From Acetobacter malorum (lineage in GTDB: Bacteria > Pseudomonadota > Alphaproteobacteria > Acetobacterales > Acetobacteraceae), in contig NZ_JOPG01000017.1 in assembly GCF_002153605.1 (NCBI RefSeq), positions 1-64,000 of the forward strand: 64,000 nt of DNA, given 5' to 3'. Each line of letters opens with the position of its first letter. The stretch's first letter is position 1. Below are positions 1-64,000 of this stretch, in pieces. The notes under the pieces were generated by a model. The model saw only the letters and a list, made by a program, of their open reading frames with translations. It was not told the DNA's origin and made no database searches. Made by a program: the position numbers and the translations under genes.

Positions 1-132
1 AGGCCGGCGGCTGGCACAGCAACACTCTCCAAAGCCGGGGCCTAGTGGCCAAAATACTAAAATTCAGAAAAGCAGCGCTAAGTGGTATGGCAATAAATAA
101 TGTACCCTTCAAATTTGTTGTGATGTTTTAAC

Positions 133-150
133 ATTCTGCTATGACAGAAT
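133..150. promoter_or_regulatory. Palindromic site upstream of the LysR gene
   Basis: ATTCTG at 133-138 and CAGAAT at 145-150 form a perfect inverted repeat with a 6-base spacer. It sits about 40 bases before the LysR start. It contains the T-N11-A layout typical of LysR-type regulator sites (TTCTG-N6-CAGAA), so autoregulation or control of a divergent gene left of the window is plausible. Binding is inferred only. Confidence 0.45.
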
Positions 151-190
151 TGTACCAGCACAATAAAGCAGGAAGGGTGAAGCGCTCGTT

Positions 191-1084
191 ATGCGTTTAC
201 GTCAGATCGAAGTTTTCTACGCGATCATGTCCACAGGTTCCCTGCGTCGTGCTGCCGAGGTGCTGCATGTTTCCCAGCCCGCTGCCAGCAAGGTTCTGCG
301 GTATGCGGAGCAGTCTTTAGGGTTTGCGTTGTTCGAGCGCACAGGAGGCAGGCTGGTCCCCACGCGGGAAGCCCGGATCATGCTGCCCCATGTAAATACA
401 ATTTTTGAAAAAATTTCTGACCTCAAAAGATTAACGGAAAATCTGCGTTATGCGCGGGATGGGCACGCCATCAGCATCGGCTGTGTGCCAAGTCTGGGGC
501 TAAGTGTGGTGCCGCGTGTCATCCAGCGCTATCACGCGGCCCATCCGGGAAATGAACTGACAATCGATACCCTGCACGGGCCGGAAATCGTCGCACGTAT
601 TCTCAATCATGATCTTGATCTGGGTATTGTATTTGGGACTTACGAAAAGCAGGGGCTGACCGCCAGCCATATTGCGGATGTTCCATTATTGCTGATTGAT
701 CAGGATACTCTTGCAGGTCCGGTCGCGCTGGAGGAGATCAATCCAGCCCGCTACATTGGACTGAGCGAGAATGATCCTACCGCCCGCCTTCTGGATATGG
801 TGTGGGAAGAGGCCGGTCTTTCAACCGTGCCAGTCGTGCGGGTGCGCACACATTATATGGCGGCTGAACTGGTCCGGCTTGGTGGTGGTTGCGCCATTGT
901 GGATGGGCTGACGGCCTTACATCATCCCGGTCTACCCAAGCCGCTTCCGCTCAAACCCCCGCTAGGGATTGCCTGCACGGTCCTCTTCCGGGCTGATTAT
1001 GCATTGTCCCATATTTCACGCGATATTCTGGCTCTTCTTAAAGAAGAAATTAAGAAGGACCTCGCTGGCCTGCCTGCCTTGTGA
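191..1084 (+). CDS. LysR-family transcriptional regulator
   Basis: The 297-residue product has the usual LysR length. An N-terminal winged helix-turn-helix covers about residues 1-60 (MRLRQIEVFYAIMSTGSLRR, then AAEVLHVSQPAASKVLRYAE). A periplasmic-binding-protein-like effector domain spans about 90-290. The ATG follows a purine-rich AGGAAGGG stretch at 171-178. The gene precedes, on the same strand, a long run of exported hydrolases, so it is the obvious candidate for their activator. The effector is unknown; a D-amino acid or peptide fragment would fit the neighbours. A palindrome at 133-150 may be its own site. The family call is firm; the regulon is inference. Confidence 0.92.
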   Translation: MRLRQIEVFYAIMSTGSLRRAAEVLHVSQPAASKVLRYAEQSLGFALFERTGGRLVPTREARIMLPHVNTIFEKISDLKRLTENLRYARDGHAISIGCVPSLGLSVVPRVIQRYHAAHPGNELTIDTLHGPEIVARILNHDLDLGIVFGTYEKQGLTASHIADVPLLLIDQDTLAGPVALEEINPARYIGLSENDPTARLLDMVWEEAGLSTVPVVRVRTHYMAAELVRLGGGCAIVDGLTALHHPGLPKPLPLKPPLGIACTVLFRADYALSHISRDILALLKEEIKKDLAGLPAL

Positions 1085-1294
1085 AAGCGCTAGGCTCCCT
1101 TAACCGTTGGCTAATGGTTCATGATATTTTTGACATGGACAGCGTCCGGTTTTCTTCTGAACATTGCGATATCGTATTTACGTGGTGATCGTGCGGCCAC
1201 CAATGGAAAGGATGAAGCGATCTCCCCGTATGGTCGTCTTCCTGGCGCTTTGTGGCGTGTACTGTAAAAATTCTTTCTAAGGCTTTAGGTTTTC

Positions 1295-2941
1295 ATGTTC
1301 CATTCCCAGGTTTTCTCTACACTGCGGCAGCAACAGACAAAAGTGAAGCAGCGTGCAGGCGCAGCCATGCAGTGCGGCACATTGGCTGCACTGATGCTGG
1401 CGTTAGGCGGGGCCTCTGTTCAGGCGGCTACACCGTCTTTGCCGGATGGTCTGACAGAACAGCAGATCGATGATGTTGTCAGCAAGGCGCAGAAAGCTTT
1501 TGATGTGCCCGGTATTGCCGTCGGTGTGATCCATGATGGAAAAATTGTTTTTGCCAAAGGCTATGGTCGTAGAGGAGACAATGAAAAAAGCGAGAAGGTG
1601 GACCCTAATACCCTCTTCGCCATTGGCTCCAACAGTAAGGAATTTACGGCCACCGCGCTGGCAACCCTTGTGGATGAGGGCAAGCTCAAATGGACGGATC
1701 GCGTTAATGACGTCATGCCGGAATTCAAGGTCTCTGACCCGTGGATTACGCGTGAATTCCGTGTGAGTGACCTGCTGACCCATCATAGCGGTATGGGGCT
1801 GGGAGCGGGGGATATGATGCTGTTCTCCCATAGCACCTTCACGCGTAAGGAGGTTTTGGCGGCACTGCCTTATATGCCGTTCACGGGGCGCTTTCGGGCA
1901 GACTATGCCTATAACAACCTGCTGTATGTCGTGGCCGGAGCGCTGGTGGAAAAAATCTCTGGCCAGACATGGGAACACTACGTTCAGACGCATCTGATTG
2001 ATGCAGCAGGTCTTCCGGCATGCCAGAGCACATTTCCGGTCAAGGGGCAGACGGATGTTGCCGCAGGGCAGGGGAGTGACGGTGTTCTGCCGGACCGTGC
2101 TACGCTCGAGCCGGTTGCCGTGGCGCCGGCAGGTGGGGTGTGGTGCAGCGTGAACGGCATGAACCGCTGGGTGCAGACACTTTTGAACGGCGGCAAGACT
2201 GTAGAGGGTCGGAAAATTATCAGTCTTGCTCAGCGTGATGCACTTTGGGCACCGTCAGCACTCATTCCGGTGCCGGACAGCGGCACTAAAACGCAAAGTC
2301 ACTTCCGTGCTTACGGCTATGGCTGGTTTATGGAAGATTTTTACGGCCTGAAACGCGTGTGGCACACAGGGACGATCAGCGGCATGGTCAGCTATGTCTC
2401 CATGCTGCCAGAGAAGAAGAGCGGGCTGGTTGTCCTCACCAATCATTATGCTAACTCCGCAACTGCGGCCATTGCTCTGACCATGAGTTCTCTCATAGCC
2501 ACCGGAAAAAGTGCAGACTGGGTCGCATACTGGCAGGATGAGACTAAAAAAGCGCAGGACAAAGCAGCTAAAGAAGCATCCACCACCGGGCCGGGGTCAC
2601 CTGCGCGGCCCTTCATTTCCGTCCCCGTGTCTGATCTGAAAGACTATGTTGGTCTTTATCACGACGCATGGCGTGGGGATATCCACCTTTCCCTGAAAGG
2701 TAATGACCTTGTCATGACTTTTGGGAAAGCTGATGGCCTGTCAGGCACCTTGTCCGCTCTGCCGCATGATTTGTTTGTAGCGAAGTGGCAGAACCGTGCA
2801 GAGGATGCGGAGGATGACAGCTACGTGCAGTTTGAGCGGGATACATCTGGCAAGGTCACGGGGTTCCATATGCAGGTGGTCGGATCGGACTTCAGCTTTG
2901 ATGCACAGGATCTGCACCCACTCAAAGTTTCCGCTCAATGA
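1295..2941 (+). CDS. Exported serine hydrolase, class C beta-lactamase fold
   Basis: A 548-residue protein of the beta-lactamase/PBP-like family, which includes AmpC, D-alanyl peptidases, D-aminopeptidases and esterases. A hydrophobic stretch ending near residue 44 (AALMLALGGASVQA) looks like a signal peptide, so the enzyme should act in the periplasm or outside. Catalytic motifs are visible: S112-N-S-K115 (SxxK), Y206-N-N208 (YxN) and H357-T-G359 (the KTG equivalent). A C-terminal extension of about 100 residues resembles the DUF3471-type domain often attached to this family. The stop overlaps the next start (ATGA). A later ATG at 1367 would give a shorter signal peptide. Substrate cannot be told from sequence: beta-lactam, D-peptide or ester are all possible. 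Confidence 0.88.
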   Translation: MFHSQVFSTLRQQQTKVKQRAGAAMQCGTLAALMLALGGASVQAATPSLPDGLTEQQIDDVVSKAQKAFDVPGIAVGVIHDGKIVFAKGYGRRGDNEKSEKVDPNTLFAIGSNSKEFTATALATLVDEGKLKWTDRVNDVMPEFKVSDPWITREFRVSDLLTHHSGMGLGAGDMMLFSHSTFTRKEVLAALPYMPFTGRFRADYAYNNLLYVVAGALVEKISGQTWEHYVQTHLIDAAGLPACQSTFPVKGQTDVAAGQGSDGVLPDRATLEPVAVAPAGGVWCSVNGMNRWVQTLLNGGKTVEGRKIISLAQRDALWAPSALIPVPDSGTKTQSHFRAYGYGWFMEDFYGLKRVWHTGTISGMVSYVSMLPEKKSGLVVLTNHYANSATAAIALTMSSLIATGKSADWVAYWQDETKKAQDKAAKEASTTGPGSPARPFISVPVSDLKDYVGLYHDAWRGDIHLSLKGNDLVMTFGKADGLSGTLSALPHDLFVAKWQNRAEDAEDDSYVQFERDTSGKVTGFHMQVVGSDFSFDAQDLHPLKVSAQ

Positions 2942-4119
2942 CAGTTGAGTTTGCCGCTCTCTCCCGCAGGGGTGTTCTAAAAGGGTCTTCTCTTCTTCTG
3001 GCGCAGGCGGCCCTTTCTGCTTGCCAGACGCCGCGTGAGGCTGACAGGTTTGCAAAAGCAGATGTGCTGATCCAGCAGGCGATCAGCAAGGGGGAGTGCC
3101 CCGGCGCGGTCTGGGGTGTGGGCCAGCACGGGCGGCTGATTCATCGTGGCGTCTTTGGCGCGCGCAGCCTCGTGCCCACGCATGAGGCCATGACGTGGGA
3201 CACCGTGTTTGATATGGCGTCCCTCACCAAACCGATGATCACCGCGCTGGCTGTCATGCAGCTTGTGGAAAAAGGTGTGGTGGATGTGGAGGCCCCCGTA
3301 GCTCGCTACCTTCCGCAATTTGCGGCTGCGGGCAAAGGGCAGATTACGGTCCGGCTCCTGCTCACGCATTTTTCCGGCCTGCAACCCGATCTGCCTCGCA
3401 TGCCGGACTGGTGGGGTAAAGCAGCGGCTACGGACCGCATCATGCAGGCTGTTCCCAAAATTGCACCGGGTAGCGGCTTTATTTATAGTGACCTTAATTT
3501 TATTGCCCTAGGTCTGCTTGTTGAAAAACTGACAAGTCAGACACTGGATGTATACGCACAGAACGCCATCCTCAGCCCGCTGGGCATGACGCAATCCGGC
3601 TTTCTTCCGCCTGCCACCGAACAGGCACGTATTGCCCCCACACAGTATGATGAACACGGCAGGATGTTGCGCGGCGTGGTGCATGACCCCACGGCCCGTC
3701 GCATGAATGGCGTGGCGGGCAATGCCGGCTTGTTTTCCACAGCTGAGGATGTTGTTCGCTATGCGCAGGCTTTGCTGGATAAACGGGCTGGGCGCCCCAG
3801 CGTGTTTCCTCTCAGTCGTGCAGCCTTGATAAGGATGACGACACCCCAGCAGCCCGCAGGGCAGAAAAGCCTGCGTGGTTTTGGATGGGATATTGCCTCG
3901 CCTTATGCTTCTCCAAGAGGAGAGCGGTTGTCGCCTCATTCCTTCGGCCATACCGGGTTCACAGGAACATCACTGTGGATTGATCCTGATAATGATTGCT
4001 ATGTTTTCATTCTGACCAACCGTGTGCACCCTAATGGTGGGCAAAGCGTGGTGCATCTGCGGCATGATGTGGCAACGGCGGTCGGGGAGGCTCTGGGGTT
4101 ACCGCAGAGTGTGCCCTAG
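2938..4119 (+). CDS. Serine hydrolase lipoprotein, class C beta-lactamase fold
   Basis: 393 residues, starting inside the stop of the previous hydrolase (4-base overlap), so translation is probably coupled. The N terminus combines a twin-arginine-like motif (SRRGVLKGS, residues 9-17) with a lipobox ending in Cys29 (ALSAC). A Tat-exported lipoprotein is therefore likely. The catalytic SxxK is S95-L-T-K98. The second motif is Y183-S-D rather than the usual YxN, a variant seen in esterase-like members. H338-T-G340 is the third motif. It is distinct from its neighbours rather than a simple tandem duplicate. Function within the cluster is inferred to be D-peptide, beta-lactam or ester hydrolysis. 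Confidence 0.86.
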   Translation: MTVEFAALSRRGVLKGSSLLLAQAALSACQTPREADRFAKADVLIQQAISKGECPGAVWGVGQHGRLIHRGVFGARSLVPTHEAMTWDTVFDMASLTKPMITALAVMQLVEKGVVDVEAPVARYLPQFAAAGKGQITVRLLLTHFSGLQPDLPRMPDWWGKAAATDRIMQAVPKIAPGSGFIYSDLNFIALGLLVEKLTSQTLDVYAQNAILSPLGMTQSGFLPPATEQARIAPTQYDEHGRMLRGVVHDPTARRMNGVAGNAGLFSTAEDVVRYAQALLDKRAGRPSVFPLSRAALIRMTTPQQPAGQKSLRGFGWDIASPYASPRGERLSPHSFGHTGFTGTSLWIDPDNDCYVFILTNRVHPNGGQSVVHLRHDVATAVGEALGLPQSVP

Positions 4120-4137
4120 GAGGGGAAACTCCCCGGA

Positions 4138-4154
4138 CTTAACCTGAGGTTAAG
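4138..4154. terminator. Stem-loop after the second hydrolase
   Basis: CTTAACC-TGA-GGTTAAG is a perfect 7-bp stem 19 bases after the stop at 4119, with a T run (ATTTTTTAAA) further downstream. It could end transcription between the first two hydrolases and the dadA-like gene. The distance of the T run makes intrinsic termination uncertain. Confidence 0.4.
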
Positions 4155-4281
4155 GGGGGCAGGCATTTTTTAAATGGCATGAGCGAATATCCCTTTTTAG
4201 ATTTTCTTCTGAGAAGATCCCGGAACATGGCATGCGCCTGTTTGAACGGGTTACCATGATCATAAGGGGTCGGCGGTTCTT

Positions 4282-5490
4282 ATGGCGGCAAAGCGGACAA
4301 TCACAGTAGTGGGTGGCGGCGTTATTGGCCTGACAACCGCTTACGCGCTCATCCGGGCCGGACATAGCGTGACACTGGTGGAGCGGGAGGATCATGTTGG
4401 CGAGCAGGCCAGTTTTGGCAATGGCGGCCAGCTGAGCTACCGCTATGTCCGTCCTCTGGCGGACGCCGGGATCCCGCTGGAGGCACTCTCATGGATGCTT
4501 CAGGCCGATTCTCCCATTTCTCTCAGGCTCCGGCTGGACTGGAAGCAGTGGCGGTGGCTGGCGGATTTTCTGCTGGCCTGTAATGCCAGAACCAACAAGG
4601 CCAACGCTGCCCGGCTTTTGAAGCTTGCCCTGCAGGGGCAACAGGCCCTGAATCAATGGCGGCAGGACGGGCTGGCGGACTTTTTGTGGCGGAAGCCCGG
4701 TAAGCTGGTTGTGTATCGGAACGCACACAAATTTTCCAAAGCGGCCAAATCTGTCAGTAACCCTCAGCAGGAACAGGTTCTGACCCCGGCGGAATGCGCG
4801 CAGGTGGAACCAGCGTTTGCGGGGCTTGCACCCACATTGGCAGGCGGCATTTTTTCTCCCGATGATGAAGTGGCGGATTGCTACCTGTTTTGTCAGGCGC
4901 TTCTTAAATCCCTTCAGAAAAGCAGAGAGTTTCAGATGGAAAAAGGTAATGCCGCACTGGAGGACGATCAGGGTGGCCGGTGCCGGGTTCGGATCAATGG
5001 GACAGTATGGCAGACGGATCTTGTGATTCTGGCGGCAGGGCTGGCCTCCCGTGAGCTGATGCAGCCTTTGGGTCAAAGACTGCCTCTTTACGGCCTGAAA
5101 GGCTACAGCCTGACCGTGCAGGCGGACCCCGCCGTTCTGCCTGATGTGAGTGTTACGGATTATGACAACCGCGTTGTGTATGCCCGTCTGGGCGATCGGC
5201 TCCGTATTGCCGCCATGGTGGATATTGGCGCGCTGAATGCTTCGCCCGATCCGCGCCGCATAGCCTCATTGAAACATCTGGCGGAGGAAACGCTTCCCGC
5301 TGCCGGGCCTTACGCGTCCGCTATCCCATGGGCGGGGATGCGGCCCGCCACGCCCACAGGGGTGCCTTTGGTGGAGCGGACGCAATGGCGTAACCTGCTG
5401 CTCAATGTCGGGCATGGGGCGTTGGGGTTCACGCTTTCCTGCGGGTCCGCCCTGACAATTCGGGACCTTGTTGAAAAGATGCAGCCTTAA
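4282..5490 (+). CDS. dadA: FAD-dependent D-amino-acid dehydrogenase (DadA-like)
   Basis: 402 residues of the DAO/DadA family. The N-terminal dinucleotide-binding motif GGGVIGLTTAYALIRAGH binds FAD, followed by the ribose-binding acidic end VEREDH and the family signature FGNGGQLSYRYVRPLA. The enzyme would oxidise D-amino acids to 2-oxo acids and ammonia, passing electrons to the respiratory chain. No signal peptide is visible, so it acts on the cytoplasmic side. It abuts the penicillin-acylase gene (1-base gap), linking D-amino-acid oxidation to amide hydrolysis. A GGGG purine stretch at 4266-4269 precedes the ATG. The exact substrate (D-Ala, D-Phe or other) is not determined by sequence. Confidence 0.82.
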   Translation: MAAKRTITVVGGGVIGLTTAYALIRAGHSVTLVEREDHVGEQASFGNGGQLSYRYVRPLADAGIPLEALSWMLQADSPISLRLRLDWKQWRWLADFLLACNARTNKANAARLLKLALQGQQALNQWRQDGLADFLWRKPGKLVVYRNAHKFSKAAKSVSNPQQEQVLTPAECAQVEPAFAGLAPTLAGGIFSPDDEVADCYLFCQALLKSLQKSREFQMEKGNAALEDDQGGRCRVRINGTVWQTDLVILAAGLASRELMQPLGQRLPLYGLKGYSLTVQADPAVLPDVSVTDYDNRVVYARLGDRLRIAAMVDIGALNASPDPRRIASLKHLAEETLPAAGPYASAIPWAGMRPATPTGVPLVERTQWRNLLLNVGHGALGFTLSCGSALTIRDLVEKMQP

Positions 5491-5491
5491 A

Positions 5492-7933
5492 ATGAGACAC
5501 TCCTCCCTGCTCAACCGTCGTCATGTTCTGCTTGGGGGTGTTGCCGCCGGTCTGGCAGGGTTTGGCACCCGCGCTCAGGCCAGGAAAAAGGCACCCTCGC
5601 ACATGGTGGGGCTGGAGGGACTCAACGCCCCGGTCGAGGTGCTGGAGGACCAGTGGGGCGTGCCGCATGTGCGGGCCGCTTCCGTGCCGGATGCGTTTTT
5701 TACAAACGGCTATCTAATTGCGCGGGACAGGCTGTGGCAGCTCGATTTTGAGTATCGGCGGGCGCTGGGCAGACTGGCGGAAGTCTACGGGCCTGAGTGT
5801 GTAGAGTCAGATACGGCAAGCAGGCTTTTCTTGTTCCGGGGTGATGCACACGCAGAGTTTGCAGCACTGCCTCCCATTGTGCAGGCCTGCGCCCGCGCCT
5901 ATGCGGCGGGCATCAATGCCTATCTTGATCGCATCAATAGCGGCGAAGAAAAACTCCCTGCAGAGTTCAATATTTTTTCTTATAAACCGCTTGAATGGGA
6001 TGTTCTGGATCTGGTCCGTATCCGGGCTGAAGCAACGGGAAACACGAAAGCCGAGATCCGCCGCGCCCAACTGGCGGCACATGATGCGCTTGCTTATGAT
6101 GCGCTGATCCAGCCCCTGCGTCCCGCTCATACGCTTACGGTGCCGGACGGGCTGGATGTGCAGGCTGTCACAGAGCAGGATCTGGGCCTATTTGGTGTGT
6201 TGCAGGATGGACCACCCCTTTCCGGTCTGCATGCGGTCTCATCCCCCAGTGAGGGCGATCACCGGCGGGCTAATGAGGGCAGTAACGCATGGGTCATTGC
6301 GCCCACGCGTACAGCCGCAGGACGGCCCATTCTGGCGAATGACCCGCACCTCAGTTTCGGTTCACCCGGGCCACGGCATGTTATTCATCTGACTGCGCCG
6401 GGGCTGGATGTTATTGGTGGCGGTGCTCCGGGTATGCCGGGCGTGATGCAAGGCCATAACGCACATTTTGCTTTTGGGCGCACTAATTTTCATATCGATC
6501 AGGAAGATCTGTTCATCCTGCGCACACACCCCGACCATCCTGATCGCTATTTTCATAACGGGCGCTGGGTGGAAATGGAGCATGAAGAGATCTCCATTGC
6601 TGTGCGCGGTGGCCCTGCGCAAAACGTCACTCTGCGTTATGCGGCACAGGGGCCGGTTGTCTCCGCTGATACGGCACGGAACAGGGCAGTGGCAGTTTCC
6701 GCGACATGGCTCTATCCGGGCGCGAATGGTATGCTCGCCAATATCGGCATCAATCTGGCTAACGACTGGAACAGTTTCCGCAAAGCCCTGAAACTCCATA
6801 CCAGCCCAACCAATTTTACCTATGCTGATACGGCCGGGAATATTGGCTGGCAGGCTGCGGGTGGTCTGCCGGAACGCCGCAACGGCTATGATGGTCTGCT
6901 GCCAGCGCCCGGCGATGGGCGGTATGACTGGAAAGGCCTCCAGCCGCTGGATGCACTTCCCAACAGCTTCAATCCCGCCCGTGGCTGGTTTGGCACATCC
7001 AATGAACTCAATCTGCCGGCAGACTATCCGTATGAGGAACGCTGCGTCAGCTACGAATGGAAAGATCCTTATCGTCACAACCGTGTTGCAGAGGTTCTTC
7101 AGGCGTCTCCTCATGCCACTGTAGCGGACAGCGTGGCGTTGCAGCATGATACGCTCTCTCATCTGGCCTTGTCTGTGGTGCAACAGTTGCCGGAAGTTCC
7201 TGCATCCCTACAGGCAGAAGCCGCGTTGCTGCGCCGCTGGGATGGGCGCGTTGAAGCCACAAGTGCCGCCGCTGCGTTGTATGAGGTGTGGTGGACCCGG
7301 CTGAATAGCCTGTTTTATCAGGCTCTGGTGCCGGAAAATCTGCGTGTCCTTCTGCCACAGCCGCTTAATGCGTCTGTTCTTCTGGATATTTTGCAAAAGC
7401 CCGATAGCCGATTGGGGACGACGCCAGAGGCAGAGCGTGATGCTCTGCTTGTCAGAGCGTTTCAGCAGGCTGTTGAAGAATTGCGCGACCGTCTGGGGCC
7501 GGTGGCGGCTACATGGCAGTGGGGCAGGCTGCATACCGTGCAGTTGCGTCATCCGCTGTGTGCCGTAAACGCTGTGGCGGAAGCCTTTCTGCCCATAGGA
7601 GGAGAAACGGCACGCAGTGGCGGAGACCCCTACACGGTTATGGCGCGCTGGTATAATTCGGATTTATCAGAAACCGCGCGTGCACAGGGCTACAATCCGT
7701 ACGCTGTCACAGGTGGGGCGAGTTATCTGATGGTGTGTGATGTCGGAGCATGGGACAACTCACTGTTCCTGAACTTCCCCGGCCAGTCTGCCTCGCCGGA
7801 CAGCGGGCATTATGCGGATGTCCTGTACCTCTGGCTCAAGGGGGCTATGCAGCCTCTCTCGTTTTCTGCAAACGCCGTTCAGGCAGCAGCCAGACATCAT
7901 GATGTCCTGTATCCAAAAGGAAAAACGCTATGA
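5492..7933 (+). CDS. Penicillin acylase-family Ntn hydrolase, Tat-exported
   Basis: 813 residues from the ATG at 5492; a TTG 24 bases upstream is in frame but lies inside dadA. The N terminus MRHSSLLNRRHVLLGGVAAG carries a twin-arginine signal. The S45 family precursor layout is clear: an alpha chain of about 260 residues, then the autoprocessing site NEG/SNAW with the nucleophile Ser264 becoming the beta-chain N terminus. Downstream are the family motifs NDPHL and GxPG (GAPGMPG). Such enzymes cleave amide side chains of penicillins, N-acyl homoserine lactones or acylated peptides; PvdQ, a pyoverdine-maturation acylase, is a relative. It overlaps the next gene by 4 bases. The acyl specificity is unknown. 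Confidence 0.9.
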   Translation: MRHSSLLNRRHVLLGGVAAGLAGFGTRAQARKKAPSHMVGLEGLNAPVEVLEDQWGVPHVRAASVPDAFFTNGYLIARDRLWQLDFEYRRALGRLAEVYGPECVESDTASRLFLFRGDAHAEFAALPPIVQACARAYAAGINAYLDRINSGEEKLPAEFNIFSYKPLEWDVLDLVRIRAEATGNTKAEIRRAQLAAHDALAYDALIQPLRPAHTLTVPDGLDVQAVTEQDLGLFGVLQDGPPLSGLHAVSSPSEGDHRRANEGSNAWVIAPTRTAAGRPILANDPHLSFGSPGPRHVIHLTAPGLDVIGGGAPGMPGVMQGHNAHFAFGRTNFHIDQEDLFILRTHPDHPDRYFHNGRWVEMEHEEISIAVRGGPAQNVTLRYAAQGPVVSADTARNRAVAVSATWLYPGANGMLANIGINLANDWNSFRKALKLHTSPTNFTYADTAGNIGWQAAGGLPERRNGYDGLLPAPGDGRYDWKGLQPLDALPNSFNPARGWFGTSNELNLPADYPYEERCVSYEWKDPYRHNRVAEVLQASPHATVADSVALQHDTLSHLALSVVQQLPEVPASLQAEAALLRRWDGRVEATSAAAALYEVWWTRLNSLFYQALVPENLRVLLPQPLNASVLLDILQKPDSRLGTTPEAERDALLVRAFQQAVEELRDRLGPVAATWQWGRLHTVQLRHPLCAVNAVAEAFLPIGGETARSGGDPYTVMARWYNSDLSETARAQGYNPYAVTGGASYLMVCDVGAWDNSLFLNFPGQSASPDSGHYADVLYLWLKGAMQPLSFSANAVQAAARHHDVLYPKGKTL

Positions 7934-9189
7934 AACTTAAAGTCTGTTCCGCTTTGGCTCTGGCGTTTTTCAGCACAGCCGCTCTGGCGCAAACCCCGAC
8001 TGATAAAAAGATGGATGCCGTATTGACGCATGGTGAACGCCTGCCTCTGGCGGCGCTGGCTGCCGTCAAGCTGGAACATGGTCAGCCTGTTTACCAGTAT
8101 TATGGCGGTTTTGCGCGGCGTGATGGCGCACAAACTGTTCCGGTTAAGCAAGAAACCCTCTTCCGCATTGCGTCCATTTCCAAAGTGGTGACTACCATCG
8201 GGCTTATGGAACTGGTCGAGCAGGGCAGGGTGAATCTGGATCATGACGTCTCGGAGTATCTTGGCTTCTCGCTGCGCAATCCTGATTTTCCGACAACCCC
8301 CATTACTGTGCGGATGCTTTTAAACCACACTTCGAGCCTTCGGGATGGTGAGGTTTATTTTTTGCCACCCGGCAAGTCGGTAAAGGATTTTTTTGATAAG
8401 ACCCATAAAGCTGGTAGTCAGGACTATCATTTTTCGTTTCATGATGGTCATGCACCCGGCACATATTTTACCTATTGCAATCTGGCCTACGGACTTGTCG
8501 GGACCATAATCGAGCGGGTCAGCGGGGAGCGGTTTGACCGCTATCAGAAACACCATGTTCTGGACCCGTTGAAGATTGACGGGGGCTATAACGTCGCGGA
8601 GCTTGAGCATCCGGAGCGTGTGGCCACGCTTTATCAGCATGTTCCTTCTGGCTACGAGGCCACGGTGGATAGCCAGCCTCTTAAAAGCTGGAGCAAAGAG
8701 GCTCTCGCGTCCTACAAAATTGGCAGCAATGGAAGTATGTTTTCTCCACAAGGTGGCCTTCATATTTCGCTGCAAGGGCTGACGCGTCTCGCACAATTCA
8801 TGATCCAGCGCGGCACGCTGGACGGCGTCAGGCTTCTGGCGCCGCAAAGCATCAAGGTGATGGAAACCCCCACATGGACATTTAATGGCCAGAACGGCGT
8901 CTGCCCATATCCCCTAAGCGCTTATGGCCTGAGCTTGTTCACGCTGACAGGCACAAAAGACACCAATGGCAAGCCTGCCATCCCGTATGTCGGGTATCAG
9001 GGGGGGCTACACGGCCATCTGGGGGATGCATACGGGCTACATTCCGGCTTCTGGTATAATCCGAAAAACGGAGAGGCCTATCTGTTTGCGGCGGGCGGTT
9101 ACCCTGATTATGATCAGGAGAGGCCCGGCCAGTATTCTTCTTTCTCTAGAGTAGAAGAAGAAATTTTCACAACTCTGGCTGGGAAATAA
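7930..9189 (+). CDS. Exported serine hydrolase, class C beta-lactamase fold
   Basis: 419 residues with a clear signal peptide (MKLKVCSALALAFFSTAALA). Motifs: S82-I-S-K85, Y182-C-N184 and H371-S-G373, the last replacing the canonical KTG/HTG. It begins within the stop codon of the acylase and ends 2 bases before the peptidase gene, so dadA, the acylase, this gene and the S9 peptidase are very probably co-transcribed. It is the third class C-type hydrolase of the cluster. A D-aminopeptidase, esterase or beta-lactamase role would all fit; sequence alone does not decide. Confidence 0.87.
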   Translation: MKLKVCSALALAFFSTAALAQTPTDKKMDAVLTHGERLPLAALAAVKLEHGQPVYQYYGGFARRDGAQTVPVKQETLFRIASISKVVTTIGLMELVEQGRVNLDHDVSEYLGFSLRNPDFPTTPITVRMLLNHTSSLRDGEVYFLPPGKSVKDFFDKTHKAGSQDYHFSFHDGHAPGTYFTYCNLAYGLVGTIIERVSGERFDRYQKHHVLDPLKIDGGYNVAELEHPERVATLYQHVPSGYEATVDSQPLKSWSKEALASYKIGSNGSMFSPQGGLHISLQGLTRLAQFMIQRGTLDGVRLLAPQSIKVMETPTWTFNGQNGVCPYPLSAYGLSLFTLTGTKDTNGKPAIPYVGYQGGLHGHLGDAYGLHSGFWYNPKNGEAYLFAAGGYPDYDQERPGQYSSFSRVEEEIFTTLAGK

Positions 9190-9191
9190 TC

Positions 9192-11267
9192 ATGATGATC
9201 CGTTCTGTCTTTGCCGCAGCCCTTCTGGCCGGTGGTTTATACTCAGCTTCTCCCGCAAGCGCGGCACTGCTTGATGAGGCCGGAGCCCGGCACCAGATCA
9301 CGGCACTTTTGTCTCTGCCATTTGCGACAGATCTCGTCGGGGCCAGCAATGCAAGCCGCTTTGCGTGGGTGGAAAAGCGCAATGGGGTGCGGAATATTCT
9401 GGCAGCGGATGCGTCAGGCGCGCCGAAAGCCCTGACCCACTTCACGCAGGATGACGGAACCAATTTATGGGGGGTAGTCCTTTCCCCTAATGGGAAGACA
9501 TTAGCCTATGTGGAGGGCGGCGACCCGGAGTTTCCGGACGCAGCGTCTCCCAATCCTCATCTTTCAGCATCGGGAACGCATCAGAGCGTGAATGTGGTGC
9601 TGGAAGGTGGCAGGCAAATGCGGATGGGGGAGGGCTGGAATCCTACCTTCTCGCCGGATGGGATGACGCTGGCGTTCTCGCACAAAGGCTCTTTGTTTCT
9701 GGCACCCGTTGGCAAAATGGCGAAAGAAGTCATGACCGTGCCGGGGAGCCTGACATCACTCCAATGGGCACCGGATGGCGCGTCGCTGGTCTTCACGCTG
9801 GACCGTGGGAGCCATGCGCTCATCGGACTATGGCACGTCAAAACGGCGACCATGACAGTTCTGGCTCCAGCGCTTGGGCAGGACAGTCTGCCAACATTTT
9901 CTCCGGATGGCCACTCTGTGGCGTTCGTGCGGGAACACAGACCACTTACTGATAAGAAGAATGAAAAAGGCTCGTTCTGGTCTTTTCATGTTTATGATCT
10001 GTCCACGAATACGGACCATGTGGTGTGGACCCCGCCTGCCGGGACTGGCGCACGGTTTGCTGTGCCGGAGGGGAGTGGCTTACTATGGTCTGACAATGCG
10101 CATCTGCTCTTCCCGTGGGAAGGCAGCGGATGGATGCGGGTTTGCACCGTGGCGGCATCGGGCACAGGAATTCCGACCTGTCTGACGCCGGATAAAGCGG
10201 AAGTCTCAGCCTATCGGCTATCTCAGGACAGAAAAACTCTTTTTTACACAAGTAATGTCGGGAATGTGGATGTCTGGCACGCATGGCGTCAGGCTTTGGA
10301 TGGATCTTCACCGCAACGCCTGACACACAGTGAGGACATGGAAACAGATCTTGCTGTGGCCGGAGGCAAGGTGGGCGTGATGGCCGCCAGCGTCACACAG
10401 ACAGCGCATCCGGTGGTGGTGGGAGCAGAGGGTGAAAGTGCTTCTCTCGTTTCCCCGCAAGCGCCGTCAGATGTGCATTTCGTGACACCGCAGGTAGTTG
10501 TGTTCCACAGCGCAGATGGCATGGAGGTGCACGGGCAGCTCTTTGTTCCAGAGGGAGACGCAAAAACGCCTCGTCCTGCATTGGTATTTGTGCACGGAGG
10601 CCCGCACCGCCAGACGCTCCCTGCGTTTAATGGCATGGACTATTATTCCAACGCCTATGCGATGAACCAGACTCTGGCGGCGCAAGGCTATGTGGTGTTG
10701 TCTGTCAATTACCGCAGCGGGACGGGCTATGGCGAGGCGTTCCGGAATGCTCCTGAAACTGGCGGAGGTGGAGCCAGTGAGTATCGGGATGTTTTTGCTG
10801 CGGCCACGTATCTTAAGACCAGAACTGATATTGATCCCGCCCGCATCGGGATCTGGGGCGGCAGCTGGGGCGGTTACCTGACGGCACTCGCTCTGGCCCG
10901 CAATAGTGACGTCTTTGCTGCCGGCGCTGATTTTCATGGCGTACATGATATGATTGACCCTGACACATACGGTCTGTCTCCCGAGGAAAACAGGAAAGCG
11001 CACGATGTAGAGTGGCAGTCCTCTCCGGCGGCGGATATTGCCCACTGGCATGCACCGGTTCTGCTTGTGCATGGTGATGATGATTATAACGTGGAATTTG
11101 AACAATCGACTCTTCTGGCAAGGATGTTGTCAGAACAGGGCGTGCCATATGAGGAACATTCCTTCCCGAATGAGCGGCACACCTTTCTCCGCATGCAGGA
11201 TTGGCTGACGGCGTATATGTGGATGGATACATTCTTTGACCGCACACTGGCGTCCCATAAGCCCTGA
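9192..11267 (+). CDS. Exported prolyl oligopeptidase-family (S9) peptidase
   Basis: 691 residues. An N-terminal signal peptide (SVFAAALLAGGLYSASPASA) is followed by a beta-propeller of WD40/PD40-type repeats (for example WNPTFSPDGMTLAFS and LPTFSPDGHSVAFV) over about residues 50-410. A C-terminal alpha/beta hydrolase domain follows. The triad is Ser558 (GGSWGG), Asp631 (HGDDDYNV) and His663 (ERHTF). This is the dipeptidyl/acylaminoacyl peptidase architecture that clips short peptides. It sits 2 bases after the preceding hydrolase. With dadA and the acylase it points to breakdown of a peptide-like substrate in the periplasm. Confidence 0.9.
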   Translation: MMIRSVFAAALLAGGLYSASPASAALLDEAGARHQITALLSLPFATDLVGASNASRFAWVEKRNGVRNILAADASGAPKALTHFTQDDGTNLWGVVLSPNGKTLAYVEGGDPEFPDAASPNPHLSASGTHQSVNVVLEGGRQMRMGEGWNPTFSPDGMTLAFSHKGSLFLAPVGKMAKEVMTVPGSLTSLQWAPDGASLVFTLDRGSHALIGLWHVKTATMTVLAPALGQDSLPTFSPDGHSVAFVREHRPLTDKKNEKGSFWSFHVYDLSTNTDHVVWTPPAGTGARFAVPEGSGLLWSDNAHLLFPWEGSGWMRVCTVAASGTGIPTCLTPDKAEVSAYRLSQDRKTLFYTSNVGNVDVWHAWRQALDGSSPQRLTHSEDMETDLAVAGGKVGVMAASVTQTAHPVVVGAEGESASLVSPQAPSDVHFVTPQVVVFHSADGMEVHGQLFVPEGDAKTPRPALVFVHGGPHRQTLPAFNGMDYYSNAYAMNQTLAAQGYVVLSVNYRSGTGYGEAFRNAPETGGGGASEYRDVFAAATYLKTRTDIDPARIGIWGGSWGGYLTALALARNSDVFAAGADFHGVHDMIDPDTYGLSPEENRKAHDVEWQSSPAADIAHWHAPVLLVHGDDDYNVEFEQSTLLARMLSEQGVPYEEHSFPNERHTFLRMQDWLTAYMWMDTFFDRTLASHKP

Positions 11268-11344
11268 AGGGCAACAGCGCTCCCTTGAAACGCCCTATGC
11301 GGCGTATGCGGGGACGCATGAGTGATAAGGTTGGGAGTAAGCTG

Positions 11345-12259
11345 ATGAAAGCACTGAAAATTTCAGGTGTTCTGGTAAAAGCGTTTTTAGCTGGAGTGGT
11401 CCTTATGTCTCCTCTGGCCAGCGCGGCATCTCCCGCCTTCGGGGAACCTCTGGCCCAGATCATGGCGGAAACTGTCAAAAACCAGCCCGGCCATTTTGCT
11501 GTTTATGCCGCCCGGAGCGGGCAGCCGCCTGATGTGTGCCTGAACTGTGATGATCTGATTAACGCTGCCAGCACTATCAAACTGTTTGTGCTTGATGCAG
11601 CCTATGATGCCTTTACAAAAGGCACCCTGCATCCAGAAGATACTCTTACGGTTCACAACCATTTTCATTCTCTGGTGGGGAAGGGCAGCTTTGCGCTCGA
11701 GCAGAAAGAGGATTCTTATGACCCTCTTTACGCGCAGGCAGGCAAGGCAGTGCTTGTTTCAGAACTCCTGCGGGTGATGATCCAGTATAGCAGTAATCTG
11801 GCGACCAACCTGATGATTGAAAAGCTGGGCGTGCTGCCAATTCGTGCGATTGTAAAAGCGCAGGGCCTCAACGGTGTTGTCTTCGGCCGTATGATTGAGG
11901 ATTTTGATGCAAACGATCAGGGTATTCGTAATCGGGTTTCAGCACGCGGATTGGGCGCATTTTTGCAAAAGCTGGATAACGGCCAGATTGTCGGGAAGAC
12001 GCAAAGCCAGAGCATGATCCAGATTATGCTGGGGCAAAAATTTAATGACATCATTCCCCCCGGTCTGCCCGCAGGGACACCCGTGGCGCATAAGACCGGC
12101 TGGGTTCAGGGTGTGCGGAATGACGCCGCTCTTGTCACGCTACCGGATGGCAAACGCTATATTCTGGTCGTGCTGACATCTGGCTTGCCGGATGAACAGG
12201 CGGGCATCAGGGTGCTGAACACGCTGTCTCATCAGGCCTATGCATATTTTCTGAAATAG
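11345..12259 (+). CDS. Class A beta-lactamase-like serine hydrolase
   Basis: 304 residues from the ATG at 11345, which has GGGAG at 11333-11337 upstream and gives a good signal peptide (VLVKAFLAGVVLMSPLASAA). An in-frame start at 11285 would add an unlikely basic leader. Class A features: S76-T-I-K79 (SxxK), S149-S-N151 (the SDN position with Ser for Asp) and K250-T-G252 (KTG). A clear Glu166-type ExxLN omega-loop motif is not obvious, so this may be a beta-lactamase-fold hydrolase that does not confer resistance. It is the last hydrolase before the TonB receptor. It differs in class from the three AmpC-like neighbours, arguing for functional complementarity rather than duplication. Confidence 0.82.
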   Translation: MKALKISGVLVKAFLAGVVLMSPLASAASPAFGEPLAQIMAETVKNQPGHFAVYAARSGQPPDVCLNCDDLINAASTIKLFVLDAAYDAFTKGTLHPEDTLTVHNHFHSLVGKGSFALEQKEDSYDPLYAQAGKAVLVSELLRVMIQYSSNLATNLMIEKLGVLPIRAIVKAQGLNGVVFGRMIEDFDANDQGIRNRVSARGLGAFLQKLDNGQIVGKTQSQSMIQIMLGQKFNDIIPPGLPAGTPVAHKTGWVQGVRNDAALVTLPDGKRYILVVLTSGLPDEQAGIRVLNTLSHQAYAYFLK

Positions 12260-12402
12260 AGTCAAAGATGTAAAACAGAGTTTAAAAAACTTTTTAATAT
12301 TATTGCATTTAACATTTTTCGGTCAGGCTGGGTTCTGCGTTCCGGCCACCCTCCTTCACGCTCATTTTGTCTCATATTTGAACAAGATTTGATCGGGGGA
12401 AT

Positions 12403-12420
12403 GTGACATTAAACTGTCAC
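12403..12420. promoter_or_regulatory. 18-base inverted repeat upstream of a TonB receptor
   Basis: GTGACA-N6-TGTCAC (12403-12408 and 12415-12420) is perfect and lies about 100 bases before the receptor start, in the 264-base gap 12260-12523. It is unlike a Fur box. Its shape is that of a dimeric regulator operator; the regulator is unknown. Nothing else was recognised in the gap apart from AT-rich DNA after 12280. Confidence 0.4.
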
Positions 12421-12523
12421 TTTAACGTAATAAAATCACAACACACATGGCAGAACAAGACGATAGTCTGCGCAGCGTTATCTAACCCCCTATTGGGAGC
12501 CTCGGTATGAGGGATCGCGCTGT

Positions 12524-14914
12524 ATGAAACAGAATAAACTGCTGCTTCTGACAACATGTATGAGTTCTTTACTGTTTCATTATGCCAAGGCTGAAACTGT
12601 TTCAGCCGCCACCCAGCCCGGAAAGGTAGAACAGGCAAGCCCTAAACCCGCAGCCAAAAACAAAACGGCGGCGGCTCCCAAAACGGTAAAAGCAACATCC
12701 ACGCAGGATGATAAGGCTGAGTCCATCGTCGTCATGGGTGCTGGCGCTGCGCGTGAGACGCAAAAGCTCTCCCACATGGCTCTGCAACAGGTGGTTCCCG
12801 GTACCAGCCCCCTGAAGACCTTGTCGAAACTGCCGGGCGTCATGTTTACGTCATCAGATGCGCTGGGGTCTTATGAATGGTCCCAGCAGATCATTATTCG
12901 TGGGTTTGATCAAAGCCGCCTCGGCTTTACCATGGATGGTATTCCTTTGGGCAATCTGGCCTATGGGAACGATAATGGCCTTTCCATTGGCCGTGCCCTG
13001 CAAACAGAAAATAACGGAACGGCGACACTGGCACAGGGGGCAGGTTCCGTCGGGGTTGCTGCCTCCAATGACCTTGGTGGCGCGCTTGAATTCACGTCTA
13101 TTGACCCGACTGAAAAGTTTGGTGCGGATGTGGCTGCCACGGGTGGTTCCTACGGCACATGGCGTACGTTTGCCCGCGTTAATAGCGGCACGCTGCCCGG
13201 TGGTGGCCGCCTGTATGTGTCCTATGATTATCAGGATGCCAACAAGTGGAAAGGCAAGGGCATTCAGCAGCAGCAGCAGGCCAACGCCAAATTCGTGCAG
13301 CCGCTGGGTGATAAGGTCAAGCTGACGCTGTTTGGAGATTACAGCCAGCGCGCCGAAAATGATTATCAGGATATTTCAAAAGAGCAGATCCGCACAATCG
13401 GTTATAAGCTCGATAATATTACCAATAACTATGGTCTGGCGAAAGATATTGCCCGCGCTTATCAGAATGGCACGGCTTTTCCGGCTGGGATTAAGGATCA
13501 GGATCAGTCCTACTACAACTCTGCCGGTCTGCGTGAGGACGTGCTGGGGTATGGCAAGCTGGATTTCCGTCTGACTGACCGCCTGAAAGGTTCTGCAACC
13601 GTCTACGGCCATACCAATACAGGGGAAGGGATTTACGCTACCCCCTATACGCCAACCCCGGAGGCGCTTGGTGGCTCTCCGCTTTCCGTCCGTACAACGG
13701 AATACGATATTCATCGTGAAGGCTTTATTGGTAGCCTGTCTTACGAAATTGGACACCACACCATTGAGGGTGGTTTCTGGTTTGAAAATAACGATTTTGA
13801 ACAGGCACGTCGCTTCTATCCGCTGAGCGAAAGCGGGTATACGGGCAGTTCCGTTCACTGGTTCCGGGGTAATTCCTTCGCAACCCAGTGGCAGAGTGCG
13901 TTCAATACCAAAACCTATCAGTTCCATTTGCAGGATACCTGGCAGATTACCCCGGCGCTGAAGCTGAATTACGGCTTTAAATCGCTGGTGGTGGATAACC
14001 GTGGTCGGCAGCTGGAAGGGAACGAGATGGGCGTGCCGGTGCCCACTAACACTTATGCCGGCGGTTCTATTACCTCAGCCAATGGCTTCCTGCCGCAGAT
14101 TGGCGCTAACTATCGTATCAATCGCCATAATGAAATTTTTGCAGATTTTGCAAGAAACATGGCGGCTTTTGATAACTCCTCCACTGGTGCTACCAGCCCG
14201 TTCGCCATGACAAGTGCGGCCTATGCCGCGACGAAAAATTCTCTGCGCCCGGAAATGTCCTATAGTGAGGAAATCGGTTATCGCTTCCATAATCGTCGTA
14301 TTCAGGCATCTCTGACCGGCTATTACATCGAATTTGAAAACCGGCTTCTTTCCATTACACCCAACGCAACCAACAACGTGCAGGGTATTCCCAGCATTCT
14401 GGTCAATGGTGGTGGTGTAACAGCCCGTGGTATTGATGCCGCATTCAACTATCACTTTACTGATAACTGGTCCCTGTATGTGTCTTACGCCTACAATCAG
14501 TCGACCTATAATGATGATCTGACAACGGGTGGCGTTACCTACAACACACGCGGTAAGAGCGTGGTGGCCATGCCGCGTAATCTGGCAAACGTTCAGATCA
14601 GTTATGATGATGGGTCAATCTGGGGTAATTTCGGCATGCAGTATCAGGGCCGCCGGACATATACCTATACGAATGACCAGTGGATCAAACCGAACGATAT
14701 CTTTAACCTGAACGTGGGTTATCGCTTCCATAGCCAGAACTGGGCGCTACGTGGTCTGGATATGCAGATTAACGTGACCAACCTGTTTAATAAACGCTAT
14801 GTGGCCACAGTAGGGAGTGCGGGCTTCCGCCCGACCGATCCGACCGGCAGCCTGCAAACGCTTCAGGCAGGTTCCCCGCGGATGGTGTTCTTTACCGTGC
14901 GTAAGCATTTCTAA
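12524..14914 (+). CDS. TonB-dependent outer-membrane receptor
   Basis: 796 residues. A signal peptide (LLLLTTCMSSLLFHYAKA) is followed by a Lys/Ala/Thr-rich linker and a plug domain (KTLSKLPGVMFTSSDALG then QIIIRGFDQSRLGFTMDGIP). A 22-strand barrel runs to a C-terminal aromatic end (RMVFFTVRKHF). The receptor takes up a ligand too large for porins using energy from ExbB-ExbD-TonB. Placed between the peptide/amide hydrolases and a phospholipase C, with no Fur box nearby, it may import the hydrolase substrate or products rather than an iron chelate. The ligand is unknown. Confidence 0.9.
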   Translation: MKQNKLLLLTTCMSSLLFHYAKAETVSAATQPGKVEQASPKPAAKNKTAAAPKTVKATSTQDDKAESIVVMGAGAARETQKLSHMALQQVVPGTSPLKTLSKLPGVMFTSSDALGSYEWSQQIIIRGFDQSRLGFTMDGIPLGNLAYGNDNGLSIGRALQTENNGTATLAQGAGSVGVAASNDLGGALEFTSIDPTEKFGADVAATGGSYGTWRTFARVNSGTLPGGGRLYVSYDYQDANKWKGKGIQQQQQANAKFVQPLGDKVKLTLFGDYSQRAENDYQDISKEQIRTIGYKLDNITNNYGLAKDIARAYQNGTAFPAGIKDQDQSYYNSAGLREDVLGYGKLDFRLTDRLKGSATVYGHTNTGEGIYATPYTPTPEALGGSPLSVRTTEYDIHREGFIGSLSYEIGHHTIEGGFWFENNDFEQARRFYPLSESGYTGSSVHWFRGNSFATQWQSAFNTKTYQFHLQDTWQITPALKLNYGFKSLVVDNRGRQLEGNEMGVPVPTNTYAGGSITSANGFLPQIGANYRINRHNEIFADFARNMAAFDNSSTGATSPFAMTSAAYAATKNSLRPEMSYSEEIGYRFHNRRIQASLTGYYIEFENRLLSITPNATNNVQGIPSILVNGGGVTARGIDAAFNYHFTDNWSLYVSYAYNQSTYNDDLTTGGVTYNTRGKSVVAMPRNLANVQISYDDGSIWGNFGMQYQGRRTYTYTNDQWIKPNDIFNLNVGYRFHSQNWALRGLDMQINVTNLFNKRYVATVGSAGFRPTDPTGSLQTLQAGSPRMVFFTVRKHF

Positions 14915-14937
14915 AACTGTTTTTTACGTTCTGCTTT

Positions 14938-16977
14938 ATGTCTTCTGTGACGGATAATTCCATGCTTCGTGCCCCTAATCGTCGCCAGTTTCTAAAGTTT
15001 GGTGCGGCTGCAACAGCGGGGGCCGCCCTGCCGGAAAACCTCAAACGGGCGCTCGCCGTTGCGCCCAATGCGGTAACCGGCACCATTCAGGATGTGGAGC
15101 ATGTGGTTATCCTGATGCAGGAGAACCGCTCGTTTGATCATTATTTCGGCTGTTTGCAGGGCGTGCGCGGGTATGGAGATCCGCGTGCAGAAAAACAGTC
15201 TGATGGAAAAAGCATTTTCGCGCAGCCTGATGGAAAAGGCGGCCATGTGCTGCCATTCCTGTTTAACACCGCACACACGTCCAGCGCCTGTCTGGCCAGT
15301 CTGGACCATAGCTGGAAAAACACTCAGGCGGAGTGGAACAACTGGGATACATGGGTTCCGCATAAAACGCCCATGACGATGGGGCATTTCACCCGTAAGG
15401 AAATCCCTTATTACTACGCTTTGGCCGATGCGTTTACGATTTGTGATGCCTATCACGCGTCTATTTTCGGCCCGACAAACCCCAACCGCCTCTATTTCTT
15501 CACCGGCACCAACGGGCTGGCCGTGGGCAATGCCGGCAAGCAGGCCGTAGAGAATGTTGATGATGGCAACTGGTCTGCCGACATGGCGCATGACCGGGCC
15601 GATTTTAAACCCTTTGACTGGACGACCTATCCTGAAAAACTTCAGGAGGCAGGCGTATCCTGGAAAGTGTATCAGGAATACGATAATTTTGGTGATAACC
15701 CTCTGGCGTCTTTTGCAGCGTTCCGCACCATCGGGAAGGACACATGGGCGTATCGCGGGGCGCGCAGCATTGTAGACGGCTCTGGCCCTGCGGATATGCA
15801 GGATACAGAAGGCCGCTACCTGATTGCCGCGTTTGAGCGCGATGTGGCGCAAGGCACACTGCCGCAGGTCTCATGGATCGTGCCGCCCACCGCCCTGAGT
15901 GAACATCCCAACGCGCCGCCGGGCTACGGGGAATATCTGATTTCTCAACTGATGGATGTGTTTGTCCGCCATCCGGATGTGTGGGCCAAAACAGTCTTTA
16001 TTCTCAATTATGATGAAAATGACGGCTTTTTTGACCATGTGCCCCCTCCTGTTCCGGCACTCAATGCGCAACAGGGGGCCTGCACGGTCTCAACAGATGG
16101 GGAAAGTTATTATGGCCAGCCCGTCGGCCTAGGTCCTCGCGTGCCTGCTCTGGTTATTTCCCCGTGGACCAAGGGCGGGTGGGTCAATTCACAGGTGTTC
16201 GACCACACGTCCGTTTTGCGTTTTCTGGAAACACGCTTTGGCGTGTCATGCCCCAACATTACACCGTGGCGACGCAGCGTGTGTGGGGACATGACGTCAC
16301 TTTTCGACTTTGCTCAGACTAACCGCCAGTGGGAAGCATCCCTGCCGCGCACGGATACCTATCTGGCAGACACACGCAAATCCTGCGCCTTGCCCAAACC
16401 GGTTGTGCCTGCCCGGCAAACCATGCCTAAGCAGGAAGCCGGGCAGCGTCCAGCCCGCGCTCTGCCCTATGTGCTGCATGCTAACAGGCTGTCTCATGGA
16501 GCGCTGGAGCTTGCGAATGAGGGCACGCAAGGTGCTGTGTTGCGCATCAGGGATGGTTATACAGCTCGCCATTATACCCTTGCAGCAGGCCAGAGTCTGT
16601 CTGTGCCTGTGGAGGCCAAAGCGGGGCAGTCCTTAACAGTTCATGGGCCGAATGGGTTCTTCCGGGCGTTTTATGGTCAGGACTTGCCGGAGTGTCGTCT
16701 TCGTTACGATCCTGCCCAAAGCAACATCTTTCTGTCCCTGCGCCATGCGGGGCAGGCTCCCCGGATGCTGCGGATTGAAGACGGTTATACTCACGTGCGG
16801 CATACCGTCACTGTGCCACCAGATGCAGAGACTGCAACATCATGGCTGCTTGCTGCATCTGACAACTGGTATGATCTGGCTGTGTATGATGCGCATGACG
16901 GCACTCTGCTCATGCAATTTGCCGGACATATGGAAAATGGAAAACCCAGCCGCACAGATCCGCATATGGGGCGGTAA
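14938..16977 (+). CDS. Phosphocholine-type phospholipase C, Tat-exported
   Basis: 679 residues of the phosphoesterase/phospholipase C family (non-haemolytic PlcN type). The Tat motif NRRQFLKFG is near residues 14-22. The catalytic core starts with EHVVILMQENRSFDHYFG, continues through a Thr-containing FGPTNPNR block and a FVDHxPPP-like FFDHVPPPVP block, and ends about residue 480. Two C-terminal repeats characteristic of bacterial PLC follow (LANEGTQGAVLRIRDGYT and LRIEDGYTHVRHTVTV). It lies 23 bases after the receptor and is probably co-transcribed. It would cleave phospholipid headgroups outside the cell, providing phosphate, choline or diacylglycerol. An ATG at 14962 is an alternative start. 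Confidence 0.85.
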   Translation: MSSVTDNSMLRAPNRRQFLKFGAAATAGAALPENLKRALAVAPNAVTGTIQDVEHVVILMQENRSFDHYFGCLQGVRGYGDPRAEKQSDGKSIFAQPDGKGGHVLPFLFNTAHTSSACLASLDHSWKNTQAEWNNWDTWVPHKTPMTMGHFTRKEIPYYYALADAFTICDAYHASIFGPTNPNRLYFFTGTNGLAVGNAGKQAVENVDDGNWSADMAHDRADFKPFDWTTYPEKLQEAGVSWKVYQEYDNFGDNPLASFAAFRTIGKDTWAYRGARSIVDGSGPADMQDTEGRYLIAAFERDVAQGTLPQVSWIVPPTALSEHPNAPPGYGEYLISQLMDVFVRHPDVWAKTVFILNYDENDGFFDHVPPPVPALNAQQGACTVSTDGESYYGQPVGLGPRVPALVISPWTKGGWVNSQVFDHTSVLRFLETRFGVSCPNITPWRRSVCGDMTSLFDFAQTNRQWEASLPRTDTYLADTRKSCALPKPVVPARQTMPKQEAGQRPARALPYVLHANRLSHGALELANEGTQGAVLRIRDGYTARHYTLAAGQSLSVPVEAKAGQSLTVHGPNGFFRAFYGQDLPECRLRYDPAQSNIFLSLRHAGQAPRMLRIEDGYTHVRHTVTVPPDAETATSWLLAASDNWYDLAVYDAHDGTLLMQFAGHMENGKPSRTDPHMGR

Positions 16978-17025
16978 AGCATACGCCGGGTATTGGCGGC
17001 GGAGGCATTGCGCCCCGCCTGTTGC

Positions 17026-17059
17026 CCGTAGCCTCCCCCCCTTGCAGAGGGGGCTACGG
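17026..17059. terminator. Stem-loop between convergent phospholipase C and encapsulin genes
   Basis: CCGTAGCC (17026-17033) pairs with GGCTACGG (17052-17059), with additional C/G pairing towards the loop. On the plus strand a short T run follows about ten bases later. It lies between two genes that converge, so a shared terminator is the simplest reading. Confidence 0.5.
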
Positions 17060-17070
17060 CGAAACAGTTT

Positions 17071-17865
17071 TTAGTCGATAACGACTGTGGCTTCATCCGT
17101 CAGAACCCGGAACAGGAAGCTTTCCTGCAGGTAGAGTTCCACGGTGGTGGCCGTGTGGCTCAGATAGCCGATGGAGAAATCCTGCCCGATATCCAGCGCC
17201 AGATCACCCCCGCGCGTGGAGACAAGGAAAGCGCCCTCAATGGCCGGAGCCCAGATGATCTTGCCGGCAATCATGGTCTCAATGTGCTTAATGATCGGGT
17301 AGCCGTCATCCCCGCCGCCCGTCACGGCCTGATAGGCCTGTGCGCCCAGCACCAGGGAATACGGGCCGTTTACACCGGCAAGGCGCAGACTGTTCAGGGC
17401 ATCGGCCACGACGCCGGGATAGTTCTTGGCTGAGCTGGGTAGTTTGATGTGGGCGTTGGAGCTGCGTTCCCGGATGCCCGCCATGCCTGCGGCGTCATAG
17501 CCGTTGAAAATGGCACGATCTTCAAAGAAGGCAATTTTCCGGGCAGCATCTTTCACCGGCTGCCAGTCTGCATCCAGAGCGCCGCGTTCCACGGCGTCAA
17601 TTTCCTCGCGGGAGAGCGTAAAGGGCACGCGCACTTCTACCGGCGGCAGGACTTCACGCTTGACCGCGCGAATACCATCCTCCGGCGTAACAAGGGCAGA
17701 GGCGCGGCCTGTGCCAACGCCCGCAAAAGCGGTGCCTTTGGGTTCAGACGTATCCACCACGCGACGCCCCGCCAGATTGCGGCGGATGGTGCGGGCGGCT
17801 TCTTCCTCGATTTCCGCCCAGGCGGCGCTGGAGACAGGAGCCAGATGCTTATGCAGATTATTCAT
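17071..17865 (-). CDS. Family 1 encapsulin shell protein
   Basis: 264 residues with the HK97-capsid-like encapsulin signatures. The N-terminal helix MNNLHKHLAPVSSAAWAEIE is followed by EAARTIRRNLAGRRVVD. In the middle is RVPFTLSREEIDAVERGA, and near the end is LYLQESFLFRVLTDEA. Subunits assemble into a protein nanocompartment whose inner wall captures cargo through a short C-terminal peptide. It follows the DyP peroxidase by 12 bases and has a good AAGGAAACG ribosome site. Cargo identity is supported by the tail of that peroxidase. The compartment is expected to be cytosolic and linked to oxidative stress handling. Confidence 0.94.
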   Translation of the reverse strand: MNNLHKHLAPVSSAAWAEIEEEAARTIRRNLAGRRVVDTSEPKGTAFAGVGTGRASALVTPEDGIRAVKREVLPPVEVRVPFTLSREEIDAVERGALDADWQPVKDAARKIAFFEDRAIFNGYDAAGMAGIRERSSNAHIKLPSSAKNYPGVVADALNSLRLAGVNGPYSLVLGAQAYQAVTGGGDDGYPIIKHIETMIAGKIIWAPAIEGAFLVSTRGGDLALDIGQDFSIGYLSHTATTVELYLQESFLFRVLTDEATVVID

Positions 17866-17877
17866 CGTAACGTTTCC

Positions 17878-18903
17878 TTACTTCAAGGATCCAATGCCAA
17901 GAGAGCCATCCTGCGGGGCGGCTTCGGGCGTTTGCGTGTCCGCCGGTGCGGAGGAGGCGGGTTCCGCTGCGTCGGCAGCCATATCGGCAGCGTCATCAAG
18001 GAAGTCTGACGTCGGGATAAAAAACAGCGTTCCGGTGACAGCAGTGCTGACATCCAGAAGCCTGTCGTAATTCCCGGCAGGTTTCCCAACAAACATGTTT
18101 TGCAGCATTTGTTCCGTGCGGGCAGGGGAACAGGAATAGCCGATAAAATAGGTGCCAAACTCGCCTTTGCCCACTTCACCAAACGGCATGTTGTCACGCA
18201 CGATCTGAAGCTGCTGGCCGTTTTCTTCAATATTGGTCAGCACATTATGCGCGTAGCTGGGCTTGGCTGCATCCTGTAGCTCAATATCAGAAACCTTCTT
18301 GCGGCCAATGATATGTTCCTGAATTTCTGTGGGAATAGCGTCCCATTTCTTCAGGTTATGCAGGTATTTCTGCACAATCACATAGCTGCCGCCTGCAAAG
18401 GCCGGGTCTTCATCACCAATCAGGGTTGCAACTTTAGCGGCCTGACCTTCCGGATTTTCCGTGCCGTCCACAAAGCCCAGCAGATCACGGGAGTCGAAAT
18501 ATTTGAACCCATGCACCTCATCAATCACCACGGCGGCCCCTTCCAGCCGGGAGACAATGGCCGCGGCCAGCTCAAAGCACAGGTCCATGCGGGTGGCGCG
18601 GATATGGAAGAGGAAATCGCCCGGTGTGGAGGGGGCGTGATGCACGCCATTGATTTCCTGAAACGGGTGCAGCTCTTTGGGGCGCGGCTGGCCAAACAGG
18701 CGGTCCCACGCGTGGGAACCAATGCCGGTAATGCAGCTCAGCCGACCATCGGGAATACGGAAGCCCACCCCGCGCACGAGGGAGGAGAGATCTGCGAGCA
18801 GGTCCACCACCTGCGGATTAACGGACTCATCCTCGTTCAGCGTCAGGACGAGGAAAACAGCGGCCTGAGTCAGTGTTGTATCAACGGGCTGCGGCGTGAC
18901 CAA
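17878..18903 (-). CDS. DyP-type heme peroxidase, encapsulin cargo
   Basis: 341 residues. The distal heme-pocket motif GFVDGTENPEG is visible, as are the haem-ligand region PSYAHNVLTNI and the family block LQIVRDNMPFG. The C terminus is an Ala/Pro-rich linker of about 25 residues ending in DGSLGIGSLK, which matches the known encapsulin cargo-loading peptide. The enzyme reduces peroxide with broad electron donors and should be packed inside the shell encoded just downstream. Translation appears to begin at a TTG at 18903, preceded by GGGAG at good spacing; no in-frame ATG is nearby. It is one of the better-supported functional assignments in the window. Confidence 0.94.
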   Translation of the reverse strand: MVTPQPVDTTLTQAAVFLVLTLNEDESVNPQVVDLLADLSSLVRGVGFRIPDGRLSCITGIGSHAWDRLFGQPRPKELHPFQEINGVHHAPSTPGDFLFHIRATRMDLCFELAAAIVSRLEGAAVVIDEVHGFKYFDSRDLLGFVDGTENPEGQAAKVATLIGDEDPAFAGGSYVIVQKYLHNLKKWDAIPTEIQEHIIGRKKVSDIELQDAAKPSYAHNVLTNIEENGQQLQIVRDNMPFGEVGKGEFGTYFIGYSCSPARTEQMLQNMFVGKPAGNYDRLLDVSTAVTGTLFFIPTSDFLDDAADMAADAAEPASSAPADTQTPEAAPQDGSLGIGSLK

Positions 18904-19022
18904 TGGATTGAAACTCCCTGCTTATGGCGCCTGCCTGAAAAAGCAGGTGTATCAGACCATAGGCAGATCGCTTCATCTGGCAAGGGAGAGCAGGGGTGAA
19001 AAAGCAGAATAGCACTGCAAAA

Positions 19023-19077
19023 CCGGCCCCTGATAAATCAGACAGATAAAGCCATAAATCCGATTGTCAGGGGCCGG
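19023..19077. terminator. Long stem-loop between dyp and piuC regions
   Basis: CCGGCCCCTGA (19023-19033) and TCAGGGGCCGG (19067-19077) are perfect 11-base complements, with further AATC/GATT pairing inside. It lies beyond the 3' end of the minus-strand iron operon and upstream of the DyP gene. It probably ends the piuC transcript, though no strong T tract follows on the minus strand. Confidence 0.5.
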
Positions 19078-19093
19078 ATGGGACCGGGGCGTG

Positions 19094-19777
19094 TCAGAGT
19101 TGTGCCCACTGCCTCAACAGGTTGTGATAGGTGGAGGTCAGCCCCAGCACGGCGGCGCTGTCATCGGGCAGAAATTTGCGGGTTTCTATAATAGACAGGT
19201 CGAACTGGTAGAGCAGTGTGCGCTGTGTATCATCCGGCACCATAGACTGGGACCAGAAGAATGAGGCCCAGCGTGAGCCGCGTGTAACCGCACTGACGCT
19301 ATGCAGGCTGCTGGAGGGGTAGAGCACCATATCCCCGGCGGGAAAGCGGACGCTCTGCACGCCAAACGTATCCTGAATCATCAGCTCGCCGCCGTCATAC
19401 TCGTCCAGTTCGCTCAGAAAGAGCGTGGAGGAGACATCCGTCCGCATCCGAAAGCCGGTGCCCGGCACAGGGCGGATAGCGTTGTCCACATGAGCGTGAA
19501 AGCGCATGCCCTCATCATACCGGTTGAAAAGCGGCGGGAAGACACGCAACGGAAGGGCCGCGCTGTTAAAGGTGGGATTGCGGCCAAGGGCGCGGAGAAT
19601 GATCTCGCCCAGTTCCCGCCCTTCCGCACTGTCCTGGGGGATCTGAAGGTTGAATTTCGCCTTGGCGGACTGGTCCCCCGCCGTCACCTTGCCATCGACC
19701 CATTCGGATTTCTCCAGTGTGGCACGGCAATAGGACACTTCTTCTGGTGTCAGAACATTGGGGATATGAACAAGCAT
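19094..19777 (-). CDS. piuC: PKHD-type Fe(II)/2-oxoglutarate hydroxylase PiuC
   Basis: 227 residues, the usual length of the YbiX/PiuC family. The iron ligands are visible as H96-V-D98 (FHAHVD) and H159 (SSLHSV), with R169 as the likely 2-oxoglutarate-binding arginine. PiuC proteins are Fur-controlled and co-occur with catecholate or xenosiderophore receptors in Pseudomonas and enterics. Here it closes an operon with a TonB receptor, a Sel1 protein and a DUF4405 protein. The hydroxylated substrate is not known for the family. The start at 19777 is followed by [14 protein letters not shown], typical of the family. Confidence 0.9.
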
Positions 19778-19792
19778 GAGGGCGGGGTCCGT

Positions 19793-20338
19793 TCAGGAAG
19801 GTTGTCTGTTGCCGTGGCGATGTTCACCACCACCACCCTGTTGCGGCAGCAAACTGAGCAGAATGGCAGAGGCCTGCTGCCCGCTGGCCGCGGCAATCTG
19901 GTCCAGTGTGTCGGTCGTGGCATGAACTGTGTAGCCAGAGTGGGTCAGGCGTTCAACCAGATCATCCGGTGAGCGATGCAGCAGAGGGGCCAGATCCGTC
20001 AGCGGAGCCTTTGTCAGCACAGGGAAGACGCGCATGGCCGGATTACCGCCTCTGTGCCCGGAGGTCAGCATAAATCCGCCCGCGGCCACAAAAGAAAGCA
20101 GGCAGGCGGCCAGCATCGATTTATTGCGGAAATACAGCAAAAACTGAGCCCAGTTGCGCCACAGATGCAAAAAGAATGGCACCAGAAGCACCATGCTCAG
20201 CCAGATATGCATGGAATGGAACCAGCCGGACTGCCAGTGGAAAAACAGTGCCGTGCCGGAAATGGCGGAAACAAGAAACAGGCCCGTAATCAACGGGGTC
20301 GAATATTTCCTAATAACCAGATTCATGGAAAACGTCAT
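19793..20338 (-). CDS. DUF4405-type membrane protein
   Basis: 181 residues with three to four hydrophobic helices in the first 120 positions (LITGLFLVSAISGTALFFHW, then MVLLVPFFLHLW, then SMLAACLLSFVAAGGFML). Histidines in WFHSMHIWLS and FLHLWRNW match the pattern of DUF4405, a family proposed to be a flavinylation-associated cytochrome b-like protein. The C-terminal 60 residues are soluble and end in Gly/His/Arg-rich sequence. It lies 15 bases before piuC and 40 after the Sel1 gene. A role in electron delivery for ferric-siderophore reduction is an inference from context. Confidence 0.72.
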   Translation of the reverse strand: MTFSMNLVIRKYSTPLITGLFLVSAISGTALFFHWQSGWFHSMHIWLSMVLLVPFFLHLWRNWAQFLLYFRNKSMLAACLLSFVAAGGFMLTSGHRGGNPAMRVFPVLTKAPLTDLAPLLHRSPDDLVERLTHSGYTVHATTDTLDQIAAASGQQASAILLSLLPQQGGGGEHRHGNRQPS

Positions 20339-20378
20339 CCTGTGGGGGCATATACGCGGTTAGAGGGGCAAGGCTGTA

Positions 20379-21083
20379 TCAGCGCGCAGAGGCAACCCGC
20401 CAGCGCTGGCCGGCTTGTTCTGCAATGGCACGCAGGCGCGGGTCTGTCTGACCCTGCAATATGGTTTCAAGAGCTTTGAACACATCGCAAAATCCCTCTT
20501 CCAGCGCGCGGGAAAACCACTTTATGGCAGGTTCGGGACGACCGGAAGACAAATCGTTGCGGGCCAGGTTAAGGTAGCCCCAGCAGTCCCCGCATTCTGC
20601 GGCAGCAAGAAAGAAATCCTGCGCCTTTTCCGGCTCCAGCTCAGGGAGGCGACCGCTTTCCGCAATCAAGCCCAGCATGTTGAACGCTTTTGAAACACCG
20701 TTTTGTGCGGAAGAAATATAAAGAGCGTACGCTTTTCTGATGTCCTGAGGCACACCTTCGCCAGCCAGATACAGGTCGGCGAGGTTAAACATAGCCCATC
20801 CATCTCCATCGGCGGCAGCCTGTGTAAAATAGGCGCTGGCTGCCACCGGGTTACGCGGGACACCCCAGCCACGCTCGTAGGCGCGGCCCAGCATGTTCAG
20901 CGCACGTGCATCACCGGATCGGGATGCAACCTCAAACATGCTGAAGGCTTCGGCGGGTTTCCCCTTGTCCAGACAAATCTGGCCTAAAAGCAACTGCATG
21001 GTAACAGGTGAGAGAGGGGCCGAGGAGGCAGAGGGGGAGGAAGCCCCCCTCTCCTTTGGTCGTTCAGCCAGAACCAGTGTCAT
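20379..21083 (-). CDS. Sel1/tetratricopeptide-repeat protein of the piu operon
   Basis: 234 residues from the ATG at 21083, just 4 bases after the receptor stop; an upstream in-frame start at 21104 would overlap the receptor. At least three Sel1-type repeats are visible (ALNMLGRAYERGWGVPRNPV, AMFNLADLYLAGEGVPQDIR, AFNMLGLIAESGRLPELEPE). No signal peptide is obvious. A Sel1 gene beside piuA and piuC is also known in Pseudomonas, so the linkage is conserved. Its job there is not established; protein-protein scaffolding is the usual role of the repeat. Confidence 0.82.
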   Translation of the reverse strand: MTLVLAERPKERGASSPSASSAPLSPVTMQLLLGQICLDKGKPAEAFSMFEVASRSGDARALNMLGRAYERGWGVPRNPVAASAYFTQAAADGDGWAMFNLADLYLAGEGVPQDIRKAYALYISSAQNGVSKAFNMLGLIAESGRLPELEPEKAQDFFLAAAECGDCWGYLNLARNDLSSGRPEPAIKWFSRALEEGFCDVFKALETILQGQTDPRLRAIAEQAGQRWRVASAR

Positions 21084-21087
21084 AGGG

Positions 21088-23397
21088 TTAGAACGACACC
21101 CCAACGTTGCCGATGAAATACCGCCCGGACGCCGGAACCACGCGGGAGCCGGAGAAGGAGGAAGAATAGTTCAGGCGGTTGGTAATGTTGTTGGCGTTAA
21201 AGGATACACGGTAATGCTTGAAATCCCATGACAGCATGCCGTTCAGCACGAAGTTATGCGGAATACGGGCTGTATTTGTCGTATCCGGACCGGCCCAGTA
21301 AGCGGAAGAATACTGTGCCCCACCGCCAATTTTCAGTGTGCCCCATTCGGGGTTCAGGATCAGGCGGGAGAGGTCATAGGAGCTCCAGACCGACATGGAG
21401 TTATGCGGAACCTGCGGTGCCGTCTTGCCATTGTCCCCGGTGGTGCTGTGCGTCACAATGCCGTCCATGTAGGAATAGGAGGCAAAAACCTGCCAGTCCT
21501 GCGTGATCTTGCCGGTCGCACTCAGCTCGACACCGCGGACACGGCGCCCGCTACCAGAGTCGGAAAAACCGGTTTCCATATCGCCATTCACGTCATAGTA
21601 GCGGGAATTGTTTTCGCTGATCTGGAAGAACGCAACCGTGGTGCCAAGGCGTTTGTGGAAGAAATCAGACTTGTTCCCGACTTCAAACAGGTCGCTCCGC
21701 TGCGGGGAAAGATTCACACCCTTCTGCGCGACGTCCCCGGCCTGCGGTTTGACGGTCACCAGAGAGGAAACGTCCGTGCCCACCGGCTTATAGGACCGGG
21801 CAAAGGTGAAGTAGAAGGAGGTGTTTTTAACGGGGGAATACATGATGCTGGCGGAGGGGCTCCAGCGATCAGACTTCTGCTCGGCGCGCCCCTGCGCTGC
21901 TGTTGAGCGTTTGTAATAGGTGCTGCTGAAAGAATCCCAGCGGCCTGTGCCGAACAGGGAGAGCTGCTTGGTCAGCTGGATCCGGTCCGCAAAGAAGAGG
22001 CCCAGATCACGCGCGTTTGCATTGCCATACCCGGAATCCGGGAAGCTGAGAGACGTGCCGGGGGAGTTATAGCTGGGATTGATAATGGTCTGGTTGTTGT
22101 TGCGGTTGGTAAAGCTGCCCGGCCAGCGAGAGTCACTGGCGTAGTTGATATCAACACCTGCCTTGATGTCATGATGCATGAAGCCGGTCTTGAATTGAGA
22201 CCGTCCCATCAGGATGTTTTGCACACCCCAGCCTTCCTGACGATACGCCGCACCACCCCCTGCGCCATAGGGTAGGGCATAGTTCTGGCCGGAAAGGATG
22301 GCGTTTGCGCATGCGCCGGAGCAGGCGGCAGGCGTTGTGGCAGTGTAGTCACGGTTATACAGGCTGAGCCGTGTATCGTTGGTGATGGTCAGCCAGCGGG
22401 AGACTTCTGACTTAAGGGCGGAAGTCAGCGTGTGGATGTTGGAGCGGTCAAAGTCAAAGTTGCGGGTGTAGCTGGTGTTGCGGGGCACACCATATTCCGT
22501 GATCGGGCGGTAAATGCCGTTCACCTGAATCATGCTGACGCCATAATCCGGTTTACTGTCACTGTTCAGCCACTGCCACGTTAGATGCCAGGAGGTTTTG
22601 CTGCGCAGCCCGACGCCAAAGTCCACCGCCGCGCCGTAGCGGTTGGAGGTGACATTATTCCGGTCCACCACATCCTGCTTGTTGAACATGCCGTTCACAC
22701 GAATGGCCATGTCATCATTGATCTGGTAGTTGATGTCCCCAACACCACGGAACAGTGGGCCACTGCCAAAAGACTGATCGTAATTATAGGAATTTCCCAG
22801 ATGCGCATGTTTCTGGGTCTGGTTGATTACGCCGCCGACGTTCCCCGCCCCAAAATACTCGCCTGATGGCCCCTTGATAACTTCCACGCTGTCCGTATTG
22901 AACACATCGCGGGTGTAGGTGCCAAAATCCCGCAGGCCGTCCGTATAGATATCCTGCCGCGCCTGCAGGCCACGGATGCGGAACTGGTCCCCGTTCAGGC
23001 CGCCTGCGCCTTCCCCGGTGGAGAGTGTGATGCCGGGCACGTTGCTCAGCGCCTGATCCAGCGTGAAGGCCCGCTGCTGCTTCATCAGCTCCTGCGGCAC
23101 AACCGTAATGGTCTGCGGCGTATCGCGCACGGAGCCGGGCATACGGGAAATATTGAGTGTCTGGCTGTTGGTATTGCCAGCACTGTAAGACGCTGCGTCA
23201 GAATCATCATGATGGCCACCCACACGCACCGCTGGCAGCTTGATGGTGGTGTCGGTCGTGGCGGGCTGAGGGGGCTGCGTCGTGTCGTCTGCGTGGGCTT
23301 GTTCTGTAGCGCCCAGCCCGACGGACACACCCAAAGCAACAGCAAGCTGAAGGCCAATGCCCTGTGATGGCGGAAGGGGCAACTCTGTGCGACTCAT
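21088..23397 (-). CDS. TonB-dependent siderophore receptor (PiuA/Fiu-like context)
   Basis: 769 residues from the ATG at 23397, which has AGGAG upstream; the frame is open further but lacks a better start. The signal peptide ends around EQAHADD. The plug has TLDQALSNVPGITLSTGEGA, QFRIRGLQARQDIYTDGLRD and VEVIKGPSGEYFG. The barrel ends in YFIGNVGVSF with the terminal Phe needed for outer-membrane insertion. It heads the operon with Sel1, DUF4405 and piuC. A Fur-box-like site lies about 90 bases before the start. The ligand is inferred to be a catecholate or other ferric siderophore from the piuC linkage. Confidence 0.9.
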   Translation of the reverse strand: MSRTELPLPPSQGIGLQLAVALGVSVGLGATEQAHADDTTQPPQPATTDTTIKLPAVRVGGHHDDSDAASYSAGNTNSQTLNISRMPGSVRDTPQTITVVPQELMKQQRAFTLDQALSNVPGITLSTGEGAGGLNGDQFRIRGLQARQDIYTDGLRDFGTYTRDVFNTDSVEVIKGPSGEYFGAGNVGGVINQTQKHAHLGNSYNYDQSFGSGPLFRGVGDINYQINDDMAIRVNGMFNKQDVVDRNNVTSNRYGAAVDFGVGLRSKTSWHLTWQWLNSDSKPDYGVSMIQVNGIYRPITEYGVPRNTSYTRNFDFDRSNIHTLTSALKSEVSRWLTITNDTRLSLYNRDYTATTPAACSGACANAILSGQNYALPYGAGGGAAYRQEGWGVQNILMGRSQFKTGFMHHDIKAGVDINYASDSRWPGSFTNRNNNQTIINPSYNSPGTSLSFPDSGYGNANARDLGLFFADRIQLTKQLSLFGTGRWDSFSSTYYKRSTAAQGRAEQKSDRWSPSASIMYSPVKNTSFYFTFARSYKPVGTDVSSLVTVKPQAGDVAQKGVNLSPQRSDLFEVGNKSDFFHKRLGTTVAFFQISENNSRYYDVNGDMETGFSDSGSGRRVRGVELSATGKITQDWQVFASYSYMDGIVTHSTTGDNGKTAPQVPHNSMSVWSSYDLSRLILNPEWGTLKIGGGAQYSSAYWAGPDTTNTARIPHNFVLNGMLSWDFKHYRVSFNANNITNRLNYSSSFSGSRVVPASGRYFIGNVGVSF

Positions 23398-23484
23398 GCG
23401 TCGTGCTCCTGATGAACCATGCTGCCGGTTCGTATGGTGGAAGTAAGGAATGCGGGCTTTTGATATGAGGTCCGATGCTAAGAT

Positions 23485-23503
23485 GCAAATGATTATCAAT
23501 AAC
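23485..23503 (-). promoter_or_regulatory. Fur-box-like site for the siderophore receptor operon
   Basis: The minus strand reads GTTATTGATAATCATTTGC, which matches the 19-base Fur consensus GATAATGATAATCATTATC at 15 positions by eye. It lies about 90 bases upstream of the receptor start, where a promoter would be expected. Iron-repressed expression of the piu-like operon follows. Confidence 0.7.
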
Positions 23504-23699
23504 TAAATGGGGCGTTTTCCCGGTGTGTGGCGCAGCCGCCACAGGGGAGAGAGGGGCACAAAAAAGTGAGACTCTTAAACCGAAATTGAAAATATACAAT
23601 ATTTCAATAAGTTATATCGGGTCCCGCAGCCGGACCTCCATGTGCCGTGCGGCAACAGGCTTTGCCACATTTTATGCGGGGGTAGATTTTTCTCTATAT

Positions 23700-23718
23700 G
23701 ATAGTGATTCTCACTTGC
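23700..23718 (+). promoter_or_regulatory. Fur-box-like site before exbB
   Basis: GATAGTGATTCTCACTTGC matches the 19-base Fur consensus at about 13 positions and contains the common GTGAGAATCAC-type core on the other strand. It lies about 115 bases before exbB. With the site at 23485 it makes the 437-base divergent gap 23398-23834 a two-way iron-responsive control region; no gene was seen in that gap. Confidence 0.58.
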
Positions 23719-23834
23719 ATGATGGTGGAGGCCTTGTTATCGCTGGCCTGATTGTCCCCGCAGGAAAAGCCGTTATGCGGCCGCTTTCTGCGTGGTTTCC
23801 CGCCTGACATCGTTGTAAACGCGCAGGATTTTTC

Positions 23835-24590
23835 ATGCCTTCATCACCCGTTTCCCTCGTGAATGCTGTCTCTCTTTCTCCATGGGAGATGTTTTTGAAC
23901 GCAGGCCCGGTTGTGCGCTGTGTGATGCTGCTGCTGGCTTTTGCCAGTCTGGTGACATGGACAATCCTGATTGCAAAAACTGTGGAAATTGTCCGTTTGC
24001 GGCGCGAACTTTCTCAGGCTGAAGACAATCTGGAGCAGGCGGAAACGCTGGAACGGGGCGAGGTTCTCACGCAGGACTGCCGTATTGCCCGCACTCTTGT
24101 CGTGGCGGCGGAAACGGAGCGGATGCGCTCTGTCGATATCCCGGATGATGAGGACGGGCTGAAAGAGCGTATCGTCCTGCATCTGGAGCGGCTGGAAGCC
24201 GCAGAAGGCCGCCGACTGCTACGTGGCACAGGCCTTCTGGCCACCATCGGCGCGACGTCTCCGTTTATTGGTCTGTTTGGTACGGTGTGGGGGATCATGT
24301 CCTCCTTCACCGGTATTGCTGCGGCTAAAGCGACCAGTCTGGCGGTTGTAGCTCCCGGCATTGCCGAGGCCCTTCTGGCAACGGCGCTGGGGCTGGTGGC
24401 TGCTATTCCTGCTGTTATTATCTACAACCATCTGGCGCGCCAGTCTGCCGGGTGCCGTGCACAGGTGGCGGATATTACGTCGCTTATCATGCGTCTGGTC
24501 TCGCGGGATCTGGGGCGTCTGCGTGCCCAGCGGGCGCGGGGCACAGTGGTGCGCTTTAGTCAGCGTGACCATCAGGCCGTGGCGGAATAG
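23835..24590 (+). CDS. exbB: ExbB/TolQ-type proton channel protein
   Basis: 251 residues. One N-terminal membrane helix (CVMLLLAFASLVTWTILIA) is followed by a charged coiled cytoplasmic region. The conserved MotA/TolQ/ExbB core follows (LLATIGATSPFIGLFGTVWG then AVVAPGIAEALLATALGLVA). It forms the proton-conducting motor with ExbD that powers TonB. It is directly followed by exbD and tonB and diverges from the siderophore receptor. CAGGA lies 7 bases before the ATG. Confidence 0.95.
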   Translation: MPSSPVSLVNAVSLSPWEMFLNAGPVVRCVMLLLAFASLVTWTILIAKTVEIVRLRRELSQAEDNLEQAETLERGEVLTQDCRIARTLVVAAETERMRSVDIPDDEDGLKERIVLHLERLEAAEGRRLLRGTGLLATIGATSPFIGLFGTVWGIMSSFTGIAAAKATSLAVVAPGIAEALLATALGLVAAIPAVIIYNHLARQSAGCRAQVADITSLIMRLVSRDLGRLRAQRARGTVVRFSQRDHQAVAE

Positions 24591-24599
24591 GGGGCGCAG

Positions 24600-25046
24600 A
24601 TGGCCATTCGTATCCGGCATGCGGACGAGACGCTGAAAGAAGCGCATGAGATCAACGTCACACCGTTTATTGATGTCATGCTGGTGTTGCTGGTCATTTT
24701 CATGGTCACGGCCCCGTTGACGACGGTAAATGTGCCGGTCGATCTGCCTTCCTCAACCGAAAAACCAGCCCCCCGCCCGGATGATCCGGTGTTCCTGACC
24801 GTTAAAGCCGACCACGGCCTTGCGGTGGGGGAAGAGGATGTTGCGGCAGAAGCCCTGCCGTCCGCACTCGCTACTGTGACAAAAGGGAACAAGGACCAGC
24901 GTATTTTCCTGCGTGCTGACAAAACGGTGGATTATGGCACGCTGATGAGCGTGATGGATAAGCTCCGCTCTGCCGGCTATCTCAAGGTCGCTCTGGTCAA
25001 CCTGCAAGGGCAGGAGGAAGGGGCCGAAGCCGGGGCGGCTCCATGA
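24600..25046 (+). CDS. exbD: ExbD/TolR-type protein
   Basis: 148 residues. The single membrane helix INVTPFIDVMLVLLVIFMVT includes the conserved proton-binding Asp of the family, and the remainder is a periplasmic domain (LRADKTVDYGTLMSVMDKLR). It starts 9 bases after exbB. Its stop overlaps the tonB start (ATGA), so the three motor genes are translationally coupled. Confidence 0.95.
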   Translation: MAIRIRHADETLKEAHEINVTPFIDVMLVLLVIFMVTAPLTTVNVPVDLPSSTEKPAPRPDDPVFLTVKADHGLAVGEEDVAAEALPSALATVTKGNKDQRIFLRADKTVDYGTLMSVMDKLRSAGYLKVALVNLQGQEEGAEAGAAP

Positions 25047-25906
25047 GTGCGACCCTGACTGATGGGAGCGGAGTGACCACTGCACATTCAGGGGCCTTTG
25101 CCGCCTGGCGTGCGGAACAACTGCGCAGCGCGCGGAAGGAAGAGCAGCGCCGCTGGGGTGTTTCTCTGCTGGTGGTGCTGGCTGTAACTGGTGGTGTGGT
25201 GGGGGCCGTTCTGCGTCTTCCGCCTGCGGAACTCCCGGTTTCCGAACCGCCTCCCGCCGCGATCGCGATTGATCTGGCCCCCGAACCCGTTTCCACGCCA
25301 GCACCCGTTTCCGATGTGCCGCCCGGTCCGCAGCAAACCCTTTCCACCCCAGCCCCCGCGCCGGAAGAGCCGCCCAAGGTTTCCGCGCCTCCATCTCCCG
25401 CACCCAATCCGCCTGTTCCGGTGCCTAAACCGGAAAAGCAGCATAAGGTTGTGAAAAAATCCAAACCCGCCCCTGTCTTAAAAAAGCCTGTGCCGGACAA
25501 AACACCGCCTGCGGACCAGACAACAGCCCCACCCGCGGCGGAAGCGCCTCCGGCTTTAAATCAGGCCGCGCCTGCGCCGGGAGCATCGTCCTCGCACGCG
25601 TCCCAAAGCCCGGCAACATGGCAGGGGGCACTTCTGGCCCGGCTTGAGCGGTATAAACGCTACCCGGCGGAGGCTATGGCGGACCATCAGGAAGGTGTGC
25701 CCATGCTGCATTTTGCCATGGACCGCCACGGGCATGTGCTCTCAGCCCATATCCAGCGTGGTTCAGGCCATACTCTGCTGGATCAGGAAGCTCTGGCGCT
25801 GGTGCGCCGTGCGGAGCCGCTGCCCAGTCCGCCCGACAGTGTGGTGGGCAATCCGGTAGTGCTGACGGTGCCCATTGAATTCTATATGGAGCAGGAGGGG
25901 CATTGA
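25043..25906 (+). CDS. tonB: TonB energy-transducing protein
   Basis: 287 residues. A short cytoplasmic N terminus is followed by one membrane helix (VSLLVVLAVTGGVVGAVLRL). A long Pro-rich periplasmic spacer runs from about 60 to 190, with Lys-Pro repeats such as PVPKPEKQ. The C-terminal TonB fold starts at YPAEAMADHQEG and ends in VPIEFYMEQ. It contacts the TonB boxes of the outer-membrane receptors. Four TonB receptors are encoded in this window, all of which it may serve. Confidence 0.93.
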   Translation: MSATLTDGSGVTTAHSGAFAAWRAEQLRSARKEEQRRWGVSLLVVLAVTGGVVGAVLRLPPAELPVSEPPPAAIAIDLAPEPVSTPAPVSDVPPGPQQTLSTPAPAPEEPPKVSAPPSPAPNPPVPVPKPEKQHKVVKKSKPAPVLKKPVPDKTPPADQTTAPPAAEAPPALNQAAPAPGASSSHASQSPATWQGALLARLERYKRYPAEAMADHQEGVPMLHFAMDRHGHVLSAHIQRGSGHTLLDQEALALVRRAEPLPSPPDSVVGNPVVLTVPIEFYMEQEGH

Positions 25907-26036
25907 GGGCGCAGGCGGTCTGATCCCGTTCTCAATTCGGCGTCATGCGTGGGAAGGGGATTCCTTCCGGGCAGAAGTGTCTGTAAAAGCACATTTTAAC
26001 CTGGGCCCCTTGCCGCAACTGAGTGATCTGTTCCGT

Positions 26037-26669
26037 ATGCCAGCATCTTCAACCACGGTACGCCGTCGCACACAGGCTGACCGCAGTGCGGCCACACGGA
26101 CAAAAATCATTCACGCGACCGTCACTCTGCTACAAACACAGGGATATGCCGCCACCACTATCCAGCGCATTGCCAAAGTGGCCGGCGTCAGTCTGGGGGC
26201 GTTGCAGCATCATTATCCGGCCAAGGCCCAGATTATGGCCATGGTGCTGCGGCATTATGCCCTCAAGCGCACACGGCTTTATCGGCCTGCCATGCGGCGT
26301 AAAAGCCAGCCGGAACAGCGGGTAGACGCCATGCTGGACGCCATGTGGACTTTGGTGACAGAGGGCCCGGATTTTATCGCCACAGTGGAAATTGAGCTCG
26401 CCCGGCGGAGTGACCCGGAGCTGGCAGCGGCCACTGAGCCTGTGCTGGCCCGCATTGATCAGTTTATGACACGCTGGCTTTCCGGCAGGCAGCATGGCCA
26501 GCCGGACCCGAAGTTTGTCACGCTGCGTCTGCTTAACTCAACGTTCCTGCGGGGTGTCGCTATTGAGATCGCGCGGGGCACCCCCCTGAGTGATCTGCAA
26601 GAGGCGTATCAGATCTGGTGCGGGTTTTCCCGGGCGGAACTGCTGAAGATCGTCAAAGAAACAACCTGA
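26037..26669 (+). CDS. TetR-family transcriptional regulator
   Basis: 210 residues from the ATG at 26037. The frame is open further upstream, overlapping tonB, but that leader has no family similarity. The N-terminal helix-turn-helix is clear: RTKIIHATVTLLQTQGYAAT then IQRIAKVAGVSLGALQHHYP. The ligand-binding C-terminal part is diverged, as usual. It lies 130 bases after tonB on the same strand. It may regulate the adjacent genes or act elsewhere; nothing in the sequence decides. Confidence 0.87.
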   Translation: MPASSTTVRRRTQADRSAATRTKIIHATVTLLQTQGYAATTIQRIAKVAGVSLGALQHHYPAKAQIMAMVLRHYALKRTRLYRPAMRRKSQPEQRVDAMLDAMWTLVTEGPDFIATVEIELARRSDPELAAATEPVLARIDQFMTRWLSGRQHGQPDPKFVTLRLLNSTFLRGVAIEIARGTPLSDLQEAYQIWCGFSRAELLKIVKETT

Positions 26670-26797
26670 CGGCAGAAAGCCAATAAATGTCTTGACGACT
26701 CATAAACAAGTAGGACGTATTGTTTGTTATACAAGCTTCCGGGGCGGCCTTCCTGAGGGAAGGGCGGTCTGAACGCCAGAAAGGGTATAACGTGACG

Positions 26798-27949
26798 ATG
26801 CCATCTTTGAGTGCTCATCAGGTTTCCAGTCAGGAAATTGCCGAACGGATCAAAAAGGTTCGGGAGAAGATGGAAAAGGCAGGTTTGTCTGCTTACATCT
26901 CGTTCAACCCCGATAACATTTATTACCTGACAAACTTTGCAAACTTCGTGCATGAGCGGCCATTTGTACTGGTCATCACGCCGTCAGATCTGACGTTCAT
27001 TATTCCTCGTCTGGAAAGAGCGCATGTGGAGCGCCACAAGGTGGGGGATGAACTCCAGCTGGTGGAGTATGCAGAGTTTCCCGCATTGCCCGGCACGCGC
27101 TGGTCTGACCGCCTGAAGCATGTGCTGCCAGCACAGGGTACCATTGGCCTTGAGGGCGCATGTCCTGCGTATCTGAGCGCCATGGTCAGCAACCCGACGC
27201 AGGTTCTGAATATTATTGACGCCGTGCGGGAAGTTAAGTCCCCGCATGAAATTTCCCGCATTGCCTGGACCAGTGATGTGATGACACAGGCGCTGGCCAT
27301 GATGCTGGGCGCGGTCAAAAACGGCACGATGGTGGCGCATGCCATTGCAGGTGTTACGCCGTATTTTTATCAGCGTTGCCTGACGGAAGCGCCGAATTAT
27401 AACGTGATGTCCACGCACGCTGCCGGGCTGATCCAGCCGCCAGCCTATACGGATGACCCTCACAACTTCTCCTGCCTGACGGCTCCGTGCGAGCCGGGTG
27501 GCCCGTTTCTCGGGCTGATTGCAGGGAAAATTAACGGCTATGGCGCAGAGATTGAGCGGACGTTCTTTCTGGAACATGTTCCTGAAGAGGCACGCAAGCC
27601 CTTCGATACCATGATGGAAATGCGTCATAAGGCGTATTCCATGCTGAAACCGGGTGCGGTTGGTTCAGACATTGATGCTGCCTGCCTGGCGATTGCGAAA
27701 AAGGCTGGCTATGACACACCATTGCATCGTACGGGGCATAGCTTTGGTGTCACCAGTCACGAAGCGCCTTTCCTGGCGATTGGTGAAGACAACGTGATTC
27801 AGCCGGGCATGTTGTTCAGTATTGAACCGGGTATTTACATCAGTGGTAAAGCCGGTTTCCGCCATTCCGATACAGTGCTGGTTACGGAAGCAGGGTATGA
27901 AATTCTGACAAAATATCCTGATGATAAAGAAGAGCTGACTTTAGCCTGA
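26798..27949 (+). CDS. M24-family (creatinase/Xaa-Pro peptidase fold) protein with atypical metal site
   Basis: 383 residues from the ATG at 26798 (a GTG at 26792 is equally possible). An N-terminal creatinase-type domain (IYYLTNFANFVHERPFVLVI) precedes a C-terminal pita-bread domain (HRTGHSFGVTSHEAPFLA then PGMLFSIEPGIYI). Of the five usual metal ligands only the His and the Glu of SIEPG are plain. The first Asp position is non-acidic, the second Asp is Glu (AEIERTF), and the last Glu is Ser (GFRHSDTV). Creatinase, a metal-independent member, shows a similar ERT pattern. It may therefore be a non-peptidase hydrolase or lyase. It is monocistronic by position. Confidence 0.82.
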   Translation: MPSLSAHQVSSQEIAERIKKVREKMEKAGLSAYISFNPDNIYYLTNFANFVHERPFVLVITPSDLTFIIPRLERAHVERHKVGDELQLVEYAEFPALPGTRWSDRLKHVLPAQGTIGLEGACPAYLSAMVSNPTQVLNIIDAVREVKSPHEISRIAWTSDVMTQALAMMLGAVKNGTMVAHAIAGVTPYFYQRCLTEAPNYNVMSTHAAGLIQPPAYTDDPHNFSCLTAPCEPGGPFLGLIAGKINGYGAEIERTFFLEHVPEEARKPFDTMMEMRHKAYSMLKPGAVGSDIDAACLAIAKKAGYDTPLHRTGHSFGVTSHEAPFLAIGEDNVIQPGMLFSIEPGIYISGKAGFRHSDTVLVTEAGYEILTKYPDDKEELTLA

Positions 27950-27961
27950 AAAACACTTTAG

Positions 27962-27991
27962 GGAAGTCTGTCTGGGGTTTGACAGACTTCC
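27962..27991 (+). terminator. Stem-loop after the M24 gene
   Basis: GGAAGTCTGTC and GACAGACTTCC form a perfect 11-bp stem with an 8-base loop, 12 bases after the stop. There is no T tract on the plus strand, so it may be a processing or rho-assisted end. Confidence 0.55.
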
Positions 27992-28207
27992 GCTTCAGGA
28001 CCGTTCTGCACAAAATTTTCCCAAAAATATTCCGGGTTAAAAGACTCTGGTGTGGGCAAAACTGTATTTATATCGTTCCGGTTAATTAACAACAAATTAC
28101 AAATCGTATTTTGTTACAAGAGACTTTCTAAAACAAACACTGAGAGATGCCTCAACGAGAATGATGCATCGCCTGAACCCTGATGAGAGAGACTGCGGAG
28201 GTTGAAA

Positions 28208-30541
28208 ATGTTACGATATAAAAACACTCTTCTATTCTGCACGAGTGCGCTGGTACTCTCCATGATAGCGGATGTGCAAAAAGCACTGGCGGCAACGCCA
28301 ACGCCCTCGGCTGCGCAGCATGTTAAAACAGCACCGCGCGGTCATGCTGCACCTGCCGCAGTCCGCAGCAAAAAGCGTGGGCCTGTTTATGGACAGTCGG
28401 AAGAATTGACTGTCAGCCGTGCCCGCAATGCGTTCGGGCAGGGGGCAATGCAGCACCGTGGCGTTTCTGTCACGCATATTGATGCCACCACACTGGCCCG
28501 GCATCAGGTGACGGACGTAAAAGGTCTGATGAATCTGGCCCCGGATCTGACGGTGCAACCGCAGGGTAACAGTTCCAGTGTAAACTTTACCTTGCGCGGT
28601 GTGGGGCTGAACGATTTTACGTCCAACAACACACCGTCCGTCATGACCTATGTGGATGGGGTCGGTTTGCCAATTGGCTATATGGCCGGGGCTGCGTTGT
28701 TTGATCTGGCTGGTGTGGATGTCAGCACAGGTCCGTCCGGTTTTACGCATGGTCAGACGGTTACAGCGGGTGAAATTAATCTGAAAACGGCGGACCCGAC
28801 CAAAACGTTGCATTATGGTGCATCGGAAGATATTGCGACCTATAACCGCAGTATTACCAACCTGTATGTTTCGGGGCCGCTCACATCCAACCTGCAATAT
28901 CGTATTGCCGGCTTCACCCAGCAAGGCGGCGGGTTTCAGAAAAATATTGATACGGGAAAGACCCTTGGTAATGCCAATAAAGGGGGGATTCGTGCCAAAG
29001 TCGCATGGCAGCCGGATGACAAAACGGATGTTGTGTTCAGTGGTAACTGGATCAAGGATAATTCGCAGGCTATGGGGGCCTATAATATTCAGGATCTCTC
29101 CCGCGGGACCCCGACCTATGCCAACAACCGGGATACAGCATGGGGGTTCCGTCCGGAATTCCTGAAAACCATTGGCTATTCCAGCAATTCCAAACCATCT
29201 TACGATAATACGTTCTGGGGAGCTGGCATCAATGCCACGCGGCATTTCGACTTTGCGGATCTGACGTCAACCAGTGCTTTCCAGCAGATGTATGTTCATA
29301 ATCTGATGGACATGGATGGCACGCGCTACGCGATTTATGATGTGAACGTCAATACAAACGCCAACCTGTTCTCTCAGGAGGTCAAGCTGGCGTCACGCCC
29401 TTCGCAGAAGCGCTTCCAGTGGGTTGTGGGTATGTATTATGACCGCACAACCATGCATACCTCGTTGTTTAACGATTATACGCAGTCCGGCACCCGCCCG
29501 TATATTCAGCGGACCAGTTACAACCAGAACCAGCAGGCCTTCAGCCAGTACGGGCATTTGCGGTTTGAGGCAACAAAACGCCTGCACCTGCTAGCCGGAA
29601 TTACGCATGAGTCGGATGACCGCACGCTCTTCAACATGCAAACCCTGCGCTACAACACACCGCTTTACCCCACACCGTTTGACACACGGTATGGCCGACG
29701 CGGGGCGCTCACCAACCAGTTTTCAGGGATGGGTGGCATTGAATATCAGGCCCTGGATAACCTGATGTTGTATGGCTCCATCCGCAAAGGGTTTAAACCG
29801 GGCGGGTTTACGGCCAATAATACGGTTGTGGCATCTCAGTTGACGCCAACTAAACCGGAATCTCTGCTGGCGTATGAAGTGGGTTTCAAATCCGACTATT
29901 TTCATCACAAGCTGCGTATCAATACAGATGCCTTCTGGTATGATTATCACGGCCAGCAAATGGTGGGGCTTGCGCTTGTCCCGAATTACGGGGTGGTCGG
30001 GCAATATATGAATATCCCCAAAAGCCGGATCTGGGGTGTGGAAATGGAGATTGATGCTAATCCCATTCCCGGTCTGCTCCTCCACCAGCATCTTGGGTAT
30101 GAGCGCGGCAATTATCAGGATTTCAATACGCTGGATACCGCAGCTATTACATCACACTATATCAAAACAGGTGTGTTGAGCCCGTATTACAAGAGCTTCA
30201 ATGGCGTGGATATGGGCATTCCCAAACTCACCTTGCAGGGCTCAGCTTCCTACAAGGCAGGGCTTGGGAAAGACTGGACGCTGACACCTTATCTTGAATA
30301 CAGCTATCGGGGGGCGCAGCAAAATATTCCCGGCAATACGCTCTACAAGATGCCGGCTTATTTTCTGATGGATGTTGGTCTGACCTTTGCGCCCCGGAGC
30401 AATAAATGGTCCGTCAGCGCGTATGCCAATAACATTATTGACCGCCGTTATGACATCACGCGGGAAACAGGGCTGAATGGTATTTTTGGTGTGCCGGGCA
30501 CGCCGCGTATGGTGGGGGGCCGGATGCGGATAGACCTGTAA
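28208..30541 (+). CDS. TonB-dependent receptor
   Basis: 777 residues from the ATG at 28208, 6 bases after GGAGG; a TTG two codons earlier is unlikely. A signal peptide (LLFCTSALVLSMIADVQKAL) is followed by a basic linker and the plug (LTVSRARNAFGQGAMQHRGV, then VNFTLRGVGLNDFTSNNTPS). The barrel ends with RMVGGRMRIDL. The pattern FGQGAM...VSVTHID...LMNLAPDLTVQPQG resembles receptors for small organic ligands as much as siderophore ones. No Fur box was seen in the 258-base gap before it. The ligand is unknown. Confidence 0.88.
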   Translation: MLRYKNTLLFCTSALVLSMIADVQKALAATPTPSAAQHVKTAPRGHAAPAAVRSKKRGPVYGQSEELTVSRARNAFGQGAMQHRGVSVTHIDATTLARHQVTDVKGLMNLAPDLTVQPQGNSSSVNFTLRGVGLNDFTSNNTPSVMTYVDGVGLPIGYMAGAALFDLAGVDVSTGPSGFTHGQTVTAGEINLKTADPTKTLHYGASEDIATYNRSITNLYVSGPLTSNLQYRIAGFTQQGGGFQKNIDTGKTLGNANKGGIRAKVAWQPDDKTDVVFSGNWIKDNSQAMGAYNIQDLSRGTPTYANNRDTAWGFRPEFLKTIGYSSNSKPSYDNTFWGAGINATRHFDFADLTSTSAFQQMYVHNLMDMDGTRYAIYDVNVNTNANLFSQEVKLASRPSQKRFQWVVGMYYDRTTMHTSLFNDYTQSGTRPYIQRTSYNQNQQAFSQYGHLRFEATKRLHLLAGITHESDDRTLFNMQTLRYNTPLYPTPFDTRYGRRGALTNQFSGMGGIEYQALDNLMLYGSIRKGFKPGGFTANNTVVASQLTPTKPESLLAYEVGFKSDYFHHKLRINTDAFWYDYHGQQMVGLALVPNYGVVGQYMNIPKSRIWGVEMEIDANPIPGLLLHQHLGYERGNYQDFNTLDTAAITSHYIKTGVLSPYYKSFNGVDMGIPKLTLQGSASYKAGLGKDWTLTPYLEYSYRGAQQNIPGNTLYKMPAYFLMDVGLTFAPRSNKWSVSAYANNIIDRRYDITRETGLNGIFGVPGTPRMVGGRMRIDL

Positions 30542-30564
30542 TCTGGCGGTTTAACACTCTCCCT

Positions 30565-30615
30565 CTGTTCTGAGCGCAAACGCATCCCATATTTAAAAAA
30601 GGTTGTTCAGAACAG
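30565..30615. promoter_or_regulatory. Perfect 9-base inverted repeat before the reductase gene
   Basis: CTGTTCTGA (30565-30573) and TCAGAACAG (30607-30615) are exact complements 33 bases apart, spanning an AT-rich centre. They end 14 bases before the ATG of the reductase. They could be two half-sites of an operator or a long hairpin. The regulator is unknown. Confidence 0.35.
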
Positions 30616-30629
30616 AAGGAGCCAGAGGC

Positions 30630-31289
30630 ATGAAAATCGGTATTATTGGCGCCGGCCATATTGGCGGCACACTGGCCCGCAGGCTGACGGCAGTTGGGCA
30701 TGAGGTCAAAATTGCCAATTCACGCGGGCCAGAAACCTTAGCGGATCTGGCACGTGAGAGCGGGGCAAAAGCTGTCACGGTTGCGGATGCCGTCAAGGAT
30801 GTCGGGCTGATTATTGTCACTATCCCGGAAAAGAACATTCCGGTATTGGGGCGGTCCGTCTTTGAACATGTTCCTGCGGATGTTGTGATCGTAGACACCG
30901 GCAATTACTACCCGCGTGAGCGTGATGGGCGGATTGCTGCGATAGAAGAGGGGATGCCGGAAAGCGTGTGGATGTCCGGGCAGATTGGCCGATCGGTCAT
31001 CAAGGTCTTTAATAACATCTACGCACAGCATCTTCTGGAAAACGGAAAGCCGCATGGGGCTGCCGGACGTATTGCGTTGCCAGTTGCCGGGGATGATGCC
31101 ACTGCGAAAAAGCTGGTGATGGCGCTCGTTGATCAACTGGGGTTTGACCCGGTGGATGCCGGAAGCCTTGCAGAGTCCTGGCGTCAGCAACCCGGAACGC
31201 CGGTCTATTGCGGGGATTTTGATGCGGCCGGTGTGCGCAAAGCTTTGGCTGAAGCCAGCCCGGAACGCACCGCCGCGTTTAAGGCATAA
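30630..31289 (+). CDS. NAD(P)-binding reductase of the F420-dependent NADP reductase fold
   Basis: 219 residues from the ATG at 30630, which has AGAAGGAG upstream; an earlier in-frame start lacks a site. A Rossmann motif is at the very N terminus (MKIGIIGAGHIGGTLARRLT), followed by NSRGPETL, which suits binding of NADP phosphate. The family is named for F420 reductases, but acetic acid bacteria are not known for F420, so the true substrate is open. The gene stands alone between a receptor and a convergent lipase. Confidence 0.8.
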   Translation: MKIGIIGAGHIGGTLARRLTAVGHEVKIANSRGPETLADLARESGAKAVTVADAVKDVGLIIVTIPEKNIPVLGRSVFEHVPADVVIVDTGNYYPRERDGRIAAIEEGMPESVWMSGQIGRSVIKVFNNIYAQHLLENGKPHGAAGRIALPVAGDDATAKKLVMALVDQLGFDPVDAGSLAESWRQQPGTPVYCGDFDAAGVRKALAEASPERTAAFKA

Positions 31290-31307
31290 GCCTGAACCCG
31301 CAAGACA

Positions 31308-31335
31308 TGTGGCAGGGATGTGTATCCCTGCCACA
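31308..31335. terminator. Bidirectional terminator
   Basis: A 12-bp perfect stem (TGTGGCAGGGAT with ATCCCTGCCACA) and a GTGT loop lie between the convergent reductase and lipase genes. A T5 run follows on the plus strand after 14 bases. Position and symmetry suit a shared terminator. Confidence 0.7.
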
Positions 31336-31351
31336 CAGTCTGGGTCTGTTT

Positions 31352-32539
31352 TTATTCAGGTGTTGGTGTGCATTGCGGGGTCAGCGGCTGGTCGGACATG
31401 ACAGCTTTTGTAAAAGCTTCTGAATCTGGCAGGGATGCATTGACTGTCTGATCATGATTCAGGCCTTTATAAATATGCGCCTGCACAACCGTTCCGGCCG
31501 CACATGCGGCTTTGACCAGACCAAGCTGAAGCGGCGGCGGCACGTCCTGATCAACCTCACCGGTGCCGACAAAGAGCGGCTGCTTCAGCTTCATGGTCGG
31601 ATAAGCCATCGCGGTCAGCGCAGGGGCCAGAGCGTTCTGATAACCGGGTTTGAGGGCGTTGCTGAAATTCAGGCCTTCGGTCCGCGCTTTATCTGTTAGC
31701 GGATAGACGCAGAGATCAGCCGCGGCCTGATAAGCCGGCATGGCTTTGTCGGTAAACACGGTTTCGGGTTTGAAGTCGGGATCATACCCGCTTAGTCCCT
31801 GCGCCAGATAAAGCGTGTAAACAACAACCGGGTTGAAGCCTGTTTCATGCGCGCCAGAGGCAGACATCTGCTGGAGCAGTTCCTGTGACACATAGGGCAC
31901 GCCTGTTGCCACAGTTCCGCGAATATTCAGGTCTGGTGCATAGTCTGGTGCGTAAGACGCAGAGGCAAAGGCCGCACCGCCACCCTGAGACTGGCCAACA
32001 ATCATGATCTTGTTTTGCAGGCCGGGAACGGAACCCAGTGCCGCACGCACGCCATCCAGCACGCTGTAAGCTTCCACGCGCGTGTTGAGATACGCATGAG
32101 TGTTCTGTGTGCCGTAACCCTGATAATCGGTGCCGACCACTGCAAAGCCGCGCTTCATCCATGCAGACAGATACTTGCGATTACGCTCGGACCACGGGTT
32201 GCAGGAGGGTGCGCAATGGTTCGCAACGCCCGTCGTGCCATGCGCCCATGCCACAATCGGCCAGCCACCCGGAGGGGCCTTACCAGCGGGCAGAATAATT
32301 TCCTCTGTTACCGGAACCAGTCCTTTACCGGTAATCCCGTTGGTGGACAGATAGGTGATGCGCAGAGCGCGCCCCGCATCCGGCAGGCTTAATGCTGCGG
32401 GGAGGGGAGATGAGGCGGTCATTGCGCCGGGTTTGCTGGCGGTGTGTGTGGAGGCAGCCTGACTGCTGGATATTAAGGGGGTAAGGCTCAGACCTGCCAG
32501 AAGACAGGTGCCAGCCAGAAGAAAGCGATTTAAGTGCAC
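31352..32539 (-). CDS. Secreted lipase-type alpha/beta hydrolase
   Basis: 395 residues beginning with GTG at 32539 behind AAAGGA. A signal peptide (FLLAGTCLLAGLSLTPLISSSQA) is present. The sequence matches the secretory lipase (LIP) family, with an oxyanion-region WPIVAWAHGTTGVANHCAPS and the nucleophile elbow GQSQGG. The catalytic Asp is likely in the GTGEVDQDVPP block and His in GLNHDQTV. It would hydrolyse esters or lipids outside the inner membrane. The gene is isolated, with a 580-base gap upstream. Confidence 0.85.
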   Translation of the reverse strand: MHLNRFLLAGTCLLAGLSLTPLISSSQAASTHTASKPGAMTASSPLPAALSLPDAGRALRITYLSTNGITGKGLVPVTEEIILPAGKAPPGGWPIVAWAHGTTGVANHCAPSCNPWSERNRKYLSAWMKRGFAVVGTDYQGYGTQNTHAYLNTRVEAYSVLDGVRAALGSVPGLQNKIMIVGQSQGGGAAFASASYAPDYAPDLNIRGTVATGVPYVSQELLQQMSASGAHETGFNPVVVYTLYLAQGLSGYDPDFKPETVFTDKAMPAYQAAADLCVYPLTDKARTEGLNFSNALKPGYQNALAPALTAMAYPTMKLKQPLFVGTGEVDQDVPPPLQLGLVKAACAAGTVVQAHIYKGLNHDQTVNASLPDSEAFTKAVMSDQPLTPQCTPTPE

Positions 32540-33121
32540 AACAAAGTCCTTTCAGAATGGAAACTTATTTTTTCATCTTAAAAATATTCAAATTGACCGT
32601 ATCCAGATGATCGTCCGGAGGAAGGTTTGTCAAGCAATGCTCCATGTATGGAAAACGGGGACGCGGTGATGGCACAATTCTTCATAAAATTTTCATAGAA
32701 TATTAAGAACGAGACAGTATTTTTAACGTGTTATAACGTAACGCGCGCAGTTCTTTGTATTGTCGGCAGAATACAAGGAAGACGTTAAAACTTCTTTTAT
32801 GCACGTATGACAGGAGTGCTGTTTCTGAAAACAGAAAGCTGATCTCAGAGGGAATAAGGTTTGCCTGATCGATCTGGTCTTTTCCAAAGAAATTTTAGAA
32901 AATAAAAGGATTTGTCAGCATGGTTCGGTTTTAAAAGACTATTCGTAGAAGAGTATATTTTCAAAATTCTGAGAGTGGAAATATCAAGGTCTGACGCTCA
33001 GGGTTTAACAGGAAGAAAAAAGTTTTTCGCCTGTGTCAGAAGTAAAAGATGGTCTTGTATGCTCTGTGTTCAGGTTGGCAGGGGGCAGAAAATTCGTTAG
33101 ATCTTGCATTCTGAGGTCGAA
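32540..33121. other. AT-rich intergenic region, no gene recognised
   Basis: About 580 bases between divergent genes. The region is clearly AT-richer than its flanks. It holds an inverted repeat TTGTATT-N8-AATACAA at 32755-32776 and a short palindrome near 32730 (GTTATAAC). An open frame at 32912-33100 has no start signal or familiar sequence and is not called. Promoters for both flanking genes must lie here; a small RNA is possible but unsupported. Confidence 0.5.
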
Positions 33122-33874
33122 ATGGAGATGACGTTGTTCCTGACTAACCCTGTTGTTATGCGCCGTGTCGCCAGGTCTGTTGTGTATGTTTCTATGAGTT
33201 CCATGCTGCTTGGTCTGGGCGGATGCGGGTATTATGCGTCTCGCACAGCGCATAAGGCGCAGGTCACGATGATTGGTATGACGGAACAGGATGTGCAGGC
33301 GTGCGCAGGTATTCCAACCAAGACGCAGACCATCGATGATCACGTCAAAATTTTTGAATATCAGCGTGGCCGCAATATTGGCACAGCGACGACCTCTACA
33401 TTGATCCCGGTACAGTCTGTTGTAAATATTGTCAGAGATGTCGGGGGTGGGGATGGCAATAGCTGTATTGCCGATTTCCGCATCGTCGATGGTCGGGTCC
33501 GGGATGTTTATTATAGCGGCGATGATGACATGCTGGTCGGCACAGATGGGGTCTGCTCCAGCGTTGTGCGCGGGTGTGTCCGTCGCGCTGTGCCAAGTGG
33601 TTCACCGCCCAATTTCTGGAAAACATCAGCCTTCATACAACCGCAGCCTGACAAAAAGGCCGTTGTCTCTGGCGTGCCGGCCCCCACCACAGGGAACATT
33701 TCCGGCGCAGCCTCTACAACACCTACGGGCGTGACTGGCGCAGAGCTTCCGGTGAAGGTTCTGGCTGTAACTCCGACGGCAGGGTCTTCCGCAACGTCTG
33801 TTCAAGGGCAGCAGACAATTCCGACGATTGTTCCTGCGACACCAGCAACAGTGACACCGACACCGCAGAAATAA
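33122..33874 (+). CDS. Predicted lipoprotein with a BamE/SmpA-like segment
   Basis: 250 residues from the ATG at 33122, with GAGG 6 bases before it. The lipobox LGLGGC puts the acylated Cys at residue 35. Residues 50-95 (MIGMTEQDVQACAGIPTKTQ and then HVKIFEYQRG) resemble the small BamE/OmlA fold. Two Cys pairs (NSCIADFR and GVCSSVVRGCVR) could form disulfides. The last 90 residues are Pro/Thr-rich and low complexity, as if spanning the cell wall or envelope. No function can be named. It stands alone. Confidence 0.78.
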   Translation: MEMTLFLTNPVVMRRVARSVVYVSMSSMLLGLGGCGYYASRTAHKAQVTMIGMTEQDVQACAGIPTKTQTIDDHVKIFEYQRGRNIGTATTSTLIPVQSVVNIVRDVGGGDGNSCIADFRIVDGRVRDVYYSGDDDMLVGTDGVCSSVVRGCVRRAVPSGSPPNFWKTSAFIQPQPDKKAVVSGVPAPTTGNISGAASTTPTGVTGAELPVKVLAVTPTAGSSATSVQGQQTIPTIVPATPATVTPTPQK

Positions 33875-34044
33875 CCTTCAGCCGGACGGGACGAGGGGCC
33901 GTCCGGATGTCTCCTTGTCGTATGGTGAGGAGAGTCAGACCGTCCGACTATATCTGATGGTCTGTCCCCCCTTTTTTCCTGAAAATCTGGAGTGGACAAC
34001 TGCGAGGTCAGTTTGTGCCCAGCCCCTGTCGTGATGGGATGTGC

Positions 34045-34073
34045 TTGACGGGATATATATCATAAACTATATC
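34045..34073 (+). promoter_or_regulatory. Promoter with embedded palindromic operator for the ferric reductase
   Basis: TTGACG (34045-34050) and TATATC (34068-34073) are separated by exactly 17 bases, a good sigma-70-type promoter. An inverted repeat GATATA-N10-TATATC (34052-34057 and 34068-34073) covers the spacer and the -10 box, so a repressor bound there would block polymerase. The E. coli homologue yqjH is repressed by the PadR-type regulator YqjI through an inverted repeat; a similar arrangement is inferred here. Confidence 0.6.
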
Positions 34074-34138
34074 TTAAAACACTAATTGCGCTGTGATAGC
34101 AGGGCAGCTTCCATTTTATAGAGAGTAAGGAAGAAATC

Positions 34139-34921
34139 ATGACGACGACTCAAGTCTCAGGATACGAAGGCCGCGCTCCTGAAATCCAGCGTGTGCGACA
34201 CGAGCTCCGGCTGCGCAGCCTGCGTGTGGCAGACGTTACGCGCCTGACCCCGCATATGATCCGTATCACCCTGACAGGTGATGATCTGGAAGGGTTTGTG
34301 AGCGCCTCACCCGATGACCATATCAAGATCTCCATTCCCGGTCTGGATGGCGTTATGACACGTCGTGATTACACGCCCCGCCAGTATGATCCGGAAAAGC
34401 GCACGCTGGTTCTGGATTTTGTCAATCATGATGGAGGGCCCGCAGCGGCCTGGGCGCGGGCAGCGCAGGTGGGCGATACACTGGAAATTGGTGGCCCCAA
34501 AGGGTCACAGGTTATTGCCGGGCCGGTTGCGCGCTGGCTGCTGATTGGGGATGAAACCGCTCTGCCTGCCATTGGGCGCCGTGTAGAGGAACTACCCGCG
34601 CAGGCCGCTGTGACAACGGTCGTTGCTGTGCCAAATGGTGAGGATGAGCAGATTTTCACCACGTCAGCCCGGCACAGCGCGTATTGGGTGCATCGTCCTA
34701 TGGATGCAGCAGATCAGGCGCAGGATATCCTGAAAACCCTCGACTTACTCACGATAGAAGACGGAACCTTTGTCTGGGTAGGGGCAGAAGCCCGCGTCGC
34801 AAAAGCTGTGCGCCAGTATCTTCTGGAAAGCCGCAAAGTGCCGCTGCAATGGATCAAGGCATCGGGCTACTGGGTGAAGGGGCAGGCTGATGCGGCGGTG
34901 AAGGATGTTGGGGCGGTCTGA
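34139..34921 (+). CDS. Siderophore-interacting protein, NADPH-dependent ferric reductase
   Basis: 260 residues of the SIP/ViuB/YqjH family. The FAD-binding N-terminal half includes HMIRITLTGDDLEGF and R76-D-Y78-T79 (MTRRDYTPRQY). The NADPH-binding half has LLIGDETALPAIGRRVEEL and ends with GYWVKGQAD. It reduces ferric siderophores in the cytoplasm to release iron, completing the route started by the receptor and TonB. AAGGAAG precedes the ATG. Regulation is suggested by the palindromic promoter rather than a Fur box. Confidence 0.92.
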   Translation: MTTTQVSGYEGRAPEIQRVRHELRLRSLRVADVTRLTPHMIRITLTGDDLEGFVSASPDDHIKISIPGLDGVMTRRDYTPRQYDPEKRTLVLDFVNHDGGPAAAWARAAQVGDTLEIGGPKGSQVIAGPVARWLLIGDETALPAIGRRVEELPAQAAVTTVVAVPNGEDEQIFTTSARHSAYWVHRPMDAADQAQDILKTLDLLTIEDGTFVWVGAEARVAKAVRQYLLESRKVPLQWIKASGYWVKGQADAAVKDVGAV

Positions 34922-34931
34922 AAATCAGCTC

Positions 34932-34967
34932 CACCCTTCCGGCCTTCATCAGGAGGCAGGAAGGGTG
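34932..34967. terminator. Stem-loop between convergent SIP and kinase genes
   Basis: CACCCTTCC (34932-34940) pairs exactly with GGAAGGGTG (34959-34967). The 3' arm overlaps the last codons of the kinase gene. It is a probable shared terminator; the loop is 18 bases. Confidence 0.45.
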
Positions 34968-36295
34968 CCGAGTGGCAGCGAGATATGGGCGCGCAGGCCA
35001 TGCGGCTCAATATTGCTGAGGGAAAGCTGACCATTGTGGCGGGTGATAATGGCATCGGCAATGGAGAGTCCCAGTCCCAGCCCGCCATCGGACGCACGGG
35101 CCGGGTCCAGCCGGTAAAAGGGCAGGCGCGCTGAGGCCAGAAGATTAGCCGGAATGCCGGGGCCGTTATCGCTGATGTCAATCAGGGCGCGGCGTCCTTC
35201 TGTGCGCAGGCTGATTGTGACTTCTGTCCCATATTTCAGGCCATTTTCAATCAGATTACTCATGGCCCGTTCCAGCGCTGTGGTCTGACAGATGCAGATC
35301 AACTGCGTAGGGCCGGTATAGTGAATGGTATGGCCCACCACATTAAACTCGTGGCACAGGCTTTCCAGCAGGGAGGCGAGGTCAATCGCTTCCGCCTTTT
35401 CGGCGTCTGTCTGCTCCCGCAGAAAATGGAGTGCCCCGTTCAGCATTTTTTTCATGAGCGTGAGGTCATGCTTCATGGCGGCGGGGGAGGCTTCCTCACC
35501 GCCCAGTTCCAGCCGCATGAACAGGCGGGTAAGAGGCGTGCGCAGATCATGCCCAATGGCAATCAGCATCCGCGTGCGTTCTTCGGCCGAGGCTGCAATC
35601 CGCGCCTGCATGCGGTTGAAGGCATGCGTCAGTCGCCGCACCTCTGTTGGGCCATGCTCAGGCAGAGGGTCCGGGGCAATGTCATATCCAAACGCATCGG
35701 CCTGCGTGGCAATGTTTCGCAAAGGCCGGCTGATATGCCAGATGCTCCAGAATGTGAGAGAGAGCGTGATGGTCAGCAAGGATACCAGAGACACCGTGAG
35801 CGGCATGGTCCAGCGCAGCATGTGGCCAAGGTGATGGTTGGGGGTGTTGGAGATCAGAACACTGATGTTATCGTGGGGCAGATACAGATAGGATACTGGC
35901 ATTCCGGCATCATGCGGGGCACAGCTTTTGGCGCGCAGGGCGTGGCGGGTCAGATTGCCCCGATACACCAGCATGCGTTGCAGAAAATCCGTGATGTGGT
36001 CGGTCGGCACCGCCACACAGGGGGCAGGCTGGCCAACAAGAAACGTGATGTCATTGCTGGATATTTTCTGGGCAATGGCCTCGCGGATCTGAGGTGGCGC
36101 AGCTTGCAGTGCTTCAATGCCGGTTTCAATCGCCAGAATATTTGTCCATGGGCCGCCCGGTAGTGGCGGCACCAGAGGCCGAAACGCATAGAGTAGAAAA
36201 GACGTAATGCTGAGTGTGAGGAACATGCACACGGACACCAGCATGACCATCTGGCCATAGATGGTGCGGGGGTAGAGCCGTGGAAATGTCTTCAT
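34949..36295 (-). CDS. EnvZ-type sensor histidine kinase
   Basis: 448 residues. Two membrane helices (about 16-37 and 164-186) flank a periplasmic sensor of about 125 residues, followed by a HAMP-like region. The phosphorylated His is H249 (IAIGHDLRTPLTR). The ATP-binding domain shows the N box (NLIENGLKYG), G1 (DISDNGPGIP) and G2 (GGLGLGLSIADAI). Its ATG overlaps the stop of the response regulator gene. The signal sensed is unknown. The organisation and the HDLRTPLTR H box are those of the OmpR/EnvZ group. Confidence 0.92.
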   Translation of the reverse strand: MKTFPRLYPRTIYGQMVMLVSVCMFLTLSITSFLLYAFRPLVPPLPGGPWTNILAIETGIEALQAAPPQIREAIAQKISSNDITFLVGQPAPCVAVPTDHITDFLQRMLVYRGNLTRHALRAKSCAPHDAGMPVSYLYLPHDNISVLISNTPNHHLGHMLRWTMPLTVSLVSLLTITLSLTFWSIWHISRPLRNIATQADAFGYDIAPDPLPEHGPTEVRRLTHAFNRMQARIAASAEERTRMLIAIGHDLRTPLTRLFMRLELGGEEASPAAMKHDLTLMKKMLNGALHFLREQTDAEKAEAIDLASLLESLCHEFNVVGHTIHYTGPTQLICICQTTALERAMSNLIENGLKYGTEVTISLRTEGRRALIDISDNGPGIPANLLASARLPFYRLDPARASDGGLGLGLSIADAIITRHNGQLSLSNIEPHGLRAHISLPLGTLPAS

Positions 36296-37020
36296 GGGGT
36301 GCTGTCGTCAGGGTCGAAAATATAGCCGCCCCCGCGAATGGTGCGGATCAGTTCCAGTTGTCGTCCTTCATGCGACAGCTTGCGGCGCAGGCGGCTGATC
36401 AGCAGGTCAATGGCGCGGGGGTCCACGTTTTTCTCATCCCCATGAATCCGGGCCAGAAGTTCGGTCCGGTTAAAGACATGGTGGGCGTTCTGGCAGAAGG
36501 TCAACAGCAAATCTGTTTCTGACCCAGTCAGAGCCACGCGGATGCCAGTCTTGCCGTATAGCGCGCGCTTGGCGGGTTCAAACAACCAGTTATCGAAGCG
36601 ATAGTGCTGAACGCCCTGAGTTTCCGGCTGGGCGGCTTCGGGCTGGGCGCGTCTCAGCACGGCCCGGATGCGGGCGGCCAGTTCTTCCAGATCAAACGGT
36701 TTGGAGACATAGTCATCTGCGCCCAGATCCAGCCCGGAAATACGGTCATGAATATCATTCAGCGCGCTGACCATGATGATGCGCGTGGCGGATGTCTGGC
36801 GCAGATGCTTGCACAAAGTGCGCCCGTCTTCTTCCGGCAACATGAGGTCGAGCAGGGTGAGATCTACAGGACGGCGCTTTTCTGCGGCATCAATGCCGGC
36901 GCGGTTGAGGGCGGTGGAGACCTCATACCCCAGTCGCTGAAGGTAGCGCTGCAATAACCCGCAAATTTCGGGGTCATCTTCCACAATCAGGATATGGATA
37001 GCCTGCGGGGTGTCTGTCAT
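36292..37020 (-). CDS. OmpR-family response regulator
   Basis: 242 residues from the ATG at 37020; a TTG at 37074 would add 18 residues of Ser/Thr-rich leader. The receiver domain has its phospho-acceptor Asp in LTLLDLMLPEEDG and the conserved Lys in DDYVSKPFDLEEL. A C-terminal winged helix (LTGSETDLLLTFCQNAHHVF then RLRRKLSHEGRQLELIRTIR) binds DNA. Its stop overlaps the kinase start (ATGA). The small His/Asn-rich protein gene ends about 200 bases upstream on the same strand, separated by a terminator. Confidence 0.93.
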   Translation of the reverse strand: MTDTPQAIHILIVEDDPEICGLLQRYLQRLGYEVSTALNRAGIDAAEKRRPVDLTLLDLMLPEEDGRTLCKHLRQTSATRIIMVSALNDIHDRISGLDLGADDYVSKPFDLEELAARIRAVLRRAQPEAAQPETQGVQHYRFDNWLFEPAKRALYGKTGIRVALTGSETDLLLTFCQNAHHVFNRTELLARIHGDEKNVDPRAIDLLISRLRRKLSHEGRQLELIRTIRGGGYIFDPDDSTP

Positions 37021-37168
37021 GGCTGCGTGCGCGTCGGAGCGTGTCGGCGAGGAGGAAGTGGGATGTGAAGACAAATGTGCTGTTCTCGTATCAGTCAGGC
37101 CTCATGTATCCGTCTATTAAGACGCTGCTTTTATAAAGGAACGCAAGGGAAAAACCGGAGAGCATGCA

Positions 37169-37200
37169 AAAAGGCACTTCCGGGGAAGTGCCTTTCTGTT
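37169..37200 (-). terminator. Intrinsic terminator of the small His/Asn-rich gene
   Basis: An 11-bp stem AAGGCACTTCC/GGAAGTGCCTT with a 2-base centre is followed on the minus strand by a T run. It sits 20-50 bases after the stop of the small secreted protein gene. Confidence 0.75.
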
Positions 37201-37219
37201 TCATGCGGTCAGAACCAGA

Positions 37220-37549
37220 TTAGTTCTGGTTGTCGCCGTTGTTCTGGCCACCGTCACGGTTGCTGTCACGGCCTTCACCACGGTGGTTGCCCCCATGGCG
37301 GTGCTCACCACCATTCTGGTTGTCACCCTGGTTGTTCTGGTTATCAGAGTTGGAAGAGTTGTCGCGATGACCGCGATGCTCACCACCATGACGGCGGTTG
37401 CCGTTTTCGTCACCGTCGTTGCTATTCTGGTTGTCAGAATTGCCGTTGTCGCTGTTCTGGTTGTGGTGGTGTCTGTGTTCTTCAGCGTGAGACAGAGCCG
37501 GAGCCACAACACCCAGAGCAGCGGCGAGGAGAATAGCTTTTTTCATCAT
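37220..37549 (-). CDS. Small secreted His/Asn/Gly-rich repeat protein
   Basis: 109 residues. A canonical signal peptide (MMKKAILLAAALGVVAPALSHA) is followed by a mature part of about 87 residues made almost entirely of Asn, Gly, His, Asp, Arg and Ser, with repeats such as GGEHRGHRDN, GGEHRHGGNH and SDNQNNQGDNQN. No hydrophobic core is present, so it is probably unfolded in the periplasm or outside. Clustered histidines suggest metal (Ni, Cu, Zn) binding. AAGGG lies 7 bases before the start and a strong terminator follows, which supports a real gene. No family was recognised. Confidence 0.8.
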   Translation of the reverse strand: MMKKAILLAAALGVVAPALSHAEEHRHHHNQNSDNGNSDNQNSNDGDENGNRRHGGEHRGHRDNSSNSDNQNNQGDNQNGGEHRHGGNHRGEGRDSNRDGGQNNGDNQN

Positions 37550-37797
37550 TACAAAACCCTTTATGCAGAGCGGGAGAAAAAGACTCTCTCGCCTGTCTAG
37601 GGGAAAACATAAGAGGATTTTTTTTTACTAAAAGGGGGAAAGTAGTAAATAAATATAATATGTCAAATGTGAAAAATAATAGGAATATACGATAAATATT
37701 ATAGGATAAATGACATGAAAAAATCGATCATATTTGCGCGAGGCCGCCTTCCGACTGCACGGCTGCCACAAATCTGCCGTGCTTTACGGGTGAGCAA

Positions 37798-38634
37798 TCA
37801 GAGGCTGGTGTTAAGGGCTGGATAGAAACTGGCAGATGGACTGCGCTGCATGCTGATTTTCTGAGGGGAACAGTATTTTTCGGGCAGCATATCAACGGGT
37901 AAAATGGCCTGCCGAATTTTGTAATCCTCCTTATAGAGATCCATGATTTTCTCTTTCTGGAGGGGGCGAAGATCTGTGGTGAAGCGTTGCGTGGTGTTAA
38001 TCTTCTTGATCTCGCCCGCATGCAGGCCGGGGACAAAAGGATAGATCCGGTCAATATCCTTGAGATCAAACAGCATTTTGACGGCTATGTCGCCGTGGCG
38101 GTCGGTCAGATACCAGTGTTGCGGGCGCAGCACATGGTCCAGCTGATAGATTGAGGTTGTACCGTCCACATACTCAATCATGCGGTCCAGAGTGGTTAAA
38201 TCTGCATAGTGTTCTGCAAAGCCGGGATGCAGGCTGACATGGCTGCCACCCCCGTTCCGGATGAAATCATAAGAGGACAGGAAGCGTTCAACCGGGTCCC
38301 GCCACAAGGCAAAGCTGGGCATGGTGCGCACAACGTCTGGCGCATGTCTCTGGTAGTAGCGGATGCTTTCATGGCGCATGCTACAGCCATAAAGCTCCTT
38401 GGAGATGGCTGTCCCGGCATTTTTGGGCACATGAATAAACAGAACGCCCGCGTTGCGGATAATGTCCAGACGCTGCTGGCGCTTCCTGCTCAGGGGGAGA
38501 GGAAGCCTCCAGTCGACATATCGTTCCTGCAGGTCACCATGCAGGGTAACGCCGCAGAGTTGTTCCATCGTCTTCTTGCGAGTTTCCTTTATCTGTTCTC
38601 GCAGAGTAGAAAAAGCAGAAGACATGGCGGGCAT
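37798..38634 (-). CDS. Sulfotransferase-family protein
   Basis: 278 residues. The PAPS 5'-phosphosulfate loop is visible as LFIHVPKNAGTAISKELYG. A second block, FALWRDPVERFLSSYDFIRN, matches the 3'-phosphate-binding RDPxxRxxSxY motif of Golgi-type sulfotransferases. It would move sulfate from PAPS to a carbohydrate or other acceptor in the cytoplasm. It stands alone with no polysaccharide genes adjacent, and its upstream and downstream DNA is AT-rich. Acceptor unknown. Confidence 0.8.
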   Translation of the reverse strand: MPAMSSAFSTLREQIKETRKKTMEQLCGVTLHGDLQERYVDWRLPLPLSRKRQQRLDIIRNAGVLFIHVPKNAGTAISKELYGCSMRHESIRYYQRHAPDVVRTMPSFALWRDPVERFLSSYDFIRNGGGSHVSLHPGFAEHYADLTTLDRMIEYVDGTTSIYQLDHVLRPQHWYLTDRHGDIAVKMLFDLKDIDRIYPFVPGLHAGEIKKINTTQRFTTDLRPLQKEKIMDLYKEDYKIRQAILPVDMLPEKYCSPQKISMQRSPSASFYPALNTSL

Positions 38635-38866
38635 CCAGTAACAAAACGTAGAAAGCTGCGCATCACCTCATTTCATAGGATCAGAAATGACATGATGAAA
38701 AACAAACGATCTATTTGAGAGTCGTTTTTAAGCACAGATTTCTGGCTCTGGGATGCACAAAAATGAGAATTGTCTTTTTATTTCAGTTCTGACAAAAAGA
38801 CGGTCAAAATAAGGACAGTCCCTCAGCGCATGCACTCACAGTATTATGGGCACGCGCAGGAATTTA

Positions 38867-39838
38867 TTAGCAGTCATACCAGCCAAGGGTACGCAGGGTT
38901 TCCAGCATGGGTGCGGGCAGCCAGCCCTCATTTTGCATATCCTCAATCATCCAGCCACAGGCGGCGCCCGTCTGGCCGTTCTGGCCGCCAAACATCATGG
39001 TATCGGCCATGGCGCGGGAGCCTGGCATGACGGCTTTGACAGCCTCTTCCGGCAGGCCCAGCCCGTTGGCGTCGAGAGGCCTGCTGAGCAGATGCGTAAT
39101 GTCCTGCGCGTGTGCCGGATCATGACACAGGGCAATGGCTTCGGTGAGTGCCGCATGCATACGGGCCGGGCCGTCCGGGTTCTGGCTTTTCCATATTTCT
39201 TTCAAAACCAGCATTTTTTCCAGGTGGCCTGGCGCAAGAGAGGCAGAGCCTGCGACAATAAATGCCAGCCCCTTGAGGTGTGCATCTGCTCCCCATGGTG
39301 GCCCTGCGCAAAACCCGTCAATCTCACCAGCCGCGAGGGCCTGAATCATGCGGGCTGGCGGCATGATGACAATCTCGGTTTCTGTATCCCGGCAAACGGA
39401 CAGATTTTTTAGAAAGCGTGACAAAATCAGATAGTGTGTGGAGTAGAGATGAACGACACCAAGACGCGGCTTGCGGCCTAAAGTGTTTTTCCAGTTTTCA
39501 AAAGCCCGGTGTTTATCGGCCTGCGCCGTCCATTCTGTATGATCAACTTTTTGACCGCGCAGCACAATTGTGTTGCCGCCACGGCTGACCGGAAAACCCG
39601 GGCGCAGGCCAATAGCTCGCCCCCGCTGGCCAAGAGCGGTCATAATGGCCAGCGGGGGAAACATCAGCGCGCCATCCAGCCCGTTCCACACCAGCCCGTC
39701 CGCAATATTGGCCCAAGAGGGCACGACCACGGCCTCAACATCCAGCCCGTGGCGGCTAAAAATACCCATGCTGCGGGCCACAAGCACAGGGGCACTATCC
39801 GCCAGTTGCAGCAGGCCAATGCGGCAGGTGGTGATCAT
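38867..39838 (-). CDS. nasS: Nitrate sensor NasS (NrtA/CmpA-like)
   Basis: 323 residues with the NrtA/CmpA/TauA-type solute-binding fold but no signal peptide (MITTCRIGLLQLADSAPVLV), as expected for cytoplasmic NasS. Characteristic blocks are WNGLDGALMFPPLAIMTALG and AALAAGEIDGFCAGPPWGAD. NasS binds nitrate or nitrite; without ligand it holds NasT inactive. Its start overlaps the nasT stop (ATGA), giving coupled translation and likely fixed stoichiometry. It closes the nitrate operon. Confidence 0.88.
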   Translation of the reverse strand: MITTCRIGLLQLADSAPVLVARSMGIFSRHGLDVEAVVVPSWANIADGLVWNGLDGALMFPPLAIMTALGQRGRAIGLRPGFPVSRGGNTIVLRGQKVDHTEWTAQADKHRAFENWKNTLGRKPRLGVVHLYSTHYLILSRFLKNLSVCRDTETEIVIMPPARMIQALAAGEIDGFCAGPPWGADAHLKGLAFIVAGSASLAPGHLEKMLVLKEIWKSQNPDGPARMHAALTEAIALCHDPAHAQDITHLLSRPLDANGLGLPEEAVKAVMPGSRAMADTMMFGGQNGQTGAACGWMIEDMQNEGWLPAPMLETLRTLGWYDC

Positions 39839-40416
39839 TGTTTCGGGTTCCTGTTCTGGTGAGCAAGATAATCTGTGGCAACATCAATAATTTTTCGTGC
39901 CTGCTGCATCGCCTGTTTGCGGAACCAGCGATAGGCTTCATCTTCCTTACAGCGCTCCTGCTTCATAAACAGGAACTTGGCGCGGTCTATGGTCTCACGT
40001 TCGGAAAGTGTCTTTCTGGCGGCCTCAAGTTCCGCATTGGTATTCCGAAAGCGACGATAGAGCGCAATGGCGGCGCGCAGCAGGGGTTTGACGTTTGTAA
40101 CCGGCGCATCCAGCACATTGTAGGAACAGACCCCGGCCGCAAAGGCGTCTTCCATCAGGCTTTCGTCATCTTCGTCCACAAACAGGGCCACAGGCCGTTC
40201 CAGCCCGGAGGCGGAAAGGGCGCGGACACTGTCCAGCGCATCGCGGTCGGCACGGCTAATGTCCACCAGCACAATATCCGGGGCATGGCGGCGCACGGCA
40301 TCAATCAGGCTGGTGTCATCTTCTACCAGAATAACGTCCAGCGTTGCCTCGGCTTCCAGAAGACGGGCCAGTGCGCCGGCACGGTGAGAGTTTTCATCAG
40401 CCAGAAGGACTTTCAT
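39835..40416 (-). CDS. nasT: ANTAR-domain transcription antiterminator NasT
   Basis: 193 residues from the ATG at 40416, 9 bases after AAAGGAGG. An upstream in-frame TTG at 40440 is rejected. The receiver-like domain (MKVLLADENSHRAGALARLL) keeps only part of the usual phospho-acceptor set. The C-terminal ANTAR helices (RAKFLFMKQERCKEDEAYRW and FRKQAMQQARKIIDVATDYL) bind paired hairpins in leader RNA to prevent termination. It lies 20 bases after the nitrate reductase gene. The target is presumably the leader before narK. Confidence 0.9.
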   Translation of the reverse strand: MKVLLADENSHRAGALARLLEAEATLDVILVEDDTSLIDAVRRHAPDIVLVDISRADRDALDSVRALSASGLERPVALFVDEDDESLMEDAFAAGVCSYNVLDAPVTNVKPLLRAAIALYRRFRNTNAELEAARKTLSERETIDRAKFLFMKQERCKEDEAYRWFRKQAMQQARKIIDVATDYLAHQNRNPKQ

Positions 40417-40436
40417 GCAGCCTGTCCTCCTTTCGT

Positions 40437-43400
40437 TCAATACACGTCCCGCAGATAACGGCCACTGCGGGTAAGGTCGGTTATAAAAGCGTCTGCCTGC
40501 TCGCTTGTCATTGATCCATGTCGTGCAATAATTTTTTTCAGGGCGCTGTCAACATCCCGCGCCATGCGGGCGGCATCTCCACAGATATAGAAATAAGCCC
40601 CTTGGTTCAGCCAGTCCCAAAGTATGGCACCATGCTCTTCCATGCGGTCCTGCACGTAAATGCGCTCCGGCTGATCGCGCGAGAACGCGGTGTCCAGCCG
40701 TGTCAGGCAGCCTTCGGCCATAAAGGCTTCCAGTTCCTCACGGTAATAAAAACCGGTGCGTTCATGTCGTTCCCCAAAGAACAGCCAGTTCGGGCCAGAG
40801 GCCTTTCGGGCTGAGCGTTCCTGCAAAAAGGCTCGGAAGGGCGCAATGCCAGTGCCCGGCCCCACCATGATGACGGGCACGGTCTCATCCGCAGGCAGAT
40901 GGAAATGCGTTGTGGGCTGTACAAACACCGGCACTGTATCACCAGCCTTTAGTCCTGCCAGCCATGTGGACGAGACGCCGGGATAAGGGGAGGTGTTGAC
41001 GCCCACTGTGAGATGCACGCTGTCCAGACAGACAGTGGGGGAGGAGGAAATGGAATAAAGCCGCGGCTGCATCTGCCGGAAGAGCGTGGGCAGATCCTCT
41101 GGTGCCACAGGGGCCGGAAGGGTTGCGATAAGGTCTGGCAAATAACCGCTTTCCGTGCGGCCCAGTCGTTCCAGCAGTCTGGCGGATGGGCGTGAGAGGT
41201 CAAACCAGCGACGCAGTGCTTCGCCCAGCGAGGTGGGGCCGTGGTGGCGCAGCGTCAGGATGGTTTCTTCGGGCATCTGCAGGGCGGCCAGAACCTGTTG
41301 CACAATGTCCTCATTGTTGCGTGGCCAGACGCCCAGCGCATCGCCTGCTTTATAAGTTACGCCTGTGCCGGAAAGATCCAGTGTAATGTGGCATGTTTCC
41401 TTATCAGGGTCATTACCGGTCAGGCGGGTCACGCTGGCGAGGCGTGCCAGGGCCGGCGTGGTGCGGGTGATGCCAGGGGCCAGAGCCGGGGCGAGCAGGG
41501 CAGGGCTGGTTTCGGACGGCGCGGGGCCACCCAATACTGCCAGAAGCCGGGGCCGCCACTCTTCTACGGTGTCCTCATAATCCGGTTCACAGTCCACGCG
41601 GGGCAGGAGCGGTGTGCCGCCAAGTGCGCTCAGCCGTTCATCCAGCGCGCGACCAAACCCGCAGAAGCTGGCGTAAGAAGAATCCCCCAGTGCCAGCACC
41701 GCATAGCGGAGGGCTGGCAGGGTGAGGTCCTGTTCTTTGAGGGCCTCCCAGAACGGAGCAGCACTATCCGGTGGGTCGCCATCGCCAAAGGTGGAAACAA
41801 GAAACAACGCCGTGCCGGAAAGAGTGGCCGGGTCACACGCATTGAGTTCGGCCAGACGCACCGGATGCCCGTTTTCCCGTAGCCAGAGTGCAGTTTGTGC
41901 CGCCAGAGCCTCCGTGCGTCCGGTCTGGGAAGCCCACCAGAGAGTGAGGGTTGGAGCAGTGGCTTCTGTAGAAGGAAGGGGGGCCGCTGCTACCGGGGTG
42001 CGGGAATACAGCCCCGCCAGCAGGCCGTTGAGGTGCGCCCTCTGTGCGTCAGAAAGTGGGGCGGCTCCCGGCACAACAGGCACGCTGTCCTTTGGAGGAG
42101 CCATGCGCAGACCATCCAGAAAACCACTGAGCCAACCAAGGCTTTCCCCGGAAAAATCAGGCGCTTTCTGTGGTGTCAGACCCAGATGGCGGGCAAGCTG
42201 ATCTGTGGGCATGATCTCTGTGCTTTCCTGAGCAGGAGGGGCGGCAGTCTGAACACGGGTCAGGGAGACGGCGCAGTGCTTGATGCCGGGCTGGAGAGAG
42301 ACGGGGTCAATCGCATCCGGCGTGACGGCATTGATGCAGAGCACCTCGCCAAAGCGGTCATTCCAGTGGAAGGGCGCAAAGCAGGTGCCGGGGGCGACAC
42401 GCCGGGAAATACGAGCCGGAAGTGTGGCGCTCCCCCGGCGGGAGCGGATTTCAACCGTATCGTTTTCGGCAATCCCAAGGTGTTTGGCGTCATCGGGGGC
42501 CAGTTCCAGAAAAGGACCGGGGTTGAGTTTGTTCAGTTGCTCCACCCGGCCTGTCTTGGTGAGCGTGTGCCACTGATGTTGCAGGCGGCCGGTATTGAGC
42601 AGGAAGGGGTAATCTTCATCCGGTTCGTCTTCCCGCGGCATCCATGGGCGGGCAAAGAACACCGCTTTCCCTGTGGGTGTGGCAAACACTGGGGGTGCGT
42701 CCGGGTTGGGGCGGTAGCGGATGGGGTGGCGTGGCGCGGTATCGCCTGCCGGGGCGGGCCATTGCACGGGGCCGTCTTTCAAACGACTATGGCTGATGCC
42801 GGAAATATCATAGCCCGTTACAGGGTTTGCAAAACGACTGGCTTCTGCAAAAACTTCCGCAGCGGAAGTGAAAGAAAACCCTTCCGCAAACCCCATGGCG
42901 CACGCCACGCGGGCAATAATCTGCCAGTCTGGCATGGCCTCGCCCGGAGGGGGCACAGCCTGCCGGGCAAGGGTCATGGTGCGGTCGGAATTAACCTGCA
43001 CCCCATCGCTTTCCGCCCACAGCGCACCGGGGAGCAGGATATCGGCATAGGGGCCGGTTTCCGTATCCGCATAGGCATCCTGCACAATGACAAGCTCGGC
43101 TTTTTCAAGTGCAGCCTGAACTCTACCGCGCCGGGGTACGGTGGCGACAGGATTGGTGCAGATAATCCAGCACGCTTTGATGTGCCCTTCTGCCATATCC
43201 TGAAACAGGGCGATTGCACCCTCGCTGTTCGCATCCCGGATGGTGCCGGGGGGTAGGTGCCATTGCTGTTCACAAAAGGCGCGGTCCTGAGCCGAGAGCG
43301 CGCTGCGCTGGCCGGGCAGGCCGGGGCCCATATAGCCCATTTCCCGCCCGCCCATGGCGTTGGGCTGCCCGGTGAGGGAGAATGGTCCGGCCCCCGGTTT

Positions 43401-44366
43401 GCAGATAGCTCCGGTGGCCAGATGCAAATTGCACAAGGCATTGGTGTGCCAGGCACCGGAGGTGCTCTGGTTGAGCCCCATGGTCCACAAAGAGAGCCAT
43501 TCACCTGCTTCCGCAATCCAGCAGGCGGCGGTTCGGATGTCCTCCTCTGCAAGGCCCGTCAGAGCGGCGACACGCTCTGGCGTGTAATCGGCCAGAAAAG
43601 TGGACATTTCCTCCCAGCCAGTCGTGCAGGTTGCGATAAAGTCCGTATCAATCGCACCATTTTCCACCAGAAGATGCAGTAGCCCATTAAGCAACGCGAG
43701 GTCTGTGCCGGGGCGGATTTGCAGGAAGAGATCGGCTTTGTCTGCTGTGGCAGTGCGGCGTGGGTCCACCACAATCAGTTTTGCCCCGGCCCGTTTACGG
43801 TCCATCAGGCGCAGGAACAGGATGGGGTGACAATCTGCCATATTCGCCCCGATGACGAAAAACAGATTGGTGCAGTCAAAATCTTCGTAAGAGCCGGGAG
43901 GGGCATCCGCCCCCAAGGAGAGTTTATAGCCCGTACCAGCAGCGGCCATGCACAGGCGGGAATTGGACTCGATATGCCGTGTGCGGAGGTAGCCTTTGAC
44001 CAGCTTATTGGCGAGATACTGGGCCTCCATGGACATCTGGCCGGACACGTAAAGCGCAATGGCGTCCGGTCCATCTGTCTCCAGAATATGCTTCAGCCGT
44101 CTGGCTGTTTCCCCAATAGCAGTGTCCATGGAAACGGGAGCAGGTGGCGTAGCCCGGTCGGGCCGAAGCAGAGCGCAGTCCAGTCGGGCGGCGGAGGTAA
44201 CGGGCTTGTCGCATGAGCTTCCTTTGGTGCAGAGCCGACCGCCATTGGCCGGGTGCGCGCTATCGCCCCGCACCCGGACAATTTTCTGGTCTTCCACGTC
44301 CATCACGATGCCGCAACCGACACCGCAATACGGGCAGACAGACCGGATTTCTTCCGCGCAGGCCAT
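40437..44366 (-). CDS. Assimilatory nitrate reductase fused to an FAD/FMN flavoprotein reductase
   Basis: 1309 residues. The molybdopterin part (about 1-700) begins with a [4Fe-4S] site C11-x2-C14-x3-C18-x27-C46 ([14 protein letters not shown]) and includes [20 protein letters not shown] and a MoCo C-terminal domain. From about 790 a CysJ/P450-reductase-like module follows: flavodoxin ([27 protein letters not shown]), FAD-binding ([10 protein letters not shown]) and NADPH-binding ([18 protein letters not shown]), ending in RYLRDVY. The fusion lets NADPH electrons reach the Mo centre within one chain. It lies 5 bases from nirBD. Usual NasA/NasC proteins are only 700-900 residues. Confidence 0.93.
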
Positions 44367-44371
44367 GCGGG

Positions 44372-47269
44372 TTACGCCATGGCAGCTTCCGCCGGGGCGG
44401 TGACTTTACGGGCACGGATTTCCACACGGCCCTTATGCAGTCGGGCATCCCAGGCGTGGATGGATTTGGACGCATCTTCCAGACAGGTGCCGTCCTCCAG
44501 ATTAAAGTGCTGCTTGTAAAGCGGTGAGGCCACAACCGGCTGCCCGTGGAGATCCCCCATCAAACCACGGCCCAGCACATTGGCGTGGGAGAACGGGTCA
44601 TGATTATCCACGGCAAAGACCCGTCCGCCCCCGTGCCCGTCTGGCTGATAGAACAGGGCAATCTGCGCGGTGTTATAGAGCGCCACCACGCCGGAGCGCG
44701 GCACAAGGTCACTCTGCGCGCACAGATCAGTCCAGTCCGTCGGGCCTGCCGAGATCGGCTGTTCTGGCTGATTGTCCGCAGGTTTGACCTGATCGCGCTC
44801 CGGCACGGTGCGAATGTTCGGGTCTGGGCGGGTATCGTTCACAAAGGTGCGGAAGCGTTTGAGTTTTTCCTCATCTGTCAGAGCATTTTTCCATTCGCAC
44901 TGATAGGTGTCCACCACATGCTGCATCTGCTGTTCCAGCTCATCACAGATGCCAAGGCTATCGTTGATGATGACATCCTGCAGATACTCAAGCCCGCCTT
45001 CCAGATTTTCACGCCAGACGGAGGTCCGCTGGAGTTTGTCTGCCGTACGGATATAAAACATCAGGAAACGGTCAATATATTTAACCAGTGTTTCCGCATC
45101 GAGGTCCGTTGCAAACAGTTCCGCATGGCGCGGGCGCATGCCGCCATTACCGCACACATACAGGTTCCAGCCATTTTCCGTGGCAATCACGCCGACGTCC
45201 TTGCTCTGGGCTTCCGCACATTCCCGCGTGCAGCCGGAGACCGCAAATTTCAGCTTGTGGGGAGAGCGCAGGCCTTTATAGCGGTTTTCCAGATCCAGCG
45301 CCTTGCCCACACTGTCCTGCACGCCATAGCGGCACCATGTGCTGCCAACGCAGGATTTTACCGTGCGGGTGGATTTGCCGTAGGCGTGGCCAGTTTCAAA
45401 CCCGGCATCCAGCAGTTCCCGCCAGATCTCGGGCAGCTGATGCAGTTGCGCGCCGAACAGATCCACGCGCTGGCCGCCGGTAATCTTGGTGTAGAGGTTA
45501 TATTTTTTGGCAACCTGCCCCAACACAATCAGCTTGTCTGGCGTAATCTCGCCCCCGGCAATACGCGGCACAACGGAGTAGGTGCCGTTCTTCTGCATGT
45601 TGCCCATGAACGTGTCGTTCGTATCCTGTAGCGGGATATAGAGCGGGTCCGTAATGGGTTTGTTCCAGGCAGATGCCAGAATGGAGCCGACAGCCGGTTT
45701 ACAGATATCGCAGCCCAGACCGCCGTTGCCATACTGCGCCATCAGTTCTTCAAAACTGCGGATGTTATGCACGCGTACGAGGGAATAGAGTTCCTGCCGT
45801 GTGTAGGAAAAATGTTCGCACAGGCTGTGGTCAACGGTAATGCCGCGTGCGGTCAGTTCCGTTTCAAAAACGCTTTTCAGCAGCGCGGAACATCCGCCAC
45901 AGCCGGTGCTGGCTTTTGTATCCTTCTTGAGCGTGGCGAGGTCCGTGCAACCTTGCTCAACTGCCGTGCTGATCGCCCCTTTGGTGACGTTATGACAGGA
46001 GCAGATGGTCGCGGTATCCGGCAGGGCGTCTGCGCCAAGCAGCTCCGCGCCTTCACCGCGCGGCAGGATCAAAACAGCCGGGTCAGCCGGGGGAGCGATC
46101 TCATTCTGCACATACTGAAAAATGGTGTCGTAGTAGGAATTATCTCCCACCAGCACAGCGCCGGTTACACGGCTACCGTCGGCGGACAGCACAAGGCGGC
46201 GGTAGGAGCCGTCTGGCTCGCCAATGAAGCGATAGCTGGTGCAGCCCGGCTCCCGCCCGTGCGCATCCCCGATCGAGCCGACATCCACACCCTGTAACTT
46301 CAGTTTTGTGGACATGTCCGCGCCGGTAAAAGCAGCTTCTGCATCACCGGCCAGCAGGTTTGCCACGGTGCGGGCCATGGTGTAGCCGGGGGCGACGAGG
46401 CCGAAAATCTGCCCTTCCCACAAGGCGCATTCGCCAACGGAAAAAATATCCGGGTCAGAAGTGCGGCACTGGTTATCGACCACAATGCCGCCGCGCGGGC
46501 CAATCTCCAGACCGCAGACACGCCCCAGCATGTCTTGCGGCTTGATGCCTGCTGAAAAGACAACCATGTCAGTTTCCAGTGTGGAACCATCAGCAAAAAT
46601 CAGTTTATGGCGGTGGGTGGTGCCGGGTACGATTTCCTGCGTCTGATGCAGAACGCGCACATCAATGCCGAGCGCCTCAATCCGTTTTTGCAGGGCGCGT
46701 CCACCCTCTTCATCCAGCTGGGCGGACATCAGATGTGTGCCAAGCTGGATCACACTCACATCCATTCCCAGCACCTTGAGCGCGTTAGCTGCTTCCAGCC
46801 CAAGCAGGCCGCCGCCAATCACTGTGCCATGCTGTGCGCCTTGCGCTGCGGCGCGGATCAGGTCCAGATCTTCCAGTGTCCGATAGACCAGCCCGGCGGT
46901 GCCGGTGTTACCCGGAACCGGCGGCACAAACGGCGTGGACCCGGTTGCGAGAATGAGAGTGGTGTAGGGCAGGATTTCGTTTTCTGTTGTAACGGTTTTT
47001 GCCGCACGGTCGATGTCTGTAATACGGCTGTTCAGGTGTAGTGTAATGCCGTGCGCTGTATGAAAATCTTCCTGATGTAGCCGCAGGGCCAGTGCGTCCT
47101 GCCCGGTCATGTAATCGGTCAGATGCACACGGTCATAAGCGTGGTGCCGTTCTTCCCCAAAGACATGAATCTGGTGGGTTTCGTGCAGGCCGTGCATGAC
47201 GAGCTGTTCCGCACAGTAATGGCCAACCATGCCGTTGCCGACAATAATGATGTTGCCTTTGGTGGACAT
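44372..47269 (-). CDS. nirB: NirB-NirD fused NAD(P)H nitrite reductase
   Basis: 965 residues, longer than NirB alone. The order is: pyridine-nucleotide oxidoreductase ([33 protein letters not shown]), a [2Fe-2S] BFD-like region with [20 protein letters not shown] and CGGC, a Lys-rich ferredoxin-like half-domain, and the sirohaem/[4Fe-4S] centre ([11 protein letters not shown], then [20 protein letters not shown]). A C-terminal NirD Rieske-like domain of about 115 residues ([38 protein letters not shown]) completes it. It reduces nitrite to ammonia. The gene lies 17 bases after the porin. Confidence 0.94.
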
Positions 47270-47286
47270 GATTTTTCTCCCCGCCT

Positions 47287-48957
47287 TTAAAACTTGAATT
47301 CGAGCGTCTGCATATAAAGCGCGCCCTCTTTGGCCCCGACATCCCGCATCCCGCGGGAGAGAAGGATGCCTTCAATATCGTGCGTCCAGGCCCAGTGCGG
47401 CGCAAAGTTCCAGGAAAGCTGGGTGTAGGGCATGACACCTGTAAAGCCGCCATGCAGATTATTGCGCCAGTTGTAGATTTTGCCGTTCCCGCCATAAATG
47501 GCGTCCTGCGTGCTGGCGCGCCAGAAAACAGGCACGTGCAGCTTGAGGTGCAGAGTAGGGAGCATGGTAAAGTTGGCGATAGGGCCAACGCCAATCAGGT
47601 TTTGTGAGGTGAGAGAAAGCGAAAGATCATTATAATACGGCAGCGGCACAAACGGCGTGGCAAACGTGCCCACGGCGCCGCCCTGACTGCGGTCAGACCC
47701 GCCGGAGAACAGGTCTCCCTGCACACCAAAGCCCGGCTTGCCGGCCCAGTCAGAGCGTGTGTACGTAATGCTGCCGTTTATGGCATATGCGCGCACAGAG
47801 CGGGTGCTCTGGCTTGTCTTGGCCGGGCGGAATTCACCGCCCTGAAAAATACCGGTCAGACTGGTGCTGAAAGGCCCGACATTGCCCCAGAGCCGCACGC
47901 CCACATTGTCTCGCCGTGTGGAGCCTTTCTGTGTGCCGCCAACCGTTGCCGTGGGGATAGAAGCCGCCGCGCCGCCATACAGATAGCCGAGGAAAAACAG
48001 ATCCGCGAACATCTGGCTTTTCTGCCCCATGAATTTGAAGGAGGGCAGGGCCGTGGAGCTATAAGCTCCATACAGGCGCGCATTGTAATTGGTGCCGTCT
48101 GCAAAAACCTTTTGCGGCAGCTTGTTGGTCTGCATGAAGTCGAACAGGTCAAGCCGGAACCGGTTCCAGACGGCATAGCCCCGGAAGCCGTCCCATGTTT
48201 GCTGCACGTTGGTCAGATCACGCGGGGACTGCATGGAAACCGGCGCATCAAGAAAGACCTGCCGCCCGCCAATAACACCCATCTGTGCGCCCAGAAGCCG
48301 CCCTTTGACTTCCAGAATCCCTTGCTGGAGGTCCAGACTTTCACGCTGGACACCCGTCTGATAGCCATAGGTGTTGGAGCCACCAGCTACGCCATACAGG
48401 AATTCCGCATAGGCACGCACATGCTCGCCCAGATGCAGGTCCGCCCCATACTGGTTGCGCAGCAGAACGCGGCTGGCGTTGGTTTTTCCGGCCTGCCCCT
48501 GCATGGGCTGGTTTTCAAAAATATAGCGCAGGCGTTCCTCGCCGCTAAAGCTCATCCAGATGCTGCCGCTGTCATTCAGCCGCACATATTTCAGGCGGTT
48601 AAACCAGTCATTTTTCCGAATGTTGGGCGGTGTGCGAGCCAGATCACTCCAGTCTTCAGTCCATCGGGCCTGGCCATAACCATTCACCACGCCAAAGCCG
48701 GAGGCTGCATTGTTTCCGGCATTAAAAATCTGCCAGTCCGGGTGGTAGAGAGAGCCTTTGAGCATCGCCTTTTTATCCGGGATGGCCAGAACAGGCACCG
48801 GCACCACGGGGGTCAGCGGAGTAGCTGCTGCTGGCGGCACGGGCTTTTGCGCTTTGGGCTGTGTCTGCTCATCTGCCCACGCTGTGCCAGTGAGGGCGAC
48901 GCTCAGAACAAGGCTGCCTGATCTCCAGTTTTGAAAGCAGCGCATAACACGTCTCAT
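47287..48957 (-). CDS. Alginate-export-family outer-membrane beta-barrel
   Basis: 556 residues from the ATG at 48957, which overlaps the narK stop (ATGA); an earlier in-frame start would lie inside narK. A signal peptide (GSLVLSVALTGTAWA) and a Pro/Ala-rich linker precede a barrel rich in alternating aromatic strands (RLKYVRLNDSGSIWMSFSGE, VLLRNQYGADLHLGEHVRAY) ending in the terminal Phe of YMQTLEFKF. The family is that of AlgE/OprB-like channels. Placed between transporter and nitrite reductase, it may carry nitrate or nitrite across the outer membrane; the substrate is inferred only. Confidence 0.85.
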   Translation of the reverse strand: MRRVMRCFQNWRSGSLVLSVALTGTAWADEQTQPKAQKPVPPAAATPLTPVVPVPVLAIPDKKAMLKGSLYHPDWQIFNAGNNAASGFGVVNGYGQARWTEDWSDLARTPPNIRKNDWFNRLKYVRLNDSGSIWMSFSGEERLRYIFENQPMQGQAGKTNASRVLLRNQYGADLHLGEHVRAYAEFLYGVAGGSNTYGYQTGVQRESLDLQQGILEVKGRLLGAQMGVIGGRQVFLDAPVSMQSPRDLTNVQQTWDGFRGYAVWNRFRLDLFDFMQTNKLPQKVFADGTNYNARLYGAYSSTALPSFKFMGQKSQMFADLFFLGYLYGGAAASIPTATVGGTQKGSTRRDNVGVRLWGNVGPFSTSLTGIFQGGEFRPAKTSQSTRSVRAYAINGSITYTRSDWAGKPGFGVQGDLFSGGSDRSQGGAVGTFATPFVPLPYYNDLSLSLTSQNLIGVGPIANFTMLPTLHLKLHVPVFWRASTQDAIYGGNGKIYNWRNNLHGGFTGVMPYTQLSWNFAPHWAWTHDIEGILLSRGMRDVGAKEGALYMQTLEFKF

Positions 48958-50138
48958 TGAGCGTTCTCCGTCCAACGGCGATGACACGCCGTGACGCACC
49001 CGCAAGCAACGAGACAGACAAGTGCGAAGGTTAAAAAGCCGGGTCCGTAAGAGCCCGTCATCTGGCGAGCGGCCCCGAGGGAGGAGGCAAGGTAAAACCC
49101 GCCGACACCGCCAGCCATGCCCACAAGCCCGGTCAGAATGCCCACCTGCTGCGGAAAGCGGATGGGGACCAGCTGGAACACGGCCCCGTTGCCAAGCCCC
49201 AGTGTGAGCATGCCCAGAAAGAAGGCGCTGAACGCCAGATAGACAGACGGCAGGCCGGTTGCGATCAGCAGGAAGATGACCCCCGCGAACCCGTAGAGCA
49301 GCATGAGTGCTTTTGTGCCGCCTACGCGGTCGGCCATGGCCCCGCCAACCGGACGGATGAAGGACCCTGCAAAAACCACAAAAGCCGTGCAGGCTCCGGC
49401 AATGGCGGGGGGCAGGTGATACTGGTCATTAAAATAAATGGTCAGGAAGGCCGCCAGACCGACAAAGCCGCCGAAGGTGACGCTGTAGAAGAACATCAGC
49501 GCCCAGCAGCCGCCGGATTTCAGGATAGGCCCCCACGCGGCAAGGGTGGGCATGGTGGGGCGCGCAGCAGGCTCCCGTGCCAGAAACAGGAAGGCAATCA
49601 GCACGATCACCAGCGGAATGGTGGCCAGCCCCAGAACATTCAGCCAGCCCAGCATGGCGGCCAGACCCGGGGCGAACAGGGAGGCTAGGGCTGTGCCGGA
49701 ATTCCCGGCCCCAGCAATGCCCAGCGCGGTGCCCTGATAGCGCGGCGGATACCAGACGGAGGCCAGCGGCAGTGCAATGGCGAAGGACGCGCCGGCAACC
49801 CCCAGCACCAGTGCCACCCAGAACATGCTGGCGTAGGTGTGCGGGGCCAGAAACCATGTCAGCCACAGGCCAAGAACAACGCTGATCTGAGCGCCAATGG
49901 CCACGCGGCGTGGGCCGAAGAGATCCACCAGTGCACCTGCCAGCACCCGCAGGCCTGCCCCAGCCAGAACCGGGGTGGCGACAAGCAGACCCTTCTGGCC
50001 TGCATTGAGGTGCAGATCATGCGCGATGGAAATGCCCAGCGGCCCGAGCAGAACCCAGACCATGAAGGAGACATCAAAATACAGGAAAGCGGCAATGAGC
50101 GTCGGGGTATGGCCGGCTTTGAGAAACCCTTTATCCAC
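48954..50138 (-). CDS. narK: Nitrate/nitrite MFS transporter (NarK/NasA type)
   Basis: 394 residues with about 12 membrane helices. The nitrate-porter signatures are present: the first (FVGLAAFLTIYFNDQYHLPP) and GNGAVFQLVPIRFPQQVG near the C-terminal half, as well as GVAGASFAIALPLASVWYPP. It begins with GTG at 50138 after GGAAG and is the first gene of the nitrate operon. Its stop overlaps the porin start. It brings nitrate into the cytoplasm, where the fused reductases act. Confidence 0.92.
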   Translation of the reverse strand: MDKGFLKAGHTPTLIAAFLYFDVSFMVWVLLGPLGISIAHDLHLNAGQKGLLVATPVLAGAGLRVLAGALVDLFGPRRVAIGAQISVVLGLWLTWFLAPHTYASMFWVALVLGVAGASFAIALPLASVWYPPRYQGTALGIAGAGNSGTALASLFAPGLAAMLGWLNVLGLATIPLVIVLIAFLFLAREPAARPTMPTLAAWGPILKSGGCWALMFFYSVTFGGFVGLAAFLTIYFNDQYHLPPAIAGACTAFVVFAGSFIRPVGGAMADRVGGTKALMLLYGFAGVIFLLIATGLPSVYLAFSAFFLGMLTLGLGNGAVFQLVPIRFPQQVGILTGLVGMAGGVGGFYLASSLGAARQMTGSYGPGFLTFALVCLVACGCVTACHRRWTENAQ

Positions 50139-50300
50139 AGAACGTCTTCCAGATGGCCCGCCAGTTCTGCGCGGAAAACCATCGCTCCTATGAGCCAGCG
50201 AACCGCCGTTGATTCGCCCTGTGTGCCGTCTCAGCCTTGGATAAGGCGCCGTGCCACCCCGCCGCCGTTGACGGAATGGTGATTATGTTAAGATAGTAGG
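50139..50300 (-). promoter_or_regulatory. Possible NasT-responsive leader before narK
   Basis: The minus strand upstream of narK is GC-rich and rich in potential hairpins (for example GCCTT-ATCC-AAGGC, and GCGAA...TTCGC around 50202-50218). The decamer TCAACGGCGG occurs twice, at 50203-50212 and 50262-50271. ANTAR antiterminators act on paired hairpins in such leaders. A clear terminator T tract was not seen, so this is a hypothesis. Confidence 0.35.
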
Positions 50301-50301
50301 A

Positions 50302-50315
50302 TCGGAATAATCCGA
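50302..50315. promoter_or_regulatory. Short palindrome between narK and the M1 peptidase
   Basis: TCGGA-ATAA-TCCGA is a perfect 5-bp inverted repeat in the divergent intergenic region. It could be an operator for either direction; nothing identifies the regulator. Confidence 0.3.
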
Positions 50316-50364
50316 AGTCAAAATGATTTCGATAAGTTAAACGGATTTTTAGGAGAATTATGGA

Positions 50365-52998
50365 ATGCGTCGGCTTCTGACTTTGACAACCCTGCTGGCA
50401 GGGCTGCCGCTGGCCGGCCCGGTCTGTGCGGAACAGGTGTTCTCCTTTCAGCGCGCCGCAGGACAGTTGCCAAAAACTGTTGTGCCTGTCTCGTACGGTA
50501 TCAATATTTCAACAGATATAGACAACCTTAAACTCACCGGGCAGGAAACCATTCAGGTTGACGTGCGCACCCCCACCACGGAGGTGACCCTTAATCAGGC
50601 AGGCCTGCATCTGGCTGAGGCTGTTCTGGATAACGGCGTGAAAGCCGGGATCACGCAGGACGATGCCGCTGAGACCGCAACGCTGCATTTCCCGGCAAAG
50701 GTCAGCAAGGGCGCGCATACGCTGGTCATCACCTATTCCGGGCCGATCCTGAAGACGCCGAACGGCATTTATGTGGATGACTACACGGCCCCTACCGGCG
50801 AGACAAAGCGGATGCTGGTCACGCAGTTTGAGGTGGCCGACGCCCGCCGCATGTTCCCCGGCTGGGATGAGCCTGCCTTTAAGGCAACCTTCCAGTTAAA
50901 TGTTACGCTGCCTAAAGAGGCTGTTGCTGTCAGCAATATGCCAGTTACGCAGAGCACGCCGGAGGGCACGAGCCAGAAGCGTGTCTCCTTTGCTACCACG
51001 CCGCGTATGTCCACCTATCTGCTTGCTCTTGTTGCAGGGGATATGAAGTCCGTGCTGGGGCAGGCTGATGGCACGCCGCTGGCTGTTTATGCCCCGTCCG
51101 GTCTGGAAGGGCAGGGAGAGTATGCCCTACATGCCGCGGAAAATATTCTTCCTTATTACAACAGCTATTTTGGCGTGAAATATCCTCTTCCCAAAATGGA
51201 TATGGTGGCTATTCCCGGAAACTATCAGGCCGGGGCAATGGAAAACTGGGGTCTGCTGACCTATATCGATAACGTCCTGTTGTTTGACCCCAAAAACAGC
51301 ACACCCCGCACGCGCGAGTTGATTTATGAGGTTGTCGCGCATGAAATGGCGCATCAGTGGTCGGGTGACCTCGTCACCATGGGCTGGTGGGACAATATCT
51401 GGCTGAACGAAGGGTTTGCCTCCTGGATGGAGATCAAGGCGACAGACAAGATGAACCCGGACTGGGACATCTGGCCGCGCCAGCATGAAACGCGTGAGGA
51501 AACCATGGGCACGGACGCCCTGCCATCCACGCACCCCATCCAGCAGACCATTCATAATGTGAGCGAAGCTAACTCGGCTTTTGACAGCATCAGTTATGGC
51601 AAGGGTGAACTGGTGATCCGCATGCTGGAAGGCTGGCTGGGTGAAGACCATTTCCGTGACGGGATGCGTCTTTACATGAAGTCCCACGCTTATAGCAGCA
51701 CCACCAGTCAGGATTTGTGGCAGGCGCTGTCTAAAACATCTGGTCTGGATGTTGGCCGCGCAGCCCGCAGCTTTACCGAACAGCCGGGTATTCCGCTGGT
51801 GAATGTGGCCTCTGCCTGTAAAGCCGGGAAAACGGTTTATACTCTGACGCAAAGCCGCTTTACCATTCATGACCCCCATCCGGCGGCCCAGACATGGATG
51901 GTGCCTGTTGTGGCGGGTGGCCCCGGTCTGGCAACGCAAAAGCTGGTTCTGGGCAAAGCGCCGCAGACACTCAGCGTTGCCGGGTGTGAGGCACCACTTA
52001 AGCTGAATCTGGGGGAAAGCGGGTATTATCGCGTGCAGTATAGCGCCCCGGCCTTTGCATCTCTGCTTAAAAACGCAACACATTTTGCACCGGTGGACAG
52101 AGCCAACCTGCTGGGGGACCAGTTTGCTCTGTTCCGCTCCGGGCAGGCTCCGCTTTCCGCGTATATGGATCTGGCGGATAGCCTGCTTTCTGCTCAGGAA
52201 AGCGATATTGCTGTGCTGGAGGAAATTATTGGCCGGTTTGAAACACTGGACCAGTATCTGAAAGGCAGCCCGGACCGCGCCACGTTCCGTGCCTATGCCC
52301 GTAAGCAGCTGACACCCGTTCTGGCGCGTCTTGGCTGGGACCAGAAAGCGGATGAAAACGTGCTGGACACTATGCTGCGTCCGTCCGTTATTTCTGTGCT
52401 CGGCAGGTTTGAAGATCCGGCTGTGGTGGCGGAAGCAGGGAAGCGCTTTGCCCGCTGGCAGGCTGACCCGGCGTCTTTAAAGCCTGATCTGGTAGGGGTT
52501 GTGGCGCGTATTGCCATGACGCATGCGGATGAGAAAACCTATGCCGCTATGGCAGAGAAAGTCCGCACCACGCAGGCAACAGAGGTCAAGCTGCGTCTGT
52601 TCAACGCGCTTGCCGCGGCGACAAATCCGGCCTTGATCGAGAAAAACGTCGCGCTGGCTTATAGCGGTGCTATCCCCAATGGTCGGATTGCCATGGCGCT
52701 GGGCCGTGTGGCGGATGAGAGTGAAAATCCGGATCTGGTCTGGCAGCTGGTCAAACAGCATGAGGCGGAGATCAGAACGCATCTCGCTCCGTGGTCTCAG
52801 GATGGGTTTCTGGCTGCGATTGCCGCTTATTCTGACAATCCGGACGTAGCGCATGCGCTTGAGGCGGACCCGTCTTCCAGCAAAACGACGGGTGGTAAAA
52901 TTGCTGCTGCAAAAGCACTGAGTGAAATTGGTGCACGTAAAGAGGCGATGCAGGCGGCTCAGTCTCAGCTGCATACATGGCTGGGTGCGCAGCACTAA
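50365..52998 (+). CDS. Exported M1-family aminopeptidase
   Basis: 877 residues. A signal peptide (MRRLLTLTTLLAGLPLAGPV) precedes an N-terminal beta-saddle. The catalytic domain follows with G290-A-M-E-N (exopeptidase motif) and the zinc site H326-E327-x2-H330 plus E349 (HEMAHQWSG, NEGFASW). A C-terminal ERAP1-type helical domain occupies the last 320 residues. It removes N-terminal residues from peptides, here in the periplasm. AGGAG precedes the ATG. The gene is monocistronic, ending in a strong hairpin. Confidence 0.94.
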   Translation: MRRLLTLTTLLAGLPLAGPVCAEQVFSFQRAAGQLPKTVVPVSYGINISTDIDNLKLTGQETIQVDVRTPTTEVTLNQAGLHLAEAVLDNGVKAGITQDDAAETATLHFPAKVSKGAHTLVITYSGPILKTPNGIYVDDYTAPTGETKRMLVTQFEVADARRMFPGWDEPAFKATFQLNVTLPKEAVAVSNMPVTQSTPEGTSQKRVSFATTPRMSTYLLALVAGDMKSVLGQADGTPLAVYAPSGLEGQGEYALHAAENILPYYNSYFGVKYPLPKMDMVAIPGNYQAGAMENWGLLTYIDNVLLFDPKNSTPRTRELIYEVVAHEMAHQWSGDLVTMGWWDNIWLNEGFASWMEIKATDKMNPDWDIWPRQHETREETMGTDALPSTHPIQQTIHNVSEANSAFDSISYGKGELVIRMLEGWLGEDHFRDGMRLYMKSHAYSSTTSQDLWQALSKTSGLDVGRAARSFTEQPGIPLVNVASACKAGKTVYTLTQSRFTIHDPHPAAQTWMVPVVAGGPGLATQKLVLGKAPQTLSVAGCEAPLKLNLGESGYYRVQYSAPAFASLLKNATHFAPVDRANLLGDQFALFRSGQAPLSAYMDLADSLLSAQESDIAVLEEIIGRFETLDQYLKGSPDRATFRAYARKQLTPVLARLGWDQKADENVLDTMLRPSVISVLGRFEDPAVVAEAGKRFARWQADPASLKPDLVGVVARIAMTHADEKTYAAMAEKVRTTQATEVKLRLFNALAAATNPALIEKNVALAYSGAIPNGRIAMALGRVADESENPDLVWQLVKQHEAEIRTHLAPWSQDGFLAAIAAYSDNPDVAHALEADPSSSKTTGGKIAAAKALSEIGARKEAMQAAQSQLHTWLGAQH

Positions 52999-53017
52999 AC
53001 ACACGCTGCCCTTTTAT

Positions 53018-53044
53018 CCCCGCCCTTAATTAATAAGGGCGGGG
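53018..53044 (+). terminator. Stem-loop after the M1 aminopeptidase
   Basis: CCCCGCCCTT and AAGGGCGGGG form a perfect 10-bp stem around AATTAAT, starting 19 bases after the stop. There is no long T tract. Confidence 0.6.
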
Positions 53045-53144
53045 AATGTCTCTCCTGCATTCTGATGCGGATAAAAGACGGTATTTCGAGGTTTCAGGAA
53101 TACCGTTTCAGACCATAATTCTTTCTAAAAAGTGTGCCTTGAGT

Positions 53145-54236
53145 ATGGATCAAAGAATGAAAGCGCTTGCCTTATGCTGCGGGCTGGCGGTCACACCTGC
53201 TTTTGCACCCTGCTCTGTTGCCGCAGCAGCTCCCCGTCTGGAGCCAAAGGTCATTGTGGTGGCAGGCTGGGAAAATGGTGCGGATACTGGAGATGCGCCG
53301 GGGGAATATCAGTTTTGGGTCGAGCGTTTGCATATGGACAAGCGTGTGCCGGTTGCTGGAATTCCCACACAAATTCTGCGGAGTAATAAAGACGGGGTGT
53401 ATGGCCTTGTTTTAAAGGATGGTGTGACAGATCTTGCCGCTCTGGCGCTTGATCCGCATTTTGACCTTCACCATACATACTGGATTTTTACGGGAATTTC
53501 CGGGGTTAATCCAAACGTGGCCTCGGCAGGCAGCGTCGCATGGGCGCGCTGGGTTGTGGATGGCGATGCGCTGCGTGAAATAGATGATCGCACAATTCCT
53601 AAAGGCTGGCCTTATGGGCTGTATGCGATTGGTGCTGAGAAACCCAATACCCTCCCCAGTGACCCTAACCATTATGGGTCTGTGACCGATGTGGAGGAAC
53701 TCACAAAAGCCTATCCGCTCAACCGTGGTTTGGAACATTGGGCGTATACCATCAGTCGCACTGTGCCGCTGCGGGATGATCCTGCTCTGGCTGAACGACG
53801 GACGCAGTGGGCGGGGTATCCCAATGCTCAGAAGCCGCCCGCCATTCTGGAGGGTGAAACATTAGGCGCGCTCCGCTACTGGCATGGGGCGGAGCGCAAC
53901 ATATGGGCAGAAGACTGGGTCCGTCTGTGGACGAGAAATCAGGGTCAGTTTGTTATGACCAATGAGGAAAGCCAGACTAATCAGGTGGAAATGCGCGTGC
54001 TGGCACGGTTTGGTGCGATCGACCCGCAGAGGGTCATGGTGTTGCGCTCAGGCAGCAATTTCAGCATGCCTCCGCCCCATATGTCCATTACGCAGTCTAT
54101 GGGGGATGAAGGGCCGGGGCAGGTGGTCGCTTTTGACAATAACGAACGCGCAGGCGCCCCGGTGATTGCTGAGCTCGTTGCACATTGGGACCGCTACCGC
54201 ACGCATATTCCCTCAGTTACAGGAACAGGGCCGTAA
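53145..54236 (+). CDS. Purine nucleoside permease (NUP)-family protein
   Basis: 363 residues from the ATG at 53145; an ATG at 53157 is equally reasonable. A signal peptide (ALALCCGLAVTPAFAPCSVA) is followed by a soluble domain: LEPKVIVVAGWENGADTGDA, YWIFTGISGVNPNVASAGSV, and near the end RSGSNFSMPPPHMS. These match the NUP family, first named in fungi for purine nucleoside uptake and related in fold to nucleoside phosphorylases. In bacteria it is a secreted protein, so periplasmic nucleoside binding or cleavage is likely. Neighbouring nucleoside genes support that reading. Confidence 0.8.
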   Translation: MDQRMKALALCCGLAVTPAFAPCSVAAAAPRLEPKVIVVAGWENGADTGDAPGEYQFWVERLHMDKRVPVAGIPTQILRSNKDGVYGLVLKDGVTDLAALALDPHFDLHHTYWIFTGISGVNPNVASAGSVAWARWVVDGDALREIDDRTIPKGWPYGLYAIGAEKPNTLPSDPNHYGSVTDVEELTKAYPLNRGLEHWAYTISRTVPLRDDPALAERRTQWAGYPNAQKPPAILEGETLGALRYWHGAERNIWAEDWVRLWTRNQGQFVMTNEESQTNQVEMRVLARFGAIDPQRVMVLRSGSNFSMPPPHMSITQSMGDEGPGQVVAFDNNERAGAPVIAELVAHWDRYRTHIPSVTGTGP

Positions 54237-54284
54237 AGCACGCTTTGCGTTTTTTGTTCATTTTATTGAATGTTTGATAAGGAA

Positions 54285-54311
54285 GGCCGGAGCGTGATCT
54301 ATGCTCCGGCC
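54285..54311. terminator. Terminator between convergent NUP and nucleoside hydrolase genes
   Basis: GGCCGGAGC (54285-54293) and GCTCCGGCC (54303-54311) form a 9-bp stem. A smaller AAAGC-AC-GCTTT hairpin with a T6 run lies at 54236-54257 and probably ends the plus-strand gene. The two together close the convergent pair. Confidence 0.65.
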
Positions 54312-54320
54312 TGAGCTATA

Positions 54321-55250
54321 TTAAAGGTCAGACAGGCGTTCGACAATCAGATCGTACACGCCATCCACATCAACTTCCCGCATGAACAGGGCGTTTTTCT
54401 TTTTATCGGTAATGCCCCACCAGTCCACCACGCTCATCCCCAGTGTCAGCGCGCTGTCGGTTTCAATTTCCACATTCACCTGACGGCCACGGTAGAGTTC
54501 GGGTTTAAGCAGCCAGAGCACGGTATTCGGGTCATGCAGCGGGCCGCCATCTGTGCCGTATTTTGTGGCTTCAAAGCGTTTTTCAAACTGCAACCATGCC
54601 GCCACAATCGGGCCAATCCGGTTGGGGATGGCCTCAATACGCTCAAGGCGTGCCTTGCTGGTGTGGAGCTGATGCGTGACATCCAGCGGGAACACCACAA
54701 TTTTCACACCGGATTCAAACACCATGCGTGCCGCATGCGGGTCCACATAGATGTTGAATTCTCCGGTTGGGGTAATATTCCCCACTTCGGAAAACGCACA
54801 GCTCATCATGACAATCTGCCCAATGCGCTCACGCAGTGCAGGCTCTTTGGCCAGCGCGAGGGCAATGTTGGTCAGCGGTCCGATTGTGCAGAGTGTGATG
54901 GCACCGGGCGGATTTTCCATCACCGTGCGGATGATAAAATCAACCGCATGGCCCGGTGTTGCTTTCCGGCTCGGCGGGGGCAGGTCCACCCCTTCAAACC
55001 CTGTTTTGCCATGCACATGGGTTGCCGTCACACCGGGGCGAATGAGCGGACGATCCGCACCTGCATGCACGGGGATATCCGTGCGTCCTACCAGATCGAG
55101 CGTCTTAAGGGCATTTTCAGTCGTTTGCTCAACGGGCACATTCCCGGCAACTGTCGTCACACCCAGAAGCTCAATTTCCGGGCTGGCGAGCGCCAGCAGG
55201 ATGGTCAGGGCATCGTCCTGCCCGGGGTCCGTATCGATAATGATCTTCAT
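54321..55250 (-). CDS. Inosine/uridine-preferring nucleoside hydrolase
   Basis: 309 residues from the ATG at 55250 (AGGAA upstream). The calcium-binding N-terminal motif IIIDTDPGQDDALTILLALA is diagnostic, and the C-terminal half contains the active-site block DGGPLHDPNTVLW. It splits nucleosides into base and ribose. It is the last gene of a three-gene minus-strand operon with cytidine deaminase and a deoxyribosyltransferase. No signal peptide, so it is cytoplasmic. Confidence 0.93.
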   Translation of the reverse strand: MKIIIDTDPGQDDALTILLALASPEIELLGVTTVAGNVPVEQTTENALKTLDLVGRTDIPVHAGADRPLIRPGVTATHVHGKTGFEGVDLPPPSRKATPGHAVDFIIRTVMENPPGAITLCTIGPLTNIALALAKEPALRERIGQIVMMSCAFSEVGNITPTGEFNIYVDPHAARMVFESGVKIVVFPLDVTHQLHTSKARLERIEAIPNRIGPIVAAWLQFEKRFEATKYGTDGGPLHDPNTVLWLLKPELYRGRQVNVEIETDSALTLGMSVVDWWGITDKKKNALFMREVDVDGVYDLIVERLSDL

Positions 55251-55286
55251 GCGTCGTTCCTGCAAAAATCTGTCTGATAACACGTC

Positions 55287-55721
55287 TCAGGCCGCGGTTT
55301 CGTCCGCGCCCGTTTCAAGGTTTTCAGGGCCAAAAGAGTGGGGAAGGAGGGCATGAAGGTCGTCTTTAAACAACTGCGTACCGTTTTCATCCACCACCAG
55401 AACACAGGTCCGTTGCGTTGCAAATTCACGGATTTTCTGGCGGCATCCCCCGCACGGCAGGCAGGGGGCTGGTCCTTTCCCGGCAACCATAATGGTCGCA
55501 ATTTTACGGGAGCCACCGGCGGCCACCATGGCGGAAATCGCCCCGGCTTCCGCACATACCCCTTCCGGATAGGCGGCGTTCTCAACATTGCAGCCTGAAA
55601 AGACCTCACCGTCTTCTGTGATTAAGGCGGCCCCCACCAGAAAGCGCGAATAGGGCGCGTAGGCATTGCTGCGGGCGGCCAGAGCTTTCTGTGTCAGGGT
55701 TGCTACGGTTTTTTCATCCAT
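55287..55721 (-). CDS. cdd: Cytidine deaminase
   Basis: 144 residues from the ATG at 55721 behind AAGGAG; an upstream start would lie further inside the neighbouring gene. Zinc and catalytic motifs are clear: GVCAEAGAI (C-A-E) and PCLPCGGCRQK (PCxxC). The N terminus (ALAARSNAYAPYSRFLVGAA) is typical of homotetrameric CDA. It converts cytidine and deoxycytidine to uridine forms. Its start overlaps the end of the deoxyribosyltransferase gene by 8 bases. Confidence 0.94.
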   Translation of the reverse strand: MDEKTVATLTQKALAARSNAYAPYSRFLVGAALITEDGEVFSGCNVENAAYPEGVCAEAGAISAMVAAGGSRKIATIMVAGKGPAPCLPCGGCRQKIREFATQRTCVLVVDENGTQLFKDDLHALLPHSFGPENLETGADETAA

Positions 55722-56346
55722 GAGACGTCTCCTTTTCCTTAGCAGCGCCATAAATCAGGTTAGCCAGATCAGAGGCCGCAGCCCGGAATGCGCTCAGGAT
55801 ATCGTCCGCGATTGCGATATCGCCGCCCGCCTGCCGGATAAACCCTTCCACCATGGCGTTTTGTAACAGACCTTCGGAATGCACGATCATGCTGTCCGCA
55901 TCCAGCCAGCGCACTCTGGCCCCATCGTGCGGGCGCTCTTCCGTCAGCGGCGTGTGCCAGGCCTGTTCAAAATAGCTCTGCACTTTTTCATGATAAAAGC
56001 GGCCATCTACCGTATAGCCCGCCATTGGCTTGTTCTGGGCGGCCATATAGCCAATTTCCACAGCGGTGCCGGGGTCCATATCCGCAGCGCGGCGGAAGGG
56101 ATCGATGCAGAAAAGGGCTGCGTCACACTCATCCATCAGGCCGCGATCCAGCTGGGCGATCAACAGGCTGGTGGCTTTGCCGGGCGGCAGCGCTTCGACC
56201 TCATCCTGGCCATCAAAAGGCGAGACACCGTGCAGGCGGACGGCCAGACAAATTTCTTTAAACGCACTGAAAAGCTGTTGTGCGTTTTTCCTGAAGACAA
56301 GGTCTCCACCAAGGTAAACCTTGGGGTAATCCTGAGTTTCGGTCAT
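55714..56346 (-). CDS. Nucleoside 2-deoxyribosyltransferase
   Basis: 210 residues from the ATG at 56346, with AGGAAAG upstream. The N-terminal PKVYLGGDLVFRKNA and the catalytic block MDPGTAVEIGYMAAQNKPM (Glu nucleophile) match the family. It swaps bases between deoxyribonucleosides or hydrolyses them. It leads the salvage operon and diverges from the RNase T2 gene, with an AT-rich gap of nearly 200 bases between them. Confidence 0.9.
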   Translation of the reverse strand: MTETQDYPKVYLGGDLVFRKNAQQLFSAFKEICLAVRLHGVSPFDGQDEVEALPPGKATSLLIAQLDRGLMDECDAALFCIDPFRRAADMDPGTAVEIGYMAAQNKPMAGYTVDGRFYHEKVQSYFEQAWHTPLTEERPHDGARVRWLDADSMIVHSEGLLQNAMVEGFIRQAGGDIAIADDILSAFRAAASDLANLIYGAAKEKETSHG

Positions 56347-56539
56347 AAAGTCTTTCCTGTTGTGGCGGCCGTGCTGCTTTTCTGGCGGGCGCAGAGTGTT
56401 ATACAAATTATGAGAAACAATACGTTTCCATTATAAAAATCATAGACACCGCACACGATGTAAGCAACACTAATAGCTTTGCACATCAGCAGGATAGCGC
56501 TTTTTCCTTTCCCCTTTCTGCGTAAGGATCAAACAGGGT

Positions 56540-57346
56540 ATGCGGGCAGTACAGTTTCTTTTTTCCGGCATGATGGCTGCCTGTTTTCTGCTGTCCGGGT
56601 GTGCTCAGCATCCTTCAGCACCGCCTGCGGGTGGGGCGGCGGATATGGCGCTCACAGCACCCCGGCATGGAGATTTTGGGCACTATACGCTTGCCCTCAC
56701 ATGGCAGCCCGGTTTCTGCACAGGGCCGGAGGGGAACTCCTGTCAGGCCGATCAACCCCACACGCCGCTTATCGGGCTGCACGGGCTTTGGGCGTCCCGC
56801 CCGTCTGATCTGATAAGGGCGCAGGTGCCCGTTACGACATGGTGGCGTAAAGGGTGCAGCCTGTATGATGGGGAGATGGCATCCGCGTTCCCCACGCTCT
56901 CCGATGGCTTGTCGCATCGTCTGTCAGAGGTCGTGGCTCATACGCACTCCAGTCTGGTGGCGCATGAATACACCAAACATGTGCAGTGCTTTGGGATGGA
57001 GGGAGAGCAGTTTTTCTCCGTCGCGTCCCGGCTGCGGGATCGGTTTGCGGAGCTTCCTTCAGCACAGCATCTGACGGCCGAGGCCGGCACGCGCGTTACT
57101 AAAGCCGAGCTAACCAGTCAGATTGAAGCAGATACCGGGCCTCTGCCGGAACGAGGTGTGCAGTTCCAGTGCAACAAGACGCAGCAAGGGGAGGCTGTTC
57201 TCTCGCAGATATGGTTCACGCTTAAACCCACGTCTCTGGACAAATTTCCAAAAACGGATGCTTTCCTCAGCAGTCCGCAAATGCAGGATAATTGCCCCGC
57301 GCAGTTTCTTGTTCCTCAGTGGACTGCTTCTGGTGCGCGTCCGTAA
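56540..57346 (+). CDS. RNase T2-family lipoprotein
   Basis: 268 residues. The lipobox FLLSGC gives an acylated Cys at residue 20. Both catalytic boxes are present: CAS I with H81 (IGLHGLW) and CAS II with H142, E143, K146 and H147 (VAHEYTKHVQCF). It cuts RNA without metal to 2',3'-cyclic nucleotides. Anchored in the envelope and placed beside nucleoside transport and salvage genes, it probably supplies them from environmental RNA. Confidence 0.92.
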   Translation: MRAVQFLFSGMMAACFLLSGCAQHPSAPPAGGAADMALTAPRHGDFGHYTLALTWQPGFCTGPEGNSCQADQPHTPLIGLHGLWASRPSDLIRAQVPVTTWWRKGCSLYDGEMASAFPTLSDGLSHRLSEVVAHTHSSLVAHEYTKHVQCFGMEGEQFFSVASRLRDRFAELPSAQHLTAEAGTRVTKAELTSQIEADTGPLPERGVQFQCNKTQQGEAVLSQIWFTLKPTSLDKFPKTDAFLSSPQMQDNCPAQFLVPQWTASGARP

Positions 57347-57347
57347 A

Positions 57348-57382
57348 AGCCTGATGCCCGTACGCAAAGCAGGCTCGTTTTT
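57348..57382 (+). terminator. Intrinsic terminator after the RNase T2 gene
   Basis: AGCCTG (57348-57353) pairs with CAGGCT (57370-57375), followed by CGTTTTTT. It lies directly after the stop and before the transporter start, so the transporter may need its own promoter or readthrough. Confidence 0.6.
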
Positions 57383-57438
57383 TGTCATCATGGGCTCAGG
57401 GTGTGTGGAAGCGCAGGCCCTGAGAGAAGGATCATTCA

Positions 57439-58674
57439 GTGCATAGTCGTGGATGCCTCGGTATTCTCCTGCTTCTGGGTATTGCGGTCTTTTTTTCAAA
57501 GGACCGGAAAAATATCAGTCTCCGCACGGTTCTGAGCTGCCTGCTGGCTCAGGTCGCGATTGGTCTGCTTGTCCTGCGCGTGCCTGTGGGGCAGCAGGTT
57601 TTGTGGTCTCTTTCTGAGGGCGTGACCAAGATCCTCTCCTGTGGGGATGAGGGGGCGCGTTTCCTTTTTGGTGCTCTGGCCAGTGACAAGATGGCGACCG
57701 TCTTCCCGAATGATGGGTTTGTGTTTGCTTTCCGGGTGCTGCCGTCTCTGGTGTATGTCAGCGCTTTGATTGCCATCCTGTTTCATGTCGGCGTCATGCA
57801 GGTCTTTGCCCGCACAACGGGAAAAATCCTGCAAAAAATTCTGGGCACGTCGCCTGTTGAATCCTTTGGGGCGGTCATCACGATTTTTATCGGCCAGAGT
57901 GAGTTGCCGGTGGCGTTGGGCCCTTACCTGCGGACAATGGCCCCGACTGAACTGTTCAGCGTGTTGTGTAGTGGGGTGGCTTCCGTTTCCGGCGCAACGC
58001 TGGTTGGCTATGTCGGGTTGGGGGTGCCGGCTCATTATCTGGTGGCGGCGTCTTTTATGGCCATTCCGGGCGGGATGATGTTTGCAAAAATCCTTGCCCC
58101 TCGCGCAGCCGGTAGCCCGGTGGATACGCTGGCTGCCGGGCGCTCCTCCTACAATCAAGCTTTTTTTGAAACCATTACCGAAGGCGCTTTGAAGGGCACC
58201 AAAACAGCTGTTGCTGTGGCGGCAACACTGGTCGCCTTTATCGGGTTGATTGCTCTGATTAACAGCGGATTTCAGGCGTTAGGGCAGGCCATTCACAAGC
58301 CATTTCTTTCGCTGGAATATCTTTTCGGCCTGTTGTTTTCCCCCATAGCCTGGCTGCTGGGGGTGCCGGCGGGGGAATGCACAATTGTTGGCTCTGTGCT
58401 GGGGCTGAAACTCGTTATTAACGAATTTGTCGCCTACCTGCATCTTGGCCCGTCGCTGCAGAACGGAGCGCTTTCTGCCCGCAGTGGGGCGATTGCGACT
58501 TTTGCACTCTGCGGTTTTGCCAATTTAAGTTCCATTGGCATTCTTGTTGCGGCCTTTGGGAGCCAGTGCCCCGAGCGTCGCGCAGAACTGGCGCATATCA
58601 GTGCCCGTGCCGTGCTGGCGGGCATGCTATCCAATTTTATGAGTGCGGCGATTGCGGGGATTATTCTTGCTTAA
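57439..58674 (+). CDS. nupC: Concentrative nucleoside transporter (CNT/NupC)
   Basis: 411 residues starting with GTG at 57439 (AAGGA 9 bases before). The N terminus HSRGCLGILLLLGIAVFFSK and the family blocks FIGQSELPVALGPYLRTM and GGMMFAKILAP, then GVPAGECTIVGSVLGLKLVI and NEFVAYLHL, are unmistakable. It is a proton- or sodium-driven importer of nucleosides with about ten membrane segments. It completes the salvage island. Confidence 0.95.
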   Translation: MHSRGCLGILLLLGIAVFFSKDRKNISLRTVLSCLLAQVAIGLLVLRVPVGQQVLWSLSEGVTKILSCGDEGARFLFGALASDKMATVFPNDGFVFAFRVLPSLVYVSALIAILFHVGVMQVFARTTGKILQKILGTSPVESFGAVITIFIGQSELPVALGPYLRTMAPTELFSVLCSGVASVSGATLVGYVGLGVPAHYLVAASFMAIPGGMMFAKILAPRAAGSPVDTLAAGRSSYNQAFFETITEGALKGTKTAVAVAATLVAFIGLIALINSGFQALGQAIHKPFLSLEYLFGLLFSPIAWLLGVPAGECTIVGSVLGLKLVINEFVAYLHLGPSLQNGALSARSGAIATFALCGFANLSSIGILVAAFGSQCPERRAELAHISARAVLAGMLSNFMSAAIAGIILA

Positions 58675-59372
58675 GGCGGAGCGGTAAACGCTGAGAAACC
58701 TTAAGCAATTAAGGCCCGTTTGTTCCTCCCAAGCTCATGTCTCAAAATATTTAGAGATCTTATGCTGGAAAATCCGCCATCCGCCTCAGAGTCGAGTATG
58801 TTTTTACTGATCAGAAATCACGAATGGGCTGTTTAGACGCTTCAGAATCCATTAGTCGTCCACGCGGTAGATCCCATGTGACAGAGGAAAAAACGGCCTG
58901 ATTCGCTCCATTTGGCGTTTAAAAAGCCAAAAGGCATCACTGACAGACTGTCCTTGCAATCGGCAAGCTTGTGAACCACAACGCACCGCTCAGTTTAACG
59001 AATTAATAGGTTCTGAGCCTAATGCGTCGGTTTCTTCTTATAGAGCGAATCTGCGTGCTGGTATAACAACTCGGGTGGCAGTGAACTCCCTGCGCAGCGA
59101 AAGTATGATGAAAACATCTAAAAAGCTAATACCCCCCCGTTATTAACCTTAAATTAACTGTATAGAGTATAAAATAATCGATTTTTGATTCCTGAAATGT
59201 GCCAAAATTACCCTTTAAAGGATCAAGATTTTTCAAAACCATCGTCTTTACTTGCAATTACAACAAGGTATGCATAAGGATATTTTCCAGATAACGTTTG
59301 CTCTCCTTAAACAGAATTGAGATCTCATACGTTGTCAGAATGTTAACTTTTCATCATGGGAGTAATTGAAGC
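58675..59372. other. Gene-poor region with insertion-sequence debris
   Basis: About 700 bases without an intact gene between nupC and the Hint protein. The left half contains the broken transposase fragment listed separately. The right part, from about 59120, is AT-rich and presumably carries the promoter of the 921-residue protein, whose GGGAG site lies at 59358-59362. No tRNA or attachment site was recognised. Confidence 0.6.
58840..58956 (-). pseudogene. Remnant of an IS5-family transposase N terminus
   Basis: The minus strand translates from about 58938 as DAFWLFKRQMERIRPFFPLS and continues HGIYRVDD before a TAA at 58852-58854. This resembles the start of IS5-type transposases common in acetic acid bacteria (FWLxxxQMxRIxPFFPLSHG followed by RVDDRR). 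After the stop the frame gives no further recognisable transposase. No full inverted repeats or target duplication could be defined. It is a decayed fragment, and it marks the locus as a past insertion site. Confidence 0.62.
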
Positions 59373-62138
59373 ATGGCGACGGGTGATCTCTATAGTTCGT
59401 TTACGTCGGGGCTATCGGCTTATGATACGACTAATGTTACTGACCTGCACAATGGCGCTGTAGTTTCAGGTTCGGTCAATGGTGCAGGAACCGGGTTAGA
59501 AACCATAGCCCTTATTGGTGGCAATGGTGGCACAAACACTACCGGTACGGTTTCTGGCGCCACTGCCGGGTATCTTGGTGTCGTGGGTGCGCAAAATCGT
59601 GGCCAATTTATTAATGGTGCGGTCATTAACTCTGGTGGTGCTGGCATTGCAGTTAATGGCGGCGTTATTAGTGGCGCAACGGTTTCCTCCGGTGGTGGTC
59701 TTTTGGTTGCGGCCGGGGTCAGTAATGTCCAAGGTGGCGCTGGGTCAGCTGGCGCTATCATAGATCCCTATGTACTCTCCGGTGGGCAGGTTGCTGTTGG
59801 TGAGTTTAGTGCCAAGGGGAGAACATTTACTGGCGCGGGCACTATTTCTGGCGGGACTTTCCAGGTTGGCGCTACGGAAATGGTTAGTTCCGGCTATGCA
59901 AGTGGTGGTACTTTCCATGGGACCCAGTTGCTACTTAACGGTGGGACAGCCGTTGGCGGCCTGTTTAATAGTGGCGGTGTGCAGCTAATTGGCGGTTATT
60001 TCCTGTCTTCTAATAATGGCTCGGGTGGTACCACGACGCGTCTTGCTAGTGTTGCAGGAACCGAAAGTGGCTGGGTTAAAGATATTGCTTCTGCTACTGG
60101 CGCAACGATTGGTAATGGCGGTACTGCTTATGTACTCGCTGGTGGTACATCAATTAGTGCTACGGTTGGTAGTGGTGGCACAGAGGTTATTTCCTCAGGC
60201 GGTGTTGCTTCTGGTATAATCGTAAGCGGTGGTACAGAAATTGTTGTAAGTGGTGGCGTAACGACCTCTGCTACCGTTGTCTCCGGCGGCACAGAAATTC
60301 TGAGCGGCGGCACTGCGGCGTCTACAAAAATTGGTAGCGGCGGCACTCAGCTTGTGAACTCCGGTGGTACAGCAATCTCGGCCGTGGTAAGTGGCGGTGT
60401 AGAGGTTGTGAGTTCAGGCGGCTCCGCCTTGGGAACGGTTGTTAGTGCTTATGGTAATTCTGTTGTCAGCGCGGGTGGTTACGTATCAGGCACTGTAGTT
60501 CGCAGCGATGGGGGGCTTGCGATTTCTGGTGTTGCGTCTAACACGATAGTCAGCGCTGGCGGTGTTGTTGAAATTGGTTCTGGTGGTAAAGCTACGACCA
60601 CCACCGTCTTGAGTGGCTCTGTATTTGTTGCCTCAGGCGGCGTTGCTTCTAACACGACAATTTCTGGCGGCACTCAGACGGTCAATGCTGGTGGCACAGC
60701 TGTTCAGTCTATTATTAATCAGGGTGGCGTGCTGAGCGCATATAATGGCGCTACGCTTTCTGGTACGGTGACTGTATCTGGGGGTGCCACGCTTGCTCTG
60801 GGCGGAAATAACGGGAATGCAAAGATTGATCTTGCCGGCACAAGTGCTCTTAATCCGGCTACCGTTGTCATTGCTGCCGGCGTTACAGATGTTCCAGAAG
60901 AATTTACGAGCTGGAGCGATGGTGATAAGATTATCTTTAATTCCGTTACTGGTGCAGCCTATGATGTGACGTTCTCTGATGCGGATCACATCTCTTTCTA
61001 CGTTAATGGCAAGCAGTATAAGCTGCATATCGATAATATTGAAAACAGCTACAAGTTCGTCACGGGTTCTTCCTTAGCGCTTGAAACATGCTTCCTGACG
61101 AATACGCTTATCCGTATGCTCAATGGGCCAGTTGCAGTACAGGACGTTCGGCCAGGTGACACCGTGATGGTGCGCAATGGCGATGCGTTTGTGCCCAGTA
61201 AAGTGAAGTGGGTAGGCAAAAATAAAGCTGTGGTTCGTGCTGATGCTGCCTATGCTGATGAAGCAGGTTATCCAGTTCTTATCGTCAAGGATGCACTGGC
61301 AGACGGCGTGCCGTTCAAAGATCTACGTGTAACACCAGAACACTGTCTGTTCATTGATGGCCAGTTCATTCCGGCGCGTATGCTCGTCAATGGTCGCAGC
61401 ATTCGTTATGACACGAATTATGCCGTTTATGATTACTACCATATTGAAACAGAAGACCATTCTGTGATCGAAGCTGATGGCGTTTTAACAGAAACGTATC
61501 TCGATACCGGTAATCGGGCGTCTTTTGCTCGTGTTGACGGTTCGGATGTTGTTACTGGCTATTTTGAGGCTTCAAAAAACTGGATTTATGATGCAGCAGC
61601 TCCGCTGGCGACCAGCAGAGAAGTTGTTGAACCAGTTTATCAGCTCCTGGTTGAGCGCAGCAAAGGTCTTGCTCTGGGCGACTTGGTAACTGATACTGCG
61701 ACGTGGTCTGATGACGCAAATCTGCATCTTGAAACAGAAGCAGGTAGCTCTATTCGCGCCATTAAGCAGAATGGTAATACAATGTCCTTTATGTTGCCCC
61801 CGGGTGTACAAAAAGTGTTCATTGCTTCGAGGACCTCTCGTCCGGTTGATGTTATTGGCGCTTTTGTTGATGATCGTCGTGAACTGGGCGTGCAAATTGC
61901 TAAAATCGACCTCCTGAGTGGCGCGGGTACTTTCTCTATTTCCAGCCATCTTGAAACAGAGACGCTGGAAGGTTGGGCTTCTCTGGAAAATAACGGGGCA
62001 CGTTGGACATCCGGTCGGGCGTTGGTTGACTTGTCGGGGGTTTCTGTCGACGGGTTCAAAATACTGACGATTGAAGTTGTTTCCACGGTTTCCTACTGCG
62101 TGGATGACCAGCAGCAGAGTATAGCTCTGCACGCATAA
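59373..62138 (+). CDS. AIDA-repeat protein with C-terminal Hint domain
   Basis: 921 residues. Residues 1-240 are Gly/Ser/Thr-rich. About 250-480 hold degenerate AIDA-type repeats of roughly 18-20 residues (GGTEVISSGGVASG, GGTEIVVSGGVTTSA), which fold as a beta-helix. A Hint (Hedgehog/intein-like) domain starts at Cys573 (CFLTNTLIRMLNGPVAVQDV) and includes RVTPEHCLFIDGQFIPARML. About 150 further residues follow. There is no signal peptide and no autotransporter barrel, so secretion is likely by a type I or unknown route. Hint domains can self-cleave. The likely role is a surface adhesin or matrix protein; this is inferred. Confidence 0.85.
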   Translation: MATGDLYSSFTSGLSAYDTTNVTDLHNGAVVSGSVNGAGTGLETIALIGGNGGTNTTGTVSGATAGYLGVVGAQNRGQFINGAVINSGGAGIAVNGGVISGATVSSGGGLLVAAGVSNVQGGAGSAGAIIDPYVLSGGQVAVGEFSAKGRTFTGAGTISGGTFQVGATEMVSSGYASGGTFHGTQLLLNGGTAVGGLFNSGGVQLIGGYFLSSNNGSGGTTTRLASVAGTESGWVKDIASATGATIGNGGTAYVLAGGTSISATVGSGGTEVISSGGVASGIIVSGGTEIVVSGGVTTSATVVSGGTEILSGGTAASTKIGSGGTQLVNSGGTAISAVVSGGVEVVSSGGSALGTVVSAYGNSVVSAGGYVSGTVVRSDGGLAISGVASNTIVSAGGVVEIGSGGKATTTTVLSGSVFVASGGVASNTTISGGTQTVNAGGTAVQSIINQGGVLSAYNGATLSGTVTVSGGATLALGGNNGNAKIDLAGTSALNPATVVIAAGVTDVPEEFTSWSDGDKIIFNSVTGAAYDVTFSDADHISFYVNGKQYKLHIDNIENSYKFVTGSSLALETCFLTNTLIRMLNGPVAVQDVRPGDTVMVRNGDAFVPSKVKWVGKNKAVVRADAAYADEAGYPVLIVKDALADGVPFKDLRVTPEHCLFIDGQFIPARMLVNGRSIRYDTNYAVYDYYHIETEDHSVIEADGVLTETYLDTGNRASFARVDGSDVVTGYFEASKNWIYDAAAPLATSREVVEPVYQLLVERSKGLALGDLVTDTATWSDDANLHLETEAGSSIRAIKQNGNTMSFMLPPGVQKVFIASRTSRPVDVIGAFVDDRRELGVQIAKIDLLSGAGTFSISSHLETETLEGWASLENNGARWTSGRALVDLSGVSVDGFKILTIEVVSTVSYCVDDQQQSIALHA
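60120..60790 (+). repeat. Degenerate AIDA-type coding repeats
   Basis: The DNA repeats the words GGTGGTAC, AGTGGTGG and GGCGGCAC with 54-60-base spacing, matching the protein repeats. The units differ too much in sequence to be a CRISPR array and keep the reading frame throughout. Confidence 0.75.
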
Positions 62139-62158
62139 ATTTTTAGTTCTTGGAAATG

Positions 62159-62188
62159 TCTCCTGTCGCTATAATAAGCGGCAGGAGA
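62159..62188 (+). terminator. Intrinsic terminator between the Hint protein and the AMP-ligase
   Basis: A 12-bp stem (TCTCCTGTCGCT with AGCGGCAGGAGA, one T-G pair) and an ATAATA loop, followed by TTTTT. The 3' arm contains AGGAG, the only good ribosome site before the start at 62202, so folding could also hide it. Confidence 0.8.
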
Positions 62189-62201
62189 TTTTTAATTTGG
62201 T

Positions 62202-63686
62202 ATGCTTTCCAAAAAGGCAAACGCTAATATGCTTGAGACATTTGTTCAGAATTTTCGGAAAACAAAAGTATATGGCACCGCCTTTGAAAGCGTATCACGA
62301 TCATGGAGTTGGAACAGATTTCTGAGTGATGTCAGAAAAACAGCTCAGGCTCTTGAGAGCATAAGACAGTCACAGCCTGCTACCGTAGGAATAAGGTGTG
62401 CTGATTATTACCATCATTGGGTTCTTATCTTTGCACTTGATAGACTGGGTCTTGCGTCGGCCTCATTTCAGAATAGTTATGGTCCATCCTTCAAAACTTA
62501 TCTTGATGTCATAAAACCGGATTTTATTGTGACGGATGTGGCACTCGAAGTTGGAATAAGCCATTGCATTGTCAATGCAAAGTGGTTCTCAGATGTTTTC
62601 AAGAATAAAGATGACTATACGCAGCATTATAAATCTAGCGGGTTTTGCCGTATAGGGGTGGCTGCGGGAACAGACGTCAGACCACACAAAATTGGATTAA
62701 CCCAGGAAAATATTGAGCAGAATATTCAACAGCTCATGACATCTAATATTTTATCTTTATCTGATAGGCCTGATAAGGAAAATCTGGCTGTTATTTGCTG
62801 TATTGGTATTGATATTCTTGCCGGGTATCAGATTGTTCTTGCTGCTCTGGCAGCAGGATCTCCGGTTAAAATTATTGAACATGTCCAAATTGCTTTAGCT
62901 GTAATACAACAAAAACCAATCGTTCTGGTCGTTTCTCCTCTTCATTTAGAGTATGTTATTTCTTCTCTTTCTCCTATTTCCAGAGCACAGGAAAATATTG
63001 AAGTTGTTGTCGTCGGAGGTAGGCTCCCCGTCGAGTTAGAAAATAAAACGAAAGCCAAGTTGACGAATAAAATACATATTCTGTATGGAACAGAAGAAGC
63101 AGGTGTTATTTCGATAAAGAACAATGATACGTCCTTTGATTCCAACAGCGCTGGTAAGATTCTTCCATGGATGACTGTTGAAATTGTTGATGGCCGTGAT
63201 GTGCCCCTTCCGAAGGGAGAGGAAGGAATAATAAGAGTTCGTGGGAATACAGTCATAAAAAATTATCTTGATCAGGATCAATATAATAATAAAAAATTCA
63301 AAAATGGATGGTTTTATCCAGGAGATATAGGGTTTTTATCCGAAGAAAATGAGGTTTTTATTACTGGAAGAGCTGATTCTCTTGCGTCTTTCGGTGGTGA
63401 TAAATTTGATTTAAGGCTCCTTGATCATATTTTGAAGGCCTATACGGGTATAGAAGATGCAAGCACATTTTCTGTTCCGGATGAAAATGGAGTGCCTATG
63501 CCGTATGCAGCCATTGTGTGTCATGTGGATCTGGATGGTGCGGCATTATCGGCTCAATTACGCGAAAAATATGAGAATTTACCACAGCTTACCCTTATTT
63601 GGGTCGATCGAATTCCCTATCGTAGCGACGGCGAGCCGGATCGCGATTTTCTGACCAATGGTATTATCCGTAGTCGTCAGAAATAA
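62202..63686 (+). CDS. Adenylate-forming (AMP-binding) enzyme with degenerate core motifs
   Basis: 494 residues; an ATG at 62229 is an alternative start. The fold is recognised by A5 LYGTEEAG (residues 294-301) and A7/A8 WFYPGDIGFLSEENEVFITG then RADSLASFGGDKFD (from residue 390). The A3 phosphate loop, normally SGTTGxPK, reads VAAGTDVRPHK (153-163). The A10 region PYRSDGEPDRDF has Glu478 where the catalytic Lys is expected. It therefore may not make acyl-AMP normally. It is AT-richer than the rest of the window and lies 47 bases before a type I PKS, so a starter-unit loading role, or a scaffold derived from one, is likely. Confidence 0.78.
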   Translation: MLSKKANANMLETFVQNFRKTKVYGTAFESVSRSWSWNRFLSDVRKTAQALESIRQSQPATVGIRCADYYHHWVLIFALDRLGLASASFQNSYGPSFKTYLDVIKPDFIVTDVALEVGISHCIVNAKWFSDVFKNKDDYTQHYKSSGFCRIGVAAGTDVRPHKIGLTQENIEQNIQQLMTSNILSLSDRPDKENLAVICCIGIDILAGYQIVLAALAAGSPVKIIEHVQIALAVIQQKPIVLVVSPLHLEYVISSLSPISRAQENIEVVVVGGRLPVELENKTKAKLTNKIHILYGTEEAGVISIKNNDTSFDSNSAGKILPWMTVEIVDGRDVPLPKGEEGIIRVRGNTVIKNYLDQDQYNNKKFKNGWFYPGDIGFLSEENEVFITGRADSLASFGGDKFDLRLLDHILKAYTGIEDASTFSVPDENGVPMPYAAIVCHVDLDGAALSAQLREKYENLPQLTLIWVDRIPYRSDGEPDRDFLTNGIIRSRQK

Positions 63687-63733
63687 GGAAGATAAAACTA
63701 TTTTTTCTTGTCTAAAGATATTCGGGGGCAGAA

Positions 63734-64000
63734 GTGCACAATAAACAAGAATTTGCCATTATCGGTACGGGTCTTCGGCTCCCTAAAAATATTACAACAT
63801 TAAAAGAATTTTGGGATTTTCTGAATAGTGGTGAGGATGCCAGTTCTGAGGTGCCAAAAGACCGCTGGAGTGTGGATCGATATTATGATCCAGCATATGA
63901 AACGCCCGGTAAGACCTATATGCGTCGCGGCTCTTTTCTGACACAGAAGCTGGGATATTTTGAGCCGCAGGTTTTTGGTATTTCGCCGCGTGAAGCGACC
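63734..64000 (+). CDS. Type I polyketide synthase, N-terminal ketosynthase (partial)
   Basis: The first 89 residues run off the window. Translation starts at a GTG (63734) after GGGGGCAGAA. The N terminus (FAIIGTGLRLPKNITTLKEF, then WDFLNSGEDASSEVPKDRWS) followed by DRYYDPAYETPGKTYMRRGS and FGISPREA is the classic start of a beta-ketoacyl synthase domain of modular or iterative type I PKS. The order AMP-ligase then PKS suggests an acyl starter loaded from the upstream enzyme. Domains beyond the ketosynthase cannot be seen. Confidence 0.9.
   Translation, partial: MHNKQEFAIIGTGLRLPKNITTLKEFWDFLNSGEDASSEVPKDRWSVDRYYDPAYETPGKTYMRRGSFLTQKLGYFEPQVFGISPREAT

Follow-up and report, generated by a model that had tools for sequence, protein, structure and literature searches.

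A conserved dadA-pac locus of Acetobacter malorum that probably scavenges peptidoglycan stem peptides

A run of genes next to a LysR-type regulator in Acetobacter malorum encodes seven apparently secreted or membrane-linked enzymes, namely four beta-lactamase-fold hydrolases, a D-amino acid dehydrogenase, a penicillin amidase family protein and a peptidase, which raises the question of what compound the locus dismantles. The stretch of DNA analysed here (the window) is 64,000 nucleotides long, and all positions refer to it. A preliminary description had proposed scavenging of beta-lactams, D-peptides, peptidoglycan fragments or acylated non-ribosomal peptides. Based on the observed gene content, conservation, gene context and family placement, lysR, blaC1, blaC2, dadA, pac, blaC3, S9 and the class A-like hydrolase gene probably form a periplasmic unit, fed in relatives by a TonB receptor, for scavenging peptidoglycan stem peptides. 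From the proposed substrates, peptidoglycan fragments were retained with strong gene-context support in two alphaproteobacterial groups, D-peptides were retained more loosely on the same context, and beta-lactams were dropped (NCBIfam cut-offs; Pac nearer to D-succinylase). The features are as follows.

191..1084, forward strand: lysR, LysR-type regulator (Pfam PF03466/PF00126)
1085..1294, no strand: site of the receptor gene of relatives (TonB receptor of ~960 aa), missing here (alignment to A. cerevisiae L078)
1295..2941, forward strand: blaC1, secreted PF00144 serine hydrolase with DUF3471 (Pfam)
2938..4119, forward strand: blaC2, PF00144 hydrolase with a Tat/lipobox-like start judged by eye (Pfam)
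4282..5490, forward strand: dadA, divergent DadA paralogue, FAD D-amino acid dehydrogenase (DAO/DadA; NCBIfam NF001933)
5468..7933, forward strand: pac, S45 Ntn amidohydrolase of the penicillin amidase family with a Tat-like start judged by eye (PF01804, 623 bits)
7930..9189, forward strand: blaC3, secreted PF00144 serine hydrolase (Pfam)
9192..11267, forward strand: S9, secreted DPP4/DPP5-like serine peptidase (PF00326, 132 bits)
11285..12259, forward strand: class A-fold serine hydrolase (PF13354)
12524..14914, forward strand: TonB receptor, adjacent and judged a separate module
14938..16977, forward strand: phosphocholine-specific phospholipase C (TIGR03396, 797 bits, cut-off 580)

The open reading frames and families given in the preliminary description were all recovered (ORF check, Pfam/NCBIfam). 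It had the genes overlapping or abutting from dadA to the S9 peptidase; such a run exists and begins at blaC1, with one 162-bp gap 5' of dadA (intergenic distances from blaC1 through the class A-like gene: -4, 162, -23, -4, 2 and 17 bp), and 264 bp separate the class A-like gene from the receptor at 12524. Promoter-like sites (12, compared to 11.3 in shuffles) and terminator-like sites (18, compared to 17.2) showed no excess, and it is therefore only the spacing of the genes that suggests their transcription as one unit. The dN/dS values against A. cerevisiae were 0.03-0.10 for nine genes, which were seven locus genes (lysR, blaC1, blaC2, dadA, pac, blaC3, S9), the receptor and the phospholipase gene; the seven locus genes tested, a set without the class A-like gene, are under strong purifying selection. 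Pfam annotation detected no peptidoglycan-specific gene within the window itself. The MurQ, NamZ, SSS and GH20 genes of the strain are located on another contig (C40), and no S13 peptidase was found in this genome.

Pac was matched over its full length to D-succinylase (7ea4/7eby) with 509 bits in single-sequence comparison, followed by a penicillin G acylase with 204 bits, and profile comparison likewise put D-succinylase first (775 against 264 bits). By sequence, Pac is a D-succinylase-like S45 amidohydrolase, and penicillin/cephalosporin acylases are more distant from it than D-succinylase is. GSN at residues 271-273 is invariant across 8 relatives, with Ser272 as the predicted catalytic N-terminal residue, and Arg303 is shared with D-succinylase, the aligned penicillin G acylase having Thr there. 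In the parts of its literature consulted (PMC7431475), the D-succinylase of Cupriavidus sp. P4-10-C is described on N-succinyl-D-amino acids, is not strictly D-specific, and is given no cell-wall role. Acetobacteraceae and sphingomonad Pac formed one clade (support 1.0) in a tree of the window and 75 of 80 loci, the other five having failed a filter for stops and unread letters; the 80 were the top-ranking ones of at least 583 loci and so form an uneven sample.

All four beta-lactamase-fold hydrolases carry an SxxK motif and pass the broad Pfam thresholds of PF00144 or PF13354, and none passed an NCBIfam beta-lactamase cut-off within its 25 best-scoring listed families. The class C model NF033085 (cut-off 415) gave 89.5, 48.3 and 47.2 bits for the set of blaC1, blaC2 and blaC3, and the class A model NF033103 (bla_class_A, cut-off 200) gave 85.7 bits for the class A-like protein. 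The blaC1 product is presumably a D-peptidase or amidase. The nearest NCBIfam model of blaC2 is PBP4B (YfeW; NF002968), at 133.6 bits and below the cut-off of 385. Esterases and D-Ala-D-Ala carboxypeptidases are among the PDB neighbours of blaC2, and the esterase 7pp3 and the alkaline D-peptidase 4y7p are among those of blaC3. The class A-like protein has the motifs STIK, SSN and KTG and is best matched in the PDB by Tll2115. In a weakly aligned stretch, its Ile stands opposite Leu in 2j7v and Glu in the 2j9o variant, at what we take to be the general-base Glu166 site of class A beta-lactamases, and its next residue is Glu; it is possibly of the D,D-peptidase type. The S9 peptidase has its GxSxGG, Asp and His motifs as GGSWGG, HGDDDY and ERH, and its PDB relatives are the DPP4 family. 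A lasso-peptide isopeptidase was rejected as its identity (NF033523, 89.6 bits, cut-off 400).

The window dadA scores 387 bits against NF001933, barely above the cut-off of 383, and two dadA-like genes elsewhere in the genome score higher (678 and 649 bits). A second dadA copy bears a stop flag and was considered as a possible pseudogene; the window dadA bears the same kind of flag, which is therefore probably just the end of the gene. DgcN had no match in any of the 37 genus genomes, and the dadA paralogue occupies the locus instead. The LysR of the Sphingobium locus L101, which lies beside DgcN/DgcA, has the window lysR as its best match in this genome (159 bits, next 83.5, one direction only). 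In the parts of PMC12363236 consulted, dgcN is named as the key gene of a D-Glu racemisation pathway.

The preliminary description had suggested a gene-neighbourhood comparison and would have been refuted by genes not conserved together; the comparison instead spoke for a conserved unit of patchy distribution, with the cluster in 8 of 37 genus genomes (MurQ in 33 of 37). Across 11 Acetobacteraceae loci, dadA and pac are kept together in all, at least one class C gene is present in all, and lysR in 10; blaC1, blaC2, blaC3, the class A-like gene and S9 vary in presence. MurNAc genes (MurQ, NamZ or a transporter), which the window lacks, lie beside the locus in A. cibinongensis (G001/L081; lysR divergent from SSS-MurQ-NagB-GH20-OprB) and A. 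indonesiensis (G004/L080; lysR divergent from SSS-NamZ-MurQ-NagB). A 93% lysR is divergent from an SSS gene on a small contig of G008, with NamZ-MurQ-NagB on another and contig ends breaking the link to pac, and G031 has an SSS gene after S9. Two of four Gluconobacter loci continue from S9 into a receptor, an S13 PBP4 (219 bits in L083, cut-off 108) and NamZ. The examined DNA of six of the 11 loci held none of ten tallied markers; one of the six is A. indonesiensis, with markers just beyond the DNA tallied.

Peptidoglycan, amino-sugar or D-glutamate markers were borne by 25 of 36 sphingomonad loci with a related pac, and none of the ten markers was detected in the examined DNA of the other 11. 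Neighbours in these 36 loci were a receptor (27; also in the examined DNA of 7 of 11 Acetobacteraceae loci), class C (26), D-aminoacylase-like (24), DgcN (23), DgcA (23), S13 (20), AmpG-like (14) and MurQ (5). Two of the 25 (L091, L107) rest only on weaker DgcN/DgcA matches of 44-51% identity, and the AmpG-like protein of L101 scores below the AmpG cut-off. The chance expectation for DgcN is ~1.2% per locus, estimated from 28 of the 36 sphingomonad genomes with 65 hand-counted matches and three small fragments omitted. DgcN in fact occurred in 17 of these 28, which include kin genomes that are not independent. None of 33 loci of distant Pac homologues bore peptidoglycan, amino-sugar or D-glutamate markers; tblastn returned no match there for D-aminoacylase, DgcN, DgcA, S13, AmpG, MurQ or NamZ, and matches for SDF (3), class C, LysR, receptor, SSS, GntR and phospholipase (1 each). 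Markers were tallied by tblastn with single seeds, which could overlook remote homologues in the distant set, and the seeds came partly from counted loci, so that L101, L083, L097, L086 and L087 match themselves.

Another receptor lies upstream of blaC1 in five of seven genus relatives with pac and is absent from the window, which aligns with A. cerevisiae L078 up to 1190 and resumes at 1237, skipping ~3.07 kb of L078 that contain the receptor gene. The upstream receptor of L025 carries receptor domains; the closest full-length relative of this upstream receptor in the present genome has 37% identity, and one partial stretch 40%. Uptake of the substrate would presumably continue here without it. 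The receptor at 12524 had been called dedicated, and it and the phospholipase gene do follow the run, outside the conserved unit. The receptor was rejected as a locus partner because G003 and G011, both without pac, have relatives at 70%, and the pac genomes G001, G004 and G008 hold only 32-38% relatives (comparison across 23 of 37 genus genomes). Receptor and phospholipase C look like a separate module, which may have a looser tie to the locus: the pair directly follows it in G034, G009 and G010, and in G031 lies apart from pac on contig C169, adjoining NamZ/MurQ.

In the proposed peptidoglycan route, the TonB receptor of relatives would import muropeptides or freed stem peptides to the periplasm, where the beta-lactamase-fold hydrolases would take off D-Ala and cleave stem amide bonds, and the S9 peptidase would cleave bonds of L-residues. 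Pac would cleave bonds with a free-carboxylate D-amino acid on the amine side (candidates are L-Ala|D-Glu and mDAP|D-Ala), and the DadA paralogue at the inner membrane would convert the released D-amino acids to keto acids. The sugar part would be handled by NamZ, GH20, an SSS symporter and MurQ, encoded beside the locus in some relatives and on another contig here. The location, every substrate and the order of these steps are inferred.

A broader reading is that the locus scavenges D-residue peptides or N-acyl-D-amino acids in general, from other sources such as plant N-malonyl-D-amino acids or non-ribosomal peptides, and is not specially linked to peptidoglycan. The likeness of Pac to D-succinylase, the frequent D-aminoacylase-like gene of the sphingomonad loci, the oxidation of D-amino acids in general by DadA and the absence of a peptidoglycan-specific gene from the window locus would all agree with it, but the recurring S13 PBP4, AmpG-like, MurQ, NamZ, GH20, NagB and D-Glu neighbours fit muropeptides, and we consider it unlikely.

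It is highly improbable that the genes encode secreted esterases and peptidases which are unrelated, only loosely grouped and in a shared operon merely by history: the variable hydrolase and S9 genes and the esterases among PF00144 folds speak for this view, but the persistence of lysR, dadA, pac and a class C gene, the low dN/dS and the overlapping reading frames speak against it. Import and breakdown of beta-lactams by a beta-lactamase and then an amidase is suggested by the Pfam names Beta-lactamase and Penicillin amidase, and is scarcely credible given hydrolase scores far under the NCBIfam cut-offs, the Ile at the presumed general-base place (though Glu follows) and the gene context. A penicillin catabolic pathway with a true beta-lactamase and a penicillin amidase was rejected: the closest match of Pac is D-succinylase, and among the 25 top-ranked families of each hydrolase no NCBIfam beta-lactamase cut-off was passed.

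The stem peptide scavenging unit would belong to a known kind, the murQ/PBP4B and amiE-type loci. Precedents for MurNAc and muropeptide use, in the parts of PMC5061867 consulted, are murQ-murP-yfeW (PBP4B) of E. coli and murQRP-amiE-nagZ-ybbC of B. subtilis. The Acetobacter-type locus resembles these in the PBP4B affinity of blaC2 and in the MurQ and NamZ genes next door in some relatives, and differs in its TonB receptor (in relatives), an SSS symporter in place of a PTS, LysR control, Pac, DadA, S9 and extra serine hydrolases, and in the window's MurNAc genes lying on another contig. YbbC is presumably NamZ, and AmiE a PF00144-type protein. The DgcN-DgcA pathway is linked by its genes beside sphingomonad pac and by LysR kinship, whereas DgcN was not found in any of the 37 genus genomes searched and a DadA paralogue stands in the locus. 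AmpG-type recycling of Caulobacter shares muropeptide use and the AmpG-like neighbours, but is cytoplasmic and without MurQ in the parts of PMC13046382 consulted, whereas the Acetobacter locus looks periplasmic and catabolic. Marine TonB receptors have been predicted for peptidoglycan or N-acyl-D-amino acids by the same gene-context idea, and no Pac-DadA unit was found in the parts of that work consulted (PMC3400609).

The new element would be an Ntn hydrolase in a cell-wall role; the literature search found no description of a cell-wall peptide role for an S45 Ntn hydrolase. As a tentative proposal that we hold with some doubt, Pac could be the first of a new type of enzyme that degrades peptidoglycan. 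It would be an Ntn hydrolase of the penicillin-acylase fold that releases D-residues of muropeptide stems, acting either as an L-Ala|D-Glu endopeptidase or as an mDAP|D-Ala L,D-carboxypeptidase, and in acetic acid bacteria it would be coupled to a D-Glu-type DadA standing in for DgcN-DgcA. Pac might open the 1,3 cross-links (L-Ala to mDAP) of Acetobacteraceae walls as well, in which the amine side is the D-centre of mDAP. Such cross-links occur in Acetobacteraceae, according to the parts of PMC10864386 and PMC10727944 consulted.

The peptidoglycan reading disposes of a likely false lead, since genes of this type are readily mistaken for ones of beta-lactam resistance or penicillin degradation. 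It would say what the S45 'penicillin acylases' of one clade in Acetobacteraceae and sphingomonads (44 tree tips) do, would account for the TonB receptor, D-aminoacylase, PBP4 and D-Glu genes that accompany many of these Pac genes, and would suggest how acetic acid bacteria could use bacterial walls as food.

The preliminary description of this gene run proved correct in both content and position: lysR, three PF00144 hydrolases (blaC1, blaC2 and blaC3), a DadA-family gene, a penicillin amidase gene (pac), an S9 peptidase, a PF13354 (class A-like) hydrolase, a TonB receptor and a phospholipase C, all on the forward strand. The overlapping or abutting arrangement it had reported was likewise found, with spacings from blaC1 to the class A-like gene of -4, 162, -23, -4, 2 and 17 bp; the receptor follows after 264 bp. 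Catalytic motifs are in place, and nine genes, of which seven belong to the locus, had dN/dS values of 0.03-0.10 against A. cerevisiae. Signal sequences, assessed by eye, were Tat-like in Pac and BlaC2 and Sec-like in BlaC1, BlaC3, the S9 peptidase and the class A-like protein. Elsewhere in the window, the following features were observed:

17071-18903, reverse strand: encapsulin (Linocin_M18, 311 bits) adjoining a DyP-type peroxidase
40437-49005, reverse strand: nitrate assimilation block with a molybdopterin-flavodoxin-reductase fusion, a NirB-like protein with a Rieske domain and an Alginate_exp-type porin
59373-62138, forward strand: large Hint_2/AIDA adhesin-like protein

The first looks like an encapsulated peroxidase pair and has 96-97% identity in genus genomes G034 and G009 (A. 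cerevisiae). In the latter, a protein encoded upstream of lysR (L027:822-3197) resembles, by eye, the adhesin-like protein.

Counting the window's own, eight of the 37 genus genomes carried Pac at ≥71% identity. Across the 11 named Acetobacteraceae loci, tblastn detected class C hydrolases in 11, lysR in 10, S9 in eight, a receptor in seven and the class A-like gene in four. A receptor of about 960 aa was located upstream of blaC1 in five of the seven other pac-bearing genus genomes (domains checked in G034; G009, G010, G004 and G008 assigned by similarity), and none was found there in G001, G031 or the window. Relative to A. cerevisiae, the window is without about 3.07 kb at this site, and the best full-length relative of the receptor in its genome has 37% identity; from this comparison, we read the upstream receptor as lost in the window strain. 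Decay is not evident in the genes that follow. Several locus genes of G010 (loci L036 and L037) are split by frameshifts, from either sequencing error or decay. A NagX-like membrane protein adjoins the locus receptor in L079 (by similarity), L029 (G008) and L036 (G010), scoring 139 bits in G008 and 128 in G010 (cut-off 480).

The gene context points to the cell wall. Divergent from lysR, A. cibinongensis (G001) carries an SSS symporter, then MurQ (354 bits, cut-off 168), NagB, GH20 and OprB, and A. indonesiensis (G004) carries SSS, NamZ (244 bits, cut-off 27), MurQ and NagB. In G008, SSS is divergent from a 93% identical lysR on a small contig ending short of pac; in G031, S9 is followed by SSS, and on another contig the receptor-phospholipase pair adjoins MurQ and NamZ. 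Two of four Gluconobacter loci have S9, then a receptor, S13 PBP4 and NamZ; S13 and a receptor lie near the Asaia locus (L087), and GH20 and NagB near that of Brytella (L086). Because MurQ (33/37 genomes) and SSS (34/37) are near-core in the genus, mere presence says little and adjacency to the locus is what counts. The window's genome has MurQ-NamZ-SSS and a GH20 on contig C40, and no S13 was found in it. Upstream of dadA-pac, Gluconobacter aidae encodes two GH92 enzymes (L083:2730-8420).

A Pac tree was built from the window and 75 of the 80 loci compared (the best 80 of at least 583). Acetobacteraceae and sphingomonad Pac formed one clade (support 1.0), with the Acetobacteraceae nested inside (0.99). 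By tblastn, the 36 sphingomonad pac loci contained a receptor (27), class C hydrolase (26), D-aminoacylase-like protein (24), DgcN (23), DgcA (23), LysR (22), SDF symporter (21), S13 (20), AmpG-like protein (14), MurQ (5), NagA (4) and NagB-II-like protein (4). Ten peptidoglycan, amino-sugar or D-Glu markers were tallied: 25/36 loci had one or more of them, and the 33 loci of distant Pac homologues had none (tblastn; 19/33 loci of ≥20 kb versus 31/36). In Sphingobium soli (L101), curated models were passed by DgcA (430, cut-off 400), DgcN (524, 480), PBP4 (220, 108), MurQ (328, 168) and NagA (260, 226), while AmpG (322, 350) and NagB-II (299, 430) fell below. DgcN lay near pac in 17 of 28 genomes, versus about 1.2% per locus expected by chance (65 DgcN hits); as these genomes are related to one another, a formal P value should not be read at face value.

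The best solved relative of Pac, over its full length, was D-succinylase (509 bits versus 204 for the next, penicillin G acylase), and a profile built from eight Pac relatives gave 775 versus 264 bits. Ser272, within a GSN invariant in these relatives, marks where the aligned beta chains begin. Arg303, also invariant, is shared with D-succinylase; the aligned penicillin G acylase has Thr there. A stem offers free-carboxylate D-residues in the tetrapeptide's D-Ala and in the D-Glu following L-Ala, both resembling the N-acyl-D-amino acids cut by D-succinylase; either would be a candidate target of Pac. For each of the four beta-lactamase-fold proteins, the 25 top-ranking NCBIfam models were considered, and no beta-lactamase cut-off among them was reached. 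The nearest model of BlaC2 was PBP4B, below cut-off, and the class A-like protein aligned best to Tll2115 (PDB 2j7v), which we take to be the D,D-peptidase PBP-A. At one site in a weakly aligned stretch, Leu in 2j7v is Glu in the variant chain 2j9o and Ile, followed by Glu, in the window protein.

The locus DadA scored barely above the family cut-off and was the lowest-scoring and most divergent of three dadA-like genes passing it in the window's genome:

C2:108370, dadA-like gene
C1:88052, dadA-like gene
C27:4300, dadA-like gene

The LysR of L101, which adjoins DgcN, matched the window lysR at 159 bits (next gene in the window's genome, 83.5). Since dadA adjoins pac in all 11 Acetobacteraceae loci (tblastn) and none of the 37 genus genomes had a DgcN match, we infer that DadA stands in for DgcN-DgcA. 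In Raoultella, dadA expression rose during growth on D-Glu (PMC6131576).

Known murQ-type clusters pair MurNAc genes with PBP4B, or with AmiE and YbbC (PMC5061867), and a gene-context prediction of TonB receptors for peptidoglycan or N-acyl-D-amino acids dates from 2012 (PMC3400609). No paper tying penicillin acylase or D-succinylase to muropeptide, peptidoglycan, D-glutamate or TonB was found in a search judged mostly from listed hits, nor did a search on peptidoglycan scavenging yield the Pac link, few subscription journals being covered in either case. The enzyme role of Pac is possibly new.
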